Source of the DNA: Brevibacillus massiliensis
Lineage (GTDB): Bacteria > Bacillota > Bacilli > Brevibacillales > Brevibacillaceae
NCBI RefSeq assembly: GCF_000311785.1
Contig: NZ_HE978544.1
Coordinates: forward strand, 98,183 to 162,182
DNA length: 64,000 nt
Direction of reading: 5' to 3'
Made by a program: the position numbers and the translations under genes. This document shows, piece after piece, positions 1 to 64,000 of this stretch (its first letter is position 1; every line of letters begins with the position of its first letter). Under the pieces are notes generated by a model that had not been told where the DNA came from, did no database searches, and was given only the letters and a program-made list of their open reading frames with translations.

Positions 1-284
1 AGCGTTTTGCCGTCCTTCAGCTGCGCTTGCAGTTCCTCCGCATCCAGCTTCAAGAGCGACAGCAGCTGCTCATTCTCCGAGAGAGAGGCGCCTTTTGCCA
101 ATTTTACGGTTCCTTGTCCGTTATGTGTTTTGAATACACCCAGCCTGATTTTATCAGGATCGTCTTTCTTCGCGCTTTGATCCGAACTTGTCACGACAGC
201 AGGAGTAGCGGCATACGCGCTTCCTACACTTAGAACAGTTGCCATTGCTCCAAGGACCAAACCAACTTTTGCTTTACTCCACAT
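1..284 (-). CDS. Secreted hypothetical protein, C-terminus beyond the window
   Basis: The frame starts at an ATG at 284, seven bases after an AAGGGTGATAAG ribosome binding site, and stays open to the window edge (94 codons). The product begins with a classic Sec signal peptide: charged MWSKAK, a hydrophobic stretch rich in V, L, G and A, and a likely cleavage after GSAYA. The mature part is polar (TSSDQSAKKDD) and then has a helical segment with SENEQLLSLLKLDAEELQ and KDGKT, which resembles the short repeats of small exported proteins in this group. I cannot assign a family. The protein is probably secreted or wall-associated. The rest lies to the left of the window. Confidence 0.75.
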   Translation of the reverse strand, partial: MWSKAKVGLVLGAMATVLSVGSAYAATPAVVTSSDQSAKKDDPDKIRLGVFKTHNGQGTVKLAKGASLSENEQLLSLLKLDAEELQAQLKDGKT

Positions 285-430
285 TTTCTTATCACCCTTT
301 CAGAATGTGTTGTACCCAGGCACATCCCTAGTGTAGTTCTCGTATCTTAAATTTGCCTTAAAGAAATGTGGAAAACCCTTGGAAAAGCTGTGGTGCTTCA
401 CGGAAAGCCGAGTTGGTCCAGTCACTGCGC

Positions 431-1537
431 CTATTCGCCGGTTTCGCGAAATGAAACGAGCAGCGTATGCTGGCATACCGTTTGCAAGTCCCGCCAAGCC
501 CTGTTCACTGGTGCTTCTTCCATAATCGCGTTGATCCCCAGGTAGGGAAACAGGGACTGGGCGCAGTGCAGTGCGGTTTTCGCTGTTTGCTTGCACTTTC
601 GGCTGATTTGCTGCCCGTCCGCTTCCGAAAGCTGAACGCAGCCGATCTGCTTCTGCCAAGTATCGTCAATCACGCGATAAAAATTGGCAACCGCTTGCTC
701 AAACTCCGTATCCGCCTGCTCCAACCGGTCTGTGACAAAGCGGGACCGATCCGGATTGGATGCTTTCCAAGCTTCCCGGCTTAGATCGACCATCCGCCTT
801 GCTTCATCCAAAAAGTGACGGCACACTCCGATGCTTACTGCTGCAAATGAGGTTTCGGCAAACTGCATGAAGGGATAGCGGAAGAGCGGGTCGGGGAAGC
901 AGGTATGCTGCTTCGCAAGCTCAAAGGTCATTTCGGCCGGTACGTATGCCCCTTCAACCGAAATCGAATGGCTGGCGGTCGCTTTCAGACCGAAAGCCCG
1001 CCAGTCGTCCGCGATCTTGACCTGTTCAGGCAAAAGAATGAATGAGCGTATTTCCGGCGCGGCACTGGGCTTGTCTGCTTCAATCACGCAGTTTGCCGTA
1101 AACACGGTGGCATGTGTCGAGCCGCTGCAAAATTTCCACTGCCCGCTTACCTCATATCCGCCCGCTACCGGCCTTGCCACTCCCGAAGGAAAGCCGCTTC
1201 CGGCGATCACCGCCCTGGAGTCCGAGAAAATCCGCCGAGACACCTCTGGCGATATCGACGATGCGAAATATCCCCCGCCGGAGCCGATCGTCACCAGCCA
1301 GCCAAAACTGCCGTCAATCCACGAGGCCTGTTCAAATATTCGCAGGGCCTCAGGCAGCGGTACCATCCTTCCGCCAAGTTCTTTCGGCACAAACAGCTTG
1401 AACAGTCCAAGCTCATAAATATAGTCGAGAACCTGCGGTGTGACGGTTCCCGCTTTCTCCATTGCCAGGGATTGTTCCCTGATGACGCTCACCATATTTT
1501 TATTGAACATTTCCCGGAACCACTCCTCTTTCGGCAA
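431..1537 (-). CDS. Acyl-CoA dehydrogenase-family flavoprotein
   Basis: A 368-residue protein with the acyl-CoA dehydrogenase/flavin monooxygenase fold: an N-terminal helical domain (VPKELGG, EQASWIDGSFGWLV), a middle beta domain around GGYEVSGQWKFCSGSTHA that in this family contacts FAD and substrate, and a C-terminal helical domain. The overall look (GGYEVSGQWKFCSG, later GLKATASHSISVEGAYVP) is closer to the HpaH/DszC-like group, which oxygenates or oxidises with FAD or FMN, than to fatty acid beta-oxidation enzymes. The start shown is a TTG with a weak ribosome site; ATG at 1510 preceded by AAAGAGGAG is an alternative. It is transcribed alone, divergent from the transporter at 1719. Substrate unknown. 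Confidence 0.8.
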   Translation of the reverse strand: MPKEEWFREMFNKNMVSVIREQSLAMEKAGTVTPQVLDYIYELGLFKLFVPKELGGRMVPLPEALRIFEQASWIDGSFGWLVTIGSGGGYFASSISPEVSRRIFSDSRAVIAGSGFPSGVARPVAGGYEVSGQWKFCSGSTHATVFTANCVIEADKPSAAPEIRSFILLPEQVKIADDWRAFGLKATASHSISVEGAYVPAEMTFELAKQHTCFPDPLFRYPFMQFAETSFAAVSIGVCRHFLDEARRMVDLSREAWKASNPDRSRFVTDRLEQADTEFEQAVANFYRVIDDTWQKQIGCVQLSEADGQQISRKCKQTAKTALHCAQSLFPYLGINAIMEEAPVNRAWRDLQTVCQHTLLVSFRETGE

Positions 1538-1718
1538 AAATCTCTTGATTCGATAGCTTAATACATGCGAATCCTTTACAATGGAAACGGTCAGAAAATT
1601 TCATTTCCTTTAGAAGGGTACCTGCATGGACAAGGATAGCCGATTTTTGTTGAACGGTAAATAACCGAGCGGCTCAGCTCCATGTACAAGGCAGCCCACC
1701 AAGGCTAGGAGTGGTGTC

Positions 1719-2699
1719 ATGCTGGCAATATGCAATACGATCATTTCAAAATTTCTTCCGTTGTGGATTATCTGCTTTGCCCTGCTCGCCTATCATTTTC
1801 CGCAACATTTCGTCATATTCAAGAACTGGACAGCCCCTGCTTTGGGATTCATCCTGTTTAACATGGGTCTGACACTGTCGCGCGAAAGCCTCAGACGAGT
1901 GATTTTGCAGCCAAAACTGGCCCTGCTCGGCGTCCTGGGAAAATGGACAATCACTTTGGGCGTCTCGATCCTGTTGGCCTTTCTCTTTTTTCCGGAAAAT
2001 CCGGAACTGTTAGCCGGGGTGATCCTGGCTGGTTCGGTTCCCAGCGGCACCTCGGCCAATCTCTACACGTTTATGGCGGGCGGCACACTGGCGCTGAGTA
2101 TTATGATGTCCTCTGTTGATACGCTGATCGGGCCGTTTCTTACACCCGTGATTATGAAAAGTGCCGTAGGCAGCGTCGTGCCGGTCGATTTTTGGGGCGT
2201 CTTTTTACAGATGGTCTACGTCGTGCTGATTCCGATCATGCTTGGATTATTGATTCAGATAAAGTGGGAAGCAAAGCTGACGCACGTCAAAAAGATCATT
2301 CCCCTGCTGTCGTCCGCCGCCCTCCTGATCATCGATGCAGCCGTTGTCTCGGGCGCGCAAGCGATGCTGAAGCAGTATGTCCACCTGCTGCCATTGCTGT
2401 TTGTTTGCGTGTTCCTGCAGGTAACCGTGCCGATGCTGCTCGGCTACGGCTACAGCGCTGCACTGGGAGCGCCTGAGCCGGACCGGCGCTCGATCGTTTA
2501 CGAAATGGGCATCTGCAATACGGCGCTGGCGGCGCTTTTGGCCATTCATCACATCAGTCCAATCGCTGCCGTTCCGGCCGTGGCCAACATGATCACCAAC
2601 ACTTCTGTCGGAGCGCTGATTGCGATCTTATGGCAGCCGGCAGCAGACAGATTAGGACGAAACAAACAAAAGTGGCGGTCGGCGAAGCCCGGTTCCTGA
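1719..2699 (+). CDS. BASS-family (bile acid:sodium symporter-like) permease
   Basis: A 326-residue integral membrane protein with about nine or ten hydrophobic segments. It carries features of the bile acid:sodium symporter (BASS) fold: GFILFNMGLTLSRESLRRV near residue 45, and the crossing-motif-like stretch VILAGSVPSGTSANLYTFMAGG near residue 105, followed by NTALAALLAIHHISPIAAVPA late in the chain. Bacterial members of this family transport organic anions such as pantoate, pyruvate-like acids or bile acids; the substrate cannot be read here. An AGGAGTGGTGTC ribosome site precedes the ATG. It is monocistronic and divergent from the flavoprotein gene at 1537, so a shared acidic substrate is possible but unproven. 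Confidence 0.85.
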   Translation: MLAICNTIISKFLPLWIICFALLAYHFPQHFVIFKNWTAPALGFILFNMGLTLSRESLRRVILQPKLALLGVLGKWTITLGVSILLAFLFFPENPELLAGVILAGSVPSGTSANLYTFMAGGTLALSIMMSSVDTLIGPFLTPVIMKSAVGSVVPVDFWGVFLQMVYVVLIPIMLGLLIQIKWEAKLTHVKKIIPLLSSAALLIIDAAVVSGAQAMLKQYVHLLPLLFVCVFLQVTVPMLLGYGYSAALGAPEPDRRSIVYEMGICNTALAALLAIHHISPIAAVPAVANMITNTSVGALIAILWQPAADRLGRNKQKWRSAKPGS

Positions 2700-2816
2700 C
2701 CAGGCGCGTGACGACCTGCCACTTTTGCCAGAGTGCTCGGGCGCTAGACTCGACCCTGCAGACTTTCCGGAGGAGAATTGCAGACAAAGCGGTTGGATTG
2801 ATGCCGCTTTGTCTGC
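2667..2816. repeat. Two hairpins at the convergent gene ends
   Basis: Two inverted repeats lie between the permease and glpD, which converge here. The first (2667-2727) pairs CAAAAGTGGC-GGTCG with CGACC-T-GCCACTTTTG and overlaps the permease stop. The second (2780-2816) is a perfect 13-base stem, GCAGACAAAGCGG with its complement, around an 11-base loop. Neither has a long T-run on either strand, so they are only possible terminators or transcript-end structures. Confidence 0.45.
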
Positions 2817-2861
2817 ATGGCGCAGAAGCTGTCTTTCGGTCCGCCGGTTTCCACCCGTGTG

Positions 2862-4553
2862 TTAAGGCCCGATCCCGGCCAGTTCCTGATCGTTTTTCGG
2901 CAGGTGGTAGATCGTGTCCAGGAACCGGTTCACTTCCGCTCTCTGCCGCTCCGCCTCACCGCTGTCCCAATCAAGCATTTCGGCCATCAAAGCGATCACT
3001 GCATCCGCATTCTCTTCGGCCTGCCGCAGGTCGAAATACGTCCAGCCGGTTCGCAGCCGCAGAAAATCGACAGCCTGGACCGTCATTTCTTCTTCAATGG
3101 AATAAGCCAGTTGAGCCGCCAGCAGTTCTTTCCGGGAATACCCCTGCGATCCGGACGGTCTGCCCTGCAAGCGTTCATAGATGTGCAGCGTGTTGGTCCC
3201 GTAGGTCTCGATCCATTCCCCGGCGACAGCCGGATCGACTCCTTTGGCTGCGCCCATCTGCAGCATTTCCTGTTTCCATTCCGCATACCGGGACCGGTCC
3301 TTGCATTCGCCGCCGCTGATGACGATCTGATCCGTCGTACAGCCCGGCAAGCTCCCTCTGCCCGCTTTGGCCAGCTGCTGACCTACCAGGTCCACCACCT
3401 TCTCCGCCATTTTGCGGAAGCCGGTCAGCTTGCCCCCGGCGATCGTGATCAAGCCGCTGTCGGAGATGAATATCTCGTCTTTGCGGGACAGCTCGGACGG
3501 TCCTTTGCCTTCTTCGTAGATCAACGGCCTGAGGCCGGCCCAATGCGACAGTATATCGCTTTCGGCAAGTTTGACCGAAGGGAACATAAAGTTGACCGCC
3601 CGGATCAAGTAGGCCCGGTCCTCTTCCGTCGTCCGCGGCAGGTCGACGGAGTGGGAGTAAGCCGTATCCGTGGTTCCGATATAGGTGATCTTGCCGCGCG
3701 GAATGACAAAGACCATTCGTCCGTCAGGCGTGTCGAAATACGCCGACTGCGCCACCGGCAGTCTGGCGTGATCGACTACCAGGTGAACGCCTTTGGTCAG
3801 GAACAGCCGCTTTCCCTGCAGTGAGCCGTCAAGCTTGCGTACACCATCGACCCAGGGACCGGCGGCATTGACGATTTTTTTGGCGTACAGCTCGATGCGT
3901 CTGCCGCTCACCCGGTCAAGCGCCCGCACCCCAACTACCCTCCCGTCCCGGTAGATAAACTCTGTCAGCTCGGTGTAATTGACGATCTTAGCCCCGTAGC
4001 GCCATGCCGTTTTCATGATGTCCAGTGTCAGCCGGGCATCGTCGGTACGGTATTCGTAGTAGAGCCCCGACCCCTTCAGTCCGTCTGGCTTCAGCAGCGG
4101 TTCATGCCGCAGCGTATCTGCTTTATTCAACATTTTTCGACGTTCTTTGCGCGCCACCCCGGCCAGCCAATCGTAGATATAAAGTCCGACAGATGAAGCC
4201 AGATAGCCGTACGTGCCGCCCTTGTAGATCGGCAGCAGCATCGGCGCCGGCGTGACCAGATGCGGAGCGTTTTTGTACAAGATCGTCCGCTCGCGTCCAA
4301 CCTCCTGCACCAGCTTTACTTCTCCCTGCTTCAAATAGCGCAAGCCGCCGTGAATCAGTTTGGTCGAACGGCTGCTGGTGCCGGAGCCGAAGTCGGCTTT
4401 TTCCAGCAGCCCGACTCGCAGACCGCGTACGCTGGCGTCCAGGGCGATGCCCGCTCCGGTAATGCCGCCGCCGATGATGATCAAATCAAGTTCATTTTCT
4501 GCCATCTGATCGAGGACACACGCCCTGTTCTTTGCGGAAAATGTCATGTTCAC
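2862..4553 (-). CDS. glpD: Aerobic glycerol-3-phosphate dehydrogenase
   Basis: A 563-residue FAD-dependent, membrane-associated enzyme oxidising sn-glycerol 3-phosphate to dihydroxyacetone phosphate and passing electrons to quinone. The FAD-binding dinucleotide motif is at residues 28-33 (GGGITG), followed by the family signature FGSGTSSRSTKLIHGGLRYL, and the length matches GlpD of Bacillus. The C-terminal DAO_C helical domain follows LPGCTTDQIVI. The start is a GTG preceded by AGGAGGAC. It is the last gene of the cluster reading leftward from 10142, and is separated from glpP by a 216-base leader with a terminator that GlpP is expected to overcome when glycerol 3-phosphate is present. Confidence 0.97.
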   Translation of the reverse strand: MNMTFSAKNRACVLDQMAENELDLIIIGGGITGAGIALDASVRGLRVGLLEKADFGSGTSSRSTKLIHGGLRYLKQGEVKLVQEVGRERTILYKNAPHLVTPAPMLLPIYKGGTYGYLASSVGLYIYDWLAGVARKERRKMLNKADTLRHEPLLKPDGLKGSGLYYEYRTDDARLTLDIMKTAWRYGAKIVNYTELTEFIYRDGRVVGVRALDRVSGRRIELYAKKIVNAAGPWVDGVRKLDGSLQGKRLFLTKGVHLVVDHARLPVAQSAYFDTPDGRMVFVIPRGKITYIGTTDTAYSHSVDLPRTTEEDRAYLIRAVNFMFPSVKLAESDILSHWAGLRPLIYEEGKGPSELSRKDEIFISDSGLITIAGGKLTGFRKMAEKVVDLVGQQLAKAGRGSLPGCTTDQIVISGGECKDRSRYAEWKQEMLQMGAAKGVDPAVAGEWIETYGTNTLHIYERLQGRPSGSQGYSRKELLAAQLAYSIEEEMTVQAVDFLRLRTGWTYFDLRQAEENADAVIALMAEMLDWDSGEAERQRAEVNRFLDTIYHLPKNDQELAGIGP

Positions 4554-4674
4554 AGTAGTCCTCCTCTCCTGCCCAATGGCGGAGTTAATTCGAAGAAGCC
4601 AGTTCTTCTTTAGCGGATGCTTTTCTTGCTGTATCAGGATGCTGATTCACCGAAGTTTATACTTTCTGATACAG

Positions 4675-4737
4675 AAAAACCCCCATGGAAAAGAGACGGC
4701 TTGCCGACAAGCCGCACCATTCCAAAGGGGTTTCTCC
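4675..4737 (-). terminator. Conditional terminator (GlpP-type) in the glpD leader
   Basis: On the minus strand the leader reads GGAGAAACCCC (5' box 4737-4727), TTTGGAA, an inner perfect hairpin CGGCTTG-tcgg-CAAGCCG (4697-4714), then TTCC, GGGG and a T-run. The outer arms AAACCCC and GGGGTTT close an intrinsic terminator ahead of glpD. GlpP of Bacillus is known to bind the glpD leader mRNA and prevent termination in the presence of glycerol 3-phosphate. The GGAGAAACCC box recurs in the leader of the ABC transporter at 10248-10257. Confidence 0.8.
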
Positions 4738-4769
4738 TGATCTCTACCCTTTTTGTGTACAGGTTCACT

Positions 4770-5330
4770 TCAGTTCATCCACAATTCTTTGCTTCCGACA
4801 GAAACGGCCAACGCTCCCGCTTCCAGTGCTTCGTCAATCTCTTTTTGCGTTCCGATCAGACCGCCGGCGATGATCGGAAGCGGCGTCAGATTGGTGATTT
4901 CGCCGATGACCCGGGGCATCACGCCCGGCATGATTTCCACCGCATCCGGCAGCGTCTGCTCGATGACCTTGATGCCCTTGACCACCGCATTGCGGTCGAT
5001 CAAGAAAATGCGTTGAATGGCCATCAGGTTCATGTCTTTGGCCACGCGGATCAGGTTGCTGCGAGTGGAGAGAATGCCCGTCGGTTCGATATGCTGGGCT
5101 ACATAAGCCACACCGCTCTTGTCGGCGGCAATTCCCTCTATAAATTCCATATGCAAAAACACGTGTTTATTTGCCTGTTTGCTCCGGGTCACCAGCTCTT
5201 TGATGTTAATAATGGAGCCGGTCAGCAAAAAAATGATATTGACCTTGCTCTTCAGCGCGTCGTCCAAATCTTCCTCTGACTGAACAGCGGCAATCGTTTG
5301 GTGCTCGACCATATCAACGATAGGATACAT
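4770..5330 (-). CDS. glpP: Glycerol-3-phosphate-responsive antiterminator GlpP
   Basis: A 186-residue TIM-barrel protein of the GlpP family. Recognisable segments include the N-terminal barrel strands (VNIIFLLTGSIINIKELV), HMEFIEGIAAD, GILSTRSNLIRVAK, and the phosphate-binding C-terminal part EIMPGVMPRVIGEI and AGGLI. GlpP binds glycerol 3-phosphate and then the leader of glp mRNAs, preventing early termination. The ATG at 5330 is chosen over the upstream TTG because it lies seven bases after GGAGG. It sits directly between the HAD phosphatase gene and the terminator-bearing glpD leader. The protein acts in the cytoplasm on RNA. Confidence 0.95.
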   Translation of the reverse strand: MYPIVDMVEHQTIAAVQSEEDLDDALKSKVNIIFLLTGSIINIKELVTRSKQANKHVFLHMEFIEGIAADKSGVAYVAQHIEPTGILSTRSNLIRVAKDMNLMAIQRIFLIDRNAVVKGIKVIEQTLPDAVEIMPGVMPRVIGEITNLTPLPIIAGGLIGTQKEIDEALEAGALAVSVGSKELWMN

Positions 5331-5381
5331 CAATATACCTCCGTGACGTTCGTGATGATCCTAATTATACCACCGTTCCGC

Positions 5382-6152
5382 TTACAAATTGACAATCTCT
5401 TTGATGCTGCCAAGCACATAACGAGGGCGGTACGGGCTTGTCTCTGCCATCTCTCTGGTGCTGATCCCGGTCAAAACAAGGACAGAGTTCATTCCCGTGT
5501 CATTGCCCATCTTGATATCGGTCTCCAGTCTGTCGCCGACCATATAGCAGTCCTCGTGCTTCAATCCCAGGTGCTGCACAGCGGCTTCAGCGGCAATCGC
5601 TGACGGTTTGCCGACGACCAGATCGATCGGCTTGCCGGTCGCTCCCTCCAGGGCGCCAATCAGCGCGCCCGTATCGGGAATCTGCCCGTCTTCCAGCGGG
5701 CAGGTTCGATCGGGATTGGAAGCGATCACTTTGGCTCCGCGAATGCTGGCCTGGTAGAGATCATTGAGCATGTCATACGTAAAGCTCCGATCCCAGGAGA
5801 GCACGACGTACTGTACGTTCAGCGGATCTTGGCTCATGTTGATCCCGTGTTTGCGCAGCTCTGCGCGGATCGGCTGTTCCCCGATGACCAGCACGCGGTC
5901 GTCTGGTTTGCAGACGCTTTGCAGATATCTGGCCACGATCAGGGAAGAGTTGATCACGTCATCCAAGCTGGTCGGTATCCCCATTTTCGTCAGCTTATGG
6001 GCGTACGATTCACGGGTGGCAATCGGTTTGTTGGACAGAAACACGACTTTGTCGCCGCGCTCCCGCAAGCTGTGGATCGCTTCCGCGGCGCCGTCGATCA
6101 GCCGGTCGCCCAGATAGACTGTTCCGTCTAGGTCAAAGATAAAGCCCTTCAT
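5382..6152 (-). CDS. HAD-IIA family phosphatase (NagD/AraL/PGP type)
   Basis: A 256-residue cytoplasmic phosphatase. All HAD motifs are visible: motif I FDLDGTV at residues 5-11 with the nucleophile Asp, motif II in VVFLSNKP, the lysine of VVGKPSAIA, and motif III-IV GDRLETDIKMGNDTGMNSVLVLTG. The cap insertion between motifs II and III puts it in subclass IIA, which includes phosphoglycolate, glycerol-phosphate, 4-nitrophenyl-phosphate and AraL-type sugar phosphatases. The start MKGFIFDLDG at 6152 has a GAGGG site just upstream and follows the permease stop by 19 bases, so co-transcription is likely. Given glpP and glpD next door, glycerol 3-phosphate or a related three-carbon phosphate is a reasonable candidate substrate (inference). 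Confidence 0.85.
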   Translation of the reverse strand: MKGFIFDLDGTVYLGDRLIDGAAEAIHSLRERGDKVVFLSNKPIATRESYAHKLTKMGIPTSLDDVINSSLIVARYLQSVCKPDDRVLVIGEQPIRAELRKHGINMSQDPLNVQYVVLSWDRSFTYDMLNDLYQASIRGAKVIASNPDRTCPLEDGQIPDTGALIGALEGATGKPIDLVVGKPSAIAAEAAVQHLGLKHEDCYMVGDRLETDIKMGNDTGMNSVLVLTGISTREMAETSPYRPRYVLGSIKEIVNL

Positions 6153-6171
6153 GATGTCCCTCGCTCTCGTA

Positions 6172-7923
6172 TTAGTACAAATGATCCTTCGCAAGTTTCT
6201 TGGCTATCGCTTGCAGAATGATGACGATCACGATGATCAGGATGGCCATGGCTGAAGCGGTGTAGTATTCGCCCCGCAGCAGGTTTTGGAAGACGGCCAG
6301 GCTCATCGGCGCCCAGTCAGTCGGCGCCAGCAAAATGGAGATGCTGGTTTCCTTGATGACGGTGACGAACACCAGGATAGCGCCTGCGGCAATCCCAGGC
6401 AGCATCAGCGGGCCGATGACCGTCAGGGCCGCGAGCAGCGGCGAGGCCCCAAGCGAAACTGCCGCTTCTTCGATGTCTTTGCGGATCGCCATCATCGACC
6501 CCATCGTCGAGCGAATCATGTACGGCATCCGGCGGATTGTGTAAGCGATGATCAACAGCAGCGCTGTCCCCGTCAACTGCAGCGGCGCGGTGTTAAACGT
6601 CTGGATCATGGCGATCCCAAGCGCAATCCCCGGCACGATCAGCGGAATGGACGAGACGAAGTCAAGGCCGGATGAGCCGCGGCGAACCACAAAGTACGAG
6701 ACAAACGTAGCGACCACGACACTCAAGACGAGAGCGCCTGCAGCCAGGATCATGCTGTTGACGATATTCTGATACGATGTGCTGAAAATCGTCTTGTAGT
6801 GCGCAAGCGTGTACCCGTCCGGAAGCGCGTGGTGCCCCCAGGTGGTAGCGATGGAAGAGAGGAACACCGAGCCGGCTGCCAGCAATGGAACGAGCACGAC
6901 CAATCCGGAATAAATCGTCAGGACGGTAAGCGCCCCTTTGTGGTCGTTCAGCTTTTGCTTGCTCGGCTTTCCGGAGATCGTCCCGTACTCCTTGCCGCGT
7001 ACCACCAGGCGCTGCATCCAGAAGAAGAACGCTGCCACGAGCAGCATGATCACCGTCAACACGGCCGAGCCTGACCAGTTGAAGAATCCGGCGATTTCCC
7101 GATACGCTTCGACGACAATCAGGTTCAGATCTTTCGGCGCCAGGATAATAGGTGTTCCGAAATCGGAAAAACTGACGGTGAAGAGGAGCAGCATGCTGGA
7201 GACGATCCCTGGCATCGCCAAAGGCAGCGTCACCCGCAAAAAGGTATACCAGCTTTTCGCCCCCAGATTTTGCGACGCTTCTTCTAAAGTCACGTCACTG
7301 ATCTTGAACGCGGCGACCATCGGCCACAGCGCATAGGGAAAGAAGAAAAAGATCTGCACCAGGGCGATCCCGAGCATCGATTGGACGTCGAACAGCACAC
7401 CGTCCCCGCCCATGCTGCGGTAGATGTGATTGACCCACCCTGTTTTGCCGAACATCAGCTGAAATCCGTAAGAAGAGATAAACGTCGGACAGATCAGCGG
7501 AATCGTACAAAGGGCGGCGAACACCCCTTTCAGCGGCATCTTGGTGCGGGCGAAGGCGTAGGCGATCGGCAGCACCATCACTGTCACCAGCAGGGCTACG
7601 CTCGTTGACAGTTCCAGGCTGTTGACCAATGCGGCAAAGTAACCCTTGCCTTGAATGATGGCAGCGTAGGCATCCCACGACATTTCCGAGAGCTTTTTCA
7701 ACGTCGAGCTGAAGATTTTTTGGCTGACGAAGCTGCCGAAGATGTTGATCGGCTGTCCGGTAAAGCTCACCAGCAGGATCGAAAACAGCGGAACGAGCAG
7801 GAAAACGAAAAAGAACAGGTAAATAAGCCATTTCAACAAGGTAAAACCTTCAAAGGTAAAACGCTTCTTCTTGGCCTTTTTCGGCGTTTGGACAGGCTGC
7901 TGATTGGTTGCGATCTGGCTCAT
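6172..7923 (-). CDS. ABC transporter permease, two fused permease domains
   Basis: A 583-residue inner-membrane permease with about 12 transmembrane helices, made of two homologous BPD_transp_1 halves (residues about 80-310 and 370-575). Each half has an EAA-type loop for ATPase contact: LEEASQNLGAKSWYTFLRVTLPLAMPGI and IEEAAVSLGASPLLAALTVIGPLMLPGI. Fused permeases of this kind belong to the iron(III)/2-aminoethylphosphonate (FbpB/PhnV-like) group. The start codon overlaps the stop of the ATPase gene (ATGA), a mark of translational coupling. Automatic annotation would call it an iron or phosphonate permease; the glp context argues for a phosphorylated three-carbon compound instead (inference). 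Confidence 0.9.
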   Translation of the reverse strand: MSQIATNQQPVQTPKKAKKKRFTFEGFTLLKWLIYLFFFVFLLVPLFSILLVSFTGQPINIFGSFVSQKIFSSTLKKLSEMSWDAYAAIIQGKGYFAALVNSLELSTSVALLVTVMVLPIAYAFARTKMPLKGVFAALCTIPLICPTFISSYGFQLMFGKTGWVNHIYRSMGGDGVLFDVQSMLGIALVQIFFFFPYALWPMVAAFKISDVTLEEASQNLGAKSWYTFLRVTLPLAMPGIVSSMLLLFTVSFSDFGTPIILAPKDLNLIVVEAYREIAGFFNWSGSAVLTVIMLLVAAFFFWMQRLVVRGKEYGTISGKPSKQKLNDHKGALTVLTIYSGLVVLVPLLAAGSVFLSSIATTWGHHALPDGYTLAHYKTIFSTSYQNIVNSMILAAGALVLSVVVATFVSYFVVRRGSSGLDFVSSIPLIVPGIALGIAMIQTFNTAPLQLTGTALLLIIAYTIRRMPYMIRSTMGSMMAIRKDIEEAAVSLGASPLLAALTVIGPLMLPGIAAGAILVFVTVIKETSISILLAPTDWAPMSLAVFQNLLRGEYYTASAMAILIIVIVIILQAIAKKLAKDHLY

Positions 7924-9047
7924 AGGATCACCACGCGAGACGGATCGATTTCCAATTTTACTTTTACTCCAGGCGCAAGCAGCGGGTTGCCCCCCTCAAA
8001 AGTGGTGTCCACCTCAAATTGCAGATCGCCCACTTTGACGTCATAGCGGACAGCCGGCCCCAGGTAGGTAGACATCGTCACCGTCCCTGCCAATATGTTG
8101 TCGTTTGTCGTCGGTTGATCTTCCGTGTACAAACGTATGCTTTCAGGCCGAATAATCACTTCTACGTCTTTTTTGCCGGTCGGATAAGCTGAGCGCAAGA
8201 CCTGCTGCTCATTGATCGCGATGATGGTCTGTCCATCGTTGCTGTCTTTGACTGTGCCGGTGAAGATGTTGGACGAGCCGACAAAATCGGCAACAAATTG
8301 TGAAACAGGATTGCTGTACAGCGCAGTTGGCGTGTCAACCTGAACCAGTTTGCCTTTGTTCATGACCGCTACCCGATCGGCCATGCTCATGGCCTCTTCC
8401 TGATCGTGGGTGACAAAGATCGTCGTAATCCCCACTTTTTGCTGAATTTGCCGAATCGTGACCCGCATGACATTGCGCAGCTTCTTGTCCAGGTTGGACA
8501 GCGGTTCATCCATCAGGAGCACAGCCGGTTCCATGATCAATGCACGGGCAAGGGCCACGCGCTGCTGCTGGCCGCCGGACAGCTCTGTCGGCAAACGGTC
8601 AGCCATTTGTCCCAGTTCGACAAAGTCGAGTGCATCCCGCACTTTCTGCTCGATCTCACGGTTCACCTTGCCCAGCCTGCGGTTCAGCAGATTGGCCAAA
8701 ACCGCCATTTTGGTGCCGAATCCGCCCTGGTAAAAGCGGCGCATGTTTAAGCTGTAAGCGACGTTCTCAAAGACGGTCAGGTGCGGAAACAAGGCGTAGC
8801 TTTGAAACACCATGCCGCAGTTGCGCTGGTTGGCCGGAATTTGGCTGACGTCGCGGTCGCCAATGTAAATCTTGCCTGATGTCGGGGTTTCAAACCCGGC
8901 AATGCAGCGCATCGTAGTCGTCTTGCCGCAGCCGGAGGGACCCAAGAGGGCAAAAAATTCGCCCTCTTTGATCTCCAGATTGACATCTTCCAACGCGGTC
9001 ACGCCGTTAAAGACTTTTCCCAGATGTTCGATTTTAACCGATCCCAT
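7920..9047 (-). CDS. ABC transporter ATP-binding protein (PotA/FbpC/UgpC-like)
   Basis: A 375-residue ATPase with Walker A GPSGCGKT (residues 36-43), Q-loop at Q82, signature [15 protein letters not shown] (from residue 156), Walker B LLMDEP (177-182) and the H-loop VTHDQEEA. The C-terminal 130 residues form a TOBE domain as in the MOI/CUT1-type ATPases for iron, sulfate, polyamines and glycerol 3-phosphate (UgpC). An unusual basic insertion of some 25 residues (RRFYQGGF...NRRLGK, about 103-128) lies in the helical domain. It is between the binding protein and permease genes, 15 bases after the former and overlapping the latter. Confidence 0.93.
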
Positions 9048-9062
9048 GATGGAAGATCCCCC

Positions 9063-10142
9063 TTATTGGAATTTCTGGCGCCATTCGTTGCGTACGCGGT
9101 CGTAGTTCTCGACTACCCAATCCACGTCAAGCTCCATCGCGTGCGGCAGCACTTTTTCCAGTGTCAGCGGCGTTTTTGATTCTACCCCTGGCATGATCGG
9201 AATGTGGTACCAGTTTGCCAACTGCTGCTGCCCTTCCTGAGAAAGCAGGTAATCGATCATCGCCTTGCCGCCTTCCGGGTTCGGACCGTCTTTGACCAGG
9301 GAGGCTGGGTTGACGATGACCGGCGTTTTTTCCGGCACGATAAAGTCTACTTTTTCGCCTTTTGCCTTCATTTCATAGGCCATAAAGTCAAATGCGATGG
9401 CTACTTCCGCTTCCCCTTTTGCCACCGCTTTGGTCGGAGCGGAGCCGGAATCCGGTAAAGCGCTTACTTGATCAACCAATTTTTTGAAGTAGCCCCAGCC
9501 TTGCTCCTCGCCCTTGTCCATCAATTGGCTGAGAACCGTCAATGTAGCCGTTCCGGATGCTGCCGGGTTCGGCATTTGAATTTTGCCTTTCCATTTCGGA
9601 TCAAGCAGGTCGTCCCACGTTTTCGGGGCGTCTTCCGGCTTCACCAGGTCGGTGTTGTACACAAAACCAAGCGCGAACACTTCCACGCCCACCCAGTTCC
9701 AATCCTTGTCGCGAACCTTGATGCCGTCCTTGATCTCCGGCCAATCCTTTACTGCTTCCGGTATGTAAGGAGTGATAATGTCCTTTGTCTTGGCCGTCTC
9801 AAACGGGAGGAAGCCGCCGCCGCCATACCACAAATCCCCCTGCGGGTTGTCTTTTTCGGCGATCAGCCGGTTGACGATTACGTTGGTTCCGCCGTACTGC
9901 ACATTCACTTTGGAGCCCGGGAAAGCCTTTTCAAAATTGAGCCCGATTTCTTTCGTAAAGTCCGGTGTTTCAGGGGAGTACAGGGCAATCGACCCCAATT
10001 TTTTATCTCCTCCGCCAGAAGCCTCACCGCCGCTCGCTGCCCCGCCCCCAGTCGAACTCTCCGATGACGAACAACCGGCTGCGACAACAGATGTCAGCAT
10101 AACGGCAGTCGCTGCGACACTGAACCACTTTTTCATCTTCAT
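9063..10142 (-). CDS. ABC transporter solute-binding lipoprotein
   Basis: A 359-residue periplasmic-binding-type lipoprotein. Signal peptide MKMKKWFSVAATAVMLTSVV ends in the lipobox AAGC, followed by a Ser/Gly-rich linker and a type II binding fold (IALYSPETPDFTKEIGLNFEKAFPG, GDLWYGGGGFLPFE, GFVYNTDLVKPEDAPKTWDDL, NPEGGKAMIDYLLSQEGQ). It is related to FbpA/PhnS-type proteins that bind ferric iron or 2-aminoethylphosphonate. The start at 10142 is chosen because an AGAGGGG site precedes it and it begins the signal peptide; upstream in-frame codons are leader RNA with a terminator. First gene of the operon. Ligand suggested by context: a glycerol phosphate compound (inference). Confidence 0.9.
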   Translation of the reverse strand: MKMKKWFSVAATAVMLTSVVAAGCSSSESSTGGGAASGGEASGGGDKKLGSIALYSPETPDFTKEIGLNFEKAFPGSKVNVQYGGTNVIVNRLIAEKDNPQGDLWYGGGGFLPFETAKTKDIITPYIPEAVKDWPEIKDGIKVRDKDWNWVGVEVFALGFVYNTDLVKPEDAPKTWDDLLDPKWKGKIQMPNPAASGTATLTVLSQLMDKGEEQGWGYFKKLVDQVSALPDSGSAPTKAVAKGEAEVAIAFDFMAYEMKAKGEKVDFIVPEKTPVIVNPASLVKDGPNPEGGKAMIDYLLSQEGQQQLANWYHIPIMPGVESKTPLTLEKVLPHAMELDVDWVVENYDRVRNEWRQKFQ

Positions 10143-10185
10143 GCACAAAACCCCTCTTTCTTGTTTCGTTCCGTTGAACGATACG

Positions 10186-10257
10186 AAAAAAGAAACCCTT
10201 CCCCAATATAAACACGCCGCCCCCAGGAGCACTGTGTTTACGGGTAAGGGTTTCTCC
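10186..10257 (-). terminator. Conditional terminator (predicted GlpP target) in the ABC operon leader
   Basis: On the minus strand the leader folds as AGAAACCCTT (10255-10246), a spacer, TAAACAC (10215-10209 complement at 10240-10234), then AAGGGTTTCT (10200-10191) followed by six T. Ten outer and seven inner perfect pairs and a U-run make a strong intrinsic terminator some 44 bases before the coding start, inside the transcript of the promoter at 10305-10334. Its 5' arm begins GGAGAAACCC (10257-10248), the same ten bases that open the glpD leader terminator. A terminator between promoter and gene must be regulated for the gene to be expressed, and GlpP is the obvious candidate (inference). 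Confidence 0.75.
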
Positions 10258-10304
10258 ATTTCTCCGCCTAACCGTAACGCTTATGATCGTTCAACTTTTA
10301 CCAA

Positions 10305-10334
10305 AGTATATCCTATTATTTCTATTACTGTCAA
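10305..10334 (-). promoter_or_regulatory. Sigma-A promoter of the ABC/glp operon
   Basis: On the minus strand TTGACA (10334-10329) and TATACT (10310-10305) are separated by 18 bases. Predicted transcription begins near 10298, giving a leader of about 155 nucleotides that contains the terminator at 10186-10257. Confidence 0.75.
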
Positions 10335-10519
10335 TGCAACTATTCTAAAAATATGGATTGATGGCAAGATTTCTTTTTTTCGGCACTTAACCCCGCCAAA
10401 CACAAACGGTACTTGGGCTTTGTTCATTTTTGGAAAAAATACTTCATTAATAATCTATTTTTTTCCTTTTATGTAAACTACAAATGCTGCTTTGCCAAAT
10501 GTTTTCCTGGCGTATACAA

Positions 10520-10548
10520 TTGTTTTCATCAAAAAAACATATTACAAT
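10520..10548 (+). promoter_or_regulatory. Sigma-A promoter of the amino acid permease
   Basis: TTGTTT (10520-10525), a 17-base AT-rich spacer and TACAAT (10543-10548) lie about 80 bases before the GTG start at 10630. The rest of the 10335-10629 gap is AT-rich and holds nothing else I can name. Confidence 0.55.
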
Positions 10549-10629
10549 GCAAGTAATTCATCAGTGAAGCCTGACGACGATTAGGAATCTGACATTACGA
10601 TAGAAGCAGCAAGGAGAAGAGGAAGCACA

Positions 10630-12021
10630 GTGGAAACCAAGGAATTGAAGAGAGGCCTCGAAGCGCGTCACATTCAGATGATTGCTTTGGGCGGCACAAT
10701 CGGTGTTGGTTTATTTATGGGTTCAGTTAGCACGATCAAATGGACAGGTCCGTCAGTCATGCTTGCGTATGCAATTGCAGGAATTTTTATCTTTTTCATC
10801 ATGCGCGCAATGGGGGAGATGCTGTACGTAGAACCAAGTACAGGTTCATTTGCGACCTTTGGCCATAAGTACATTCACCCCTTGGCCGGTTATCTGACGG
10901 CTTGGAGCAACTGGTTCCAGTGGGTGGTCGTCGGGATGTCGGAAATTATCGCTGTTGGGACGTATATGCAGTACTGGTTCCCGGATTTGCCCGCTTGGAT
11001 ACCAGGTATGATCGCAATGGTGATTCTCGGTGCAGCCAACTTATTTTCTGTTAAATCGTTTGGTGAATTTGAGTTTTGGTTTGCGATGATCAAAATTGTA
11101 ACAATCGTATTGATGATTATCGCAGGGATTGGTCTGATCTTCTTTGGAATCGGCAACGGAGGAAACGCGATCGGATTATCCAACCTTTGGGAACACGGGG
11201 GCTTCTTTGCCGGTGGCTGGTCGGGCTTTTTCTATGCGCTATCGTTAGTGATCGGGGCGTATCAAGGCGTCGAACTGATCGGGATTACGGCAGGCGAGGC
11301 AAGAGACCCGCGAAAAACATTAACCAGTGCCATTCAAAGTATTATTTGGCGTATTTTGATCTTCTATATTGGCGCGATTTTTGTCATTGTTACCGTTTAT
11401 CCCTGGGATCAATTGCATGCCATCGGCAGCCCTTTCGTCGCAACTTTCGCGAAAATTGGTATAACAGCAGCAGCCGGGCTGATTAACTTTGTCATCATCA
11501 CCGCGGCAATGTCTGGCTGCAACAGCGGGATTTACAGTGCGGGGCGGATGCTTTATACATTGGGAATAAATGGACAGGCACCCAAAGTATTTACGAAACT
11601 GTCTCATCATGGCGTGCCTTTGCTGGGAACGATTGGCGTGCTTGTGGGTTTGGGCGTAGGCGTCATCTTAAGTTATATCGCACCAGAGAATCTGTTTGTG
11701 TATGTGTACAGTGCGAGTGTGCTTCCCGGTATGGTTCCCTGGTTTGTCATTCTGATCAGTCAAATCAAATTCAGAAAAGCAAAAGGGGCTGAAATGGAGC
11801 ATCATCCATTCAAAATGCCGCTTGCCCCGGTGACAAACTACGCAACCATTGCCTTTTTGCTCTTGGTGTTGGTTGGCATGTGGTTCAATGACGATACACG
11901 CATCTCCCTCCTTGTGGGAATTGTTTTCTTGGGTATCGTTTCGATTAGTTTTTACGCTTTCGGAGTTGGCAAGGCTGTTCCAGTGGACAACCGGACAAAA
12001 GATGAAAACGCAAACAGCTAG
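10630..12021 (+). CDS. Amino acid permease, APC superfamily
   Basis: A 463-residue permease with 12 predicted membrane segments. The N-terminal signature [27 protein letters not shown] with the unwound TM1 GGTIGVGLF, and [11 protein letters not shown] after TM5, are typical of the amino acid transporter (AAT) family of proton symporters such as YbxG, YtnA, GabP and RocE. Exact substrate is not readable; neutral amino acids such as D-Ala, Ser or Gly fit the closest relatives I recognise. GTG start after AAGGAGAAGAGG. Monocistronic, with its own promoter and a terminator immediately downstream. Confidence 0.92.
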
Positions 12022-12032
12022 ATTAGCCGGTA

Positions 12033-12066
12033 GAAAAAGGGACATTGATCGCGATGTCCCTTTTTC
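12033..12066 (+). terminator. Intrinsic terminator after the amino acid permease
   Basis: AAAAAGGGACAT, an 8-base loop, ATGTCCCTTTTT. A perfect 12-base stem with the T-run in the 3' arm; symmetrical enough to work on both strands. Confidence 0.85.
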
Positions 12067-12101
12067 TTGTTCGAAACGAGAATGCGCGCGACAGCTCTTT
12101 G

Positions 12102-12240
12102 ATTGACAGCTTACACCTACATGATGTAGCGGAAGACAAGGCGTGGAAGCAGAATACAGTAATTACGTTTTTAGCCCGTTTAATTGAAAAAGGGATGGTT
12201 AAAGCGGCTCGGATCGGCAAGGCGAATCACTATCAACCCT
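12102..12240 (+). pseudogene. Remnant of a BlaI/MecI-type repressor
   Basis: The frame reads LHLHDVAEDKAWKQNTVITF, then LARLIEKGMVKAARIGKANHYQP, which matches the winged-helix core of BlaI/MecI penicillinase repressors (typically W-x-x-x-TV-x-T-x-x-x-RLxxKG-x-x-x-x-x-x-G-x-x-x-x-Y-x-P). The N-terminal helix, the beta wing end and the whole dimerisation domain are missing, and no convincing start precedes it. It is joined directly to a different gene scrap at about 12241. Non-functional. Confidence 0.6.
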
Positions 12241-12246
12241 GCATGT

Positions 12247-12381
12247 CTCGTCGCCATTCCCGCTAACACAACATGGACGGTTTCCAATGAAAAACCATGG
12301 GCTGTTGGAACCTACTACGCCAACTTCACATCGGGGAATGGCATGTCAGGTCAAGCAGCATTTACCTTAACGAAAGGGTAA
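12247..12381 (+). pseudogene. C-terminal scrap of a secreted protein
   Basis: The in-frame tail reads VAIPANTTWTVSNEKPWAVG then TYYANFTSGNGMSGQAAFTL before the stop. This looks like the last strands of a small beta-rich exported protein; no family is assignable. No start or signal peptide remains, and the sequence directly follows the BlaI-like scrap in another frame, so this is the right-hand side of a deletion junction. Confidence 0.45.
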
Positions 12382-12430
12382 GCAAGCTTGACACGGGCAC
12401 CCGGAGCGTGCCGGTTCACAGTCTCGCTTT

Positions 12431-13037
12431 TCAACCCTGGTTATGTTTCCGAAGAAAGGCCATCATCATATGACATGTTTGTTTGGCTGACTGTTCGTCG
12501 TATTTCGGGGAATACGGGTCGCTAAATCCGTGGTTCCCGTTACACTTGTGCGCCTCGACATTGTCCTTGGCGTTCAAAACTGCCATGACCTCGTCAACAT
12601 GAAACGATTTTTCTTCTTGCGGAAAGAACAGCAGCGCAGGGCATCGGGGATTGATTTCCAAAAAACCCCTAATACGAGAGCCGTAGTACCCGATGATTCC
12701 ATCAAACTGCCGTTCTTCACTGCACATCCAGGCAACCGTCGCTCCAACGCTGAATCCGAGGACAAATATTTTTTTATACTGATTCTTACTGACTTTCAAC
12801 CATTTTTTTACATGGAGACAGGCCTTGGGAAAACCTATTTTCTCCATAAAATAACGGTAGGCGTCTTCCTCTTGAGCGTAGTCAAAATGCGACTCTCGCT
12901 CCAAACAAATCGGGACAGAGGACGTCAACACCGCATTCGGCAAGGGATTGGCAAACCTTCTGCATATGCGAATTGATTCCGTAAATTTCATGAACGACGA
13001 TGACTGCAGCAGCCGCGTTTTTCTGTATCCGAAGCAT
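12431..13037 (-). pseudogene. Dienelactone hydrolase-family protein, frameshifted
   Basis: An ATG at 13037 with an AAGGGGTGA site starts AAAAVIVVHEIYGINSHMQK and VCQSLAECGVDVLCPDLFG, the usual N-terminus of the dienelactone hydrolase family. One extra base near 12897 then shifts the reading into the frame RESHFDYAQEEDAYRYF, which continues through the nucleophile elbow GFSVGA, YYGSRI, and the catalytic His region NGNHGFSDP to the stop at 12431. The nucleophile is Ser rather than the Cys of true dienelactone hydrolases. All parts are present, so either a recent single-base frameshift or a sequencing error explains the break. Substrate unknown. Confidence 0.75.
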
Positions 13038-13140
13038 TCCTGTCACCCCTTACCCGATTATAGCGGAAGGACAGCATCACATCCAGATGACAAGCTCCCT
13101 CTGCCAGCAATGGCAGCGAGGGAGCTTGGCTGATCATGCA

Positions 13141-13914
13141 TCATGCGCGCTGTTTTTTCAAGCTGTCCACCAGGGACAGGCCGGCTGATTGCAGCAGGAC
13201 GACATCCATGCCGACGGTAAAATACTGGATGCCCTGGGCCGCCCATTCCTTCGCCTGTTCGGGGCTGGAGGCATGAATCCCGACAGCAATGCCCCTCTTG
13301 CGGATGGTTTCTGTCATCGACTGGATGGCCGCTTTTACCTTGGGATGTTCCACCTGACCGGGGTACCCCAGCGCCTGCGATAGATCCAGCGGCCCGATAT
13401 AGACGACATCGATGCCGGGAACCTCCAGGATCGATTCCAAATTGGCCAAGCCGGGCTCCGATTCGATCTGGATAATCATCGCGGTCTCTTGCTGCGCTTC
13501 TGCAAGATGCTGCTCCAACGGAGTCATTCCCCAACGGTTTGCCCGCACCGGGCCGCCCAGTCCTCTCGTACCTGCCGGCGCGTACCTGGCCCCTTTTAAC
13601 AGTTTTTCGCACTGTTCGGCTGTCTCGATCCGCGGCAGGATAAAGGAAGAAACCCCCAGATCCATCACCCGGTACAGGTCAGCCGGGTTTTGGGTAGCGG
13701 TTCTGACGATGAGCGGGACATTCTGTACAGTCCCGGCCAGAACCATGTAATCAAGCATTTGCAGATCAATCGCGCTGTGCTCCATATCGACGTGCAGGAA
13801 GTCGAAGCCCACGCTCCCCAAGGCCTCCACGACGATAGGCGAGGTCATTCGCAGCCAGGTTCCGTAGACGCACTCTCCCGCCTGCAGCTTGTTCTTGATT
13901 GAATTTTGTTCCAA
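13141..13914 (-). CDS. HpcH/HpaI-family aldolase
   Basis: A 257-residue class II aldolase cleaving a 2-keto-3-deoxy acid into pyruvate (or another 2-oxo acid) and an aldehyde. Family motifs: GTWLRMTSPIVVEALGSVGFDFLHVDMEHS (acid/base and metal region), PLIVRT, the metal ligand region MIIQIESEPGL, and GPLDLSQALG. Closest recognisable types are RhmA (2-keto-3-deoxy-L-rhamnonate), GarL and HpaI. TTG start after AGGAGGAGACCGA. Last gene of the long sugar-acid operon. Two different aldolases here (this and the KDPG type) suggest either two substrates or two cleavage routes. Confidence 0.88.
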   Translation of the reverse strand: MEQNSIKNKLQAGECVYGTWLRMTSPIVVEALGSVGFDFLHVDMEHSAIDLQMLDYMVLAGTVQNVPLIVRTATQNPADLYRVMDLGVSSFILPRIETAEQCEKLLKGARYAPAGTRGLGGPVRANRWGMTPLEQHLAEAQQETAMIIQIESEPGLANLESILEVPGIDVVYIGPLDLSQALGYPGQVEHPKVKAAIQSMTETIRKRGIAVGIHASSPEQAKEWAAQGIQYFTVGMDVVLLQSAGLSLVDSLKKQRA

Positions 13915-13926
13915 ATCGGTCTCCTC

Positions 13927-14577
13927 CTATTGCTGACGGGCTGCTTGTATCGCCGCCACATACTGTTTCGCCGTCCGGGTGATTTGCTGAAAGTCTCCGG
14001 CTTCGATCGCCTGGCGGTCAACCAGATTGCCGCCGATTCCGACCGCGGCCACGCCTGCTTTTACGAATGAAGCGACGTTCTCCAGGTTTACCCCGCCGGT
14101 CGGGATGACGGGGATATGCGGAAACGGCGCTTTTACATCCTTGATATAGGATACGCCAAGTCCGGCGGCCGGAAAGATTTTGACCAGATCAGCTCCCCAT
14201 TCGATCGCCGTAATCATCTCGGTCGGCGTCATCACTCCCGGCACCGCTATTTTCCCGTAGCGCAGGGCCGTGCGAATCACATCGCGGTGCAGGCTGGGAC
14301 TGAAGATGAAATCAGCCCCGCTTTGAATCGCCAATCGGGCTGATTCGCTGTCGATCACAGTCCCCGCACCGATGATTGCCCGACCCTTCCACTGCGCCGA
14401 CAGTCTGCTGATCGCAGCAAGGGCCCCTGGTGAGTCCACTGTGACTTCAAGTGCGGTGACGCCCCCTTCGATGAGGCTTTCGGCAACCCGATCAACCTGT
14501 TTCTCGGGAATTCGCCGGATGACAGCGATCACGCCGCTTTCCACCAGTTTTTGCAAAAGAATAACTTTTGGCAGCAA
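13927..14577 (-). CDS. eda: 2-keto-3-deoxy-6-phosphogluconate (KDPG/KHG) aldolase
   Basis: A 216-residue class I aldolase making pyruvate and glyceraldehyde 3-phosphate from KDPG. Motifs: ESGVIAVIRR, GGVTALEVTVDSPGAL with the proton-handling Glu, IGAGTVIDSESA, the Schiff-base region GADFIFSPSLHRDVI, VPGVMTPTEM, and VKIFPAAGLGVSYIKDVKAPFPHIPVIPTGGV, the phosphate-binding part. The TTG at 14577 is preferred since AGGAGGAGACAGA lies just before it, it avoids overlap with the kinase gene, and it gives the normal family length. Confidence 0.95.
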   Translation of the reverse strand: MLPKVILLQKLVESGVIAVIRRIPEKQVDRVAESLIEGGVTALEVTVDSPGALAAISRLSAQWKGRAIIGAGTVIDSESARLAIQSGADFIFSPSLHRDVIRTALRYGKIAVPGVMTPTEMITAIEWGADLVKIFPAAGLGVSYIKDVKAPFPHIPVIPTGGVNLENVASFVKAGVAAVGIGGNLVDRQAIEAGDFQQITRTAKQYVAAIQAARQQ

Positions 14578-14602
14578 TCTGTCTCCTCCTCTTCTCCCAA
14601 TC

Positions 14603-15547
14603 CTATCGCAATACCTCTTTTTCCTCGCTTTCGGGGGCAATCTGCTCCCAGGATGGATACCCTTCTACGTCGCCTGCCACAGTTAAGGCGTATGCGCCGA
14701 CCCGATTCCCCAGTGCAACGGCTTCCCGGTAGGGCCAGCCGCGGATCAGGCCGGACAAAAAACCGGCGGCAAAGCCATCTCCCGCGCCGATCGGGTCCAC
14801 AATCTGCCGAACAGGATACCCGGCTACGTACTCCGCCTGCTCACCAGCAGCGTAATAGGCCCCTTTTTCGCCCAGCTTGCATACGACGACTTTGGCGCGG
14901 CTTTGCAAAAGCCGCTCGGCGATTTTTTCCGGCTCCGCTTCCCCGGTCATGATCTCTCCCTCTTCGATGCCCGGCATCACGATATCACAGCGGCTGGCGA
15001 TATCCATCAATACTTCTCTTGCCTCTTCCCTAGGCCAGAGCTTCAGCCGGATATTGGGATCGAAAACCACAGTGAGCCGGTGGCTTCGCGCGATCTCAAT
15101 GGCCCGGTAAAGCGTGTCCCGACAGGAAGGGCTGAGCGCTGCCGTGATTCCCGTCAGATGAAGGAACCTGGCCTTGGCGATGTACGCCGCGTCCAGATCA
15201 GCCGGAGTCATCCGGCTTGCCGCCGATCCTCTGCGGTAATAATAGACCTTGGGATCTCCACCCGCTTGCCGCTCTTTGAAAAAAACCGCCGTGGGATGCG
15301 TTGCATCGAACACCACCCGGGAAGTGTCCACACCCTCGCCCCGGATATAATTGCGAATGTACAAGCCAAATTCATCATCGCCCAGCCGGCTGACCCAGCC
15401 AACCTGATGGCCCAGCCGCGACAGCGCGATCGCCACATTCGATTCCGCGCCGCCGATGGTTTTTTCAAAGGTACTTACATAACGAAGCGGACCTGTCGAC
15501 CCTGGAATAAAGAGCACCATGGTTTCTCCGATTGTTACGACGTCCAA
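14603..15547 (-). CDS. kdgK: 2-keto-3-deoxygluconate kinase (PfkB family)
   Basis: A 314-residue ribokinase-like sugar kinase phosphorylating 2-keto-3-deoxygluconate to KDPG with ATP. N-terminal substrate signature TIGETMVLF, then GGAESNVAIALSRLGHQVGW, FFKERQAGGDPKVYYYRRGSAAS as in known KdgK proteins, and the PfkB C-terminal signature DPIGAGDGFAAGFLSG containing the anion hole and catalytic Asp. TTG start eight bases after GGAGGT. Located immediately before the KDPG aldolase gene that uses its product. Confidence 0.93.
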   Translation of the reverse strand: MDVVTIGETMVLFIPGSTGPLRYVSTFEKTIGGAESNVAIALSRLGHQVGWVSRLGDDEFGLYIRNYIRGEGVDTSRVVFDATHPTAVFFKERQAGGDPKVYYYRRGSAASRMTPADLDAAYIAKARFLHLTGITAALSPSCRDTLYRAIEIARSHRLTVVFDPNIRLKLWPREEAREVLMDIASRCDIVMPGIEEGEIMTGEAEPEKIAERLLQSRAKVVVCKLGEKGAYYAAGEQAEYVAGYPVRQIVDPIGAGDGFAAGFLSGLIRGWPYREAVALGNRVGAYALTVAGDVEGYPSWEQIAPESEEKEVLR

Positions 15548-15581
15548 ATTGGCCCACCTCCTTCAACATGTGCTGTAAACT

Positions 15582-16337
15582 CTATCTGCCCAGCCATCCT
15601 CCATCCACCGCAAGCACATGGCCATTTACGTAATCGGAGGCCCGTGAAGCGAGAAAGACGACGCTCCCCTTGAGATCGTCAGGATTGCCCCAGCGTCCTG
15701 CCGGAATTCTCTCCAGGATCTGCCGGTTTCGCGATTCATTCTGCCTGAGTGCTTCATTCATCTCCGTATCCATATACCCTGGTGCAATGGCATTAACATT
15801 GATCCCAAGGGCAGCCCATTCGTTTGCCAGCGCCTTGGTCAGCTGGGCGACGCCGCCTTTTGCCGCGGCATAGGCGGGGACTGTCACCCCGCCCTGAAAC
15901 GACAACAGGGAAGCGATGTTGATGATCTTCCCCCGCCCCTGGGCGATCATCCGACGGCCGGCTTGCTGACACAGCAAAAAGACGGTTTTCAGATTGACAT
16001 CAAGCACATCATCCCAGTCCTCCTCCGGGAATTGCGCGGCAGGGGAGCGGCGTTGAATCCCCCCGTTGTTCACCAGGATATCCACCCGCCCGAATGCGTC
16101 ATCTACCTGGTCCATCACATGCTTCACCTGATTCATGTCCGCCAAATCACACAAGATTACTTCACAGCGGCGGCCCAACTCTTCGATCATCCGCTTTGTG
16201 GTTGGATCGGAAGTGCTTCTCGCGAGCAGGGCAATATCTGCACCCGCCTCTGCCAAAGCCAGCGCCATCGCCTGGCCAAGCCCTCGCGTCGCCCCCGTGA
16301 CGACGGCCACCTGTCCGTGAAGATCGAACATGCTCAA
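15582..16337 (-). CDS. kduD: SDR oxidoreductase, KduD-like
   Basis: A 251-residue short-chain dehydrogenase with TGATRGLGQA (cofactor binding, residues 14-23), NNGG in the fourth strand, catalytic Ser in NIASLLSFQGG, the YAAAK active-site Tyr/Lys, and the VNAIAPGYMDTEM loop. The sequence resembles 2-deoxy-D-gluconate 3-dehydrogenase/KduD (NAD-dependent interconversion of 2,5-diketo-3-deoxygluconate and KDG). The start overlaps the end of the upstream zinc dehydrogenase gene by four bases. In this operon it would feed KDG to the kinase; the exact stereochemistry is not readable. Confidence 0.85.
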   Translation of the reverse strand: MSMFDLHGQVAVVTGATRGLGQAMALALAEAGADIALLARSTSDPTTKRMIEELGRRCEVILCDLADMNQVKHVMDQVDDAFGRVDILVNNGGIQRRSPAAQFPEEDWDDVLDVNLKTVFLLCQQAGRRMIAQGRGKIINIASLLSFQGGVTVPAYAAAKGGVAQLTKALANEWAALGINVNAIAPGYMDTEMNEALRQNESRNRQILERIPAGRWGNPDDLKGSVVFLASRASDYVNGHVLAVDGGWLGR

Positions 16338-17401
16338 CGCCCATCAGCTCCCGTCTGATTGCTTGTTTCCTCAGCGCCGACTTGAATCAGGACCTTGACC
16401 GCATTCCCTCCGGACAGCAAGAGGTCAAAGCCTTTCTGTACGGCTCCCATCGGCAGGACATGGGTAATCAGCTTTTCAAAGTCAAACGGCTTGCTCAAAA
16501 GCCGGGCGGCAATCTCAAAATCTTTCGGTGTATACACCCGGACGCCTTTTAGCGTGATCTCCTTGAACATGGCTTGCAGCAAATCAATCGGTGCTGGTTT
16601 TTTGTATGCCGCGACAACCACGGCCGTCCCCCGCACCTTCGTCACCTGGGTCAGGATTTCCGAGACGGAAGGGTGGCCGGCGCAATCAAAGGTATGATCA
16701 GCGCCGTTTCCTGCTGTCTTCGCCAGAAGCTGCTCCACGATCCCGCCCGCTTCCGGATCAATCGTCTCAAATCCCAATTCTGCCGCCATTTGCAGCCGAA
16801 AGCGGTTGGTCTCGGCCACGATCACCCGGCTGGCGCCCAGCAGCTTCAGCGACACGGCCACACACATGCCGATCGGCCCGGCTCCAATAACCAATGCTGT
16901 ATCGCCGGGGGTGAACGCCGCTTGCCGGACGGCATGGACGCCCACCGCCAGCGGCTCAATCAAAGCGCCCACTTTCAGCGATACGCCCTCGGGCAGTGCG
17001 TGGATCGTCTCGACCGGTGCGATCACATACTCAGCCATGGCCCCGTCGCGATCTATTCCCACCAGCTTCAAATCCTTGCAGACATGGCTCATCCCCGTCT
17101 GGCAAGGCACGCATTCTCCGCAGAACAACAGCGGCCGTATCGTAACCGGCGTTCCTGCCGCCAGTTCGGGATGGCCTTCTATCAGCGTTCCGGAAAGCTC
17201 ATGCCCGATGATCAGCGGCCCCAGCGCTCGCGGATGGGCCCCGACGTAGATGTTCAAATCGGTGCCGCAGATACCGGCATAACTCACCTTGACCAGCGCC
17301 CACCCTTCAGGAGGAGTCGGCCTTTCTGTCTGTTCTACTCGTATTTGTCCCGCATCGTAATAGACCACACTGCTCATTTTATTCAAAAGGCTCACGCTCA
17401 T
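16334..17401 (-). CDS. Zinc-dependent alcohol/polyol dehydrogenase (MDR family)
   Basis: A 355-residue medium-chain dehydrogenase. Catalytic zinc ligands are visible in AGICGTDLNIY (Cys) and IIGHELSG (His-Glu), structural zinc cysteines in CGECVPCQTGMSHVC, and the Rossmann motif VIGAGPIGMCVA. It belongs with threonine dehydrogenase, L-idonate 5-dehydrogenase and galactitol-1-phosphate dehydrogenase-like enzymes. It overlaps the hydroxyacid dehydrogenase gene upstream by ATGA and the SDR gene downstream. Likely oxidises a hydroxyl of the sugar acid or polyol that the operon degrades. An ATG at 17377 (MSSVVYY) is an alternative start. Confidence 0.88.
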   Translation of the reverse strand: MSVSLLNKMSSVVYYDAGQIRVEQTERPTPPEGWALVKVSYAGICGTDLNIYVGAHPRALGPLIIGHELSGTLIEGHPELAAGTPVTIRPLLFCGECVPCQTGMSHVCKDLKLVGIDRDGAMAEYVIAPVETIHALPEGVSLKVGALIEPLAVGVHAVRQAAFTPGDTALVIGAGPIGMCVAVSLKLLGASRVIVAETNRFRLQMAAELGFETIDPEAGGIVEQLLAKTAGNGADHTFDCAGHPSVSEILTQVTKVRGTAVVVAAYKKPAPIDLLQAMFKEITLKGVRVYTPKDFEIAARLLSKPFDFEKLITHVLPMGAVQKGFDLLLSGGNAVKVLIQVGAEETSNQTGADGR

Positions 17402-18366
17402 TCCTCCTGCAGCTGATTCACCGGGTAGCGCGGTTCTTGTCCTGACAAGACGCGAACCGCTTCCTCGGCCGCCTTGCGCTTCAATTCATCGAAGGCTTGT
17501 TCCGAATACCAGGCGACGTGGGGTGTTATGATACATGTCTCATGCCGCAGCAGCGGGTTTTCCGGCGCGGGCGGCTCCAGCTCCATCACATCAAGCGCCG
17601 CTCCGGCAATCCACCCTTCCGTCAGTGCGCGATCCAGGGCACCCTCATGGATAATCGATCCGCGCGCCGTGTTGATGAGATAGGCGGAGGGCTTCATCGC
17701 CCGTAATTGGCTCTCGGCAAACAGGTATTTCGTCGCTTCCGTCAAGGGACAGTGGATCGAGATGAAATCGGAGCGCTCCAGAAGCGCTTCAAAACGGACC
17801 CGCTCGACAAAAGGCAGCGGGTCCGGCAGATCCTCCCGGTGATCGTAACCGATCACCTTGAAACCCGCCCCGTGGGCCTTCTCGGCAAAAACTCTCCCGA
17901 TCCGCCCCAGTCCGACCACTCCGACTGTCTGGTCCCTGAGCCGCGGGATGGGACGGGAAATGCTGAACTCCCATTCGCCCCGGCGGACGGCATTGCCGAG
18001 CAGCAGCGTCTTTCTCGCCAGCGTGTACAGCAGGGCCAGTGCGTGATCAGATACTTCGTCGACGCCGTAATCCGGCACGTTGCAAATCTGAATCCCATAA
18101 TCGGTCGCTGCCTGGATATCTACGTTGTTTACACCGACGCCATAGCGGACGATGACCTTGCAGCGCGGCAGTTGGCTCAATACGTTTCGCGTCAAGGGCG
18201 CATATTGATTCAACAGCCCGTCGGCATCCCGGCACTCCCGAATCACGTCCGCTTCTGTTTTGCATTGATGCAGAACCATCTGTCCCAAGGCTCTGTCGAT
18301 GACATCTCGTTCAATCTCAACCGATGGATGGTCGCAATCGGTGATTCCTATTGTGAAGGAGTACAT
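17398..18366 (-). CDS. D-2-hydroxyacid dehydrogenase (CtBP-like)
   Basis: A 322-residue NAD-dependent dehydrogenase interconverting 2-keto and D-2-hydroxy acids. Catalytic Arg in INTARGSIIHEGAL, Glu in DVMELEPP and His in ITPHVAWYSEQA are all present; the NAD motif is VGLGRIGRVFAEKA. The substrate loop RYGVGVNNVDIQAA resembles the C-terminal-binding-protein branch. Its ATG directly abuts the stop of the glnQ-like gene (TAGATG), so the two are translationally coupled, an unusual pairing of transporter ATPase and dehydrogenase. Confidence 0.9.
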   Translation of the reverse strand: MYSFTIGITDCDHPSVEIERDVIDRALGQMVLHQCKTEADVIRECRDADGLLNQYAPLTRNVLSQLPRCKVIVRYGVGVNNVDIQAATDYGIQICNVPDYGVDEVSDHALALLYTLARKTLLLGNAVRRGEWEFSISRPIPRLRDQTVGVVGLGRIGRVFAEKAHGAGFKVIGYDHREDLPDPLPFVERVRFEALLERSDFISIHCPLTEATKYLFAESQLRAMKPSAYLINTARGSIIHEGALDRALTEGWIAGAALDVMELEPPAPENPLLRHETCIITPHVAWYSEQAFDELKRKAAEEAVRVLSGQEPRYPVNQLQEE

Positions 18367-19092
18367 CTAGATCACCTTTCGCAGGAAAGATTGCGTCCGC
18401 TCGTTTTTGGGAGCTTGGAATATCTCCTCCGGCTTCCCTTCCTCAATGATGTAGCCTTGATCCATGAAGATCACCCGGTCGGCAACCTCGCGCGCAAACC
18501 CCATTTCATGCGTGACGACAACCATCGTCATCCCTTCACGGGCCAAATCCTTCATGACGTTCAATACTTCCCCGACCAGTTCAGGGTCAAGTGCCGAAGT
18601 CGGCTCATCGAACAGCATGATCTTGGGATCCATCGCCAAGGCCCGGGCGATCGCCACGCGCTGCATTTGCCCGCCCGAAAGACTGCCCGGATAGGCATTC
18701 GCCTTGTCTTTCAAACCGACCTTGTCCAGCAACTCGAGAGCCCTTGTCCTGGCCGCTTCTTTCGGCACGTTTTTCACGATCACCGGCGCCAGCATGACAT
18801 TCTGGATCGCGGTCTTGTGCGGGAACAGGTTGAACTGTTGAAACACCATGCCCACTTCCGTCCGCACCTTGTTGATATCTGTCTTCCCGTGGGTGAGATC
18901 GTAATCGCCAATCAGCACCTGGCCGCTGGTGATCTCCTCCAACAGGTTGAGGCAGCGGAGAAACGTGCTTTTCCCGGACCCCGAGGGACCGATGACGCAA
19001 ACCACCTCGCCCTCGCGGATCTGACAGTCGATTCCTTTTAAGACCTCCAGCTTGCCGTAGCTTTTATGCAAATTTTTCACTTGAATATTCAT
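18367..19092 (-). CDS. Polar amino acid ABC transporter ATP-binding protein (GlnQ-like)
   Basis: A 241-residue ATPase with Walker [10 protein letters not shown], signature [15 protein letters not shown], Walker [17 protein letters not shown] and H-loop [11 protein letters not shown]. The sequence is typical of the polar amino acid uptake family (GlnQ, GltL, TcyC). GGAGGGAAGATTCCGG precedes the ATG. It works with the two permeases and binding lipoprotein encoded just upstream. Confidence 0.95.
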
Positions 19093-19145
19093 CCGGAATC
19101 TTCCCTCCCTTTACATGCCTTCATGGCTGCGTGCAGAGCTGTGGC

Positions 19146-19805
19146 TCACGCATTCGTCTGCAGAAATCTTCTTTCAAAGTAGTAAGCGGCCTTCGACAAT
19201 CCAAAACAGATGACGAAATAGACGGCAGCCACAACCAGGAAAGAAGCGATCGGGTTAAAGGTGAGATTGCTGACTACTTTTCCCGCCTTCGTCAGATCGA
19301 TGTATCCAATGATGGAAACCAGGGACGAATCCTTGATTAGCGCGATAAAAAATCCGATGCCAGGCGGAATGATGTATTGGAGCGCCTGCGGAACGATCAC
19401 GTGCCGGAACTTTTGGAAGTAGCTCATCCCCAATGCGTCAGCAGCTTCAAATTGCCCTTTGGGAACGGATTGGATGCCACCCCTGACGATCTCGCCCATG
19501 TAAGCGCCGGCGTAGACGGAGAGGGCCAAGACAGCGGAAAACCCTTTGGAAAAATTGATGCCGATATCGAGCATGGGGAGTGCGAAGTAAACCAGAAAGA
19601 TGATGACGAGAAGCGGAACACCCCTGACCAGCCTGATGTACAATCCGGAGAGGACATTCGCCAGCTTGTTTTTGGATGTCGCCCCCAGGCCGAGAATCAC
19701 CCCTATGACTCCGCCAAAGAGCAAGGAAAAGAAACAAAGCTGAATCGTCAGCCACGCCCCCTTCAGGATCGGGATGATATGAATCCAACTGAAATCTTGT
19801 ATCAC
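19146..19805 (-). CDS. Amino acid ABC transporter permease
   Basis: A 219-residue permease of the HisM/GlnP type with about five membrane segments. The family motif PLLVIIFLVYFALP and the EAA loop SVPKGQFEAADALGMSYFQKFRHVIVPQAL are present. GTG start after GGGAGGGGAT. Paired with the paralogous permease at 19823, implying a heterodimeric channel. Confidence 0.93.
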   Translation of the reverse strand: MIQDFSWIHIIPILKGAWLTIQLCFFSLLFGGVIGVILGLGATSKNKLANVLSGLYIRLVRGVPLLVIIFLVYFALPMLDIGINFSKGFSAVLALSVYAGAYMGEIVRGGIQSVPKGQFEAADALGMSYFQKFRHVIVPQALQYIIPPGIGFFIALIKDSSLVSIIGYIDLTKAGKVVSNLTFNPIASFLVVAAVYFVICFGLSKAAYYFERRFLQTNA

Positions 19806-19822
19806 CGGTTATCCCCTCCCCT

Positions 19823-20476
19823 TCACCATTTGAACACTTTCTTAGCCATAGCGTTTGACAGATAGACGAAAATGGACGAGCAGCCGTAGTAGAGCACGGC
19901 GGCAATCAGCGTAATTTCCAGCGTACGAGATGTTTGCGTCTCCACATTCATAATCTGGTACGTCAATTCCTCAAGCGAAATAATCGAGGCGACGGAAGAG
20001 AACAGGAACAACAAAATAAGCTGATTGGTCAAGGCCGGAAAGGCAGTACGAAATGCGGGGGCCAGTATGACATGCCGAAAAATTTGCGCTTTATTCATCC
20101 CGAGCGCGCTTCCCGCCTCATGAAGCCCTTTGGGTACACTGCTTAAACCCGCCCGGAATATCTCGGCCGTATAAGCACCGTTGTTTATCGTGATCCCGAT
20201 CAAAGCAGACCACAGCGGACTGATGTCGATGCCAAGCTGTCCGAGACCGAAAAAGAGGATGTACAACTGGACGAGCAGCGGAGTATTGCGAATCAGTTCG
20301 ATGTATGCATTTCCAAGAAAACGCAAAATGACATTCTTGCTCGATTTGCACAGAGCGACAAACAGGCCCAGCACCGTTCCTGCCAGCATGCAGATGACAG
20401 TGACGTACAAGCTTACAGCCAAACCGCTCAGCAGCTGGGGGATGTATGGAATAATATCGTGGAATACCAAATTCAC
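19823..20476 (-). CDS. Amino acid ABC transporter permease
   Basis: A 217-residue HisM/GlnP-type permease. It has RNTPLLVQLYILFFGLGQLGI in the family position and the EAA loop SVPKGLHEAGSALGMNKAQIFRHVILAPAFR. GTG start with GAGGTGATTGG upstream. Encoded between the binding protein and the second permease, with 17 bases to the latter. Confidence 0.93.
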   Translation of the reverse strand: MNLVFHDIIPYIPQLLSGLAVSLYVTVICMLAGTVLGLFVALCKSSKNVILRFLGNAYIELIRNTPLLVQLYILFFGLGQLGIDISPLWSALIGITINNGAYTAEIFRAGLSSVPKGLHEAGSALGMNKAQIFRHVILAPAFRTAFPALTNQLILLFLFSSVASIISLEELTYQIMNVETQTSRTLEITLIAAVLYYGCSSIFVYLSNAMAKKVFKW

Positions 20477-20560
20477 GAACCAATCACCTCATTTTCAGGG
20501 TGATCAGAACGGGGGAAGGAGATTTCCCCGCGTTCCGATTGATGTCACGCAGCTTGAGGA

Positions 20561-21382
20561 TTAATAGGTCAACAGTTTCGGGGCATCTACGCCAAACCAC
20601 TTCTTGTACAGCTCGGCACCTTCTCCGGAGTAGTTCAGGTTGCGGATAAACTGGTTCAGGTAATTCAACCATTCCTGGTCGCCCTTTTTCACACCCATCG
20701 CAATGTAGGAAGACTTGAATGGCTGTCCCGGCAGCGATTCGAATTCCGGATTCTTCTTAAGGAGGTCGAGGATAATTCCGTCTTCTTCGACGAACACGTC
20801 CACTTTTCCGGTTTTCAAGGCCATAAAGGCATCTGAGGTGGCATCGAAACGGACGATCTGCGCCTCAGGGTAGTACTTGGACAGTGCGATGTCCCCTGTC
20901 GACCCCTTGGAGACCGACACCTTCTTGCCTTTCAAATCGTCCCAGCTCTTGATCGGTTTGTTCTTGGGATACATCGGGACCAGGCCGGCAGCGGAATACG
21001 GGATCGTAAAATCGATCGATTTTGCCCGTTCATTGGTTGGCGTAAACACCGCGATGGCGACGTCTACCTTGTCCGATTCAAGCAGCGGAATCCGGTTCAC
21101 GCCGTCCGTGGTCACGAATTCTACCTCTGCTCCCAGGGATTCGGCAAGCAAGCGGGCGATATCAGGGTCGTATCCTTCATATTCGCCGTTCGCATTCAAT
21201 ACGCTCCAACCCGGACTGTCGGCATAGGTGGCTACTCTGATTTTTTTCGACTTGATGATCTTGTCCAGATGGCTCTCCGCGTTTTGCGCAGGTGTGGTGC
21301 TCGCATCAGAACTGCACCCGGAGATCAGCAGGATCATCGACATGACGAGAACGACAATGGCACTTTTGTTTTTCAGAAACAT
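20561..21382 (-). CDS. Amino acid-type ABC transporter binding lipoprotein
   Basis: A 273-residue lipoprotein: signal MFLKNKSAIVVLVMSMILL, lipobox ISGC, then the SBP_bac_3 fold (IRVATYADSPGWSVLNANGEYEGYDPDIARLLAESLGAEVEFV, DFTIPYSAAGLVPM, KKVSVSKGSTGDIALSKYYP). The family binds polar amino acids, opines and some zwitterionic or acidic compounds. The site GAGGGGGAGT precedes the ATG. Embedded between an aminotransferase and the permeases of a sugar-acid operon, so an amino-sugar acid or other amino-bearing hydroxy acid is a plausible ligand (inference). Confidence 0.93.
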   Translation of the reverse strand: MFLKNKSAIVVLVMSMILLISGCSSDASTTPAQNAESHLDKIIKSKKIRVATYADSPGWSVLNANGEYEGYDPDIARLLAESLGAEVEFVTTDGVNRIPLLESDKVDVAIAVFTPTNERAKSIDFTIPYSAAGLVPMYPKNKPIKSWDDLKGKKVSVSKGSTGDIALSKYYPEAQIVRFDATSDAFMALKTGKVDVFVEEDGIILDLLKKNPEFESLPGQPFKSSYIAMGVKKGDQEWLNYLNQFIRNLNYSGEGAELYKKWFGVDAPKLLTY

Positions 21383-21403
21383 GTTGAGACTCCCCCTCGT
21401 TTT

Positions 21404-22561
21404 TCATTTTCTTTTATGTTTTCTTGCAAAATCACAGATTCGCCTGACGCCTTCAAATAATTTCGAATCTTCCGTAGCCAGCGAGATGCGGATCATCTGT
21501 TTCGCAGTCGACCCGAATGTCGCCCCCGGCGCCACCGCCACCCCTGATTCCTTCAGCAGGGCAAGGGCGGGATTTTCCCCGTTTGTCTCGACATCCGAAA
21601 AGTCGATCATCATGTAAAAGGCTCCCTTGGGCTTGAACGCCTTGATGCCGGCTTCTTCCAACAGCTTGTAGGAGTGGTCGCGGCGGGCTTTGTAGACGCC
21701 GCACATTTCCCTCACGAAGTCCTGCGGGGAAGAGATTGCTGTCTCGGCCGCCTTCTGGGAGACAGAGGATGCGCAGGAGATCAGCGGCTCCAGCACTTTG
21801 GAAATAATCGCCGCAATCCGCTGGGGAGCAACCGCATAGCCTACCCTCCAGCCTGTCATCGCGTAATTCTTGGAGAAGCCAAAGACGCTGATCACTCGCC
21901 CCTCCGTATCGTACGAGAGCGGAGAGATGTGCTTCTCTTCAAAGACGATGCCGTCGTAGACTTCGTCGGAAATGACGTACAGGTCATGTCTGGAGGCGAA
22001 GGCGAGAAGCTCCTTGATGTTCTCTTCGCGCAGCACGCCGCCAGTCGGATTGCCGGGAGAATTGATGATGATCGCCTTGGTATTCGGCGTGACCGCATGC
22101 TCCAGATCAGCCATATCCGGTACAAAGCCGGCATCCGGGCTGAGCTTGTAGCGCTTCGGGATCGATTCCTGGCTGAGGATGATCTGCTCGTAGTTGGGCC
22201 ATCCCGGATCGGGTATCAGGACCTCCTCTCCGGACTCGACAAGTGACAGCACCGTTGCTGCCAGCGCATTGACCGCTCCGGCCGTCACGACGATCTGGTC
22301 CGCTTTGACGCGAAGAGCGTATTGCCGCTCTAGGTGCCCGCTGATCGCCTCGCGCAGCGAGAGCAGCCCCGCATTGGGCGTGTAGTGGGTAAATCCGTCA
22401 TTCATGGCGGAAAATGCTGCCTCGCGAATGTGGAGCGGGGTGTTCACATTGGGTTCCCCTACCTCCAGGTGGATCACATCCGGCATGTTGGCCGAGTAAT
22501 CCATGATTTCGCGTATCCCTGAGCGAGGCAGGGCGCTTCTGGTTTCTGACAACGCTTTCAT
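21404..22561 (-). CDS. PLP-dependent aminotransferase, fold type I
   Basis: A 385-residue class I/II aminotransferase. Visible elements are EVGEPNVNTPLHIREAA, the cofactor-stacking region TAGAVNALAATVLSLVESGEEVLIPDPGWPNY, INSPGNPTGGV, SDEVYDGIVFEEKHISP and the PLP lysine in FGFSKNYAMTGWRVGYAVAP, plus the carboxylate-binding Arg near MIRISLA. First gene of the 11-gene operon. With a polar amino acid transporter downstream, it probably removes the amino group of the imported compound to a 2-oxo acid (inference). Confidence 0.93.
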   Translation of the reverse strand: MKALSETRSALPRSGIREIMDYSANMPDVIHLEVGEPNVNTPLHIREAAFSAMNDGFTHYTPNAGLLSLREAISGHLERQYALRVKADQIVVTAGAVNALAATVLSLVESGEEVLIPDPGWPNYEQIILSQESIPKRYKLSPDAGFVPDMADLEHAVTPNTKAIIINSPGNPTGGVLREENIKELLAFASRHDLYVISDEVYDGIVFEEKHISPLSYDTEGRVISVFGFSKNYAMTGWRVGYAVAPQRIAAIISKVLEPLISCASSVSQKAAETAISSPQDFVREMCGVYKARRDHSYKLLEEAGIKAFKPKGAFYMMIDFSDVETNGENPALALLKESGVAVAPGATFGSTAKQMIRISLATEDSKLFEGVRRICDFARKHKRK

Positions 22562-22698
22562 GTTCGCTTGCTCCTCCTTGAAGGCTGGATATTAGATGTA
22601 AGTCTGCTTGTTACCGCCGGCCTTCCCTGCTGAGATTCAGTCCTCCCGCTGAAGATTTCCGTAAAAGGACTTGAAAACATTGTAATGTATAAGATAAG

Positions 22699-22714
22699 AT
22701 ATCTAATATATCAG
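22699..22714 (-). promoter_or_regulatory. Candidate GntR operator, site 1
   Basis: ATATCTAATATATCAG is found here and again, on the opposite strand, at 26199-26220 before the SDR-cupin operon. It lies about 140 bases before the aminotransferase start, inside a weak second promoter (TTGTCC, 18-base spacer, TATCTT on the minus strand). The GntR regulator at 24153 lies between the two sites. Binding is inferred. Confidence 0.55.
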
Positions 22715-22795
22715 TTACGGGACAATAAGTCATCCTCAGCAAATATGATGATCTCACTGTCAGAGAAAGCCCGTTTGCCGCGCAATCCATTTAGG

Positions 22796-22854
22796 AAATC
22801 GATTTAGGAAATCGATTTAGCTGTATTATAAATAATGCTGCCGACATATATCAA
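22796..22854 (-). promoter_or_regulatory. Sigma-A promoter with tandem palindromic operators
   Basis: On the minus strand TTGATA (22854-22849), 18 bases, TATAAT (22830-22825). Directly downstream, over the expected start of transcription, AAATCGATTT occurs twice (22796-22805 and 22809-22818) within a 13-base tandem repeat TTTAGGAAATCGA. A CG-centred palindrome repeated at +1 is a good candidate operator for the LacI-type protein encoded just upstream. The remaining part of the 22562-22929 gap is AT-rich leader. Confidence 0.6.
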
Positions 22855-22929
22855 GAGTTTTTTTAATTAGCCGCTTATTTTTTCTTTCATGCATTTTCTG
22901 AATTTGGTTTATTGTTGTACGGCTCATGA

Positions 22930-23961
22930 TCAAGCATCTTGGCGGCCGGTTGATTCTCTAGGGATCAGCTGCATCATCAGCTCGACTGTCCGCGGCAAAT
23001 ACTCCTGCTCCTTTTCAATCTGGGCGATGATCATTTCTGCAGCTTGCCGGCCTATCTCATAGGTTGGCTGGGCTATCACAGTCAGCGTAGGGCGGGCGAT
23101 CGAAGCCCACTCCGGATCGTCGAAGCCGACCAGCAGCAAATCCTTTGGCACCTGGTAATGCAGCTGGTGAACCGCTTTGAGAGCCATCAGGGAAAGCTTT
23201 CCGTTCCCCAGGATCAACCCGATCGTCTCTTGGGAGGATCTGTTCTCCACCAGTTCCTTCACATGTGCCGTGATCAGTTCTTGGGAATAGGCCTCTGCGA
23301 TGGTCAGCGAGGTTTTGAGCAGAGGGTTTCTCTTCGCAAACTGTTCAAAGGCCATAATCCGTTCGTATCTCGGGCTGATGCCATCCGGAGTGGAGATCAT
23401 CAGGTGTATTCCTTGACAGCCGCGTTCCAGCAGATGCTCGATGGCCTGCATGATTCCCTGGCTGTTGTTGGTCGTTACCGTGTCAAACGGCATTCCCGGC
23501 AGCTTGCGGTCGATCAGCAGGACAGGGACGGATTTCCCGATCCGCATCAGCAGATCGTTGTTTTTTCCGGTGGAATTGATAATCAACCCGTCGATTTGCT
23601 TCGATTCCAGCATGATCAGGCAGTCGCGTTCTTTCTCCGGATTCTCGTTTGCATTGCTGATGATGATACTGTAGCCAAGCTGGGTACACACCTCCTCCAC
23701 TCCCTGGATGACGGAGACCGTGTATGGATTGCCGATATCAGCCACGACAAACCCGATCGTATTGCTGCGATCGTTGCGAAGCCCGCGAGCCAGTTGATTG
23801 GGTTTGTAGTCAAGCTGTTCGACAGACTGCTGAATTCGCATTTTCGTTTCCTGACTCATCGCTTCAAAGCGTCCGTTCAAGAAACGGGAAATCGTCGTGG
23901 TCGATACACCCGCGTGTTCGGCTACGTCTTTGATTGTGATCTTTGCGAGTCTCTTTTTCAT
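22930..23961 (-). CDS. LacI-family transcriptional regulator
   Basis: A 343-residue repressor. N-terminal helix-turn-helix ITIKDVAEHAGVSTTTISRFLNGRFEAMSQET with hinge YKPNQLARGLR, then a periplasmic-binding-like effector domain (IGFVVADIGNPYTVSVIQGVEE, DGLIINSTG, LLVGFDDPEWASIARPTLTVIAQPTYEIGRQAAEMI). The layout matches KdgR/KdgR-like repressors of 2-keto-3-deoxygluconate genes. It reads toward the sugar-acid operon and has a perfect inverted repeat over its own promoter, pointing to autoregulation. Effector likely a sugar-acid intermediate (inference). Confidence 0.93.
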   Translation of the reverse strand: MKKRLAKITIKDVAEHAGVSTTTISRFLNGRFEAMSQETKMRIQQSVEQLDYKPNQLARGLRNDRSNTIGFVVADIGNPYTVSVIQGVEEVCTQLGYSIIISNANENPEKERDCLIMLESKQIDGLIINSTGKNNDLLMRIGKSVPVLLIDRKLPGMPFDTVTTNNSQGIMQAIEHLLERGCQGIHLMISTPDGISPRYERIMAFEQFAKRNPLLKTSLTIAEAYSQELITAHVKELVENRSSQETIGLILGNGKLSLMALKAVHQLHYQVPKDLLLVGFDDPEWASIARPTLTVIAQPTYEIGRQAAEMIIAQIEKEQEYLPRTVELMMQLIPRESTGRQDA

Positions 23962-23975
23962 GTGCTGCCTCCTTA

Positions 23976-24002
23976 GTTAATCGTTATCGTATAACGATTA
24001 AC
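23976..24002 (-). promoter_or_regulatory. Perfect palindrome before the LacI-type gene
   Basis: GTTAATCGTTAT and its exact complement ATAACGATTAAC flank a CGT centre, 15 bases upstream of the lacI-type start and directly before its AAGGAGG site. Likely autoregulatory operator. Confidence 0.6.
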
Positions 24003-24107
24003 TTTTCTTGTAAAACTATCATATTCTTACTTTTTTCCAGAATCAACTTCTTTTTCCCACAAATCAAAACACTCGCATGTTGATCGTTTACTTTACTGTG
24101 TAAATCA

Positions 24108-24119
24108 GGTAATATTACC
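24108..24119 (+). promoter_or_regulatory. Perfect 12-base palindrome before the GntR gene
   Basis: GGTAATATTACC lies 33 bases ahead of the GntR start at 24153. Its position suits an autoregulatory site, but the sequence differs from the shared 22699/26199 motif, so its binder is uncertain. Confidence 0.35.
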
Positions 24120-24152
24120 ACGAATAAAACCTGCTCGGCCGAAGCACTAGAG

Positions 24153-24806
24153 GTGAACTGGATGATTGACAAATCGAACCTGACTGATCGAGTCTACCTG
24201 CTCGTCAGAGACAAAATCTTGAATAAAGAATTTAAACCCGGCGAGCGAATCAACTACGACTCGCTCTGCGAAGAATTGGGCATCAGCAAAACCCCCCTGC
24301 GAGACGCGATAAACCGCCTGCAGCAGGATGGACTAATCGAGGTTAAGCCCCGTTCCGGGACCTTCGTCTACCAACCGCACGCCAAAAACATTACGGACAT
24401 CTACGACGTCCGCAAAGCCCTTGAATGTCTCTCTCTCAACTTGGGCTTGGAGCGAATCCCGGAAGAGGTAGTCAATCAGCTCCTTGAAGACGCCAACCAG
24501 GCAACCCTGTACCTGCAGCAGAACAACTACAAGGGGTATTTTTCCATCGACAGAAACATCCACTCTACCATCATCAGGTACTCCAACAACGATTACGTCA
24601 TCAAGATCATGGAAAGCCTGGAATACCAGCTCCAATGGTTTTCTGTCCTGACCAGCAAAAATTTTGACCGTCCCTATCACTCCAACGAGCAGCATAAAGA
24701 GATCTTGAAGGCGATTCAAAGAAAGGACCGCGAGAGGGCCATCGAGCTGCTGGCGATCCATATTGAAGAGGCAAAGATCATGATGCTGGAGGACTACGGC
24801 GCATAA
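24153..24806 (+). CDS. GntR-family regulator (FadR subfamily, FCD domain)
   Basis: A 217-residue repressor. The winged helix is at residues 6-70 (LTDRVYLLVRDKILNKEF, YDSLCEELGISKTPLRDAINRLQQDGLIEVKPRSGTFV), followed by a helical FCD effector domain with metal-type His residues in FSIDRNIHSTIIRY and YHSNEQHKEILKAI. FCD regulators commonly sense sugar acids and other carboxylates (UxuR, ExuR, GntR). Divergent from the LacI-type gene and convergent with the cupin gene. Its likely operator is the motif shared by the two minus-strand operons on either side. Confidence 0.92.
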   Translation: MNWMIDKSNLTDRVYLLVRDKILNKEFKPGERINYDSLCEELGISKTPLRDAINRLQQDGLIEVKPRSGTFVYQPHAKNITDIYDVRKALECLSLNLGLERIPEEVVNQLLEDANQATLYLQQNNYKGYFSIDRNIHSTIIRYSNNDYVIKIMESLEYQLQWFSVLTSKNFDRPYHSNEQHKEILKAIQRKDRERAIELLAIHIEEAKIMMLEDYGA

Positions 24807-24817
24807 CAGGCGAAATG

Positions 24818-24866
24818 AAGGGGCTGTCCCCAGCAGTGAAAACCGCTGATGGGACACCCCCTTTTA
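24818..24866. terminator. Bidirectional terminator between GntR and cupin genes
   Basis: GGGG-C-TGTCCC pairs with GGGACACCCC around an inner CAGC/GCTG hairpin, followed by CTTTT on the plus strand. It sits between two convergent genes. Confidence 0.7.
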
Positions 24867-24879
24867 CTTTTGCGTATCT

Positions 24880-25362
24880 TTAGAAGAACAGGTCTTTTCG
24901 CATCTCCAGGTTGTGTTGTTCACAGTATTCCTTGTACCGCTTGATCTTGCTGAAGACATCGTCTTGGCCGATGATTTCATCCTGGTCATTCAGGTATTGG
25001 ATGCTGCCTTCCAAAATAAACAGCGTCATCATCTCCTCTTCCCCCTCGACGACCAGGGTGTGAATATCGCCCGGCGGCTCGTAGACGAAGGTGCCCGGTT
25101 TGGCAACCCATTCGCGTTCGAGATACCTCCACTGGCCCTGCAGGGTATACGCCATTACCTGACCGCCGGTGTGGCGATGACGGTTGACTACTCCTCCCGG
25201 TTTCACTTTCAACAGATTGATCCACTGTCCATTCGCCAGGCTGAACCGCACCGGCTTAAACCAGACGCGGTCTCCCTGCGGAACCCATGGGACCTCGTCA
25301 ATGTGAATCGCCAGATCGTCTACCATGAATAATTTGGTGAATTGATTAATATCGATGCTCAT
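24880..25362 (-). CDS. Cupin-domain protein (2,4'-dihydroxyacetophenone dioxygenase-like)
   Basis: A 160-residue single-domain cupin. Metal-binding motif 1 is RHRHTGGQVMAYTLQGQW (two His and a Gln in the usual Glu region), and motif 2 is EPPGDIHTLVVEGEEE with the third His. The outline matches the 2,4'-dihydroxyacetophenone dioxygenase/ChrR-like cupins, which hold iron or zinc, but the pathway here suggests a sugar-acid isomerase or lyase is equally possible. Second gene of a two-gene operon with the SDR gene 26 bases upstream. Confidence 0.8.
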   Translation of the reverse strand: MSIDINQFTKLFMVDDLAIHIDEVPWVPQGDRVWFKPVRFSLANGQWINLLKVKPGGVVNRHRHTGGQVMAYTLQGQWRYLEREWVAKPGTFVYEPPGDIHTLVVEGEEEMMTLFILEGSIQYLNDQDEIIGQDDVFSKIKRYKEYCEQHNLEMRKDLFF

Positions 25363-25388
25363 TGCTGCCCCTCCATTTGAATATTGTT

Positions 25389-26165
25389 TTATTTAACGGA
25401 TGGAACCGGCGGAAACAGAGCCGGATCTCCCGCTAGAATACCGCCGTCCACCGGCAAATCAACCCCGGTGATGAACTGTGCGTGGTCGCCGAGCAAAAAC
25501 TGGATAGCCGAGGCGACTTCCCCCGAAAGCCCGAATCGCCCTTGCGGAGTCCGCGACAAGATGCGCTCGCGAAACACCGGATCCCCAACGGCGCCCTGTG
25601 ACAGATTCGTTTGGATATAGCCGGGACTCACTGCATTTACGCGAATATTGTACTCGGCCCATTCCACCGCGAGGCATTTGGTAACCTGGACAATGCCGCC
25701 CTTGGATGCAGCGTAAGCCAGCAGGTTTTTGCTTCCGTAGTGGGCCAGCATGGAGGCGAAGTTGACAATCGCTCCGCCGCCTGATTGGACCATATACGGT
25801 TGAACGGCCTGGCACATGAACACGCTGCCGCACAAGTTGATATCGAGCACCTGCCGCAGGTCATCCGCTTGCAGGCGAACGGCCGCCTCGCGCTTGATGA
25901 TTCCTGCCGCGTTCACCAAGTAATCAATCCGCGAGAAGTGCTCGTGCACCAGAGCGGCCGCCCGTCGCGTTTCCTCTTGTACGGACACATCGGCATAGAT
26001 AAACTTCAAATCCTTCCCCTGCTGCGTAAACTCTTGCTCCAGCGACTCTCCCTGTTCTATGGCGACGTCAATGACCGCAACAGCCAATCCTTGATCCGCA
26101 AGCTCGCGAACGACGGCGTTTCCCAACCCGGAAGCTCCGCCGGTTACAATCGCAACCTTTTTCAT
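25389..26165 (-). CDS. SDR oxidoreductase
   Basis: A 258-residue short-chain dehydrogenase: TGGASGLGNAVV (cofactor), NAAG, catalytic Ser in NFASMLAHYGSKN, YAASK active site, and VNAVSPGYIQTNLSQ. The aspartate in VAVIDVA at the end of strand 2 indicates NAD(H). It is similar to KduD and gluconate/sorbose reductases and paralogous to the SDR at 15582. First gene of the operon behind the promoter-operator at 26199-26244. Probably interconverts a keto and hydroxy sugar acid (inference). Confidence 0.88.
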   Translation of the reverse strand: MKKVAIVTGGASGLGNAVVRELADQGLAVAVIDVAIEQGESLEQEFTQQGKDLKFIYADVSVQEETRRAAALVHEHFSRIDYLVNAAGIIKREAAVRLQADDLRQVLDINLCGSVFMCQAVQPYMVQSGGGAIVNFASMLAHYGSKNLLAYAASKGGIVQVTKCLAVEWAEYNIRVNAVSPGYIQTNLSQGAVGDPVFRERILSRTPQGRFGLSGEVASAIQFLLGDHAQFITGVDLPVDGGILAGDPALFPPVPSVK

Positions 26166-26198
26166 GTCTGAAGGCCCCTCCTACGTATAGTGAAATGT

Positions 26199-26244
26199 AA
26201 TATCTGATATATTAGATATTAAAAAAGAATCCCTCGTTTGTCAA
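26199..26244 (-). promoter_or_regulatory. Sigma-A promoter overlapped by GntR operator, site 2
   Basis: On the minus strand TTGACA (26244-26239), a 17-base spacer and TAATAT (26221-26216). The 26199-26220 block is a 22-base near-perfect palindrome (two central mismatches) covering the -10 and start site, containing the 16-base motif also found at 22699-22714. This is the standard arrangement for repression. Confidence 0.7.
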
Positions 26245-26293
26245 TTTAGAAATGTCTGTTGATTGCAAGCAGCGCCCAGACAGGGAACTATGC

Positions 26294-26579
26294 TCCGGGA
26301 TTCCGCCAGGGGAATCAGCAGGTTCTCCGGGATCATTTCGTAGTGGAACGTTGTGATCGATAGGTACAGAGCTGTAAATAAGATCGTCATAACAAAGGCG
26401 GCAAAACGCAACAAACGCGTTGCTGTACCCAACTCCCATCTCAGGTAATAGTCATCTGACGAAGAGAAGAATTCAAACAGGGAAGATGGAGCAGAAAATA
26501 CGGAGGAACTTCCGTCCGTAAACCCGATAATTCTTCCGCCGACCAGTTTGGACACTGCACTGTCGGCATGCTCTGTGGG
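26294..26579 (-). pseudogene. Internal fragment of a GerA-type spore germination protein
   Basis: The minus frame reads TEHADSAVSKLVGGRIIGFT, DGSSSVFSAPSSLFEFFSSS, DDYYLRWELGTATRLLRF, then membrane segments with ITTFHYEMIPENLLIPLAES. This is the conserved core of GerAA/GerKA/SpoVAF germinant receptor subunits (GRxxxLVDGxPxxLxxP, DYYxR, FHPEMIPTxLLxSIAxxR). About 95 residues of a normal 480-550 residue protein remain, without start or end. The rest of the 26221-26652 interval holds nothing else recognisable. Confidence 0.75.
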
Positions 26580-26652
26580 GATACTGCGGGAGGATCGAAA
26601 TGGAGTAGCCATCTCGGTTTACTATGCTCTGTTTTGGATTTTGTCAGCAAAA

Positions 26653-26687
26653 ACAGGCGAATCTCCGTTCGCAAAAGATTCGCCTGT
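26653..26687 (-). terminator. Intrinsic terminator of the MFS gene
   Basis: On the minus strand ACAGGCGAATCT, an 11-base loop, AGATTCGCCTGT and then TTTTT. Perfect 12-base stem 15 bases after the MFS stop codon. Confidence 0.9.
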
Positions 26688-26701
26688 CAAGTCAAACCGC
26701 T

Positions 26702-27919
26702 TTACTGTCTTGCCTCTACTACAGGGCGCCTCTGCTGTTTTTCAACGCTTGCGGACAAACGCGCCGACAACAGAAAAGCCAAAACCAGAAAACATACGAT
26801 CATACCGACTACGCCGCTCCAACCGAAATCAGTCCAAAAAATGCCGCCGACCGTGCCGCCGATACTGGAGCCCGTGTAGTAAAAGAACAGATACAGCGAC
26901 GCGGCTTGGGCTTTGTCATGGACGGCAAGCTTCCCGACCCAGCTGCTGGCGATGGAATGGCCGCCAAAAAATCCAAAGGTAAACACGGCGATTCCGATAA
27001 TTTTGACCGGCAGGCTGCCGCTCAAGGTGAAACAAACGCCAATCAGCATGATCAACAGCGTACTTTTCAGCACTTTTGAACGACCGTATTTGTCCGAAAG
27101 CAAACCCATCCAGGTCGAACTGAACGTTCCCACGATATAAACCACAAAAATCCAGCCCACGACTGTCTGGCTGAGCGAGTAGGGAGGAGCGGTCAACTGA
27201 AAACCAATGTAATTGTACAGCGTGACGAAGCCGGCCATCAGCATGAATCCCAGTCCGTACAAGCACAGAAGCCTGGGCTCTTTCATTTGACTGGCCAATG
27301 ACTTTACCATTTTGCCGACCTGCAGCGGACGCGGCTTGAAATTGCGCGAGGGCGGCAGCGCAAGCCAAAACAGCAGGCTGGCAACGACCCCCAGTACGCC
27401 AAGCCCGAAGATCGCTGTGCGCCAATCAAAAAAATCGGTCAGCATTCCGGTGATCACCCGTCCGCCCATCCCGCCGATCGAATTTCCGCTGATATACAGG
27501 CCCATTGCCACCCCCAAGCTCTTCGGTTCGATTTCCTCCCCCAGGTAGGCCATCGCGATCGCCGGCAGTCCGGCCAAAACGATTCCCTGTGCAACGCGAA
27601 AGGCCAACAGACTGTAAAAGTTTGTACTGTACGAGCTCCAGAGACAGAGCGCTGATACGGCAACCAGGGAGACGGTCATAATCCCCTTCCGCCCCCAGGC
27701 TTCGGAGAGCGAGCCGATGAACAGCATGCTGACCGCCAGCGCGATGGTCGCCAGTGACAGCGACAGACTGGCTGCGGCAGGCGGGATGTGAAACTCTTTG
27801 GCGATCTCCGGAAGCAGCGGCTGCGTGCAATACAGTACGGCAAATGTATTAAATCCCCCGGCAAACAAGGCGAAATTGGCCCTGCGAAAGCCGGCTGTCC
27901 CTCGTTTTAGATCATTCAT
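26702..27919 (-). CDS. MFS transporter (YnfM-like)
   Basis: A 405-residue major facilitator with 12 predicted helices. Motif A-like loop GSLSEAWGRKGIM after TM2, FRVAQGIVLAGLPAIAMAYLGEEI at TM4, and YNYIGFQLTAPPYSLSQTVVGWIFVVYIVGTFSSTWMGLLSDKYGRSKVL in the second half, as in YnfM and related drug or metabolite efflux proteins. Encoded 35 bases after the LysR gene on the same strand, so probably its regulatory target and co-transcribed. Confidence 0.88.
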   Translation of the reverse strand: MNDLKRGTAGFRRANFALFAGGFNTFAVLYCTQPLLPEIAKEFHIPPAAASLSLSLATIALAVSMLFIGSLSEAWGRKGIMTVSLVAVSALCLWSSYSTNFYSLLAFRVAQGIVLAGLPAIAMAYLGEEIEPKSLGVAMGLYISGNSIGGMGGRVITGMLTDFFDWRTAIFGLGVLGVVASLLFWLALPPSRNFKPRPLQVGKMVKSLASQMKEPRLLCLYGLGFMLMAGFVTLYNYIGFQLTAPPYSLSQTVVGWIFVVYIVGTFSSTWMGLLSDKYGRSKVLKSTLLIMLIGVCFTLSGSLPVKIIGIAVFTFGFFGGHSIASSWVGKLAVHDKAQAASLYLFFYYTGSSIGGTVGGIFWTDFGWSGVVGMIVCFLVLAFLLSARLSASVEKQQRRPVVEARQ

Positions 27920-27954
27920 GATGTCTAGCTCTCTTTTCCTTATGAAATTTACTT

Positions 27955-28836
27955 TCAGGCAGTATGGCAGGAACTTTTGACATAATCCAGAAAGACCTTC
28001 GTCACCGGAGACATGTATTTCGTCTCTTCCCAGGCTGCCCCGATCGTCCGGCTGCAGGGCGGGTCGGAAACGCGCAGCAGCTTGACCTTTGTCTTGTCCA
28101 GTACCTTGACGTCGGGAACCAAGGCGACCCCCAGCCTGGCGGCCACAAGCCCGGCCACAGTGGCAATCTCTTCGCCCTCAAAAGTCACTCTGGGCGAAAA
28201 TCCGGCCAGCTGACACAATTTGTCCGTGATCGTGCGCATCCCGTAGCCGCCCTTAAAGGCGATAAACGGTTCTTCGGCAACCGCCGAAAGCTCGACCTGA
28301 TCCCGCTGTGCCAACGGGTGATGGATGGATACGATCAGAAAAAGCTCCTCCGTGAGCAGCGGTTCCCAGCAGATCCCCTCCAATCCTTCCTGAAACGAAG
28401 TGAGGGCGAGATCGATTTTCCCTGACCTCAGCTGTTCCAGAATCATCTTTGTCGCCGCTTGATACAGTTGGAAGTTGACGTTGGCGTGCTTCATCCGAAA
28501 CGAACTGAGCAGTTCCGGAACAAACTGGCTGCCCAGCGAATGCAAAAAGGCCAAAGCGACCGTGCCGTGGTCCGGGTTGATCAAATCCTGGATCTCACGC
28601 TTCCCTACTTCAAGCTCCTCGATTGCGCGTTCCACCCGCTGCAGAAATAGCTCTCCGTAGTGGTTGAGCACAACGTTCCGTCCCCGCCGTTCGAACAGGG
28701 GCGCCCCCAATTCTGTTTCCAGCTTGGAGATAGACCTGCTCAGTGCCGGCTGCGAAATGGAGAGGAGCTCTGCGGCCTGCGTAAAATGCTGGGTGCGGGC
28801 AACTGTTTGGAAATACTGAATTTGATGCAGCTCCAT
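27955..28836 (-). CDS. LysR-family transcriptional regulator
   Basis: A 293-residue regulator with N-terminal winged helix MELHQIQYFQTVARTQHFTQAAELLSISQPALSRSISKLETELGAPLFERRGRNVVLN and a two-lobed substrate-binding domain (VALAFLHSLGSQFVPELLSSF, FIAFKGGYGMRTITDKLC, ATVAGLVAARLGVALVPD). Adjacent to the MFS transporter gene it probably controls. Effector unknown. Confidence 0.93.
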   Translation of the reverse strand: MELHQIQYFQTVARTQHFTQAAELLSISQPALSRSISKLETELGAPLFERRGRNVVLNHYGELFLQRVERAIEELEVGKREIQDLINPDHGTVALAFLHSLGSQFVPELLSSFRMKHANVNFQLYQAATKMILEQLRSGKIDLALTSFQEGLEGICWEPLLTEELFLIVSIHHPLAQRDQVELSAVAEEPFIAFKGGYGMRTITDKLCQLAGFSPRVTFEGEEIATVAGLVAARLGVALVPDVKVLDKTKVKLLRVSDPPCSRTIGAAWEETKYMSPVTKVFLDYVKSSCHTA

Positions 28837-28933
28837 TAACCTTACCTCGCCTTCTATCTTACTTCACTTAAATGATAACTTCTAATTCCATATTTGCATC
28901 ATAACCATGCATATAGGTTATCAATCATTGATC

Positions 28934-28959
28934 AAAAAACCCCAATCGAGGATTGGGGT
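28934..28959 (-). terminator. Terminator after the Trk/Ktr gene
   Basis: On the minus strand CCCCAATC, CTC loop, GATTGGGG, then six T. It is placed just after the stop at 28977. Confidence 0.9.
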
Positions 28960-28976
28960 CTTGTCATCTCAGGTCA

Positions 28977-30335
28977 TTACTGCCCGATGATAATGCGCTC
29001 TTTCGGGTAGTGATAGCGAATCACCCGCTCGTCCCGCTTCAGCAACAGGAGCAGGTTGATGATGCCAATGCGTCCGATCAGCATCGTAATGATGAGGATC
29101 AATTTCCCCGGCGTGCTCAGCGCAGAGGTGATGCCCATCGATGAACCCGTTGTCCCGAAGGCCGAACACACCTCGTACACGATGTGCTGGACAGGCAGTT
29201 CTTCAATCCAGAGCAGCATGATAATCGCGGTGAAGACCAGGGTGATGGCGACGAAAAAGACCATGAAGGCGCGTTTGATGTCATCTTCCACCAGTTCTCT
29301 GCCGAACACTTTAACACTTTGGTGGCCGCGCATGTAATTCAGCACGGTCGCCAGCAGGACAAAAAACGTCGTGGTGCGGATCCCGCCCCCTACGCTGCTG
29401 GGAGAGGCCCCGATAAACATCAGCACCGACAGCATGACCAGCGTCGGGTTGGAAAGCGAACCTATATCCATCGTCGTCAAACCGGCGCTTCGTGACGAAA
29501 CGGATTGGAACAAGGAGTAGAAAAGCGCTTCGTGCCACGGTTTCCCCTGTAAAAACGCTCCGTGTTCAAAGAGGTAAAAGAACACGGCTCCCGCCATAGC
29601 AAGAGAAAAATAGGTAATCGTCGTAATTTTTGTATATAGCGAAAAGTGGAACCGCTGCCTCATGCGGCGATGAGCCAGGTAACTTCTCACCTCGATCAAT
29701 ACGGGAAAGCCGATCGCCCCGCATACGATCAACAGCATGTTGATGATCTGGAAGACGTAATCCCGGGAAAATCCCATCAGAGAGCTGCCGTAGATGTCAA
29801 ACCCGGCATTGGTAAAGGCGCTGACGGAAGCAAAAAAGCCATGGTAATAAGCGGAATACCAATTGTCGTGGTACCCAGCCCACAAAAAGTAACTCCCCAA
29901 CAAAATCGTTCCAGCCAACTCGATGAAAATCGCCAAAAGCAGGATGTTGCGCATCAAGTCAACCAGTCCTGCCAGCGTCGGCCGGTTGTGGTCTGTCGCA
30001 ATCCACTTTCGCTGCTCCAGCCCGATTTTTTGCCGGAACACCAGCCAGAAGAACGTCCCCAGTGTCATGATTCCGATCCCGCCGATCTGCAGGAGCAGGG
30101 AGATCAGCAGAATTCCCGCGTGATTAAATACCTCGTGAATCGTAACCACGGTAAGGCCTGTGACGCTGACGGCGCTCGATGCGGTAAACAGTGCGTCAAT
30201 AAAAGATATCGTAACGCCCGGCCGGTGAAATACGGGCATCCACAACAGCACTGTGGCGATCAGAACGGTGATGATATAAAAGAGCACAATGATTTGAACC
30301 GAGCTTAGCCGACGTCTTTTGGAAGAAAAAGCCAA
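28977..30335 (-). CDS. Potassium uptake channel subunit, TrkH/KtrB family
   Basis: A 452-residue membrane protein with four M1-P-M2 repeats. The selectivity-filter loops are visible: SAVSVTGLTVV, SAFTNAGFDIYG, SSRSAGLTTMD and CSAFGTTGSSMGIT, each with the single filter Gly expected of Ktr/Trk/HKT channels. The TTG at 30335 (LAFSSKRRRL) is preferred because CAGGAGG lies before it. KtrB/KtrD need a cytoplasmic RCK protein (KtrA/KtrC); none is encoded in this window, so this may be a KtrD-type stand-alone gene. I see no room for or trace of a c-di-AMP riboswitch upstream. Confidence 0.9.
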   Translation of the reverse strand: MAFSSKRRRLSSVQIIVLFYIITVLIATVLLWMPVFHRPGVTISFIDALFTASSAVSVTGLTVVTIHEVFNHAGILLISLLLQIGGIGIMTLGTFFWLVFRQKIGLEQRKWIATDHNRPTLAGLVDLMRNILLLAIFIELAGTILLGSYFLWAGYHDNWYSAYYHGFFASVSAFTNAGFDIYGSSLMGFSRDYVFQIINMLLIVCGAIGFPVLIEVRSYLAHRRMRQRFHFSLYTKITTITYFSLAMAGAVFFYLFEHGAFLQGKPWHEALFYSLFQSVSSRSAGLTTMDIGSLSNPTLVMLSVLMFIGASPSSVGGGIRTTTFFVLLATVLNYMRGHQSVKVFGRELVEDDIKRAFMVFFVAITLVFTAIIMLLWIEELPVQHIVYEVCSAFGTTGSSMGITSALSTPGKLILIITMLIGRIGIINLLLLLKRDERVIRYHYPKERIIIGQ

Positions 30336-30535
30336 AAAATCTGCCTCCTGAAACAAGATACGTATCTCGAGCGATAGGAAAAGTGTAATACATCACCGCC
30401 AATTTCTCAAACCATATCCGTCAAAAAGTTATCCGTTCCCATTGTTAATCGTTGGAATAAAGAGTTATATTTTGGATTCCCTTGGGAATAAATGTTCATA
30501 TAATTTCCGCCTGCTGACTGAGGGAGGCGTACTAA

Positions 30536-30835
30536 ATGAATCATAAACCAGGTGCCCTTGGCATACTGCCCACTTTTTCTGTCATCGTCTTGGCGACAGG
30601 ATTGATGAACCATGTGATCGTCATTCCTCCACTGCTTCAGGAAGCCAAACGGGATGCCTGGCTGAGTATAGCATTGACGCTTCTGCCCTACCTGTTGTGG
30701 GTCTCTCTGCTGCATACCATCATGAAGCGTACCGGCCAACAGCCTATTATCCCGTGGCTGAAGCAACACTACGGATCAGCAGTTGCCGGAGGTTTTCGGG
30801 CGTTTTTTTCGATCTATCTTTTCATAGGGAATGGA
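30536..30835 (+). pseudogene. N-terminal fragment of a GerB-type germination permease
   Basis: The frame begins MNHKPGALGILPTFSVIVLA after GGGAGGCG and continues TGLMNHVIVIPPLLQEAKRDAWLSI, FLLPYLLWVSLLHTIMKRTGQQ, the start of the endospore germination permease family (GerAB/GerKB, about 365 residues). After roughly 100 residues the similarity stops at about 30835, where an unrelated coding scrap begins in another frame. Most of the transporter is missing. Confidence 0.7.
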
Positions 30836-30942
30836 AAATCAGGAAGAAACAGGTCTGGCTAAAATTTACACCTGATTCCCTCGGCAGCGTTACCGTTGAC
30901 GTGAAACTGACCAATGCCGGCAAGTATCGATTGCAGCAGTAG
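30836..30942 (+). pseudogene. C-terminal scrap of an unidentified coding sequence
   Basis: In the frame after the GerB-type fragment the sequence reads RKKQVWLKFTPDSLGSVTVD then VKLTNAGKYRLQQ and stops directly at a terminator. It looks like the end of a beta-rich or FliK-like protein but is too short to assign. It marks the right side of a deletion junction. Confidence 0.4.
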
Positions 30943-30973
30943 GTCCCTGGAGATGTTTCCAAGGACCTTTTTT
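30941..30973 (+). terminator. Intrinsic terminator
   Basis: AGGTCC-CTGGA pairs with TCCA-AGGACCT followed by a run of T. It is the surviving terminator of the gene whose end is at 30942. Confidence 0.75.
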
Positions 30974-31081
30974 GGTTTCTCAACAAAACCAACATCATTC
31001 TTTAACCTCTTCCTCGACGAGAATTAACAATCCATTCCTACAATTGAGGTGCCATTATTCGAATGGAGGTGCTGTTTAAAA

Positions 31082-32905
31082 ATGAGAAAAAAAGCGCTCA
31101 AAGCTGTTACCTGTCTCGCCTTCGCCTGCTGTCTGCTGGCTGACAGCGCAGGGCCCTTGGCAGGCAATCCTGCTGCGGTATACGCTGCGGAGCAAACCGG
31201 AAAAGCGTCTGTTTACATCGCTCCGATCGACCGGGCAAAAATGCTGGCCGGCAGCAAGTTTGACTTTCGCGTGGAATTGAACAATCTATCGGCCCCGCCA
31301 AGCTCTGTCAGCATTCAGGTGAACGGCCAGGATGCCGAAACATTTTTTGGAAAACCGTTTGAAAAAACGCAAACGGACAAGAGTCAGGCGTTTACCATCC
31401 GCGACGTGACGATCAGCAAAGCCGGTACATATGAGGTGAGCGTGAAGGCTGACGGCCTGTCCAAATCGGTCAAGTACGAGGTGGTTGTAGCTGACAACAG
31501 CGGCAAAAAGGCGAAAAACGTCATCCTCTTCATCGGTGACGGCATGGCATTGCCGGACATTACCATCGCCAGAATCATGTCCAAAGGAATGACAGAGGGA
31601 AAATACAACGGTCTTTTGGAGATGGACCAATTCGAACAGCGGGCAGTGGTGACCACTTCCGGGATGGACTCTTTGGTTACCGACTCTGCCAATAGCGCCA
31701 GCGCCTACAATACGGGCCACAAGTCGGCTGTCAACGCGTTGGGCGTTTACCCGGACAATACGGAAGATTCCCTTGACGATCCCAAGGTAGAGACTTTGGC
31801 TGAAATGCTGAAACGCTCCAAAGGCATGTCTGTCGGCATTGTCACCACTTCTGAAATCGAAGATGCCACTCCCGCCGCAGTGGCTGCCCATACCCGCCGC
31901 CGTTCGGATAAAGCGGAAATCGCTGAGATGTTGTACAACCTGCAGCCTGAAGTGGTTATGGGCGGCGGATCGGCTTACTTCCTCCCGCAATCGACGCCTG
32001 GTTCCAAGCGAAAAGACGATAAGGACCTCTTCAACATGTTCCAGCAAAAAGGGTACACCATCGTTGAGAACGCGACACAATTGCAGGCAGTCAAAAAACC
32101 TGATAAGCTGCTGGGACTGTTCCACACCGGCGACATGAGCGTTTACTACGACCGGTCTACGCATAATCAAGCAGAACTGAAGTCATTTACCGATCAACCC
32201 AATTTATGGGATATGACGCAAAAAGCCATCGATGTCCTGAGCCAAAACAAGAACGGCTTCTTCTTGATGGTAGAAGGCGCCAGTATTGACAAGCAGCTCC
32301 ATCCGCTGGATTGGGAGCGTGCGGCTTACGACACCATCGAAATGGACAAAGCAGTCGGCGTTGCCAAACGCTTTGCCGAGAAAAACGGCGATACCCTGGT
32401 CATCGTGACGGCAGACCATTCCCACTCGGTCAGCATTTCCGGCACGTACTGGGAAGGTGACGGAAAATCAGGCAGGGAAGCTGTACGCACCTATGAAGCT
32501 GCCAAGTTCCCCACCTATGTCGACAGCAACGGCGACGGCTTCCCGGACAATCCCGATGTCGACCGCAAGCTGGCTGTGGTCTTCGGTTCGCATCCCGACT
32601 ACTACGAAGACTACAAGTTCGACCCGGTGCCGACCTCGCCGACCGTCAAAAACAAGGATGGCGTGTACGTGGCCAACCCCGCCAAATTGGCGAATCCCGA
32701 TGATCCAAACCGCGACCGCTTCCTTAGGCCCGGTACGATCAGCCCGACGGCTGAAAGCCAAGGGGTGCACACGGCCGATGATGTGCCGTTGATGGCGTAC
32801 GGCCCGGGCTCCGGCTACTTTAAAGGCACGATGGACAACACAGACGTGTTCTTCGGCATGGTTCATGCACTCGGACTAAAATTGCCGGAACCCAAACAAA
32901 AATGA
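31082..32905 (+). CDS. Secreted alkaline phosphatase with N-terminal Ig-like domain
   Basis: A 607-residue exported phosphomonoesterase. Signal peptide MRKKALKAVTCLAFACCLLA, then a beta domain of about 110 residues (FDFRVELNNLSAPPSSVSIQVNG ... GTYEVSVKADG), then the alkaline phosphatase fold: metal Asp in LFIGDGMALPD (about residue 153), nucleophile Ser in TDSANSASAYNTGHKS (about 202), EIEDATPAAVAAHT, LMVEGASIDKQLHPLDW and TADHSHS metal ligands. A DSNGDGFPDNPD calcium-type loop is inserted near residue 485. The enzyme needs zinc and magnesium. ATG at 31082 follows GGAGGTG; first gene of a four-gene operon with a lipoprotein and ABC transporter. Confidence 0.93.
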   Translation: MRKKALKAVTCLAFACCLLADSAGPLAGNPAAVYAAEQTGKASVYIAPIDRAKMLAGSKFDFRVELNNLSAPPSSVSIQVNGQDAETFFGKPFEKTQTDKSQAFTIRDVTISKAGTYEVSVKADGLSKSVKYEVVVADNSGKKAKNVILFIGDGMALPDITIARIMSKGMTEGKYNGLLEMDQFEQRAVVTTSGMDSLVTDSANSASAYNTGHKSAVNALGVYPDNTEDSLDDPKVETLAEMLKRSKGMSVGIVTTSEIEDATPAAVAAHTRRRSDKAEIAEMLYNLQPEVVMGGGSAYFLPQSTPGSKRKDDKDLFNMFQQKGYTIVENATQLQAVKKPDKLLGLFHTGDMSVYYDRSTHNQAELKSFTDQPNLWDMTQKAIDVLSQNKNGFFLMVEGASIDKQLHPLDWERAAYDTIEMDKAVGVAKRFAEKNGDTLVIVTADHSHSVSISGTYWEGDGKSGREAVRTYEAAKFPTYVDSNGDGFPDNPDVDRKLAVVFGSHPDYYEDYKFDPVPTSPTVKNKDGVYVANPAKLANPDDPNRDRFLRPGTISPTAESQGVHTADDVPLMAYGPGSGYFKGTMDNTDVFFGMVHALGLKLPEPKQK

Positions 32906-32925
32906 GCAATGCCGGAGGTGCACGC

Positions 32926-33819
32926 ATGCTGTCGGAAAAAAAGCGCATAACCGCTCTGCTTGCCAGTCTCCTCCCCCTCGCGCTGTTCATTTCCGGTTGT
33001 AATCACCCCGCTCCCCGCACCAGTGGGAGCGAGGGTGATTTGACCGTTCAATCGATATCAGAGGCGCCTGCTGTGTCCACCCCCACAACAGACGCTGAGG
33101 AAGACGCCAAGCCAAGTCAGACCCAGACCCCGGACAGCGGGACGGCCGAGGAACCGCAAGACTTTACGGCAGCAGTCCAACCAGCTGACGGGAAGAGCGA
33201 GGGACAGCAAAACACTCCGGAAAAAGCCGGACCAGCCCCCGGGAAGACGCCGGGTCAGCAAAACACCCCGGCAGCGGTCGAAGCACCCCCCGCGAAGGCC
33301 AATAGTCAGCCGAACACCCCGGCAACAGCCGTACCAAGCGTCGGGAAGACCATAGCTCAGCCCGCACCCAAGCGGCAACCAACCGATACCGCCGAGAAAT
33401 CAGCCGCCAGCCCAACAGAATCATCCGCTCCCAAGGAAACCGAGACAGTCACCCGCCTAACCTTTCAGGATCTCTACTCTGACGTAACGGTAAGGGGAGT
33501 AAAAATCTCGGATAAAGTGAATCGGCTGTCTGGACAAAAGGTGGAGATGATCGGGTACATGGCTCCTCCGTTGACCGCACAAGTCCGTTTTTTTGTTTTA
33601 ACGAAAGTGGCCTTGACCATCTGTCCTTTTTGTTCGACGGATGCCGACTGGCCGACGGATATTGTCGTTGTGTTTATGCCGGAAGGCAAGGAGATTACTC
33701 CAACGGAACACCAGGTGAAAGTGACCGGAACACTAAGTGTCGGCTCCCAGACGGATGAAGAGACAGGCTTTGTCAGCTTGATCCGCATTATGGCCGATCA
33801 GGTAGAGGTGCTGAAATAA
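32926..33819 (+). CDS. Lipoprotein with repeat linker and DUF3299-like C-terminal domain
   Basis: A 297-residue exported lipoprotein. Signal peptide with lipobox FISGC (Cys 25), a long Pro/Ala/Thr/Gln-rich linker (about 30-165), and a C-terminal domain: LTFQDLYSDV...RLSGQKVEMIGYMAPPL, RFFVLTKVALTICPFCSTDADWPTDIVVVFM, VKVTGTLSVGSQTDEETGFVSLIRI. The outline (new G-Y-x-x-P-L strand, a Cys motif in the middle, then a target sequence like an OB fold) recalls DUF3299 proteins that accompany MacB-like transporters. The CPFC pair may bind metal or be redox active. ATG at 32926 is chosen over 32902 because GGAGGTG lies just before it. Confidence 0.75.
   Translation: MLSEKKRITALLASLLPLALFISGCNHPAPRTSGSEGDLTVQSISEAPAVSTPTTDAEEDAKPSQTQTPDSGTAEEPQDFTAAVQPADGKSEGQQNTPEKAGPAPGKTPGQQNTPAAVEAPPAKANSQPNTPATAVPSVGKTIAQPAPKRQPTDTAEKSAASPTESSAPKETETVTRLTFQDLYSDVTVRGVKISDKVNRLSGQKVEMIGYMAPPLTAQVRFFVLTKVALTICPFCSTDADWPTDIVVVFMPEGKEITPTEHQVKVTGTLSVGSQTDEETGFVSLIRIMADQVEVLK
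33190..33365 (+). repeat. Degenerate tandem repeats in the lipoprotein linker
   Basis: Three to four imperfect units of about 60 bases encode variants of GK-x-x-x-GQQNTP-x-x-A-x-x-P, for example GKSEGQQNTPEKAGPAP, GKTPGQQNTPAAVEAPP and AKANSQPNTPATAVPS. They form a flexible wall-spanning linker between lipid anchor and domain, and probably vary in number between strains. Confidence 0.7.
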
Positions 33820-34562
33820 TGCTGGAGATTGCAAACCTGACGAAGTCGTACCGGCTTCCCGGCAGAGAACTGATCCATGTTTTGAACATCGCCCGCTTTC
33901 ACATGGATGTTCAAGAGCGTGTGGCCTTGGTTGGCCCAAGCGGTTCGGGCAAGAGCACACTGCTGAACATCATCGCGGGAATTCTCCGTCCCACAAGCGG
34001 GCAGATTCGCCTGCTCGACCAGCAGCTCGAGATGCTGCCCGAGGCAAAGCTGGATCGGTTTCGCGCCCGGCACATCGGCTATGTCTTTCAGAGCTTTCAT
34101 CTGCTGCCGGGATATACGGTCGTGGAAAATGTCCTGGCGGCGATGCGATTTGGCAAAACCATTCCCCCCAATGAGCAAAAACAGCGTGCCGTTGAGCTCC
34201 TGTCGCAAGTGGGACTGGAGCAAAGGCTGCATCACAAACCCGGACAGCTCAGCACCGGGGAACAGCAGCGGGTGTCGATTGCTCGCGCGCTGGCCAACCG
34301 CCCGGCCCTCGTTCTGGCCGATGAACCGACAGCCAGTCTTGATCGCGACAATGCTGCCCAGGTCTTTGCTTTGCTGATGGAGACGTGCCGATCGAATGAC
34401 GCTGCACTGCTGCTCTGCACTCACGATCTGGAACTGGCAGGCAGATTGGATCGAATCATTCATATCCGCGATCTGTCCATAGCGGAACCGAGGGGGCGGT
34501 TAACTTGTCACTCTTGCATATGGCCTGGCGCAACCTGGTCAACCGAAGCATTCAAACCCTGA
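33819..34562 (+). CDS. ABC transporter ATP-binding protein (MacB/LolD-like)
   Basis: A 247-residue ATPase: Walker [10 protein letters not shown] (residues 39-47), Q-loop VFQSFHLLPGYTVVENV, signature LSTGEQQRVSIARAL, Walker B LVLADEPTASLD and H-loop CTHDLEL. The form is typical of LolD/MacB/FtsE-type ATPases that drive mechanotransmission permeases. Its ATG overlaps the lipoprotein stop (TAATG), and its 3' end overlaps the permease gene by 58 bases, so all are tightly coupled. Confidence 0.93.
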   Translation: MLEIANLTKSYRLPGRELIHVLNIARFHMDVQERVALVGPSGSGKSTLLNIIAGILRPTSGQIRLLDQQLEMLPEAKLDRFRARHIGYVFQSFHLLPGYTVVENVLAAMRFGKTIPPNEQKQRAVELLSQVGLEQRLHHKPGQLSTGEQQRVSIARALANRPALVLADEPTASLDRDNAAQVFALLMETCRSNDAALLLCTHDLELAGRLDRIIHIRDLSIAEPRGRLTCHSCIWPGATWSTEAFKP

Positions 34563-35770
34563 TCACGATCGGCGTCGTTACCATCGGAGTCTCTTTGACG
34601 CTTGGCATCATGCTGCTTTCCGGCGGAGTGAAGCAAGGGATCATCAAAGCCAGCGAGCCCTTCGGCATGATCGTCGGTTCCAAAGGCAGCGCGAACCAAT
34701 TGGTGTTCAACACCATTTTCCTGATGGATAACCCGCTGGCAAACATACCGCTGGACTATTACCATACGCTTGAGACAGACCCTCGCGTCGCCCAAGCGAT
34801 CCCTTTTGCCTTGGGCGACAATTACCAAGGGTATCGGATTGTCGGCACCAGCCCGCAATTCTTTGAGCTGAAGGGAAGGCCGATTGATCCGCCGTACTTT
34901 CAACTGGAGGCCGGCAGGATATTCAATAAGCCGTATGAGGCTGTCATCGGGGCAAAGGCAGCCAAGGAGACCGGGTTGAAAATCGGCGACCGCTTTATCT
35001 CTGGTCACGGCGTAGCCCGGTCAATAGAACCAGAGGGAGAACACAAGGATCATCCATACACGGTGGTAGGAATCCTGCGCAGCGTATCTGCTCCAGCGGA
35101 TCAAGGTATTTATGTGAGTATGGATAGTTACTGGATCAGCCACGAACACCATGAGCATGATGAGGGTGACCATCATGAACCCGTACAGAATGCCGTTGAT
35201 AGCGATGAGCATGGCGACCACGAGGCTTTAGGTGTTACGGCTGCATTGATTAAACCGGCAAGCTACATGGACCTGATGAAGCTGTACCAGGAAATCAATC
35301 AGGGAAAAGAGGCACAAGCTGTCTTTCCCGGACAGGTGATTGCCAAAATATTTGACATGATGGGCAGCGGAGAAGAGATCCTGCAGTATATCAGCTGGGT
35401 TGTACTCGGCATGGCAGGGTTGACGATCATTCTCGCCCTGTACGGATCGACCGTTGAGAGGCGGCGCACCGTTTCCATCTTGCGAGCGATCGGGGCAAAC
35501 AGAAACGCTGTTTTCACTATTATCTTCCTGGAATCCGTTCTTGTCGTATTCCTCGGGTGTGCCGGCGGGGTGCTTCTCGGATACGTCCTGTCCTGGATGT
35601 TGGCCCAGTACATCGGTTCCCAGGTTTCCATCACGGTAAGCATCACATACAGCTGGAAACTGCTGACTCTGATCGGAGGCGTCGGCCTCCTGGGAATCCT
35701 GGCTGGCATCGTGCCTGCAATCAGCGCGTACCGCACAGACGCAGCCCGCCACCTGAACGCAAATATATAA
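34505..35770 (+). CDS. MacB/FtsX-type ABC permease with His-rich extracellular loop
   Basis: A 421-residue permease with the FtsX topology: TM1 near residues 15-38, a large extracellular domain (about 40-300), then three membrane segments (WVVLGMAGLTIILALYG, FTIIFLESVLVVFLGCAGGVLLGYVL, LLTLIGGVGLLGILAGIVPA). The extracellular domain contains a His/Asp/Glu cluster at 213-239 (HEHHEHDEGDHHEP, then DEHGDHE) with eight His, a strong metal-binding signal. The TTG start lies eight bases after GAGGGGG. It works with the ATPase and lipoprotein; zinc or another transition metal is the likely cargo or signal (inference). Confidence 0.9.
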   Translation: MSLLHMAWRNLVNRSIQTLITIGVVTIGVSLTLGIMLLSGGVKQGIIKASEPFGMIVGSKGSANQLVFNTIFLMDNPLANIPLDYYHTLETDPRVAQAIPFALGDNYQGYRIVGTSPQFFELKGRPIDPPYFQLEAGRIFNKPYEAVIGAKAAKETGLKIGDRFISGHGVARSIEPEGEHKDHPYTVVGILRSVSAPADQGIYVSMDSYWISHEHHEHDEGDHHEPVQNAVDSDEHGDHEALGVTAALIKPASYMDLMKLYQEINQGKEAQAVFPGQVIAKIFDMMGSGEEILQYISWVVLGMAGLTIILALYGSTVERRRTVSILRAIGANRNAVFTIIFLESVLVVFLGCAGGVLLGYVLSWMLAQYIGSQVSITVSITYSWKLLTLIGGVGLLGILAGIVPAISAYRTDAARHLNANI

Positions 35771-35803
35771 AAGAACACCGCTCGCTCAAGGGGCGGTGTT
35801 CTT
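35771..35803. terminator. Bidirectional terminator
   Basis: AAGAACACCGC and GCGGTGTTCTT form a perfect 11-base stem between the convergent ABC permease and sdpI-type genes, with T on both strands. Confidence 0.9.
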
Positions 35804-35808
35804 TTGCG

Positions 35809-36453
35809 CTACATTTTGCCGATCTCTTTTTTGTACAGCCAGTAGGAGTATGCCAGCGGCAGCCCTGCAGTGATGATCACAACCGTTAAAGTGACGGCCG
35901 GCTTCCAATCGGTCGGCAAAAAGGCAGCCAGGATGATCAGCAATCCGCCAAGAAAGAACACTTTGCCGGCAAGGCGGTGCGTTTTCTTCCAGACCGTCTC
36001 ACTGCAGAGCGTCCAGGGCGTTCGGATGCCAATAAAGTAATTCGTTCTGACCTGCTGCATGAAGTTACCGACGATAATAAAAATCGCGCCCAAGACGTAG
36101 TTTCCCAAGGTTCCGATCGGAATGTCATACCCTAAACCGGCGAGGACGGTGAGGATATTCACGATCGCCATTAATGCCAACACAGAATTGACAATGATCC
36201 CGTAGCCCTTGGTGAAGTACTTGTAGTTGGCCTTTTGGGGATCGATCCGGGGAACAACGACAAACAATCCGTAGATCAGAACCATCATTCCAACCATGGA
36301 GAGCATGGCCCCTGCCTTGGACTCATAGCGGTCGACTTCCCCGTTAAAGTTCCAGTGTACAGGCAGCTCTGCCGGAAGTTTTGGCAATGCGATCACCCAG
36401 ATCAAGATGGTAATGCCAATCAGTAATAGCGGGAACACATGCTTCTTCATCAT
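35809..36453 (-). CDS. sdpI: SdpI-family membrane protein
   Basis: A 214-residue membrane protein with about six helices: N-terminal DUF1648-like segment LPKLPAELPVHWNFNGEVDRYESK and C-terminal SdpI domain (VGNFMQQVRTNYFIGIRTPWTLCSETVWKKTHRLAGKVFF). In B. subtilis SdpI gives immunity to the SDP cannibalism toxin and sequesters the SdpR repressor at the membrane. The gene overlaps sdpR-type start-to-stop by four bases. No toxin genes (sdpABC) are nearby. Confidence 0.88.
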   Translation of the reverse strand: MMKKHVFPLLLIGITILIWVIALPKLPAELPVHWNFNGEVDRYESKAGAMLSMVGMMVLIYGLFVVVPRIDPQKANYKYFTKGYGIIVNSVLALMAIVNILTVLAGLGYDIPIGTLGNYVLGAIFIIVGNFMQQVRTNYFIGIRTPWTLCSETVWKKTHRLAGKVFFLGGLLIILAAFLPTDWKPAVTLTVVIITAGLPLAYSYWLYKKEIGKM

Positions 36454-36737
36454 TTTTCTCCCTCATCTCCTCTGCTGTCCGTCTTCTGCGTAAAGTGGAA
36501 AGCCCAACTGATCAAATCTTGAAAGACTGTCGTATTGAGTGAGTAAACAACAAATTGGCCCTTCTTTTCATCCTGAACCAATTGGGCATTCTTTAAAATC
36601 TTGAGATGCTGGGAAATGCTCGGCTTCGTCATATCGAAGTGCTCTGAAATCTCCCCTGCAGTTAAGTCACGCGCTTTTAACAAATCGAGAATTTTCCTTC
36701 TTGTAGGATCAGACAAAGCTTTAAATGTCTCGTTCAA
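36450..36737 (-). CDS. sdpR: ArsR-family autorepressor (SdpR-like)
   Basis: A 95-residue winged-helix repressor: MNETFKALSDPTRRKILDLLKARDLTAGEISEHFDMTKPSISQHLKILKNAQLVQDEKKGQFVVYSLN. There is no metal-binding Cys/His set, as in SdpR. Translationally coupled to the sdpI-type gene. A perfect inverted repeat 28 bases upstream is its likely operator, so the pair is autoregulated. Confidence 0.9.
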   Translation of the reverse strand: MNETFKALSDPTRRKILDLLKARDLTAGEISEHFDMTKPSISQHLKILKNAQLVQDEKKGQFVVYSLNTTVFQDLISWAFHFTQKTDSRGDEGEK

Positions 36738-36764
36738 ATTCCTCTCCTCACATTCTTGATTTAG

Positions 36765-36788
36765 ATATTTAGTTATTTAACTAAATAT
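36765..36788 (-). promoter_or_regulatory. Likely SdpR-type operator
   Basis: ATATTTAGTT and its complement AACTAAATAT flank ATTT, a perfect 10-base inverted repeat just ahead of the repressor gene, as expected for an ArsR-fold dimer. Confidence 0.65.
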
Positions 36789-36841
36789 TAAACATAAATC
36801 GTCCGAAAATCAAGTGTTTTCGTGGATACCTGCGAACACAC

Positions 36842-37084
36842 CTGACGAACTTTCCCGCCCTGGGCCGGTTCAACCACCAGGCGGAACTGGAAATCCACAT
36901 GTTTCAGGCATTCTTATGCGAACTGGAGGAACTGCGGCTGACCGATGAACTGCTTGGCACCTTGTCACCGCTTATGGCTGACCACATGTCCCGGGAAGAG
37001 TGCTATTACTTGATGAAGCTCTCAGAGGTTACAGACGTAAAGGCCCCCAACTGTTATCCGACGAAACCGCGTGTGGAAACGTGA
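36842..37084 (+). pseudogene. C-terminal remnant of a DUF2935 protein
   Basis: The plus frame reads LTNFPALGRFNHQAELEIHM, FQAFLCELEELRLTDELLGT, LSPLMADHMSREECYYLMKL and SEVTDVKAPNCYPTKPRVET before the stop. This is the last third of a DUF2935 (ferritin-like, His/Glu-rich) protein. No start, ribosome site or N-terminal helices remain upstream, where the sdpR operator begins. Confidence 0.7.
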
Positions 37085-37112
37085 AAAAAGGGAGCAATCG
37101 CTGCTCCCCTTT
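37084..37112 (-). terminator. Terminator of the feo operon
   Basis: On the minus strand GGGAGCA, a short loop, TGCTCCC and six T, located 15 bases after the small Cys-rich protein gene. Confidence 0.85.
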
Positions 37113-37127
37113 GCATCTTTGCATGAC

Positions 37128-37295
37128 TCACTCTTCTTTTAACGGAGGCATTTTCGTTTTTTGGATGGAGCAGTTTCCGTCTGACCCGCAGCCGCTGCAG
37201 CCGCTGGCACAGCTTCCCGCTTTTGTCCGCTTCACAAAGGAGACCAACTGCCACAAGGCAAACCCAAGCACAGCGGCGATAACGACATAGATCAT
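37128..37295 (-). CDS. FeoB-associated Cys-rich membrane protein
   Basis: A 55-residue protein from ATG at 37295 (after GGAGGGGAAGG) to TGA at 37128: one N-terminal membrane helix (MIYVVIAAVLGFALWQLVSF), a basic KRTK stop, then a Cys motif CASGCSGCGSDGNC with four cysteines. It matches the FeoB-associated Cys-rich membrane protein family found directly after feoB in Bacillota. Likely partner or cofactor protein of ferrous iron uptake at the inner face of the membrane. 27 bases downstream of feoB. Confidence 0.88.
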   Translation of the reverse strand: MIYVVIAAVLGFALWQLVSFVKRTKAGSCASGCSGCGSDGNCSIQKTKMPPLKEE

Positions 37296-37322
37296 TTCCT
37301 TCCCCTCCGCTTCCGCATGATT

Positions 37323-39317
37323 TTACAGGATGAACCGAGTTATTTGGTAGACGAGGAACGCGATGACCCAGGCCGCGAGAAAACTGTACAAAATAGAGAG
37401 CAGCGTCCATTTCCAGGACCCGGTTTCCCGCTTCATGACCACCACGGTAGAGACACAAGGCGTGTAGAGCAAAACAAAGAACAAAAATGACAGGGCTGCG
37501 GCCGGCGAGAAAGCGCCTTGCAGCACGGTTCCGAGCGAACTGGCGGAATCCCCCGCACCGTAAACGATGCCCATGGTTGACACCACGACCTCTTTGGCCA
37601 GGAAACCGGTGATCAGCGAAACGCCAGCCTGCCATGTCCCGAACCCCAACGGGGCAAACATCGGTGCCACTATACCGCCGATCCAGGCCAGCAAGCTCTC
37701 ATCCATCGGTACAAGACCCGTCCAGGAAAAGCTTCCGAGGAACCAAAGCAATACGGACATGCCGAATATGATCGTACCTGCTTTTCGCACAAACCCCTTC
37801 GCCTTATCCCAGGTATGCAGGAGCAGGCTTTTGAGCATCGGAGCCCGATAGGGAGGAAGCTCCATCAGGAACATCCCTTCGTCTGCTTTTACAAACCGCT
37901 TTAGTACAAGCGCTGTCAACACAGCCATCAAAATCCCGGTCAGATACAGCAAAAACACGATCTCTGCCCGATGGCTCACAAAGAAGGCAGATACGAACAG
38001 CGAGTAGACCGACAGCCGTGCCGAACAGGACATAAACGGCGATATCAGCGCCGTCACCAATCGGCCTCTTTGATCCTCCAACGTCCGGGCAGCCATAATC
38101 GCAGGCACATTGCAGCCGAATCCCAGGATCAGCGGAATGAATGCTTTCCCGTTAAGGCCGATCGCCCGCATGAACCGGTCCATCAGAATCGCCGCCCGGG
38201 CCATATACCCGGAGTCCTCCAGAAAGGACAAGCAGAGAAAGAGAATCCCGATCTGCGGCACAAACACTAAAACCGACCCGACACCTGCAAGGATGCCGTC
38301 CGTGGCCAGCTTGCTAAACCACTCCGGGCTGTCGAGCCCTGTGAGCATGGATTGCAGCCCCTCGGCAACCGGTCCGCTGAAAAAGGCATCCAGTTGGTCG
38401 GAGAGCGCTGTCCCCACCCAACTGAACGTTATCTGGAAGATCAAATACATAAACGCAAGGAAAATCGGGATGCCCAAAAAGCGGTGCAGAATCAGGCTGT
38501 CAATCCGATCGCTCCAGGTCTGCCCGACGGTCTTCTTCTGCACAGTGACCTCTTTGAGCAGCGCCTCAATCCAGGCGTAGCGGGCATTGCGTATCTCTTG
38601 ATCAACCGCTGCGCCAGATGCTTCACGAACGCTCTCCAGCTGCTGCAGCAGCCCTGGTTCCACTTGCGAGCGGATGAGCTGTCCAACCGTATCATTGCGC
38701 TCCAGCCACATCGTCGCCAGCCAGCGCACATCCGGGGTCAGCTTCAGATTGCTCCTGCCGAGTATTGCCGACAATTCCGCTATCGCCGATTCCACCCGCT
38801 CAGGGTAGGGAATGTGCAAGGCGCTGCGTACCGGTCCTTCCGCAGCAAGACGCTGCAAGAGCAGCTGCTGCCCGGTTCCTTTGCGGGCGATCATCGGTAT
38901 GACGGGCACACCCAGCTTTTGCTCCAGCAGCCGTACATCAATGTGCAATCCCCGTGAGCCAGCCACATCCATCATGTTGAGGGCCACCATGCTCGGCAGC
39001 CCCATCTCAAGCAATTGCACCGAGAAATAGAGATTTCGCTCCAGGTTGGAGGCATCGACAATATTCAAAATCGAATCCGGGGTCTCTTGAAGCAAAAAGG
39101 ATATCGCCAGCTTCTCCTCAAGGGATTGCGCTGACAGACTGTACACTCCGGGCAGATCAATCAGCATGCTGCCGGCCAGCCCTTTAATCCATCCCTCTTT
39201 CTTCTCAACGGTGACGCCGGGCCAGTTGCCTACATACTGCCTGGTCCCCGTCAAGACATTAAAGAGCGAAGTCTTGCCCGCATTCGGATTTCCTACCAGG
39301 GCAATTGTCTGTTTCAT
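37323..39317 (-). CDS. feoB: Ferrous iron transporter FeoB
   Basis: A 664-residue GTPase-permease. G-domain motifs: G1 GNPNAGKTS (8-16), G2 region PGVTVEKKEG, G3 DLPGVYS, G4 LNMMDVA. The membrane half has the two Gate-type regions, with GFGCNVPAIMAARTLEDQRGRLVTALISPFMSCSARLSVYSLF and a later FAPLGFGTWQAGVSLITGFLAKEVVVSTMGI. Imports Fe2+ across the membrane. 45 bases after feoA, under the Fur box. Confidence 0.97.
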   Translation of the reverse strand: MKQTIALVGNPNAGKTSLFNVLTGTRQYVGNWPGVTVEKKEGWIKGLAGSMLIDLPGVYSLSAQSLEEKLAISFLLQETPDSILNIVDASNLERNLYFSVQLLEMGLPSMVALNMMDVAGSRGLHIDVRLLEQKLGVPVIPMIARKGTGQQLLLQRLAAEGPVRSALHIPYPERVESAIAELSAILGRSNLKLTPDVRWLATMWLERNDTVGQLIRSQVEPGLLQQLESVREASGAAVDQEIRNARYAWIEALLKEVTVQKKTVGQTWSDRIDSLILHRFLGIPIFLAFMYLIFQITFSWVGTALSDQLDAFFSGPVAEGLQSMLTGLDSPEWFSKLATDGILAGVGSVLVFVPQIGILFLCLSFLEDSGYMARAAILMDRFMRAIGLNGKAFIPLILGFGCNVPAIMAARTLEDQRGRLVTALISPFMSCSARLSVYSLFVSAFFVSHRAEIVFLLYLTGILMAVLTALVLKRFVKADEGMFLMELPPYRAPMLKSLLLHTWDKAKGFVRKAGTIIFGMSVLLWFLGSFSWTGLVPMDESLLAWIGGIVAPMFAPLGFGTWQAGVSLITGFLAKEVVVSTMGIVYGAGDSASSLGTVLQGAFSPAAALSFLFFVLLYTPCVSTVVVMKRETGSWKWTLLSILYSFLAAWVIAFLVYQITRFIL

Positions 39318-39362
39318 CCGACCAACTTCTTCCTCATGGGCTCTGACATGTTGTTTTCTGTT

Positions 39363-39590
39363 CTAGTTCGTCGCTTCAATTTCGATGCAGCTCGCTTCTG
39401 ACATGCGGAAACTTACCTGGTACCCGCGGACTTGTACGACAATCGGATCGCCCAGCGGTGCCTTCCGTACCACTTGCACCTCTGTTCCCGGCATCAGCCC
39501 GAGATCCATCATCCGCTTAGAGAAAGAATCTGCCAGCGACATCGCCTTGATTTTCGCTTTTTTTCCGATACTGCAATCGCTTAACAGCAT
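39363..39590 (-). CDS. feoA: FeoA, SH3-like partner of FeoB
   Basis: A 75-residue small protein with the FeoA fold: SLADSFSKRMMDLGLMPGTEVQVVRKAPLGDPIVVQVRGYQVSFRMSEASCIEI. FeoA supports FeoB-dependent ferrous iron uptake. First gene of the operon with a Fur box 17 bases upstream of the start. Confidence 0.95.
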   Translation of the reverse strand: MLLSDCSIGKKAKIKAMSLADSFSKRMMDLGLMPGTEVQVVRKAPLGDPIVVQVRGYQVSFRMSEASCIEIEATN

Positions 39591-39606
39591 ATTGAAACAC
39601 CCCGAA

Positions 39607-39621
39607 TGATAATCATTATCA
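39607..39621 (-). promoter_or_regulatory. Fur box
   Basis: TGATAATCATTATCA, a perfect 7-1-7 Fur consensus, sits just before feoA. It predicts iron repression. Confidence 0.88.
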
Positions 39622-39716
39622 GATATGCTATCATGATAATTGATATGAATTATTTTTGTCTAGATGGAAAATGTGGGTCAGGCAGAAAATAAAAAACCCG
39701 AAGATCTCTCTCCGGG

Positions 39717-40206
39717 CCGCGAAGGTGTTTAACCCGACGTCAATGCCAACCATCCTTTCGATGGAGGAAGTAATCATTTCTGTTTCTTCCCCTTTTACGG
39801 TGATATTGACCACCCACTGGTCTGCATATCGCTTGACGCTGAGTTGAGTCACATGGCATCCGTCAAATTCCCGATGGATCTTCATCCTGACAAAACCAAT
39901 CTTCGGCAGATACACGTATCCCTTCTTCTCAAACGTCTTTTTCACCGCACCCGGTTGCGGGTAGGTAAAGGAAGCATATCGGTCTTTGGATTTGTAACGG
40001 GGATACCCGGCTTCCTTGCGAAAAAAGCGCTGATAAGCATCATCGAGGCGTTGCAGGCAATCTTGCAACACCTGTGAATGGACTTCCTTGTATTCGGGGA
40101 ACTCCCGTTTGAGTACAGGAAGCTCCTTTTGCTGCATCGAGTAGAAGATCGATGTGTCAAATTGCTTGTAAGCCAGTTCCCGCTGTGAGTCTATCTGATA
40201 TGTGAT
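39717..40206 (-). pseudogene. tnpB: tnpB fragment (RNA-guided nuclease remnant)
   Basis: The frame encodes SQRELAYKQFDTSIFYSMQQ, KRYADQWVVNITVKGEETEM and the first RuvC motif GIDVGLNTFA, with RYKSKDRYASFTYPQ and KIHREFDGCHVTQLSVKRY between. After the RuvC-I Asp the sequence leaves the family, so RuvC-II/III and the zinc finger are lost. TnpB nucleases need all three RuvC parts, so this cannot cut DNA. Confidence 0.85.
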
Positions 40207-40302
40207 CATGGATGACTTTTCGGCGATATTTGATGACCAGAACGACTTGTATTAATAGAAGAGGAATACTGAATAGTTGTTATTATCCAGTTTCATTACC
40301 AT
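40207..40302 (-). pseudogene. tnpA: tnpA N-terminal remnant (Y1 transposase)
   Basis: ATG at 40302 starts MVMKLDNNNYSVFLFY and stops; shifting by two bases continues VVLVIKYRRKVIHDHISDRL, the standard N-terminus of IS200/IS605 TnpA. It is fused within about 30 codons to tnpB sequence, so the HUH motif and catalytic Tyr are gone. Confidence 0.75.
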
Positions 40303-40353
40303 CACTTTCTTTCCTATGTCTACTACTGAAATATTCCACCATTCATCCCCCAC

Positions 40354-41139
40354 CTAAGAGGTGGGAGACTTCTGGCGAAGCAGGTTAAAGTCAAACTTTT
40401 GCAGGTACTCCTGGATGCTTCTCGCGCTGTTTTGCAGCATGGCCAATGCCTCCGGCATTTTCTCCGCTGTCATGCGGTAGCTCGGCCCTGCGATCGACAG
40501 CGAAGCGACAACCTTGCCTTTTTTGTCAAACAGCGGAACGCTGAGGCCAAACGTATCCTCGAAGTACTCTCCTTCCGAAAAGCACCAGCCTTTGTTCTTG
40601 ATGTCGGCCAGGTCGGCCAGCAGTGTTTGCGGATCGACGATGGTTTTTCCCGTAAAGGACTCAAGGCCGCTTTGAATGACAGCCTGCTGCTTTTCAGCCG
40701 GGAGGAAGGCCATGAGCACTTTGCTGGAAGCGCCTACATATAAAGGCGCTCTTGTACCGGGCGTCAGCAGGTACTTGACTTTCTGGGGACTCTCCACGAT
40801 TTCCACGTCAACCGCTTCAATGCCGTCCAACAGGGTAAAGATAGCGGTCTCTCCGGTTTCTTCACACAGCGTTTGCATGACTGGGTGTACAAAATCGGAC
40901 ATGTGGAGCCGGTCCTGAACCAGCAAGCCGTACTCCCAAAACTTGATGCCCAGCTCGTACTTTTTTGTCTCCTGGTTTTGCACCAGGAAGCCGTATTTTA
41001 CGTACGTAGTTAAAATTCTATGAATGATGGAATGGCTTACTGCCACTTCTTTGGCGAGTTCACGTACACCCCATGCCGGTGTCTCTTTTGTGAAGTATTT
41101 GAGGATTTCCAATGCGTTTTCCAGTGTTTTCAGTGTCAT
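40354..41139 (-). CDS. IclR-family regulator with an IS-derived C-terminal tail
   Basis: A 261-residue regulator: N-terminal winged helix LKTLENALEILKYFTKETPAWGVRELAKEVAVSHSIIHRILTTYVKYGFLVQNQETKKYELG and C-terminal GAF-like effector domain (CEETGETAIFTLLDGIEAVDVEIVES, GASSKVLMAFLPAEKQQ, GEYFEDTFGLSVPLFDKKGKVVASLSIAGP). The last residues RQKSPTS are read from the IS200/IS605 end hairpin, so insertion replaced the natural C-terminus; the helix before it is complete and function may persist. It reads in the same direction as the decaying operon at 41.3-46.2 kb and is probably its former regulator. Confidence 0.88.
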   Translation of the reverse strand: MTLKTLENALEILKYFTKETPAWGVRELAKEVAVSHSIIHRILTTYVKYGFLVQNQETKKYELGIKFWEYGLLVQDRLHMSDFVHPVMQTLCEETGETAIFTLLDGIEAVDVEIVESPQKVKYLLTPGTRAPLYVGASSKVLMAFLPAEKQQAVIQSGLESFTGKTIVDPQTLLADLADIKNKGWCFSEGEYFEDTFGLSVPLFDKKGKVVASLSIAGPSYRMTAEKMPEALAMLQNSARSIQEYLQKFDFNLLRQKSPTS

Positions 41140-41242
41140 CTCTTCACGTTTTCCCTCGCTTCACTAGATTCAGCCTTGATTATAGTACAAGTTTGCTATT
41201 TTCGCCATCATTCTCCAAAACGCGGGGCTTTATGTGGAAAAA

Positions 41243-41270
41243 GCCGCTATCGTCTCACGTTGATAGCGGC
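41243..41270 (-). terminator. Terminator of the racemase operon
   Basis: GCCGCTATC and GATAGCGGC form a perfect 9-base stem with T-runs on both sides, between the racemase stop and the IclR promoter region. Confidence 0.85.
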
Positions 41271-41285
41271 AAAAAAACATCCAAA

Positions 41286-41924
41286 TCAAGATCTGTTCAG
41301 GGCATAAAAGGCCAGCAAGCCCTCAGCCTCGACCGGGTCGATCACAGTCGTTCCCAATTCCTTCCGAATCAGCTGCGCCTTTCCGATGGTCGAGTAGCCG
41401 GTGCAAGCGAAGGCCAGCGTCTTGGCTCCCTTTTCCACCAGGGATCGGGCGGCCCGCAGCGCCTCTTTTTGGCCGGAAGGGGTAAGCAGGTCTGTCGTAT
41501 TGGTCACCCCTTCCGGACAGGCGTGCCAGGCCAACTGCTCGCCTAACGCCTCCTGCATGACCCTTGGCGGGGTGCTGGTAATGTCGAGCAGCCCGACCGG
41601 CTCGCCAAAACCGCAGGCGACGAATGCCGCTGCGCTTCCCGCCCCGATCACCGGAACGGATACGTGCCGGCGCAGTTCTTTTCCCCCCGGATCATCGGCA
41701 CAGCTCACCACCAAGACGCGGCATCCGGAAGCGGCCAGTTCTTTTCCCAAAGCGACGATCTTGGGAACGGCTATTCTTTCCGTTTCTTCGTCGTACACGC
41801 CGTGAGGTTGATCCGGAATGCATGCACTCCGGGTCGCTACCCCGTATTTTCCCTCGATGATAGCCCCGTGTTCACCCAGGATCTCTGGATTGGACGTCGT
41901 CAGCACCCGAATAATCCCGATCAT
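41286..41924 (-). CDS. Asp/Glu/hydantoin racemase-family protein
   Basis: A 212-residue protein of the Asp/Glu racemase fold with both catalytic cysteines: VLVVSCADDPGG and LAFACTGYSTIGK. N-terminal MIGIIRVLTTSNPEILGEHG. Hydantoin racemases, aspartate racemases and maleate isomerases share this fold; the cluster context (DUF917, OPT transporter, M29 peptidase) favours an amino acid or hydantoin substrate. This gene is intact although its operon neighbours are broken. Confidence 0.85.
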   Translation of the reverse strand: MIGIIRVLTTSNPEILGEHGAIIEGKYGVATRSACIPDQPHGVYDEETERIAVPKIVALGKELAASGCRVLVVSCADDPGGKELRRHVSVPVIGAGSAAAFVACGFGEPVGLLDITSTPPRVMQEALGEQLAWHACPEGVTNTTDLLTPSGQKEALRAARSLVEKGAKTLAFACTGYSTIGKAQLIRKELGTTVIDPVEAEGLLAFYALNRS

Positions 41925-41926
41925 GG

Positions 41927-42754
41927 CTATACGGTCAACCTTCCCTTTTGTAGTATGTTTATCTCGTCAATGTACACGTCAGGCTGGTGGACGACGAGAT
42001 CGATATGCACGCCGGCATCGATGGACCCGCCGAAGGTGCGGTTGCTCCCAAAAGCGACGTGGATGGTGCCGTAGACCTTTTCGTCCTCCAGCACATTCCC
42101 CGTAACCCTGGCCTTGTCGTTCGTACCTATGCCAAATTCGCCCAATACCAGCCCATCTCCTTCTCCGAGCAGTTCCAACAATTGAGCCGCTTCGGCTCCC
42201 TGGGCGCCGGCGATGCGCCCCTGCTCCAGCGTGACGATAAGCGGTTCGCTCACCTTCCCGATCCCGGCGATGGAGCCGTCGACGACGATCTCGCCGACAG
42301 CCGTTCCTTCCACAGGGGCAAGATAGGCTTCCCCCGAGGGCAAATTGCCCGATTCCCCTGGATTCAGGTATACCCCTGTGCTGGCAATGCCCGCGCGCCC
42401 GGCAATGGAAAAGCGGAGTTCGGCCGTCCTTTTCAATCCGCACTTCACGGCCGTTCGTGAGGTATTGGCTGACTTTTTCCGTGCGGGCTCTCACCTGTCC
42501 GTAGTCTGCGGTGATCGCCCCTTCCGTAAACATGTCAGCGGTGATTCCCGGCATCGTCGCGATTCGGGCGCCTTTCGCCGCTCTTTCATGACCACAAGCA
42601 TCGCTTCCGCTCCCAGGCCAAGGCCCGCCTGATGGATCGCTTCCGCTATGTCTTGTTTTTGCCGGTCGGATACGACCAGAAGCGTCTCGTCCGGCGATAG
42701 GCCAAGACTCGTCTCCAGTATGTTGCGGCTTGCATCGATCAACAGCGGATTCAT
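41927..42754 (-). pseudogene. M29-type aminopeptidase, deleted and frameshifted
   Basis: The start MNPLLIDASRNILETSLGLS has an AAGGAGG site. After LGLGAEAMLVVMKERR about 35 usual residues are absent and the reading continues in a second frame from AAKGARIATMPGITADMF to VSQYLTNGREVRIEKDG; an extra C near 42428 then moves to a third frame, ELRFSIAGRAGIASTGVYLNPGESGNLPSGEAYLAP through VLGEFGIGTNDKARVTGN and GSIDAGVHIDLVV. The E, H and D metal ligands of the C-terminal half survive but the gene cannot be translated whole. Confidence 0.8.
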
Positions 42755-42771
42755 CATCATTACCTCCTTGA

Positions 42772-43345
42772 TTAAAACAGCTCTGAAACAATCTTGGCCA
42801 CAAGGGCGTTCGACAACGCTTCTGCCATCGCCTTGTGTTCTTCCACGTACCCCATGCAATCCAGCAGGATGACGTCAGCCCCTTCGCTGGCCAGCTTTTC
42901 CGCCGCCTGTTCAAAATCGCTCGGATCGGCAGCATATGGCGACACTGCGGCATAGACTGCCGAGAGGCCGCCGCCCCATTGGCCGGACAAGGATTCCTGC
43001 TGCTCCAGCAGCGGGATGATGACGCCTACTTTTTTGTGCTTCAACATCGCTGACAGGGTCGATTGGACGATCTGATCAGGCTCGATCAACAAGGCCTGCC
43101 TCGCCGTCAGTCCCTCAAATGTGCCCGTGCACAGGACGAGAATATGTCTGCAGCCGGCCTCTTCCAGCTGATCAATTTTTTTGCCTGCAGAACGGGGGCT
43201 GCCTTGTCCCTTGACATGACAGCCGACTCGCCGGACAGCAGCCGGCTGGTCAGGATGCAATCATCCTGGCCCGGAGAAAAGGCGGCATCAATCTCCGCTT
43301 TGGTCAGCCCGTCCAACACTCCGACCTGGATGATCCCTTGGTCTT
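42772..43345 (-). pseudogene. AroM-family protein, N-terminus deleted and frameshifted
   Basis: Coding starts mid-gene with IIQVGVLDGLTKAEIDAAFS and LTSRLLSGESAVMSRDKAAP, then one base shift near 43190 leads to KKIDQLEEAGCRHILVLCTGTFEGL, LIEPDQIVQSTLSAMLKHKKVGVIIPLLEQQ and DVILLDCMGYVEEHK. This is the AroM family (unknown function, racemase-like fold). About the first 35 residues are replaced by the DUF1177 fragment. Confidence 0.8.
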
Positions 43346-43531
43346 GCCATTTTTACCCGGGATCAAAATCTTGACGAAATCCGTCTTGCCCTTCTCTCCG
43401 GCAACGGTATCTACATCCACCTGCACATCAGCGTACGGGGCAAACAATTCCTTGATTCTGTGGCCGGAAGCATACATACTGTCCATCGCTTCGTAAACAG
43501 TGATTGTTTGCTTTAACGTCACGGCGTTCAA
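43340..43531 (-). pseudogene. DUF1177 N-terminal fragment
   Basis: From a TTG at 43531 overlapping the DUF917 stop, the frame encodes LKQTITVYEAMDSMYASGHR, IKELFAPYADVQVDVDTVAGEKGKTDFVKILIPGKNGKTKG, the start of DUF1177 proteins (about 300 residues). Similarity ends at about 43340 where AroM sequence begins in another frame. The loss of some 700 bases here cannot be a sequencing error. Confidence 0.8.
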
Positions 43532-44598
43532 CTCCTCTCTGTTTCAAACAAATACTTGATCATCAGCTTGCCGATGGCCTCTTCTACCGGCACAAACAAC
43601 TTTTTGTTTCTCATCGGCGAGCCCAGCAGCAAATTCTCGCGCAAAACGGCAATCACCGCCGCCTTCTGCCCGTTGACGATCCGCGCCGACTCGAGCGGCA
43701 GACCGCTTTCCGCATCGAATGTCATGATCAGATCAGGGAACGTCGCCAGCCTTTTTCCCTTTGCCATGGTCATGTATTCATTCCAGAAAGTCAGCTCGAG
43801 GGAACCGATGTTCAGCCTGCCGACGTCAAATCCGCCGGTCGAGGTCAACTCGTACTGGGACACCACGCCTGTCTCCACGATTCTCCCGCGCAAGAACGAA
43901 GTCACGGCTTCGACCGCCTTCATCCCGGAGTGGGCCAGCATCTGCTCCCCGATCTGGATCGCCTGCTGGATCGCACCGGGACATCCGTTTTCCTTCACGT
44001 AGGCGACTAGTACCGGATTTCTCGCAACGGCCACCATGCCGCCCGCCTCCACAGAGGTTCGCCGCACCAGTGCAGCCATCTTCTCCAGGGAACCTCGGGC
44101 GCACATCTCGATGTACCGGCTCCCTTTTCCGCCTACGGCTGCCTGGATCGACACGTAGGATTCCAGCTCTGTCAGATTCATCGAACCCATGCTGCCCGTC
44201 GGGTGAGCCCTGCCGTTGCAAGGCGCATCCACCATGGGCAGGCCGGTCGCAGCCGACTGAAACCAACCGTTTACCGTCGTGCTGGCTCCGTTTTCATTGG
44301 TAATCAATCCGGCGATTCTGTGCTCGGAGTGCTGGAGCAGCGGCTGCAGGGCACGGGTGTAGTGAATCGGCTTGACGTACTGCTCCTGCGCCGCGGGAGC
44401 TCCGACTGCCGAGACAGTCACGACCCAGTCTCTATCATCCAGCTCATCTACTGTGACCAGCCGCGGCTCGCCGATTTCCAGCGCAAGCCTGCCCAGCTGC
44501 ATGCCTTCCTCAATCGGCCCGCCACCGCCGCCGCCAAGCACCGCGCCGCCTAATACGGCGGCCTCCATTTTGCGTTCATCCAGTGAGATAACGTCCAT
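43528..44598 (-). CDS. DUF917 family protein
   Basis: A 356-residue intact member of DUF917 (related to hydantoinase A/S-methyl thiohydantoin desulfurase): MDVISLDERKMEAAVLGGAVLGGGGGGPIEEG, TVDELDDRDWVVTVSAVGAPAAQEQYVKP, GWFQSAATGLPMVDAPCNGRAHPTGSMGSM and DLIMTFDAESGLPLESARI. These proteins usually sit beside hydantoin or peptide utilisation genes. Between the broken OPT transporter and the broken DUF1177 gene. Confidence 0.88.
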   Translation of the reverse strand: MDVISLDERKMEAAVLGGAVLGGGGGGPIEEGMQLGRLALEIGEPRLVTVDELDDRDWVVTVSAVGAPAAQEQYVKPIHYTRALQPLLQHSEHRIAGLITNENGASTTVNGWFQSAATGLPMVDAPCNGRAHPTGSMGSMNLTELESYVSIQAAVGGKGSRYIEMCARGSLEKMAALVRRTSVEAGGMVAVARNPVLVAYVKENGCPGAIQQAIQIGEQMLAHSGMKAVEAVTSFLRGRIVETGVVSQYELTSTGGFDVGRLNIGSLELTFWNEYMTMAKGKRLATFPDLIMTFDAESGLPLESARIVNGQKAAVIAVLRENLLLGSPMRNKKLFVPVEEAIGKLMIKYLFETERS

Positions 44599-44616
44599 TT
44601 TATCACCTTTGTCCTG

Positions 44617-46199
44617 TTATTTTTTCAGCGAGAAGACGGAGCTAAAGAAGCTGTACAGGGCGTCGTCGGCGATGAAACCCGCCGCCAAGATGCTCATCGA
44701 CGATTCTGCGGATGTGCCTTTCCATTTCAACACGATACCGCGAATCAGCAGACCTGCCAGAACAGCCCACCCTGCTTCCGGATAGGCAAGCAGCATACCG
44801 GTTGCAAAAAGGATTCCCAATTGGTGCTTGGAACCGCCCAGCAGTTGCAGCAAAGCGCCTGGAATCGCCCAGAGGAACAGCTCCGTGGCGACGTTGCCGG
44901 ACCACTCCTGCTTCGATCGTCGCAACGGAGACTTTATCGACCGGCGGCACGAGATTTTGCGCAAAATAACTTTTGTATGTCAAAAGCACCACCACGACAG
45001 CCACCGAGAACGCGATCATCGCAGCGATCAATTGCTGTCTCCGCCCTTCTTGTTCAAAAGCCTGATCCTTCCCGTTCCCACGGAGGATGTAGCCCGCTTT
45101 CAGATCGTAGCCCATGTCGGCAAAGGCCGGTCCGGTAGCAGCGCTAAATCCGACCACGAGTGCCAACGCGACCGGGGGAAAACCGATCACACAACCCAAT
45201 GATCAACGTGATCAAAGCGACGGCAAAAGCGGGAAACCAGCCGGAGTGCATCGCGGAAATCCCGACGATCAATTCGTGCAGATAAGCGGCGAAAGCGGCA
45301 AAGACAATAAAACCGATGATCATTCCCAGCGACATGTGCGTAATCAATCCGCTGATCACTGCCAGAACCACTGCAATAATAATGTACAAAATGAGGCCTT
45401 GCACCAGTGTGCGGGAGGTGTCTTTTTCATTTTTCGTCACAGAAGCCTGCTCTGCCGAACTGTTCCCTTTTTTCTTGAAAATCACCAGCGATACCTGAAT
45501 GAATGCGACCAGCCCTGCGCCGATCATCAGTCCGTGTGGAATGTACGAGTCCTTCAGATCGACGCCAAACAGCGTTGCGGAATACCCTTTGATCAACAGA
45601 CCGATGCCAAACATCGCAAGCGCCCACATGTTCCCGATAAACGCAACACCGAATGCCGACATCGGAATGCCCAGGATGGAACCGACGACTCCGCCTGCGA
45701 TCCCGACTCCGAGCAATCCTGCCCGCTTCCCTCCCTGGTCGCCGGCAAGGATCGATTCAGCGGTGGCTCGACCGTCCGGCCAGGTTCCCGACGCGGGAAA
45801 AACCTTCGAATCAAACAGCTTGTACAACAGAAATCCGTCGACGAACATGGCCAGCGCAGCCCCGATCAGCATCGGCAGGATCAATTCCGGTTTTCCGAAG
45901 ATGAACGGAATGCCGATCGGAATCAACAGACTGTTGGCCGCTCCGAATGTGGCTGACGAGATGGACGTTTGAATCATATTTTGGCGATGGATGGAACGAA
46001 ACTTCCGAAACAAGGTTACCGGTATTCTGGCAATGATCATGGCCAGCAGGACGCCAATAATCGCCGTATTGGCGGTAATGCCCAGGGTCAGAATCAATTG
46101 CATCCCGATGGCCGCCCCAAGGGCTGCCGTCACAATCGTCAGTACCAGTGTGCCCGGCTCGATTACTCTGGGATGCTTTTTCTGTTCCTCGTTTTTCAT
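44617..46199 (-). pseudogene. OPT-family oligopeptide transporter with two frameshifts
   Basis: Three consecutive frames make one transporter of about 525 residues. Frame 1 (46199 to about 45190) holds VIEPGTLVLTIVTAALGAAIGMQLILTLGI, RQNMIQTSISSATFGAANSLLIPIGIPFI and many helices; an extra T near 45190 shifts to GFPPVALALVVGFSAATGPAFADMGYDLKAGYILRG; a second shift near 44905 leads to ATELFLWAIPGALLQLLGGSKHQLGILFATGMLL and the stop at 44617. OPT proteins import small peptides or amino acid derivatives by proton symport. All domains are still present, so decay (or error) is recent. Confidence 0.82.
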
Positions 46200-46361
46200 A
46201 TGAACCCTCCTTTGTACCTATTATCGAACCACAGGTCCTATTTTTGATGAATACATATGCAATTATACAGACCAGGCCTGCTGCAATCAATCATAAATCT
46301 TCACCAGTTGGGACTTTCCCCAATTCTCGCTCTATTCTTTTTTTACGTCTGCAAACGCAGC

Positions 46362-46397
46362 AAAGCCGCTGGGAGATTGGCCTCCCAGCGGCTTTTT
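46362..46397. terminator. Perfect 14-base hairpin between operons
   Basis: AAAGCCGCTGGGAG and CTCCCAGCGGCTTT around ATTGGC, with a T-run on the plus strand and TTT on the minus strand. Probably terminates the decarboxylase transcript. The rest of 46200-46534 is the OPT promoter region; no further gene is visible. Confidence 0.65.
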
Positions 46398-46534
46398 CCT
46401 CATCAACTGAATCTGCGACCCGCCATAAACGGCTGGCATTTGGAGGATTTTACATATTGTCCTACTAGTTTGATATCAGCGACAATTTATATCTATACAT
46501 TTCCATGCTTGATTTCTCAAAGCAGGCAGCAGCT

Positions 46535-48205
46535 TTACTGCAGGAACACTTTTACCGTCGGATCGATATGAACATCCAGCAGGATCGGCTTCCGTTCGCC
46601 AAAGGCTTTTTGGAAAGCCGGCGCAATCTCATCCGGCGAAGTCACCTTGGCGGCTGCAATGCCAAGCCCTTCGGCTACACTTGCAAAATCAATCGGCGGA
46701 GTCAGGTCCATCCCTGGAAAATGGCTCCGTTTGGCTGATTCGCCATTGATGTTGAGAATGCCGCCCTTTAAAATCATGTAGCTCTGGTTGTTCAAGATCA
46801 CGAATACGACAGGCAGGTTGTATTTGGCGGCATTCCATAAAGCTTGAATGTAATACAGGGAGGAGCCGTCCCCGATGATGTTGACGACTCTCCGGTCGGG
46901 CAGACCGAGCTGGGCGCCGAGAGAAGCCGGCATGCCATACCCCAGTCCGCCTCCTTTTAGGGCAATCAGGCTGTCTGGCTGCTGCAAATCGAGATAGTTG
47001 TGAACGTATTTTCCCGACGTGACCGATTCGTCGACGACAAAGGCATTTTTCGGCAGGCAGCGATTCAGCTCATGGATGACTCTGGCCGGAGATAGCGGGA
47101 TGCTGTCGTACGTCTCTTCCAGTTCCTTTCGTTTTGCCGCATCTTTTTCCTGCCGCTTTGCCACGGCCTTGGCCTTGCGGGCGGCAAAATGCCTCCGCTC
47201 CTCCTCCGTTGCCTGCTGGCCGATCAGTTCGCACAGTTCCGCTAGGGCTGTCTTCGGATTGGCGATAATCGGGATATCGACAAACATATTTTTGCCAAGC
47301 TCCCACTCTCCGCTGTCAATCGCGATGACTTTCGCTTCCTTCTGCACCAAAGGCTGGTCGAAGTAGAGCAGCGGCGCTTGGCTGATCACGCCGGCAAAGA
47401 GGACGACATCAGCTTCTGCCAGCGCCTGCCGGATAAACGGCCCGTTAGGCAAAAAGCGCCCCTGAAATTGCGGATGGGTATAAGGGAAATTCAAGCGGGA
47501 AACCTGATGTTCCGCGTACACCATCGCCCCGGTCAATTCAGCCAATTCGACCAGGGCGGGGACGGCCCCGGTGCTGCCGATGCGGTCGCCCGCCACGATC
47601 ATCGGGTGGGCGGCTGACCGGATGGCTGCCGCCGCCGCCTGGATGGCCTTCAGGTCTCCGCGGACTTCTGTTGCGATCCTCGTCAAAGGGATCGGATCGG
47701 CCGCCGATTCCTGCCACATCACATCGGATGGAAAGGACAGAAACACGGGACCCATCGGTTCGGTGAGGGCTACTTTAAAGGCCCGCTGCAGCACGACGGG
47801 CAGCTCCGCGGCATTCTTCACCTCCCAGCTCCATTTCGTATAACTCTTCACCATCTCCACCATTTCGCCCCACAGCGCAGGCTCCTGTACGCCGAATCGG
47901 GTGTCCTGCTGGCCGGCGGTCACGATCAGCGGCACCCCTGCCCGGTACGCATTGTACAGATTGCCAAAGCCGTGCCCGAGACCGGCCGCCACATGCAGAT
48001 TGACCACGCCGGGCTTGCCGGTAGCCATCGCATAGCCTGCAGCCATACCGACACAAATATCCTCATGTAAAGAAAGCACATATTGAATGTCGGGATAGTT
48101 GACAAGGCCGTCGACCAGCGGCAGCTCCGTCGTTCCCGGATTGCCAAACAAATACTCTACTCCGTATTTGCGGAACGTCTCCAGTACAAAGTCTCTCGCT
48201 AACAT
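46535..48205 (-). CDS. ThDP-dependent decarboxylase (benzoylformate decarboxylase-like)
   Basis: A 556-residue ThDP enzyme with three domains. N-terminal LFGNPGTTELPLVDGL and the activating Glu in YVLSLHEDICVGMAAGYAMATGKPG; a central NAD-like domain; C-terminal ThDP/Mg motif IIGDGSSLYYIQALWNAAKYNLPVVFVILNN. The best overall resemblance is benzoylformate decarboxylase/related 2-oxo acid decarboxylases. ATG at 48205 follows GGGGTGTGC. Divergent from a GntR-type regulator with a palindromic operator between; no partner dehydrogenase is adjacent. Confidence 0.88.
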   Translation of the reverse strand: MLARDFVLETFRKYGVEYLFGNPGTTELPLVDGLVNYPDIQYVLSLHEDICVGMAAGYAMATGKPGVVNLHVAAGLGHGFGNLYNAYRAGVPLIVTAGQQDTRFGVQEPALWGEMVEMVKSYTKWSWEVKNAAELPVVLQRAFKVALTEPMGPVFLSFPSDVMWQESAADPIPLTRIATEVRGDLKAIQAAAAAIRSAAHPMIVAGDRIGSTGAVPALVELAELTGAMVYAEHQVSRLNFPYTHPQFQGRFLPNGPFIRQALAEADVVLFAGVISQAPLLYFDQPLVQKEAKVIAIDSGEWELGKNMFVDIPIIANPKTALAELCELIGQQATEEERRHFAARKAKAVAKRQEKDAAKRKELEETYDSIPLSPARVIHELNRCLPKNAFVVDESVTSGKYVHNYLDLQQPDSLIALKGGGLGYGMPASLGAQLGLPDRRVVNIIGDGSSLYYIQALWNAAKYNLPVVFVILNNQSYMILKGGILNINGESAKRSHFPGMDLTPPIDFASVAEGLGIAAAKVTSPDEIAPAFQKAFGERKPILLDVHIDPTVKVFLQ

Positions 48206-48249
48206 AAGCACACCCCGTCCGTACCAAAAATTTTGAAAATTGTCATTTT

Positions 48250-48300
48250 ATTATACCACAAAAAATCATATAAGAAAAATGTTTAAATCATATATGATTT
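48250..48300. promoter_or_regulatory. Divergent promoter region with 16-base palindrome
   Basis: AAATCATATATGATTT (48285-48300) is a perfect palindrome; a related half-site AAAATCATATA lies at 48261-48271, and a TATAAT for the decarboxylase gene is at 48255-48250 on the minus strand. Placement between divergent genes fits GntR control of both. Confidence 0.6.
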
Positions 48301-48316
48301 TATATACAATCTCCTC

Positions 48317-48988
48317 ATGACAGAGAAAAAACAAAGTACCAGCAAACAGGCCCTTGCCTATCAGGTGATATACTCCCGTATTGTCGAGGGTAAATATCCT
48401 CCGGGGCAAAGACTTGTAGTAGACCAAATAGCCAGGGAGCTTTCCATGAGTCCCATCCCTGTCCGCGAAGCGATCCGGCAGCTGGAGTCAGACGGATTGG
48501 TCACGACAAAACACAACAGCGGCGCGATCGTAGCTTTGATCAACGAACAGGAATACTTCGAGACGATGGAACTGCTCAGTCTGTTGGAGGGGTATGCCAT
48601 AGCCTTGAGCTCGCTGTCCTTTCCCGCGGACAAGATTGACGATCTGCGAAACATCAATCAACAGATGAAAGGAGCTTTGGAGGATTTTGATTTTGTCCGT
48701 TTTGGAGAACTGAACAAGGATTTTCACTTCTTCACCTACGAATTTTGCCCCAATAAATTATTGACGGATCACATCCGGAACCTTTGGTCCAGATTGGATA
48801 CCATCAGACGGACAGGTTCGATGTTCATCCCGAGCAGGGCAAAAGAATCGATCCAAGAGCACGAAGTGATCATTTCTTTACTGGAAGAAAAGCGGCCGTT
48901 CTCGGAAATCGAGCAATATGCTCGCACGCACAAGTTAAATACGCTGCAAGCGAGAAAAAAGCTGAAGGAGTCGCGGACAAAAACATAG
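48317..48988 (+). CDS. GntR-family regulator (FCD domain)
   Basis: A 223-residue regulator: winged helix SKQALAYQVIYSRIVEGKYPPGQRLVVDQIARELSMSPIPVREAIRQLESDGLVTTKHNSGAIVA and C-terminal FCD helices (YFETMELLSLLEGYAIAL, FGELNKDFHFFTYEF, SRAKESIQEHEVIISLL) with effector-pocket His residues. Likely controls the divergent ThDP decarboxylase gene. Confidence 0.9.
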   Translation: MTEKKQSTSKQALAYQVIYSRIVEGKYPPGQRLVVDQIARELSMSPIPVREAIRQLESDGLVTTKHNSGAIVALINEQEYFETMELLSLLEGYAIALSSLSFPADKIDDLRNINQQMKGALEDFDFVRFGELNKDFHFFTYEFCPNKLLTDHIRNLWSRLDTIRRTGSMFIPSRAKESIQEHEVIISLLEEKRPFSEIEQYARTHKLNTLQARKKLKESRTKT

Positions 48989-49013
48989 AGAGAAGCGTTT
49001 CGCCTCTCTTTTT
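48988..49013 (+). terminator. Terminator after the GntR gene
   Basis: GAGAG-AA-GCG pairs with CGC-CTCTC around TTT and is followed by a T-run. Confidence 0.7.
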
Positions 49014-49112
49014 TTACCCATATATTACTGAAAATTTCCGATGTACATAATTTTTCATCTAGACGGAATACACTTTCGCTTGCCGGCTGACTATTTGAGT
49101 GAGGTGATAATC

Positions 49113-49200
49113 ATGTTCAGATCAAACCGAGTTGCGCAGATTCCTCCCTACATGTTTGCGAAAATCAAAAAGAAAAAAGAGGAGATGGTTCAGTCCGGGA
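49113..49200 (+). pseudogene. N-terminal scrap of a DapL-like aminotransferase
   Basis: ATG at 49113 after GAGGTGATAATC encodes MFRSNRVAQIPPYMFAKIKK KKEEMVQSG in one run, the typical beginning of LL-diaminopimelate/aspartate-type aminotransferases (SxRxxxLPPYxFAxIxxKK). The similarity ends after about 30 codons at the junction with a transporter fragment. Confidence 0.6.
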
Positions 49201-49214
49201 TTGGGGCTGTCCAA

Positions 49215-49442
49215 AGTTGTTGTCCGTTCTGACGGCTCCGGCCCTGGAAAATCTGGGCGTGCCTCTGATCGCCGCCCACATGTTCATCCTGTTCTTTGGC
49301 GTGTTTGCCGACATCACTCCTCCGGTGGCGCTCGCCTCCTATGCAGGAGCCGTCATCGCAGGGTCTTCTCCGATGAACCGGGGTCACCACGATCAAGATT
49401 GCCGTCATCGGATTTATCGTTCCGTATTTGTTTGTTTACTAA
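49215..49442 (+). pseudogene. C-terminal fragment of a TRAP (TAXI-type) fused permease
   Basis: The frame reads LENLGVPLIAAHMFILFFGV, FADITPPVALASYAGAVIAG, SSPMN; a single base shift near 49378 then gives TGVTTIKIAVIGFIVPYLFV and the stop at 49442. These are the last 65-75 residues of the large TRAP-T permease. Its N-terminal several hundred residues are absent. Confidence 0.75.
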
Positions 49443-49517
49443 GAGGACTCCTTGAACTATATCGCCGTTCGCAAGTTTTTGGAGTTTATTTCGGTTTCCT
49501 TATCGAGTGAGCAGTAT

Positions 49518-49551
49518 AAAAAGCTGATCCGCCCATACGAATCAGCTTTTT
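49518..49551 (+). terminator. Intrinsic terminator
   Basis: AAAAAGCTGAT and ATCAGCTTTTT, a perfect 11-base stem; it is probably the original terminator of the lost TRAP operon. Confidence 0.9.
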
Positions 49552-49589
49552 ATTCTTATTTCGAGCCGGGAGATTCTCATAACAAGTCC

Positions 49590-49617
49590 TGTAAGTTTTA
49601 TCGGTTCCTTCCGTCTT
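49590..49617 (+). promoter_or_regulatory. ECF-type promoter of the sigma operon
   Basis: TGTAAG (-35), 16-base spacer, CGTCTT (-10), a pattern like that of ECF sigma factors (TGAAAC, CGTC), ending about 65 bases before the sigma gene. It predicts autoregulation. Confidence 0.55.
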
Positions 49618-49682
49618 ACTTAACGTGAAAGGGAAAAGGGGCATAAAACTGCGCAGTGCCTTTGGAGATGGGAGGAGAAAAA

Positions 49683-50249
49683 ATGGATGACGACAAGGAT
49701 CTGGTACGAAGGGTGCTGACCGGTGACACCCAGGCATACAGCCAGATCATTGCCAGATATAAACAAAAAATTTTTGCTTTGATGTATCGTATGTCCGGTC
49801 ATCCGCAAGATGCCCAGGATTTGGCCCAAGAGGTTTTTATCAAAGCCTTCTATCGTTTGCCGCAGTATTCCGGCGAAAAGAAGTTCTCTGCCTGGCTGTA
49901 CCGGATTGCCACCAATCACTGTATCGACGAGCTGCGCAAGAAAAAACAAAGCGCAACCGTACCCCTGGACAGTGTCAATGCGCGAACGGAAACAACTCCA
50001 GAGTCGATATACCTGAAAAAAGAGCAAAGAGATCGGTTGGAGGAGCATATCGAAAAGCTGCCGGAAAATTATCGCATTATTTTTCTGTTGCGCCATACGC
50101 AGCAGTTATCTTATCAGGAAATAGCAGAAATTTTGGATATCTCCACCAATACGGTGCAGGTTCGCTTGTTCCGGGCGCGGCAGAAATTGCGCGAACGCAT
50201 GGCAACAGAGGTAAAGGGAGGGAGCGCATGTGAAGTGTATGACTTCTGA
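49683..50249 (+). CDS. ECF RNA polymerase sigma factor
   Basis: A 188-residue group 4 sigma factor. Sigma2: YSQIIARYKQKIFALMYRMSGHPQDAQDLAQEVFIKAFYRLPQYSGEKKFSAWLYRIATNHCIDELRKKK; sigma4: LPENYRIIFLLRHTQQLSYQEIAEILDISTNTVQVRLFRARQKLRERM. ATG at 49683 is chosen for the GGGAGGAG just before. The stop lies 20 bases inside the anti-sigma gene, so the two are coupled. Target regulon cannot be read; envelope stress is usual for this class. Confidence 0.95.
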   Translation: MDDDKDLVRRVLTGDTQAYSQIIARYKQKIFALMYRMSGHPQDAQDLAQEVFIKAFYRLPQYSGEKKFSAWLYRIATNHCIDELRKKKQSATVPLDSVNARTETTPESIYLKKEQRDRLEEHIEKLPENYRIIFLLRHTQQLSYQEIAEILDISTNTVQVRLFRARQKLRERMATEVKGGSACEVYDF

Positions 50250-51951
50250 AGATATGATGAGATTCCTGGATGAAGAGATGGCCGGTGGAGAAAGGGAACA
50301 GCTGGAGCAGCACCTCGCCCAGTGCGGTCACTGCCAACGTTTGCTGAAGCAGTATGCTGCTGACCTCCAGACGTTTGACCAGGTCGTCATGCGAGTAAGT
50401 GTGCCGGAATCCTTTACGGACGAAGTGATGGCAGCCCTGCTCTCTCCACTTCCCGAACAAGGACCATATCCGGAACAGCGAGCGAGCCTGCCGATGAGCC
50501 ATCAACCAAAAACAAAGGGGAAAGATTGGATGAAAAAAATAACCTTTACCGCAGCGGGGTTTGTTCTGGCCGTATCGCTGGGAGCGTTTGTCTCTCCGAC
50601 TTTTGCGGCATACGTCAAGCATGTGCCTGACTACGTGAAACAAATATTCTTTGGCAGCAGTGACACGGTCGATGAGGGAGTCCGGCAAGCTGCCGCGAAT
50701 GGCTACGCCAGCGCGATCGATCAGAGTGTCACAGATCAGGGAATCACCTTGAACATAACGGAGGTGTTTGCCGACCCGTCGCGTGTGTACATCAAGTATG
50801 CGCTGAATAAAAACGGCGATGACTTTGAGGCGAAGGATATCAAGGGAGCTACAGGGTTTAGCGACGTCTGCACGATTCAGGACACCTCGGGTCAGGTAGT
50901 CAGCAGTCTGCATGGCTGGCAGCCCTATAACGGGGTTTTTGAATTTACTTTACAGGGCAACGAACCGAAACAGCTCAACATTCACGTTGACATCAGAGAG
51001 ATCGACTCGACAAAGGGCAAGTGGGAATTAACGATTCCGGTTGACCTGGAAAAAGGACAGCTGGCGGTGAAAACAACGGAGATCAACCAGCAGTACACGT
51101 CACCGGAGGGTATCAACCTGTCCCTGCAGCATATCCAATTCCTGCCCAGCGTCACTCGGCTGCAGTTGGAAACCAGTCTGACCGCTGACCGCATCAAACA
51201 GCTGGAAGAGGCAATGGCCAAGCAGCAAGCTTCCGAGAAGCAGGGGGATGAAGTAACGGCAAAGCCGCAGCCAGTTTCAAAATACTTGGGCCATACGATT
51301 GCCAGTTACGGCTTGCATTATCATCTTCTGGACGGACAGGGACAGGTGGTCGCTGCTTACGATGACGAGTTCGATCCGGATTTCAACGATGATAAGAACA
51401 GGCTGCCCAATCAGGATTTGCAAGAAGCGGAGGGCAAGCTGGGAGGCAAGATAAGTCAGGCCCACGCCTTCACGCCCATAGCCGAACAGAAAAATCTGAA
51501 GTTCCAATTGCTCGGAATCTATTCGCAAGAGCCGGTATTTTTCTCCCGCTCCTTTGATCCCGGCACACTGTCGCGCCGACCGATTACGGAGAAAATCAAT
51601 GGAAGTTCCATTACCATCAAAAGCTTCCGCCTGAAAACAGACACGAACAAAGAACAATTCGGAGACGCGATTCTTACCGACAAGCTCGCGATCCTGGAAT
51701 TCGAAGGGACATTCGCCAAAGACAGAGTTGAAATTCCCAGGTTGAAGATCAAGGATGCCAGCGGAAACGAGTTGAATTACGATGCCACTACCAAGCGTGT
51801 AAAAAATCCGGATGGCACGATCAGCTTCCACTCCTGGATATTTATTCGTAATCTGGAAAAACAGCCGAAAGAGCTGACGCTTTCCTTTGACAGCATCACG
51901 AAGGTAAATCGCGATGTCAAATGGGAAGTTCCGATTCTGCCTGAAAAATAA
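50230..51951 (+). CDS. Large membrane anti-sigma factor (zinc-finger plus DUF4179)
   Basis: A 573-residue protein. Residues 1-45 contain the ZAS anti-sigma signature HLAQCGHC (H-x3-C-x2-C) after MTSEDMMRFLDEEMAGGERE. One membrane helix is near 104-126 (ITFTAAGFVLAVSLGAFVSPTF). The extracytoplasmic part starts with a DUF4179 domain (YVKQIFFGSSDTVDEGVRQAAANGYASAIDQSVTDQGITLNITEVFADPSRVYIKY) and continues with about 300 residues of beta-rich sequence, considerably longer than ordinary RsiW-type proteins. GTG start after GGGAGGGA. Likely a sensor that releases the sigma factor upon an envelope signal. Confidence 0.9.
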   Translation: MKCMTSEDMMRFLDEEMAGGEREQLEQHLAQCGHCQRLLKQYAADLQTFDQVVMRVSVPESFTDEVMAALLSPLPEQGPYPEQRASLPMSHQPKTKGKDWMKKITFTAAGFVLAVSLGAFVSPTFAAYVKHVPDYVKQIFFGSSDTVDEGVRQAAANGYASAIDQSVTDQGITLNITEVFADPSRVYIKYALNKNGDDFEAKDIKGATGFSDVCTIQDTSGQVVSSLHGWQPYNGVFEFTLQGNEPKQLNIHVDIREIDSTKGKWELTIPVDLEKGQLAVKTTEINQQYTSPEGINLSLQHIQFLPSVTRLQLETSLTADRIKQLEEAMAKQQASEKQGDEVTAKPQPVSKYLGHTIASYGLHYHLLDGQGQVVAAYDDEFDPDFNDDKNRLPNQDLQEAEGKLGGKISQAHAFTPIAEQKNLKFQLLGIYSQEPVFFSRSFDPGTLSRRPITEKINGSSITIKSFRLKTDTNKEQFGDAILTDKLAILEFEGTFAKDRVEIPRLKIKDASGNELNYDATTKRVKNPDGTISFHSWIFIRNLEKQPKELTLSFDSITKVNRDVKWEVPILPEK

Positions 51952-51966
51952 CCCGCTTGGATCGGT

Positions 51967-52006
51967 AAACCTCCACATCGTACAGTTCCATGATGTGGAG
52001 GTTTTT
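51967..52006. terminator. Bidirectional terminator
   Basis: AAACCTCCACATC pairs with GATGTGGAGGTTT, T-run on the plus strand, A-run on the minus strand complement. It lies between convergent genes. Confidence 0.85.
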
Positions 52007-52017
52007 TCGACCAACGA

Positions 52018-53640
52018 TTAGCTTGTCTCGATTTTTTCACCGACCATCATTTTAATCATGCCTTCAACCAGCTCCGGCACTTCTTCAAAAGCGCTTTTGA
52101 CGTGAAGCCGTTCCGTCCGCTTGTGGGCATCCTTCCCAAATGGCCCGACATTCAGGACCGGCGCTTGAAGCTGTTTCATCGCTTCGAACGGGATGCTGTA
52201 GCTGTCTCCCCAGACCGGTGTGTTGGTCACGAAAGCGGTCCAGCCTTCCGTTTCGTCCTGATAATTGACATAGCTGAGGTCGCAGATGCCGTTGAAGAAG
52301 TGGATCTGATGAACAGGCAAAGCAAATTTTTTCAGCCCCTGCTCCTTCAGGTATTTGATACACCTGACGACGAGTTCATCGTCGGAGGAATGAACCGCCG
52401 GATAATAAGGCGGCGCGAACAGCAAGACCATCGCCGGCGCCAGCTCCTGGCACTGAATCATCAGGGTATCTGCAATGCGAAGCGATTTTTCGCGGTCGTC
52501 CCATTCTCCGTTTGCCAGAATGTTTGCTTTGATCGCTTCGACGGAAACTGTCCCTAATTTTTTGACAGCATGTGCAAGCAGATCTTCGTAACGCAAGACA
52601 CGCACTTCTCCTACAGGTTCAATACGCTGCTCTTGGCAAATTGCCCTGTATGCTTCATTGCAAGCTTGGGCCGCTTCTTTCGCTACCATTTCGAATATAT
52701 CCATGACTTCCGCAGCGGTTCGCTTCAGCACGAACACATTGTAGAGGCTTGCGGCGCGATACGGTGTTTGAACCGAGTACTCCATTTTTAAATCTTTTTG
52801 CTGCAGGGTGACCGGAAGCGGTGTCGTCTCGCCCATTACCGTTTCCCGGAAACGTTTGTTCCACTCCATGCGCTGGGTCAAAAACGAGGCGATGTAATTG
52901 GCGGTGATCCCGCTGAGCGGTTCGCCGACATGCGTCTCTTTCCCGTAAAACAGGGCAGACGGCATGATTTTGCCGATGGTCCCTGAATAGACGTAATAAT
53001 TGTGGTCTCCCGGTCCTTGCGGAAACACCGGCTCCCCGTTTAAGAAGAGCTGATAGTCAAGTTCGTGCTCTTCCTTCAACTCCAATAAGGTGGTGACGGC
53101 AGCTCGCATGCCGGCCGAATTGACTTCCTCATCCGGCACGGTCAGCAAGAGGAGATTAATCGGCCATCGTTCGACAGACGCCTTTTCAATCAGCCCCATG
53201 TGCATCACGAGTCCCATTTTCATATCCATCGTGCCCCGGCCGAACAAATACTGACCAGACGCCAGGTCATGCCGGGCCTCTTCCGGCAGATCATCGATCC
53301 TTCCGTATAGCAGCCGGGTCAATTCCTCCGGCTGGTAAGCAAAAGGTTCGAGATCTCCATACTCTTCTGTATTCACCGTATCAAAATGACTGATGAGCAC
53401 GATGGTTTTGGCGGTGTCGGAATGCTTGTATAAAGCCGTTAAAAAACGCCTGCCAAGATCGGCGTCGTGAAGCTTCAGGCAATCGGGATGTTGCTGAAAA
53501 TACGCCAATTCCTGAAGTTTTGCCTGCACTTTTAGCGGAAAGTCGCGCTCTCCCTCTGTCAGCGTCATGCTTTTCCAGCTTACCGCTTCACACAATAACC
53601 TGCGCCGCGCTTCTGGCGTTCCCCATCTGAGCTGTGTCAT
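52018..53640 (-). CDS. rocB: M20-family peptidase, RocB-like
   Basis: A 540-residue zinc-type M20 hydrolase like RocB of the Bacillus arginine-catabolism regulon. Metal-site motifs: LISHFDTVNTEEYGDLEPF, GRGTMDMKMGLVMHMGLI and LLTVPDEEVNSAGMRA with the general-base Glu-Glu, and late His in GPFGKDAHKRTERL. The reaction of RocB is not established; hydrolysis of an acylated or modified arginine derivative is plausible. Last gene of the operon, 20 bases after the permease. Confidence 0.88.
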   Translation of the reverse strand: MTQLRWGTPEARRRLLCEAVSWKSMTLTEGERDFPLKVQAKLQELAYFQQHPDCLKLHDADLGRRFLTALYKHSDTAKTIVLISHFDTVNTEEYGDLEPFAYQPEELTRLLYGRIDDLPEEARHDLASGQYLFGRGTMDMKMGLVMHMGLIEKASVERWPINLLLLTVPDEEVNSAGMRAAVTTLLELKEEHELDYQLFLNGEPVFPQGPGDHNYYVYSGTIGKIMPSALFYGKETHVGEPLSGITANYIASFLTQRMEWNKRFRETVMGETTPLPVTLQQKDLKMEYSVQTPYRAASLYNVFVLKRTAAEVMDIFEMVAKEAAQACNEAYRAICQEQRIEPVGEVRVLRYEDLLAHAVKKLGTVSVEAIKANILANGEWDDREKSLRIADTLMIQCQELAPAMVLLFAPPYYPAVHSSDDELVVRCIKYLKEQGLKKFALPVHQIHFFNGICDLSYVNYQDETEGWTAFVTNTPVWGDSYSIPFEAMKQLQAPVLNVGPFGKDAHKRTERLHVKSAFEEVPELVEGMIKMMVGEKIETS

Positions 53641-53660
53641 GACTCCATATCCCCTTCAAC

Positions 53661-55079
53661 TTATAATGGATCAGCGTCCATACTTGTGATGTCTTTCTGC
53701 TTTTTCGCATGTTTAAAGTGGTAATACAGGAAACACGCTAGTAAAAATCCGATGCCGATCAGCAAACTGACGATTTGCGTCGGATCAAATGCTAAAAATA
53801 TCAGGATGGATACGCAAAAGACGATACAAACAATGGGAATGAGCGGATAAAACGGCACTTTGTACTGCAGATCTTCTACTCTCCCCCCTGCCCGCACGTA
53901 TTTGCGCCGAAACATCAGCTGCGAAAAAGCGATGCCAATCCATGAAATCGTAACAGAAATCCCGGCAATTGACATCAACAAAACGAATACCGTGTCGGCT
54001 GCGATTACACTGGTCAGCAGCGATAGCAGGGAAAAACAGATCGTAAACGCCAGCGCGGAAAACGGAACCTTCCGCTTTGACAGTCTGCCAAACAGCTTTG
54101 GCGCCATTCCCTCGCCCGCCATCGCCCACAGCAGGCGGGTTGACGCGTAAATGCAGGAATTCCCCACGGATAAAATGGCGGTCAGGATCACGAAGTTCAT
54201 GATGTCCGGCGCAAACGGAATGCCCGCCAGATCCATGAGAGTCACAAATGGGCTCTCCAACAATCCCAGTTCAGCCGATGGGAAAATGGCAGCCAAAATG
54301 ACGATCGACGCGACGTAAAACACGATGATTCGAAACAGCACGTTCCGGATTGCACGGGGAATGTTCTTTTGCGGATTTTCGCTCTCTCCGGCAGCAATTC
54401 CGATCAGTTCCGACCCTTGGTAGGAGAAGATCACATTCATCATCGTGACGAAGAGGATGACAAACCCCGCCGGAAACAGGCCGGCCGGCGCCAGATTTGC
54501 CAGAAATGGAGCCGGGCGGTCGGCCAGGGGAATCATGCCGAAAATAGCGCCAAAACCGATGATGATAAAGAGCATGACGGCCAGCACTTTGATCCCGGCA
54601 AACCAGTACTCTGCCTCCGCGAAGCCCCTTGTGGTCAGGGCGTTGATCACAAACAGGATAACGATAAAAATCGCGCACCAAAGCCAAATCGAGATGCCCG
54701 GAAACCATCGCTGCATCAGTATGCCTGCGGCTGTAAATTCCACTCCGGCCGTTGTAGCCGACCCGACGAAATACATCCAGCCCAATGAAAAACCGGCGGA
54801 AGGACTGATGAATTTGCTGGCGTACGTCTGAAACGAGCCGGTAACGGGCATGTAGACAGCGAGTTCCCCCAAGCACACCATGACCAAATAGAGAATCAAT
54901 CCGCCGAACAAATAACTGAGCAAGGCTCCGCCCGCTCCCGCTTCGTGAATGGTATAGCCGGCGTTTAAAAACAATCCTGTACCAATTACTCCCCCGAGGG
55001 ACAACATAAACAAGTGGCGGCTCTTCATCGAGCGCTTCAACTGATTTTGCTGCAGGTCCTGATCGGTCATGGTTCTCAC
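53661..55079 (-). CDS. Basic amino acid permease (RocE/LysP-like)
   Basis: A 472-residue APC permease with 12 helices. Signature LKRSMKSRHLFMLSLGGVIGTGLFLNAGYTIHEAGAGGALLSYL, EAEYWFAGIKVLAVMLFI, and SYQGSELIGIAAGESENPQKNIPRAIRNVL. The group includes RocE, RocC and LysP, which carry arginine, ornithine or lysine. Position between deiminase-fold enzymes and RocB makes arginine or a methylated arginine the likely cargo. Confidence 0.9.
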   Translation of the reverse strand: MRTMTDQDLQQNQLKRSMKSRHLFMLSLGGVIGTGLFLNAGYTIHEAGAGGALLSYLFGGLILYLVMVCLGELAVYMPVTGSFQTYASKFISPSAGFSLGWMYFVGSATTAGVEFTAAGILMQRWFPGISIWLWCAIFIVILFVINALTTRGFAEAEYWFAGIKVLAVMLFIIIGFGAIFGMIPLADRPAPFLANLAPAGLFPAGFVILFVTMMNVIFSYQGSELIGIAAGESENPQKNIPRAIRNVLFRIIVFYVASIVILAAIFPSAELGLLESPFVTLMDLAGIPFAPDIMNFVILTAILSVGNSCIYASTRLLWAMAGEGMAPKLFGRLSKRKVPFSALAFTICFSLLSLLTSVIAADTVFVLLMSIAGISVTISWIGIAFSQLMFRRKYVRAGGRVEDLQYKVPFYPLIPIVCIVFCVSILIFLAFDPTQIVSLLIGIGFLLACFLYYHFKHAKKQKDITSMDADPL

Positions 55080-55112
55080 ACCTCTCTTAGGATGGCCGGG
55101 ACAAGTTCCAAC

Positions 55113-55880
55113 TTAAAACCGCAGCGACAAGCAGCTCAAGCCGCCGTCCAATTTGCGGAATTCAGACATCTCCAGTTCAATCGTCTGATAACCCGCTTCG
55201 TTTATCTTTTGTTTCGTTTGGGGATAGCCAGCCGGAATGATGACGTAATCATTCACACGGATGCAATTCGCCGCGTACTCTTCTTCAGGCGGAACAATGA
55301 TTTTCGTATATTCGCGAAAATCCGGATGCTCAACGAATTCGCCCGCCACGACAATGACTTGGTTGCCCAAATAAGAGATGCCCGTTTTTAAGTGAAAGAA
55401 TTTTTCCAACGGAACAATCGTCGCCTGGTAGTTTTCAGACTGCAAAATCTCTTTTAATTGCTCGGCCCCCTCCAGGTTCGTTCGATCGGACAAGCCAATA
55501 TAGAAATGGCGGTCTATTTGCAGCACGTCTCCGCCGTCAAGGGTGCCGGGAGATGTAATATGGTACATTTTTTCGTAATGGGTTTTGAGCACTGGCTCCA
55601 TTTCCCTGATTTCTCCATTACGGGAAGGAGCGCCGGGATTCGAGATGACAGCGAATTCGGGAGTGAGCACCGCCGTATCCTCTACAAACGTGGAGTCCGG
55701 GAACTCCGGGCTTGGCGGAAGGACGATCACTTCCACCCCGCAGGTTTTCAGGGCTTCCCTGTAAGCTTGATGCTGCTGCAGCGCTTTTTCATATATGGGC
55801 GTTCCGAGATTTGCCGTGGTCAGCCCATGGATATAGCTTTCTCCGGGTGTTTTGACAATCGTCTTTGTAAACATAAACAT
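55113..55880 (-). CDS. Dimethylarginine dimethylaminohydrolase-like enzyme
   Basis: A 255-residue amidinotransferase-fold hydrolase. DDAH-type motifs: PEFPDSTFVEDTAVLTPEFAVISNPGAPSRNGE, GTLDGGDVLQIDRHFYIGLSDRTN, catalytic His in FFHLKTGISYLGNQ and catalytic Cys in LDGGLSCLSLRF near the C-terminus. DDAH converts asymmetric dimethylarginine to citrulline and dimethylamine. ATG at 55880 follows GAGGAGGGATT. The fold also covers arginine deiminases, but the motif order fits DDAH best. Confidence 0.85.
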   Translation of the reverse strand: MFMFTKTIVKTPGESYIHGLTTANLGTPIYEKALQQHQAYREALKTCGVEVIVLPPSPEFPDSTFVEDTAVLTPEFAVISNPGAPSRNGEIREMEPVLKTHYEKMYHITSPGTLDGGDVLQIDRHFYIGLSDRTNLEGAEQLKEILQSENYQATIVPLEKFFHLKTGISYLGNQVIVVAGEFVEHPDFREYTKIIVPPEEEYAANCIRVNDYVIIPAGYPQTKQKINEAGYQTIELEMSEFRKLDGGLSCLSLRF

Positions 55881-55906
55881 GCGAATCCCTCCTCGTGATA
55901 TTCGGC

Positions 55907-56779
55907 TTATGTGCGGATAACCGGACAGGTCAGACAAGTCGGTCCGCCTGTTCCCAAGTAAGATATTTCACGCCCTTTGTATTCGTACACCGTCGCCCCC
56001 GCCTCGATTAATCGCTGCTTGGTGTAAGGGTTTTCAGAAAGCATCACGCAAACCCGGGGCGCCAGCGCGAGAACATTGCAGCCGAGATTCTGGTATTCGG
56101 CTTCAGGCACTTCGATCAGTTGAATTCCCCGCTCGATCAGGTACTGCCTGAAAAAGACCGGCATCAACCTCGAATAGACGACGGCCAGGTCGGAATCGAC
56201 GAGACTGATGAACGACATGAGATGGAGGCATTCGGCTTCCCCCTGATCATGCGGAAGCGGGACAACGATACATTCATCCACCACATCCTTGGTCATTTCC
56301 TTGATTTGCCGAATCGCTTCATCATTCGTTCGATAGCCGCGGCCGACAGCAAGCGTCCGATCGTCCAGCCAGACCAGGTCTCCCCCGTCCGCGACAGCAC
56401 TGCCGGTCAGCTCTCCTACGATGGGAATGTTTTTCTCCTGCAAAAACCGTTTAAAGGCAGCAGCTTCGGGCTGACGCAGCGTTTTCCCCGATCGTAAAAG
56501 TATCGCCCCCTTCGGAGTAAACTTGACAGGGTCATGGGCATAGATGGAATCCAGTCCGACACCTTCTGAAGCGGGCAAAAATTCAATGCGCTCCACATGC
56601 TTCCTTAAGATGTCGAGAAACTGCTCGTATTCATTCAACGCTTCGACAAAATCGGGTTCTTCGATAAAGTTGAATGTTTTCCACTCTTTGCTGAGATGCT
56701 CTTGACTGACAAAAGCTTCCTTGGGATGTTTTACGATGACGGTGTGAAGCTTTTTGTACATCGACTGACAGTAATTCAA
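55907..56779 (-). CDS. Arginine deiminase/DDAH-fold enzyme, second paralogue
   Basis: A 290-residue member of the amidinotransferase superfamily: YAHDPVKFTPKGAILLRSGKTLRQPE, VADGGDLVWLDDRTLAVGRGYRTNDEAI, catalytic His in GEAECLHLMSFISLVD and catalytic Cys in GGPTCLTCPVIR near the end. It is only distantly similar to the gene downstream, so the two probably act on different guanidino compounds or in sequence. First gene of the operon, read from the divergent promoter region shared with the IclR gene. Confidence 0.82.
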   Translation of the reverse strand: MNYCQSMYKKLHTVIVKHPKEAFVSQEHLSKEWKTFNFIEEPDFVEALNEYEQFLDILRKHVERIEFLPASEGVGLDSIYAHDPVKFTPKGAILLRSGKTLRQPEAAAFKRFLQEKNIPIVGELTGSAVADGGDLVWLDDRTLAVGRGYRTNDEAIRQIKEMTKDVVDECIVVPLPHDQGEAECLHLMSFISLVDSDLAVVYSRLMPVFFRQYLIERGIQLIEVPEAEYQNLGCNVLALAPRVCVMLSENPYTKQRLIEAGATVYEYKGREISYLGTGGPTCLTCPVIRT

Positions 56780-56892
56780 GTCTGCGCCCCCTTATTTTTC
56801 ACATATCGGAACGGGATTCCTTTGACAGGAATTTTCTACGTTGATCTTATAGCAGTTGCCTTCCAGTGTCAATATATTCTTAATTCACAGAA

Positions 56893-56904
56893 CCATTTAA
56901 ATGG
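56893..56904. promoter_or_regulatory. Candidate IclR operator
   Basis: CCATTTAAATGG, a perfect palindrome extended by GAA and AAC flanks, midway between the divergent deiminase operon and IclR gene. Confidence 0.5.
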
Positions 56905-56958
56905 AACCATAATTTCAGTTATAGTATTGCTAGGGAAACTTGAATAGGGGATGAATAT

Positions 56959-57702
56959 ATGCAAACGATTGATCGGGCCATGCAGGTAACAGCAATCCTT
57001 GCCGGAAACGAGACAAAAAAGTGGTTTTCCATTACGGAGCTATCCAAAGAGTGCGATTTGCCCGCAAGCACGCTGCATCGTCTGCTGCAATCGATGAAGA
57101 AACACGGGCTGATCCAGCAAGATCCGGATACCAAACTCTATTCATTGGGGAATACCTGGCTTGAATACGGTTTGCAGATGTACGATACGATCGATTTTGT
57201 CAGTCTGGTTCGTCCGGAAATGGAGAAGTTGATGCTTGAGGTTGAAGAAAGCGTCTACTTCAGCAAACCGATCGGATTGGAATCGTTAATCGTCGAACGA
57301 ATCGACTGCCCGACAAATTCGATTCGCGTGTACGACCAATTGGGAATCCGGATCCCGATGACCATCGGGGCCGCAAATAAAGTCATGCTGGCACATATGC
57401 CGCATGATGATGCCTTGAAAATCGTGAACTCGCTGCTGAAAAAAGAGGAGACGGAGAACTTTATCCAGATGCTGCGCGATGTGAAAAAGGCGGGGTACGG
57501 AATCAGCCACGGGGAGAAGACAAAAGGCACCTCGTCAGTGGCCGCACCTGTCTTTAATCAGCTGAATGAACTGTTGGGAGCCATCAGCATCGGCTATGTC
57601 AAGTTCAATGTGACAGAGGAAAGAGAGAACTTTCTAATCGAAAAAGTGCTCGCATACGGGGCGCGTATCTCCGCTAAACTGGGGTACAAGCCAAAAGAGT
57701 AG
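56959..57702 (+). CDS. IclR-family regulator of the arginine-type operon
   Basis: A 247-residue regulator: winged helix IDRAMQVTAILAGNETKKWFSITELSKECDLPASTLHRLLQSMKKHGLIQQDPDTKLYSLG and effector domain (EVEESVYFSKPIGLESLIVERIDCP, IPMTIGAANKVMLAHMPHDDALKIV, GYGISHGEKTKGTSSVAAPVFNQLNELLGAISIGY). Divergent from the four-gene catabolic operon it likely controls. The effector may be the imported guanidino compound (inference). Confidence 0.92.
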   Translation: MQTIDRAMQVTAILAGNETKKWFSITELSKECDLPASTLHRLLQSMKKHGLIQQDPDTKLYSLGNTWLEYGLQMYDTIDFVSLVRPEMEKLMLEVEESVYFSKPIGLESLIVERIDCPTNSIRVYDQLGIRIPMTIGAANKVMLAHMPHDDALKIVNSLLKKEETENFIQMLRDVKKAGYGISHGEKTKGTSSVAAPVFNQLNELLGAISIGYVKFNVTEERENFLIEKVLAYGARISAKLGYKPKE

Positions 57703-57710
57703 AACAAGCG

Positions 57711-57748
57711 AAACGACCGTCCGGCTCCTACGGCGGACGGTCGTTTTT
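57711..57748. terminator. Terminator between IclR and the sigma-54 operon
   Basis: AAACGACCGTCCG pairs with CGGACGGTCGTTT plus T-run, with A-run on the other side, between convergent genes. Confidence 0.9.
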
Positions 57749-57769
57749 GTTTTGTTTAGGCCTTTTACA

Positions 57770-58210
57770 TTACACTTTCATGTTTGAAGACTGTACCACA
57801 TCTCCGTTTCTGTACAGCAGCCCCTGTACGGCCGCCACGGTAAGGACGAGGACAGCATCCATAAAACCGATCAGCAAAATGGGGACCTCCAGCATGACAC
57901 CGAGCATCGGTCCCATCAGACCGCCCATCATTCCGGATGCCATTCCCTCGATAGCTGCGAGCAACCCGACCGGTTTTCCCAGGAGAAATCCCGCCGCCAT
58001 CCCGGCCGTGACGGCGATGACCGTAGCCAGTGTCAAATCATGTAGACAGACGATGGACAGTGTAAGCCCCAAGGCTGTACTGGAGGCGGCAGCGACGGCC
58101 ATGGTGGCAACCATTCCCTCCATGCCTGAAAGCTGTGCCCGACGCTTGTACATGCAGATCACATAACAAGCTGTGATGAACAGAACGATGGCGATATTCG
58201 CGGCGATCAA
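57770..58210 (-). CDS. Small multi-pass membrane protein, function unknown
   Basis: A 146-residue protein with about four or five membrane segments (LIAANIAIVLFITACYVICM, GMVATMAVAAASSTALGLTLSIVC, LATVIAVTAGMAAGFLLGKPVGLLAAIEGMASGMMGGLMGPMLGVML, ILLIGFMDAVLVLTVAAVQGLL), very rich in Gly and Met in the third block. TTG at 58210 is chosen since GGAGGAGGGG precedes it and longer starts overlap the binding-protein gene. Last gene of the sigma-54 operon. I do not recognise a family; a Met-rich GxxxG segment could handle a metal or accompany the transporter. Confidence 0.65.
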   Translation of the reverse strand: MIAANIAIVLFITACYVICMYKRRAQLSGMEGMVATMAVAAASSTALGLTLSIVCLHDLTLATVIAVTAGMAAGFLLGKPVGLLAAIEGMASGMMGGLMGPMLGVMLEVPILLIGFMDAVLVLTVAAVQGLLYRNGDVVQSSNMKV

Positions 58211-58247
58211 GCCAACCCCTCCTCCATTATCATGGGTAGCCAGCCGA

Positions 58248-59336
58248 TTAGTACAGGCTGTCAATCCACCCTGTCTCGTCAAGTTCCTCCACGATGCTGT
58301 TGTCGACGAGATCTGCTGGTTTCATCCGCTTCACTTCTTCACTTGTCGAGTTGTGTAAAAAGAACTGTACAGAAGCGTCAGACACGAGCGGTTTCTTGGG
58401 AAACGTCGGAAGATTGACTTCATATGTCTTTACAGCCATGTCCTCATCGTCAATTCCGGTCCATTTCATAATCGATTTGACAGCCAAGTCCCGGTCCTTC
58501 GCAATCAGTGCATTCGCCTCGATGAGCGCTGCTACAATGGCTTTGGCCACTTCCGGATGCTGCCCGTAATACTCGCGCGTCATCCCGATTCCTGCAAGCA
58601 GCACCTCGGTATTGGAGAAGTCGTAAACCTTTTGGTAACCCATTTCATCCATCTTAAACGAGGTAGGCGGTGCGACGACGTAGAATGCCCCCTCCCCCTT
58701 TAAAAAGGCGGCGGTTCGGTCGCCTTCGCCGCCCATGTAGAGCAGTTTGACGTCTCTGCCGACCGTTAAACCCTGCCCGGCGACAAATGACTGTGCCAGG
58801 TGGTCGTACAGCGAACCTTCCGCTGCCGTAATCATCGTTTTTCCCTGCAGGCTTGCCTTTACATCCGACGGATTTACGTCCTTTTGCGCGTAGACGTAAA
58901 CTGCCGGCCGGTCGGCTACCGCCGCGAGGATGACGGAATCGTGACCTGCAGCCTTCGATTTGCCTACTGCGTCCACGCCGACCAGTCCCGCCTGAATTCC
59001 ATTGCTGGTGATCGCCTCCTGCAGGCGGGGCGTTCCAGCGACGTAGATCACTTCGGCCTGAAGCCCGTACTTCTCCAGCAAGCCGGCATCCTTGGCAACC
59101 CACAGCGGCAGCATGGACGCACCTTGGGTCGGGTAGCCGATTTTAATCGATACGGCAGGGCTGACAGGCTTGGGGGCCTTCTCGTCTTCCTCCGCTTGGC
59201 CGCTATTCGCCGCGGCCGGAGTGCTCGGTGTTGGTTGATGGGAATGTCCGGTTTGTACAGGCTCAGGTGATCCGCAGCCCGTTAAAATCAACAACATTGC
59301 GATCAGGAAAAACACGCCTGGTCCAGCTCGTCTCAT
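58248..59336 (-). CDS. SsuA/TauA/NMT1-type ABC binding lipoprotein
   Basis: A 362-residue lipoprotein: signal MRRAGPGVFFLIAMLLIL, lipobox TGC, a Pro/Ala-rich linker with HSHQ, then the NMT1/THI5-like fold (IKIGYPTQGASMLPLWVAKDAGLLEKYGLQAEVIYVAGTPRLQEAITSNGIQAGLVGVDAV, GQGLTVGRDVKLLYMGGEGDRTAAFLKGEGAFYVVAPPTS). The family binds sulfonates, nitrate, pyrimidine precursors or aromatic acids. The ATG at 59336 follows GGGGGA. Unusually it is encoded after the enzyme gene and not before the permease. Confidence 0.9.
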   Translation of the reverse strand: MRRAGPGVFFLIAMLLILTGCGSPEPVQTGHSHQPTPSTPAAANSGQAEEDEKAPKPVSPAVSIKIGYPTQGASMLPLWVAKDAGLLEKYGLQAEVIYVAGTPRLQEAITSNGIQAGLVGVDAVGKSKAAGHDSVILAAVADRPAVYVYAQKDVNPSDVKASLQGKTMITAAEGSLYDHLAQSFVAGQGLTVGRDVKLLYMGGEGDRTAAFLKGEGAFYVVAPPTSFKMDEMGYQKVYDFSNTEVLLAGIGMTREYYGQHPEVAKAIVAALIEANALIAKDRDLAVKSIMKWTGIDDEDMAVKTYEVNLPTFPKKPLVSDASVQFFLHNSTSEEVKRMKPADLVDNSIVEELDETGWIDSLY

Positions 59337-59372
59337 GCAGGTATCCCCCATTCTGGTTCCTTTTTCCGTATC

Positions 59373-60869
59373 TCAGCCGTGGTGGTGGCCGCAGCAGCTT
59401 CGGACGTTCCCCATCTCCCAGTGACTGTGTTTGCAGTACTTGGGGTCTGCCCCGACCATTTTCATGAACAGATGATGCCACTTTTGGCAGATGTTCAATT
59501 CAGTCAGGGTCCAATCGGTCGGGTCGTTGGCGTAATGCTGCCAATAGTCCCCTTCCACGTTAATCCCCGGAACTGCCGGAATCCACGATTCTGTCAGCAG
59601 CAGATCAGGGTCGCCGTACTTCGCGGCAATCTTGCGAATGTCCGGATCGTCCAGTGCCAAGAGCCGCCCGTCTTCGATCAGCTTTTCTGTGCCGCCGCCG
59701 ATCATCTCGCAAGTCACCGTGGCAAAATACAAGTGGATATGCCAATGGCCCACCGGGAGCCCCATTTTTGCTGCTTGCCGCTCCAGACTGCTGGAGATCA
59801 CCGTTCCAAAACCTATGTGGATACAACCGCTGCGCATCCGTTCGTACAGACAGCTCAGCCATCCCTTCAGAAAGTCCTTCCGCGGCCGGTGAATGTGCGG
59901 ATTTGTCCCGATGGAGGCCTCCCACCAGTAGAGCAGCCCTTTCCCCGGGAACCCCGGATATTCTAAGTGGTTGGTTTCGTCCATCAATTTTCGGAGTTTG
60001 TCTCCGAACAAGCCGCCTTCGTGAATCTCCGTGATCTTGCTGTTTTCCACCTTCAGTTGAATCCACGGCACCGGGCCGATGTGATTCATCGTCCCGGCAA
60101 TCACGCCGTGTCCGTCTTCTTTGGGAATGTACATCCACGGACGGCCGAGCACATGCCCGGGCAGATACGTTCTGCCGAAGTTTTTATTGTGCGTCCAGAA
60201 TTTCTCGACGAGCTCTTCGTTGAAGAACTCACGGTTTCGATCGTAGTAGTCGTCGTGGTTGGTATACGTCAGATCGGTGCCCTCGGGGTCGACGATGCGA
60301 ATGCGGCGGGCATGGCGAATCCGCTTCCAGGTCCACTTGTCGATGGCGTCAATCACTTCGTACGGTATCGTATGGGCTGGCGAGGCCAACAGCTCCGGCG
60401 TAATGAACGGCATCCGCTGTATTTTGATCTTGGCGTCGCACAAAACGGGACCGCCGTATCCCCAGAGGAGTTTGTCGTACTTGCCTTCCTGTTCGATTCG
60501 CTCCCATTCATCCATCCACTCCGCCAGTTCTTTGGTACGTGCCAGGTAGTACTCTACCTCGTTATGCCCCTCCCAGGAAGGAATCGGGCCTTTATCCGCC
60601 ATCAAAATCTCGTACTTGGTGTTGTACTTCTCCAGAATTCGCTTGCACGCTTCGATGACCATCGGATCATGCCAGTTATCGACACGAAGCAGTACGCGCT
60701 CGCCGGGCTGCAGATCCCAGGCCGCGTGCAACCCCTGGCTGTAGGGCCGCTTGGCCACTTCTTCAAGATACGGCATTAACTGCTCCACACTGTTCACCGT
60801 TACGTATGGGGGGCAGCGCGGCGGATACTTTTCGATTAAAGGCGGTTCGGTAAAATTTGGTTTATTCAT
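59373..60869 (-). CDS. Putative metalloenzyme distantly related to M29 peptidases/NicX
   Basis: A 498-residue cytoplasmic protein without signal peptide. The N-terminal part LQPGERVLLRVDNWHDPMVIEACKRILEKYNTKYEILMA resembles the first domain of M29 aminopeptidases and NicX-type 2,5-dihydroxypyridine dioxygenases; the C-terminal half holds the matching ligand blocks: EASIGTNPHIHRPR (318-330), GCIHIGFGTV (348-357) and GHWHIHLYF (374-382), where M29 has H-x-D. It is about 130 residues longer than either family and ends in a His/Cys tail CCGHHHG. It may hydrolyse or oxidise the compound imported by the co-encoded ABC transporter. Product not identified; AGGAGG precedes ATG. Confidence 0.6.
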   Translation of the reverse strand: MNKPNFTEPPLIEKYPPRCPPYVTVNSVEQLMPYLEEVAKRPYSQGLHAAWDLQPGERVLLRVDNWHDPMVIEACKRILEKYNTKYEILMADKGPIPSWEGHNEVEYYLARTKELAEWMDEWERIEQEGKYDKLLWGYGGPVLCDAKIKIQRMPFITPELLASPAHTIPYEVIDAIDKWTWKRIRHARRIRIVDPEGTDLTYTNHDDYYDRNREFFNEELVEKFWTHNKNFGRTYLPGHVLGRPWMYIPKEDGHGVIAGTMNHIGPVPWIQLKVENSKITEIHEGGLFGDKLRKLMDETNHLEYPGFPGKGLLYWWEASIGTNPHIHRPRKDFLKGWLSCLYERMRSGCIHIGFGTVISSSLERQAAKMGLPVGHWHIHLYFATVTCEMIGGGTEKLIEDGRLLALDDPDIRKIAAKYGDPDLLLTESWIPAVPGINVEGDYWQHYANDPTDWTLTELNICQKWHHLFMKMVGADPKYCKHSHWEMGNVRSCCGHHHG

Positions 60870-60902
60870 TGTACTTCCTCCTCGTTCACGGTTTTACGTC
60901 TT

Positions 60903-61685
60903 TTATTCACTGCGCCATTTTGCCAGGCGGTTTTCTCCCCATTTGATTGCTCCGGTAATCATCAGCCCCATCAGGACGATGACGACGATTCCCACAAACA
61001 CGCGATCGATATTAAAATTGGCCGACGACTGAGCGACAAAATAACCGACGCCGCCGGTCGAGACGAACATCTCCGCAGCTACGACCCCGACTAAAGCCTG
61101 GCCCATCCCGATTCGCAGTCCGGATACGATATAAGGCAGGGCCCCTGGCAGCGCGACGGTGCGAAACGTCTGCAGCGGTGTCGCCCCGAACGCCCCGGCC
61201 ACTCGCAGCAGATTGCGGTCAAGGGAATGCACGCCGATGATGGTGTTCAAAATGATCGGGAAAAAGGAGGCGAGAAACACGATCAACACTTTGCTCGCGA
61301 AGCCAACTCCAACCCACAACGTGATCAGCGGAAGCAAGACGATCCGCGGCGTGCCGAGCATCGCCGTCAGGAAAGGATCAAATGCCGCTCCCAGCGGACG
61401 GTACCAGCCAAACACCAACCCGAGAACCACCGCACTCACAGCCGCCAATCCGAAGCCGACGGTAAAATGGCCAAGCGTAAACAACAGGTGCTCCGTCAGG
61501 ACTCCGTTCTGGAACAGCGTGATGCAGACCTGGACGATCTTAAGCGGAGAACTGAGAAAGATCGGGTTGATCAGGCCGATACGGTACAAAATCTCCCAGA
61601 TTGCCAAAAAGGAAACCACGGCAATCGATCCGATATTCCTTGCTGCCCACCCGGTATGGTCAAAAGAAAGCCGTGTGCGAGCCAT
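60903..61685 (-). CDS. ABC permease, SsuC/TauC type
   Basis: A 260-residue permease with six helices and the EAA loop VAGAFGATPLQTFRTVALPGALPYIVSGLRIGMGQALVGVVAAEMF. It belongs to the sulfonate/nitrate/pyrimidine-precursor family. The ATG overlaps the ATPase stop (TGATG). Confidence 0.93.
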   Translation of the reverse strand: MARTRLSFDHTGWAARNIGSIAVVSFLAIWEILYRIGLINPIFLSSPLKIVQVCITLFQNGVLTEHLLFTLGHFTVGFGLAAVSAVVLGLVFGWYRPLGAAFDPFLTAMLGTPRIVLLPLITLWVGVGFASKVLIVFLASFFPIILNTIIGVHSLDRNLLRVAGAFGATPLQTFRTVALPGALPYIVSGLRIGMGQALVGVVAAEMFVSTGGVGYFVAQSSANFNIDRVFVGIVVIVLMGLMITGAIKWGENRLAKWRSE

Positions 61686-62476
61686 CAGTTTGCCTCCCTT
61701 AATTCTTCGCTGTCATGTGCGATGAACATCCAAATATGTGCTTCATATGCTTGAAATTCACTGCTTCGCTTTATCTCCAGCGGGCGCGGACGGGGAAGCC
61801 GAATCTCGGTCGTTTCACAAATCCGTCCCGGCCTGGCGCTCATCACCACGACCCGGTCAGCCAGGTAAACGGCCTCCCCGATATCGTGGGTTACCAGAAT
61901 AACCGTCTGACTGGTGGCCGCCCAAATCCGCAGCAGCTCCACCTGCATGTACTCCCGCGTCTGGGCGTCCAATGCCCCAAACGGCTCATCTAACAGCATC
62001 AGGCTTGGTTCAATCGCCAGTGCTCTGGCCAAATTGACACGCTGCTGCATTCCTCCGGACAGCTGGTATGGATAATGGGAAGAGAATCCATCCAAACCGA
62101 CTAAATGAAGCAGTTCTTCCCCCCGTTCCCTCCGTTTTTTCTTGTCGACCCCTGCCAGTTCCAATCCATAGATGATGTTGTCCAACGTCGTTCGCCAGGG
62201 AAACAGCGAGGCTTGCTGAAAAACGACCCCTCGATCCCGGCCCGGGCCTTTGATCGCCCGGCCATTCAACAGGATTTCTCCGTGTTTGATCGGCTGAAAC
62301 CCGGCGATTGCGCCAAGCAGCGTCGATTTCCCGCAGCCGCTTGGCCCGACGATGCAGACGAACTCCCCTTCTCTCACTTTCAAGGAGAGGTCGGAAACAG
62401 CGGTTACCTCCTTTCCATCCTTTAGCGGGTACGTAATCGTTACATTACGGGCATGAAGCTTGGTCAGATCGTTCAA
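61685..62476 (-). CDS. ABC ATPase, SsuB/TauB type
   Basis: A 263-residue ATPase: Walker A GPSGCGKST, signature LSGGMQQRVNLARAL, Walker B LMLLDEPFGALDAQTREYMQ and VTHDIGEAVYLADRV. TTG at 62476 is taken because it follows AAGGAGG and lies downstream of the sigma-54 promoter; longer in-frame starts lie in the promoter. First gene of the operon. Confidence 0.92.
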   Translation of the reverse strand: MNDLTKLHARNVTITYPLKDGKEVTAVSDLSLKVREGEFVCIVGPSGCGKSTLLGAIAGFQPIKHGEILLNGRAIKGPGRDRGVVFQQASLFPWRTTLDNIIYGLELAGVDKKKRRERGEELLHLVGLDGFSSHYPYQLSGGMQQRVNLARALAIEPSLMLLDEPFGALDAQTREYMQVELLRIWAATSQTVILVTHDIGEAVYLADRVVVMSARPGRICETTEIRLPRPRPLEIKRSSEFQAYEAHIWMFIAHDSEELREAN

Positions 62477-62531
62477 ACAGTGTTCGCCTCCTTGTCGTTG
62501 ATGTGCTGTTGCCTGCTCGTACAATGCAAGC

Positions 62532-62548
62532 TGCAAAATCAATGCCAA
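62532..62548 (-). promoter_or_regulatory. Sigma-54 promoter
   Basis: On the minus strand TTGGCATTGATTTTGCA: TGGCA at -24 and TTGCA at -12 with exactly ten bases between GG and GC, the required spacing for sigma-54 (SigL). It is about 55 bases before the ATPase start. Confidence 0.85.
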
Positions 62549-62596
62549 CTGTCAGAACATTCATAATGGCGCAAATGCAGAGTGCGAATGTAACGT

Positions 62597-62618
62597 ATTG
62601 TTTCAAATTTGAAACAAT
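62597..62618. promoter_or_regulatory. Upstream activator palindrome
   Basis: A perfect 22-base palindrome with arms ATTGTTTCAAA and TTTGAAACAAT, centred about 62 bases upstream of the -24 element. A weaker half, TGTTTCGAAA, follows at 62631-62640. This is the usual enhancer position for a sigma-54 activator, here the protein encoded directly upstream. Confidence 0.75.
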
Positions 62619-62661
62619 AATTGTTTCCACTGTTTCGAAATAAAACGAATGAAAAAGCACG

Positions 62662-62705
62662 AAAAAACGTCCAGCTCTCCTTGTTTGTAGGAAGAGCTGA
62701 ACGTT
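62662..62705 (-). terminator. Terminator of the sigma-54 activator gene
   Basis: On the minus strand ACGTTCAGCTCTTCC, a 9-base loop, GGAGAGCTGGACGT and T6. It isolates the regulator transcript from the sigma-54 operon. Confidence 0.85.
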
Positions 62706-62725
62706 CCGCGTCCGCCATCTATCTT

Positions 62726-64000
62726 TTATAATTCTCCCCTGCACAGCCGCCACAGTGTCGTGCGGCTCACACCCAGCCGCTTTGCCAGTTCAGTGCGATT
62801 CGAGTACCTGCAGGCTAATGCCTCGACCAACTGTTGTGTCATCTCCTTCAGACTGCCGGGGACGACCATGATTCGATCGTCTGCCGGACTCTCCGCCGAC
62901 AACAGCGCCGCATGTGAAGTCATGGAATCGAGAATTTGCTGCATCGTCTCCGTTTCCTCCCCGCCTGTACCAGTGAGGATGACCCACCTCTCAACCATGT
63001 TTTCCAGTTCTCGAACATTCCCCGGCCAATGATATCGCAGACACCAATCGATTAAATCCGCCGGGAACGGTTTCGCGGTTAAACCTGTCAAACCCTCGTG
63101 CTTTTTTACGAGATGAACGATCAACGCGGGAATGTCATCCAATCGCTTCCGCAGCGGCGGCAATCTCAGGGGCAGCACATTAAGCCGGTAGAAAAGGTCG
63201 GGGCGAAACCGGCCGGCTTTCATTTCGACTTCCAGTTCAACGTTCGTTGCCGCAACAATTCGCACGTCAATCGGAATCACCCGGTCCCCACCAACGCGCA
63301 TGACCTCCTTCTCCTGCAAGACACGGAGGAGGCGCATCTGCAAGTGCGGTGAAATGCTTCCGATCTCATCCAAAAAGATCGTTCCGTTGTGGGCTTGTTC
63401 GAACACCCCGGAACGGCCGCCTTTTCTGGCACCGGTAAAAGCGCCATCGGTATAGCCGAACAATTCGCTTTCCAGCAGTTGTTCCGGAAGTGCGGAGCAG
63501 TTGACGGCGACAAACGGTCCCTTGCTGCGCCTTGCGTTAGCCTGATGCATGCTCTGGGCCAAAATCTCTTTTCCTGTACCGCTCTCCCCGTAGATTAAGA
63601 CAGTCGAATCCATCGCCCCGTACTTCCTCGCCAGTTCGACAACCTGCTTCATCCCGGAATCTTCTACGACCAAATCATCCAGTGAAAATTTTGAGACTAA
63701 TCCTTTTTTGTTCAAGTCTTTACGGATCTCCCGTTCCATATGTTGTATGCGTTGGATGTCATTCACTGTCACGACGGTACCAATCCGTTCCGTTCTGACG
63801 GCAATGTGTTCGGTGTACACCTTCAGTTCGGTTCCTTTGTTAATGACGACCTGATTTGTCAGTTCTCCGTCACCCGACTGCTGATACTCCTCCTCCCCGC
63901 CGGAGGGGAGAATCCCCAGTTCGGGCAGCGAGCGTCCGATGATCTGGCTGCTTGGCATCTGGAGCAGCTTTTCGATCTTCCGGTTGCACAATGTTACGGT
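62726..64000 (-). CDS. Sigma-54-dependent transcriptional activator, N-terminus beyond the window
   Basis: The frame is open to the right edge (TVTLCNRKIEKLLQMPSSQI is a PAS-like segment), then AAA+ domain: Walker A GESGTGKE, the sigma-54-contact loop GAFTGA, Walker B GTIFLDEIGS, VMRVGGDRVIPIDVRIVAATN, FRPDLFYRLNVLPLRLPPLR, and a Fis-type HTH at the end NRTELAKRLGVSRTTLWRL. The architecture (sensor, PAS, AAA+, HTH) is like PrpR/RocR-type activators. Together with the palindrome and -24/-12 promoter it should switch on the ABC-enzyme operon in response to a ligand, probably the imported compound. Confidence 0.95.
   Translation of the reverse strand, partial: TVTLCNRKIEKLLQMPSSQIIGRSLPELGILPSGGEEEYQQSGDGELTNQVVINKGTELKVYTEHIAVRTERIGTVVTVNDIQRIQHMEREIRKDLNKKGLVSKFSLDDLVVEDSGMKQVVELARKYGAMDSTVLIYGESGTGKEILAQSMHQANARRSKGPFVAVNCSALPEQLLESELFGYTDGAFTGARKGGRSGVFEQAHNGTIFLDEIGSISPHLQMRLLRVLQEKEVMRVGGDRVIPIDVRIVAATNVELEVEMKAGRFRPDLFYRLNVLPLRLPPLRKRLDDIPALIVHLVKKHEGLTGLTAKPFPADLIDWCLRYHWPGNVRELENMVERWVILTGTGGEETETMQQILDSMTSHAALLSAESPADDRIMVVPGSLKEMTQQLVEALACRYSNRTELAKRLGVSRTTLWRLCRGEL

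Follow-up and report, generated by a model that had tools for sequence, protein, structure and literature searches.

A close described relative of the locus analyzed here is the ddaR-ddaH locus of Pseudomonas aeruginosa, to which methylarginine catabolism is attributed in papers that cite it briefly, and whose annotated record shows a dimethylargininase (DDAH) gene together with one for a basic amino acid/polyamine transporter and one for a regulator of its own, transcribed divergently. The regulator is of the sigma-54 type according to the published excerpt, the transporter is annotated as an antiporter, and within 5 kb of ddaH there is neither a second hydrolase nor RocB. Photobacterium has the same layout (ddaR, ddaH, basic amino acid antiporter), and a search for bacterial methylarginine operons in open-licence papers returned nothing beyond the papers drawn on here. 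The rocABC operon of Bacillus subtilis, as summarized in print, likewise pairs a RocB-type M20 protein (a likeness by name) with a permease for amino acids and serves arginine catabolism, but that summary has it include P5C dehydrogenase, stand under RocR/SigL control and contain no deiminase. In Mycobacterium tuberculosis the DDAH-annotated gene Rv2323c is clustered with a permease (rocE) and rocD, whereas the excerpted report mentions neither RocB nor a second hydrolase there. CtlX, also known to us from part of its report, is a distant member of the arginine deiminase (ADI) superfamily in arginine/citrulline catabolism.

Organization and regulation of the locus

The window, a 64,000-nucleotide stretch of Brevibacillus massiliensis DNA, contains the following features.

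55907..56779, minus strand: enzyme A, 290 aa from a TTG start; guanidine-hydrolase fold, only distantly related to ADI and to DDAH
55113..55874, minus strand: enzyme B, 253 aa; DDAH-like (dimethylargininase-like)
53661..55079, minus strand: APC-family amino-acid permease, GTG start, Met codon at 55070; PF00324, E 5e-125
52018..53640, minus strand: RocB-type M20 metallohydrolase, 540 aa; PF01546
56959..57702, plus strand: divergent IclR-family regulator; PF01614 and PF09339
56844..56872, minus strand: predicted sigma-A type promoter; TTGACA, spacer 17, TAAGAT
56795..56833, minus strand: tandem inverted-repeat array, TTCC-N7-GGAA then TTCC-N7-GAAA; predicted, probable repressor operator

A preliminary description of this DNA had placed a DDAH-like enzyme and a distant paralogue with a permease and RocB beside a divergent IclR gene. 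Gene calls, Pfam matches and a survey of 80 related loci bear this out; all five genes lie where that description put them, and only the start of B is corrected, most likely to the ATG at 55874 (253 aa) rather than the TTG at 55937, because the ATG matches the start of B homologues and of P. aeruginosa DDAH. The four minus-strand genes form a tight set opposite the IclR gene, with gaps of 32 bp between A and B, ~33 bp between B and the permease gene and 20 bp between the permease gene and RocB, and are apparently co-transcribed. As at the P. aeruginosa and Photobacterium loci, a DDAH-like gene lies with a permease gene, whose product may carry basic amino acids, and a divergent regulator; here the regulator is of the IclR and not the sigma-54 type, the transporter is an APC-type AA_permease and not an annotated antiporter, and A and RocB are additional.

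Around A relatives (the best 80 of 176 were surveyed), genes were taken as the longest non-overlapping open reading frames. Among these 80 Bacillales loci the divergent IclR gene is present in 78, directly upstream of A, B in 77, the permease in 76 and RocB in 72, and the order A-B-permease-RocB is kept in 51. Of the 77 intergenic regions compared, all homologous, 73 carry a TTGACA-N15-20-TANNNT element and 57 the double inverted repeat, against 0 occurrences of the latter in shuffled sequences. The repeat array is probably a repressor operator, at which the IclR protein would bind and repress. In samples drawn at class level A was found in 28/398 genomes and B in 31/396, with 27 in common (Fisher ~2e-36, relatedness ignored); this co-occurrence, together with the recurrence of the set in most of the 80 named-genome loci, rules out chance clustering. 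The cassette is common in Bacillales, including many soil bacilli; given this fact, and the annotated ddaH loci of P. aeruginosa and Photobacterium, the earlier view that a methylarginine operon would be unusual in bacteria lacks support.

Enzymes A and B

Both deiminase-fold proteins match the Pfam profiles ADI and DDAH_eukar. B shares 49.6% identity with P. aeruginosa ddaH and aligns over its full length with structure 3rhy (E 6e-82). Alignment with 3rhy and 1h70 locates in B the DDAH active-site residues, namely the Asp of FVED, the acid of D/E-G-G-D, the His of HLK and the Cys of GGxSC; FVED, HLK and GG-S-C are the motifs of P. aeruginosa DDAH itself, and the DDAH motifs are kept in 77-78 of 79 B homologues. 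B nevertheless scores under all NCBIfam dimethylargininase equivalog cut-offs (323/450, 189/340 and 55/300 bits, the last against the mycobacterial DDAH model), and is therefore called DDAH-like rather than a member of those equivalogs. By its sequence and active site B would be a DDAH, a substrate assignment that is well grounded.

A forms a separate clade that has the Cys/His/Asp set. Its structure model (pLDDT 84.6) has ADI as best fold match (Z 31.5, rmsd 2.4, 281 aligned residues), with PaDDAH at Z 28. It retains Cys282, His186, Asp83, the DGGD acid and Arg102/Arg150, the last two of which presumably bind the substrate carboxylate; the expected substrate is therefore an alpha-amino acid whose side chain bears a guanidine group. 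The active-site motifs are kept in 80/80 homologues. A shares with ArcA (arginine deiminase) the fold, the nucleophile and the His, but where ArcA binds the guanidine group with two Asp residues, those of FTRD and HLD, A keeps only the first, as YAHD, and has Met188 in place of the second (HLM in 80/80). A short protein of 290 aa that has no second guanidine-binding Asp and scores 66.5 bits against an arcA cut-off (TIGR01078) of 489.1 is not a classical arginine deiminase. A instead represents a branch of the guanidine-modifying superfamily that is well conserved but has no name, and its assignment to arginine, monomethylarginine or symmetric dimethylarginine is not well grounded.

Nor is A a CtlX, since the FPNN and HTN motifs are absent. 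That A and not RocB hydrolyzes citrulline is very improbable: CtlX, which has been proposed as a citrullinase, and A are both distant relatives of ADI, and in A one guanidine-binding Asp is replaced, but CtlX is described in the excerpted report as having Asn at both substrate-binding positions (PMC9007349), whereas A has Asp and Met.

The divergence of A and B from every characterized enzyme, and the position of B under the dimethylargininase cut-offs, would also fit an operon that degrades another guanidino amino acid (plain arginine, homoarginine or glycated arginine, for instance) and meets methylarginines only incidentally. This reading, which we consider distinctly unlikely, is favored by the portion of the M. 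tuberculosis study seen, in which Rv2323c is required for growth on plain arginine (PMC4569260), and by the host genome, where searches found no full-length arginine deiminase. It is opposed by the P. aeruginosa DDAH motifs and ~50% identity of B. The host also encodes arginase, and plain arginine thus already has a route.

Proposed pathway

Uptake and breakdown of arginine derivatives, as suggested in the preliminary description, is the best reading of this gene set. More specifically, we propose, with a probability of about 0.45, that the operon is controlled by IclR and serves the catabolism of guanidine-modified arginine, A and B yielding citrulline and RocB converting it to ornithine. The permease, an AA_permease whose best NCBIfam match is the S-methylmethionine permease (under the cut-off of that model), would bring in methylated arginines (ADMA, monomethylarginine) or arginine. 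B would then hydrolyze the guanidine group via a Cys-bound intermediate to citrulline and (di)methylamine, and A may attack a related substrate in the same way. By hydrolysis of the citrulline ureido group RocB would release ornithine, CO2 and ammonia, after which the ordinary ornithine enzymes of the host could process the ornithine.

This methylarginine pathway is favored because B is DDAH-like, because the cassette and its promoter and repeats are conserved, because a review proposes a citrullinase role for RocB, because searches of the host genome found neither arginine deiminase nor carbamate kinase above their cut-offs but did find arginase and an ornithine cyclodeaminase relative, and because P. 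aeruginosa ddaH adjoins a basic amino-acid transporter and ddaR. It is weakened by the sub-cut-off scores of B, by the DapE/ArgE-like fold, lack of an HxEQG motif and frequent occurrence of RocB without A or B, by three genomes with RocB elsewhere (all described below), and by carbamate kinase, which 13 of the 26 other A-positive genomes possess. As an argument the absence of carbamate kinase is accordingly mixed.

A further extension, that the cassette is a full pathway for all three protein-derived methylarginines, with B acting on the asymmetric form, A on the symmetric dimethyl or the monomethyl form and RocB on citrulline or N-methylcitrulline, and with the Asp-to-Met pocket of A representing a new type of hydrolase, is doubtful when taken as a whole; if true, it would settle the role of RocB in the roc regulon. 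Methylarginines are breakdown products of methylated eukaryotic proteins and inhibit animal nitric oxide synthase, and widespread bacilli that consume them would therefore be of consequence for nitrogen in soil and perhaps for hosts.

The RocB-type hydrolase

The fourth gene product is a Peptidase_M20 protein (PF01546). The model libraries used carry no RocB model, and the name RocB follows the preliminary description. The M20 metal ligands (H85, D139, E172, E203, H506) and catalytic E171 are present; H85, D139, E171, E172 and H506 occur in all 59 RocB-type rows aligned, and position 203 is E or D in all 59. M20 carbamoylases carry an HxEQG motif whose His is the fourth ligand. This motif of N-carbamoyl amino-acid hydrolases is absent from all 59 rows, which rules out a carbamoylase of the HxEQG kind. 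Among the matches listed the nearest fold is DapE (Z 26.9), with the LysK and ArgE deacylases and acetylornithine and acetylcitrulline deacetylases also close, and none of the 50 listed is an M20 carbamoylase. We know of no ureido hydrolysis of citrulline or N-methylcitrulline by DapE/ArgE-type enzymes.

These folds suggest that RocB could instead be a DapE/ArgE-like N-alpha-deacylase or dipeptidase, which would release (methyl)arginine from acyl derivatives or peptides and thus act before A and B, citrulline leaving via ArgGH or another existing route. We regard this as quite possible, though short of an expectation. Elsewhere RocB-type genes adjoin a ureohydrolase and, in one case, also ornithine aminotransferase; such a setting suits a deacylase, and no citrulline is expected there, which counts against a citrullinase. 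On the other side, 10 of the 80 cassettes contain within the operon a separate M20 amidohydrolase (CpsA/DoeB2 type) with a YfcC-type transporter, and this enzyme would make a RocB deacylase redundant. Free amino acids are also the usual cargo of APC permeases. On a Priestia plasmid the permease, IclR and RocB occur without A or B, as if the RocB substrate were a free amino acid, which counts for the citrullinase reading; the plasmid RocB neighborhoods inspected held no second deiminase cassette. The preliminary description called the RocB reaction unknown, and indeed we saw none proven, but the review, as excerpted, already proposes RocB as a probable citrullinase, a point against the deacylase. 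Nothing further on RocB biochemistry emerged from the search of open-licence papers. The cassette links RocB, known from the roc regulon, to enzymes with citrulline as their expected product, and this makes its reaction directly testable.

RocB is the only further enzyme in the A/B cassette, which counts for its acting in the same pathway, and a full-length copy is present in 27 of 28 A-positive genomes compared with 153 of the 370 others (Fisher 3e-9, without correction for relatedness). In three genomes (f18), however, a B-A-permease locus lacks RocB, which lies elsewhere in the genome. The listing for 59 relatives holds 45 full-length RocB loci; A or B lies nearby at 14 of them and a broken B at 1 more, and tblastn found no A or B at two RocB loci overlooked by gene calling (G009 contig 18 and G005). 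In 39 further loci, chosen on purpose from genomes outside the A and B lists, neither gene adjoins RocB (0/39). Copies without A or B nearby include some that are 61-69% identical to RocB of the window. A general pairing of RocB with deiminases is weakened by these 39 loci, the link being one-way, and the frequency of RocB without A or B fits the deacylase alternative. In a RocB tree of 59 rows, some picked for their deiminase neighbors, built by a quick method and with long branches flagged, the label "deiminase neighbor" requires 8 changes, which suggests repeated gain or loss of the association.

Organization of the operon

The operon proposed in the preliminary description, in which two guanidine-hydrolase-fold enzymes (B, DDAH-like, and A, its distant paralogue), an amino-acid permease and an M20 hydrolase lie opposite an IclR gene, is confirmed by gene positions, Pfam matches and conservation. 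The label RocB is kept from that description; none of the model libraries searched has a model so named.

Features of the operon (window positions)
56959-57702, + strand, divergent IclR gene (Pfam IclR)
56872-56844, - strand, promoter (sequence motif)
56833-56795, - strand, tandem inverted repeats, between -10 box and start codon
56779-55907, - strand, A (Pfam ADI and DDAH_eukar)
55874-55113, - strand, B (Pfam ADI and DDAH_eukar)
55079-53661, - strand, amino-acid permease (Pfam AA_permease)
53640-52018, - strand, RocB-type M20 hydrolase (Pfam Peptidase_M20)

The gaps of 20 to 33 bp from A through RocB, together with one conserved promoter, argue for a single transcript. The promoter motif, TTGACA-N15-20-TANNNT, is found between IclR and A in 73 of 77 loci, and is followed downstream in 57 of the 77 by two tandem inverted repeats TTCC-N-GGAA (mean of 0.0 in mononucleotide shuffles). 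Because they lie downstream of the -10 box but ahead of the start codon, the repeats look like a candidate repressor site, and we infer that IclR is the protein that binds them.

Conservation and known relatives

With the alignment of A as query, a profile scan of named genomes of bacteria and archaea gave 176 relatives, and the genera in the records include Neobacillus, Cytobacillus, Lysinibacillus, Psychrobacillus, Peribacillus and Sporosarcina; the best 80 of the 176 were fetched. Among these 80 loci the IclR gene is directly upstream and divergent in 78, B is present in 77, the permease in 76 and RocB in 72; 51 keep A-B-permease-RocB without a break, and the rest are rearranged, interrupted, incomplete or at a contig end. 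In class-wide sampling A occurs in 28/398 genomes and B in 31/396, with 27 common to both; one of the 28 has a distant A relative (36%) and no B. The cassette is conserved, and is undescribed in the open-licence literature searched.

The proposal that the operon serves uptake and breakdown of methylated arginine is partly right; the system is conserved but not exotic, loci of ddaH type being known. In the annotated P. aeruginosa record ddaR lies opposite ddaH, followed by a basic amino acid/polyamine antiporter, and in Photobacterium a sigma-54 regulator lies opposite dimethylargininase, followed by a transporter of that kind; passages of PMC7035377, PMC8657755 and PMC8694187 cite the catabolism of methylarginines under ddaR control. 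On these grounds the window operon is, judged from its sequence, a Gram-positive variant of such loci, from which it differs in its IclR, second hydrolase and RocB. No paper on the Bacillales form was found in the open-licence literature, which is weak evidence of absence.

In L192, a record titled Arthrobacter beigongshangensis, the downstream neighbours of the cassette are those of Sporosarcina loci L167 and L172, which is more probably due to a mislabelled or contaminated record than to transfer. In L237 (genome G018) only fragments of B lie between IclR and permease, with RocB intact. In L081 (G120) a distant A relative (36%, HLD kept) directly precedes a distant RocB (27%), with a polar amino-acid ABC transporter before the pair and dehydrogenases and a class III aminotransferase after it.

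Enzymes A and B

The alignment of B with P. aeruginosa DDAH (3rhy, 1h70; E about 1e-81) spans the whole protein, B is 49.6% identical to the annotated ddaH, and DDAH motifs are present in 77 or 78 of 79 B homologues; B nevertheless falls below the NCBIfam dimethylargininase cut-offs, and "DDAH-like" is therefore the right term.

The AlphaFold2 model of A (mean pLDDT 84.6) is closest in fold to arginine deiminase 2aaf (Z 31.5, rmsd 2.4, 281 aligned), followed by P. aeruginosa DDAH (Z 28), whereas Foldseek's own ranking places DDAH 1h70 first. By alignment A retains Cys282, His186, Asp83, the DGGD acid, Arg102 and Arg150; we take Cys282 to be the nucleophile, His186 the base and Asp83 the first guanidine Asp, and Arg102 and Arg150 presumably correspond to the arginines that bind the carboxylate of the substrate. 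Where arginine deiminase has its second guanidine Asp, A has Met188, invariant in 22/22 aligned sequences and, by motif, in 80/80 homologues; the equivalent DDAH residue is Lys. We read A as probably hydrolysing an alpha-amino acid that resembles arginine and may be N-substituted.

The reaction of RocB

Two reactions may be considered for RocB, hydrolysis of citrulline to ornithine and a deacylation like that of DapE or ArgE, and the cassette makes the choice decidable by one assay. In favor of the citrulline reaction, citrulline should be the product of A and B, and RocB is the sole further enzyme in the cassette. Also in its favor, full-length RocB is present in 27/28 A-positive genomes vs 153/370 others (Fisher 3e-9, relatedness ignored). 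On a Priestia plasmid the permease, IclR and RocB are retained while A and B are missing, and 10 of 80 cassettes include a further M20 amidohydrolase, distinct from RocB, along with a YfcC-type transporter; deacylation therefore seems to be provided for, which again favors citrulline as the substrate of RocB.

Against it stands the predicted deacylase-like fold: the RocB model (pLDDT 85.1) is nearest to DapE 8f8o (Z 26.9, rmsd 3.0, 366 aligned), followed closely by LysK and the acetylornithine and acetylcitrulline deacetylases. All 59 of 59 RocB-type sequences retain the metal ligands and catalytic Glu of M20 enzymes; the M20 carbamoylase motif is absent from RocB, which also counts against citrulline hydrolysis, as do three loci with a RocB-type gene beside a ureohydrolase (one also with an ornithine aminotransferase) and the lack of A or B in the vicinity of 39 RocB loci taken from A/B-negative genomes.

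In L203, L207 and L242 genes for an agmatinase-like ureohydrolase and a polyamine-type ABC transporter directly precede the RocB-type gene, with the ornithine aminotransferase after it in L203; as gene order suggests, this is a second arginine-linked setting for RocB. The RocB genes of L314, L316 and L318 (61-69% identical to the window copy) adjoin a PatA-like aminotransferase rather than A/B, and IclR-B loci L193 and L194 are also flanked by a PatA-type aminotransferase.

Host metabolism and other genes

The B. massiliensis genome (5.06 Mb, 37 contigs) encodes an arginase above cut-off and an ornithine cyclodeaminase relative, with no full-length arginine deiminase and no carbamate kinase above cut-off; carbamate kinase is above cut-off in 13 of 26 other A-positive genomes, so the argument from absence is local to this genome. 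Two RocB paralogues (35% identical) lie in other clusters, where the neighbours, named in part by similarity, are presumably IclR and a polar amino-acid ABC transporter for one, and for the other (L005, contig 12) a TRAP transporter together with 2-hydroxyacid dehydrogenase, class III aminotransferase and aldehyde dehydrogenase. A similar set recurs in genome G011, and the L005 paralogue may act on a different amide or ureido substrate.

Elsewhere in the window, a thiamine-diphosphate enzyme, for which the best NCBIfam match is to benzoylformate decarboxylase but below cut-off, is divergent from a GntR/FCD regulator at 46535-48988. Pfam and NCBIfam give no match to a 498-aa protein with a Cys- and His-rich C-terminus (59373-60869, - strand), and a sequence comparison with the PDB gives none up to E 1; its gene lies in a row with genes of the NMT1/SsuA-like binding protein and ABC permease types (58248-61685).

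Follow-up and report, generated by a model that had tools for sequence, protein, structure and literature searches.

To our knowledge, only peptidases and pyridine dioxygenases have been characterized in the M29/NicX superfamily. The dioxygenase, NicX or Hpo (2,5-dihydroxypyridine 5,6-dioxygenase; PDB entries 7cup and 7cn3), is a protein of ~350 residues with His265, Ser302, His318, and Asp320 as the Fe ligands (PMC7910607), and the catalytic set Glu-Glu-His-Tyr-His-Asp (EEHYHD) is conserved across all M29 enzymes (PMC7023490), which include AmpT, AmpS, and PepS (PF02073). In quercetinase-type cupins the ligand set is 3-His/1-Glu; 3-His/1-carboxylate sites are metal-promiscuous and can hold Fe, Ni, Mn, or Cu (PMC4019311, PMC4416304), and copper enzymes are found among them (PMC4416304). 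The operon described here encodes a protein of 498 residues (ENZ) that represents a new family within the known M29/NicX superfamily, with a changed metal site. The superfamily and the kind of operon are known; what is new is the family, unannotated and common to Firmicutes and Proteobacteria.

The window, a stretch of 64,000 nucleotides from Brevibacillus massiliensis, carries a five-gene operon on the minus strand, which runs from 62548 down to 57770 in the order ABC ATPase, permease, ENZ, NMT1-type lipoprotein, and membrane protein (MEM), with operon-like gaps of ~20–35 bases between the genes. The features are as follows.

62726–64000, minus strand: sigma-54 activator, C-terminal 424 of 662 residues (family search and genome sequence)
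62598–62617, no strand: perfect 20-base palindrome, TTGTTTCAAATTTGAAACAA (0 mismatches)
62532–62548, minus strand: sigma-54 -24/-12 promoter, TTGGCATTGATTTTGCA (exact, 0 mismatches)
61685–62548, minus strand: ABC-transporter ATPase (ORF and family match)
60903–61685, minus strand: ABC-transporter permease, SsuC/TauC type (family match)
59373–60869, minus strand: ENZ, 498 residues, metalloenzyme of the M29/NicX superfamily (alignments, AlphaFold model, Foldseek)
58248–59351, minus strand: NMT1/SsuA-like substrate-binding lipoprotein (family match)
57770–58282, minus strand: MEM, Met/Gly-rich membrane protein of an unnamed copper-associated family (profile relatives)

The sequence-only reading had described a sigma-54 operon that ends in a Gly/Met-rich membrane protein, and both statements hold: all genes, MEM included, lie where it placed them, the -24/-12 promoter is exact, and an activator of the PrpR type is adjacent. 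Because a search with one mismatch allowed is expected to give about one chance sigma-54 site per 64 kb, the weight rests on the exactness and position of this promoter. It overlaps the 5' end of the mechanically called ORF, and the true start of the ATPase is therefore likely to be a TTG near 62478 behind GGAGG; that of MEM, whose ORF has 170 residues, is likely a TTG near 58213 behind GGAGGAGGGG. The activator gene runs beyond the window, and its full-length product in the genome (locus L095:2409–4397; 662 residues) is composed of PrpR_N, PAS, sigma-54 AAA, and HTH domains. The palindrome precedes the -24 element by ~50 bases and is a candidate site for this activator. Genes for an SDR, an enoyl-CoA hydratase, and an acyl-CoA dehydrogenase lie upstream of the activator in the same genome, and may or may not belong with the operon.

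As the earlier reading had supposed in setting the 498-residue protein outside the standard families, ENZ gave no match in Pfam, NCBIfam, or the PDB sequences. In particular, PF02073 was not matched even at E=0.1, NicX (7cn3) was absent from the PDB-sequence matches, and a profile–profile comparison with NicX reached E=0.0019 over 107 columns with a probability of only 14.5%. An AlphaFold (AF2) model built from 15 sequences (pLDDT, 71; pTM, 0.78) was compared with the PDB by Foldseek, and all eight matches below 0.001 were NicX or M29 aminopeptidases, with NicX 7cup as the best (8.6e-12) and the M29 entries 1zjc, 4icr, 4icq, 2ayi, and 4ics at 3.8e-10 to 3.3e-9. The TM-scores were modest (0.34–0.40 by query and up to 0.52 by target; NicX, 0.38/0.52), as expected from the 90–150 extra residues of ENZ. 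Such a fold had been proposed from the sequence, with structural comparison to M29 and NicX offered as a possible refutation; the modelled fold proved related, and the proposal stands. With NicX, ENZ shares the fold, the GTD motif, and the His of the H-x-D motif, but differs in an additional N-terminal extension, an insertion near 205–235, a C-terminal extension with a Cys/His tail, and an extra His (H351). With M29 it has in common the fold and Glu316, His345, and His378, but not Glu250, Tyr352, and Asp380. Since the defining residues of both families are incomplete, ENZ belongs to the superfamily but to neither M29 nor NicX. An M29 peptidase was rejected as the identity of ENZ on the missing catalytic residues, and a NicX orthologue on the ligand changes and the lack of a direct sequence match. 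The nearest sequence outside the ENZ family, WP_266737569 from Streptomyces NBC_00376 (24% identity; E=2e-4), likewise adjoins a transporter (MFS) and a GntR regulator, whereas it and its relatives retain the Asp of H-x-D, have His at the E317 position, and carry no tail.

The site was aligned with NicX, two M29 groups, and bridging proteins (from Streptomyces, Nonomuraea, Haladaptatus, and a Firmicute), and three MAFFT modes concur on its columns. E317 of ENZ falls in the column of M29 Glu316 and NicX His265, H351 in that of M29 His345, a ligand position that NicX does not have, and H377 in that of M29 His378 and NicX His318. H379 replaces the Asp of H-x-D, the residue being His in 15/15 ENZ proteins and Asp in 38/38 relatives. 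Thus, E317, H351, H377, and H379, invariant in 15/15 ENZ proteins, all lie at ligand columns of the superfamily, and, by a strong inference from homology, they constitute a coherent, putative 3-His/1-Glu metal site, in keeping with the metalloenzyme proposed from the sequence. Three of the six M29 residues are kept (Glu316, His345, and His378), and the other three are lost in 15/15 ENZ proteins (Tyr352 to Ile, Asp380 to His, and Glu250 to Tyr/Phe or a gap); of the four NicX iron ligands, three are lost, His265, Ser302, and Asp320 being replaced by E317, G353, and H379. The predicted ligand set is of the same kind as that of the quercetinase-type cupins, whose fold is unrelated to that of ENZ, so that the parallel is functional, not genealogical. 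The HIGFG and HWHIH blocks that had been singled out from the sequence are indeed present (H351-IGFG and H375-W-H377-I-H379), and 14 relatives keep their His residues without exception. As HWHIHLYF was among the six search peptides, a bias of the search towards the H-x-H motif was considered; however, most loci have HWHLH, HWHVH, or HFHIH and were therefore found through other peptides, so that H377 and H379 do not owe their invariance to the search. The His/Cys tail, also pointed out before, is CKHSHWEMGNVRSCCGHHHG; 14/15 ENZ proteins have a C-terminus of this kind, rich in Cys and His and mostly with a CxCG or CCG motif at its end, and the most divergent one (L018) lacks it.

One scan of ~85,000 species genomes yielded 16 ENZ loci, 64–82% identical, in Paenibacillus, Bacillus, Lysinibacillus, Planococcus, alkaliphilic Bacillaceae, and alpha- and betaproteobacteria, with the copy of Paenibacillus naphthalenovorans 82% identical to that of the window. 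There was no relative in 99 related Bacilli, and profile searches of 400 sampled Bacilli and 399 Pseudomonadota genomes found no member besides the window's own and one already known, respectively; the family is therefore rare. The combination of a patchy distribution and high identity across phyla points to horizontal transfer as a likely explanation. Two copies (L019 and L020) are damaged. Transporter genes of several unrelated classes lie near ENZ in 14/16 loci: NMT1-type ABC (L006, L007, L009, L010, and L018), another ABC type (L015), TTT components (L012, L013, L016, L019, and L021), TRAP (L014 and L017), ABC with Peripla_BP_6 binding proteins (L016), and MFS (L008 and L010). At L011 no transporter was identified, and the neighborhood of L020 stops where its contig ends. 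The importer type of the window recurs in L006, L009, and L010 (51–73% identical), and a permease remnant lies immediately ahead of ENZ in L007. The regulators also differ, being LysR in Firmicutes, GntR in Proteobacteria, IclR in L018, and sigma-54 in the window. Hence, the association of enzyme and importer put forward by the sequence-only reading withstood the neighborhood check, but a dedicated SsuABC importer is not a general rule, as the class varies by lineage (ABC, TTT, TRAP, HAAT, and MFS). No M29-like enzyme linked to TTT transporters turned up in a literature search.

The importer of the window had been called SsuABC-type, of which the loose family likeness remains: all three subunits come from the same families as those of the SsuABC, TauABC, and NMT1-type ABC importers (PF00005, PF00528, and PF13379/PF09084). 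In contrast, the scores for SsuA_fam (49.3 bits; NCBIfam cut-off, 163.5), SsuC (105; cut-off, 347), and SsuB (183; cut-off, 395) miss the cut-offs, and the importer is far below those for sulfonate, taurine, nitrate, and Sao systems; a sulfonate importer was rejected on these scores. Nothing favors in particular the sulfonate or the thio-compound that had been suggested as substrate.

Two Firmicute loci, in Bacillus OV166 and Planococcus glaciei, extend into longer clusters with two PTE-family hydrolases, a thiolase-like protein, a CocE/NonD hydrolase, an MBL protein, a pcaIJ/scoAB-type CoA-transferase, and flavin monooxygenases, and, in our reading, a DUF35-like protein; by its gene content, this setting is one of predicted aromatic-acid catabolism. 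Among solved structures, both flavin monooxygenases of OV166 come closest to 6-hydroxynicotinate 3-monooxygenase, which produces the substrate of NicX, and such NicC-like flavin hydroxylases in the cluster of an ENZ relative are a likeness to the NicX system. In Planococcus, a gentisate-dioxygenase-like cupin lies ~20 kb from ENZ. The complete catabolic unit once envisaged for the window is not borne out; at its longest, the unit includes hydrolases, a flavin hydroxylase, a CoA-transferase, and a thiolase, and this version occurs in these relatives.

MEM has no Pfam family, and a fold search against the PDB gave no match (best E=1.3). Profile relatives occur in 54/201 sampled Bacilli genomes, exposing a widespread unnamed membrane family that appears to be of copper type. 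Among the 27 relatives fetched, 11 are proteins of ~300 residues with a C-terminal extension, which is Cupredoxin_1 in the three tested, and several of the rest end in His/Met-rich tails; one gene of the family is followed by that of an HMA (CopZ-like) chaperone. Another relative, in the taxonomic family of the window itself, is encoded at the end of an operon for a CO dehydrogenase whose active-site sequence is AYRCSFR, together with genes of the coxD, coxE, coxG, and xdhC/coxI types; in Oligotropha, coxD, E, and F take part in assembling the copper-containing site (PMC4240915). Proximity to CO dehydrogenase was rejected as a general rule, as it was seen in 1/12 genomes with that CO dehydrogenase, and stays a single instance. 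A tree was built of 35 MEM proteins: the seven ENZ-linked ones other than that of the window form one clade (100/99), the window's MEM groups elsewhere with a non-ENZ MEM (96/85), and 0/200 bootstrap trees permit a single origin; ENZ and the MEM family thus came together on at least two occasions. In Alteribacillus, the place of MEM after ENZ is taken by a gene for a protein resembling CtaG, a copper-related factor in the assembly of cytochrome oxidase. Copper-type membrane proteins have thus come to lie beside ENZ three times independently, which speaks for a functional link. No membrane protein of the MEM family is present in the Proteobacterial loci, and MEM is therefore not essential to the enzyme. 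The earlier reading had overlooked the copper-type family of this protein, the strongest clue to the cofactor.

It is possible, with a probability of about one in two, that the genes form a catabolic unit under sigma-54 control in which ENZ is a ring-cleaving 3-His/1-Glu metalloenzyme, and MEM and the tail help to load its metal, copper being the likeliest. The PrpR-type activator would sense a small organic ligand and turn on the operon at the sigma-54 promoter, and the ABC importer, to judge from its families, would take up a small acid, probably an aromatic or N-heteroaromatic one. ENZ would attack this acid in the cytoplasm at the metal site of E317, H351, H377, and H379, most likely by oxidative, O2-dependent ring cleavage as in NicX, to which the NicX fold, the loss of the M29 residues, and the aromatic context point. 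The products may then enter CoA-dependent degradation, as the gene sets of the relatives suggest. MEM and the Cys/His tail would help to load the metal, with copper as the leading candidate; we place this particular point somewhat below even odds. Counted against the explanation are the modest TM-scores to NicX, the lack of a ring hydroxylase adjoining ENZ in the window, the absence of a His tail from the window's MEM, the Proteobacterial loci without a MEM-family protein, the single instance of MEM with CO dehydrogenase, the range of metals that 3-His/1-carboxylate sites accept, and the rarity of copper enzymes in the bacterial cytoplasm.

NicX as the closest fold, and the flavin hydroxylases of the relative being nearest to 6-hydroxynicotinate 3-monooxygenase, would also suit a NicX-like Fe(II) ring-cleaving dioxygenase, for which the tail and MEM serve general metal homeostasis or a metal-chelating substrate. 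We regard this as unlikely, because His265, Ser302, and Asp320 of NicX (PMC7910607) have given way to E317, G353, and H379 with H351 in addition, and because the repeated recruitment of copper-type membrane proteins would be left unexplained. A metal-dependent M29-type hydrolase, be it an amidase, a peptidase, or a lactonase, with an imported conjugate as its substrate is quite improbable, given that Glu250, Tyr352, and Asp380 of the set universal in M29 (EEHYHD; PMC7023490) are missing from 15/15 ENZ proteins and that no peptide transporter is linked to ENZ, even if M29 belongs to the same superfamily, E317, H351, and H377 correspond to M29 ligands, and PTE and CocE/NonD hydrolase genes are nearby in relatives. 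An importer, a copper-type membrane protein, and a metal-binding tail in one operon might further indicate the use of a copper-chelating small molecule, with the copper complex imported, its ligand degraded by ENZ, and the copper removed or kept by MEM. The TRAP and TTT transporters at other ENZ loci, however, carry small carboxylates and are found there with no copper gene, and the Firmicute relatives sit within aromatic-catabolism clusters, which makes this proposal highly improbable.

For the ring-cleaving metalloenzyme, the operon yields a clear prediction of metal identity, namely copper. In its fullest form, a cytoplasmic copper-dependent ring-cleaving enzyme of the NicX/M29 fold with a cupin-like 3-His/1-Glu site, whose operon carries its own copper-supply membrane protein, the proposal is rather doubtful. 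The copper reading would be surprising, if right, as ENZ would then be one of very few bacterial cytoplasmic copper enzymes besides Mo/Cu CO dehydrogenase. Downstream of the operon, an IclR gene is oriented towards it, with the inverted repeat GACCGTCCG...CGGACGGTC (about 57715–57745) in between.

The unnamed Met-rich membrane protein family that includes the Met/Gly-rich protein of the window was found in about a quarter of the sampled Bacilli genomes (loci L068–L107), and its members in Bacilli are often fused to a cupredoxin domain, the membrane part having no model in Pfam. A copper-type membrane protein closes the CO dehydrogenase operon of a relative from the same taxonomic family, where the AYRCSFR-type enzyme (L108:1491–3896) is 92% identical to that of the window's own genome (G000:C7:229151–231523); this arrangement is present in the relative only, not in the window's own genome.

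Two copies of the 498-residue M29/NicX-superfamily metalloenzyme are damaged, with ~110 residues missing in-frame after HWHVH in Alkalihalobacillus deserti (L019:10052–11158) and a frameshift in Halalkalibacter alkalisediminis (L020:426–1593). Directly 3' of the enzyme gene, a SAM methyltransferase gene is located in three alphaproteobacterial loci (L014, L015, and L017). The window also contains the following features.

39631–40209, (−): truncated TnpB/OrfB-like transposon protein (translation judged by eye)
40354–48211, (−): second orphan catabolic cluster, comprising IclR, Asp/Glu racemase, an M29/NicX-like gene, AroM, a member of the S-Me-THD/DUF917 family, an OPT transporter, and a TPP enzyme
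52018–57702: arginine/dimethylarginine-type operon neighboring that of the metalloenzyme, with two tandem ADI/DDAH-like genes, an amino-acid permease, an M20 enzyme, and an IclR regulator

The M29/NicX-like gene of the second cluster is broken across two frames, with H-x-D retained in its C-terminal part (41927–42448), and the OPT transporter gene looks frame-broken as well, near 45150. Beyond the right end of the window, the N-terminal ~160 residues of an acyl-CoA ligase domain run on into a sigma-54 activator within a single ORF (L095:9255–11138, (−)), as if two genes had been fused through a deletion.
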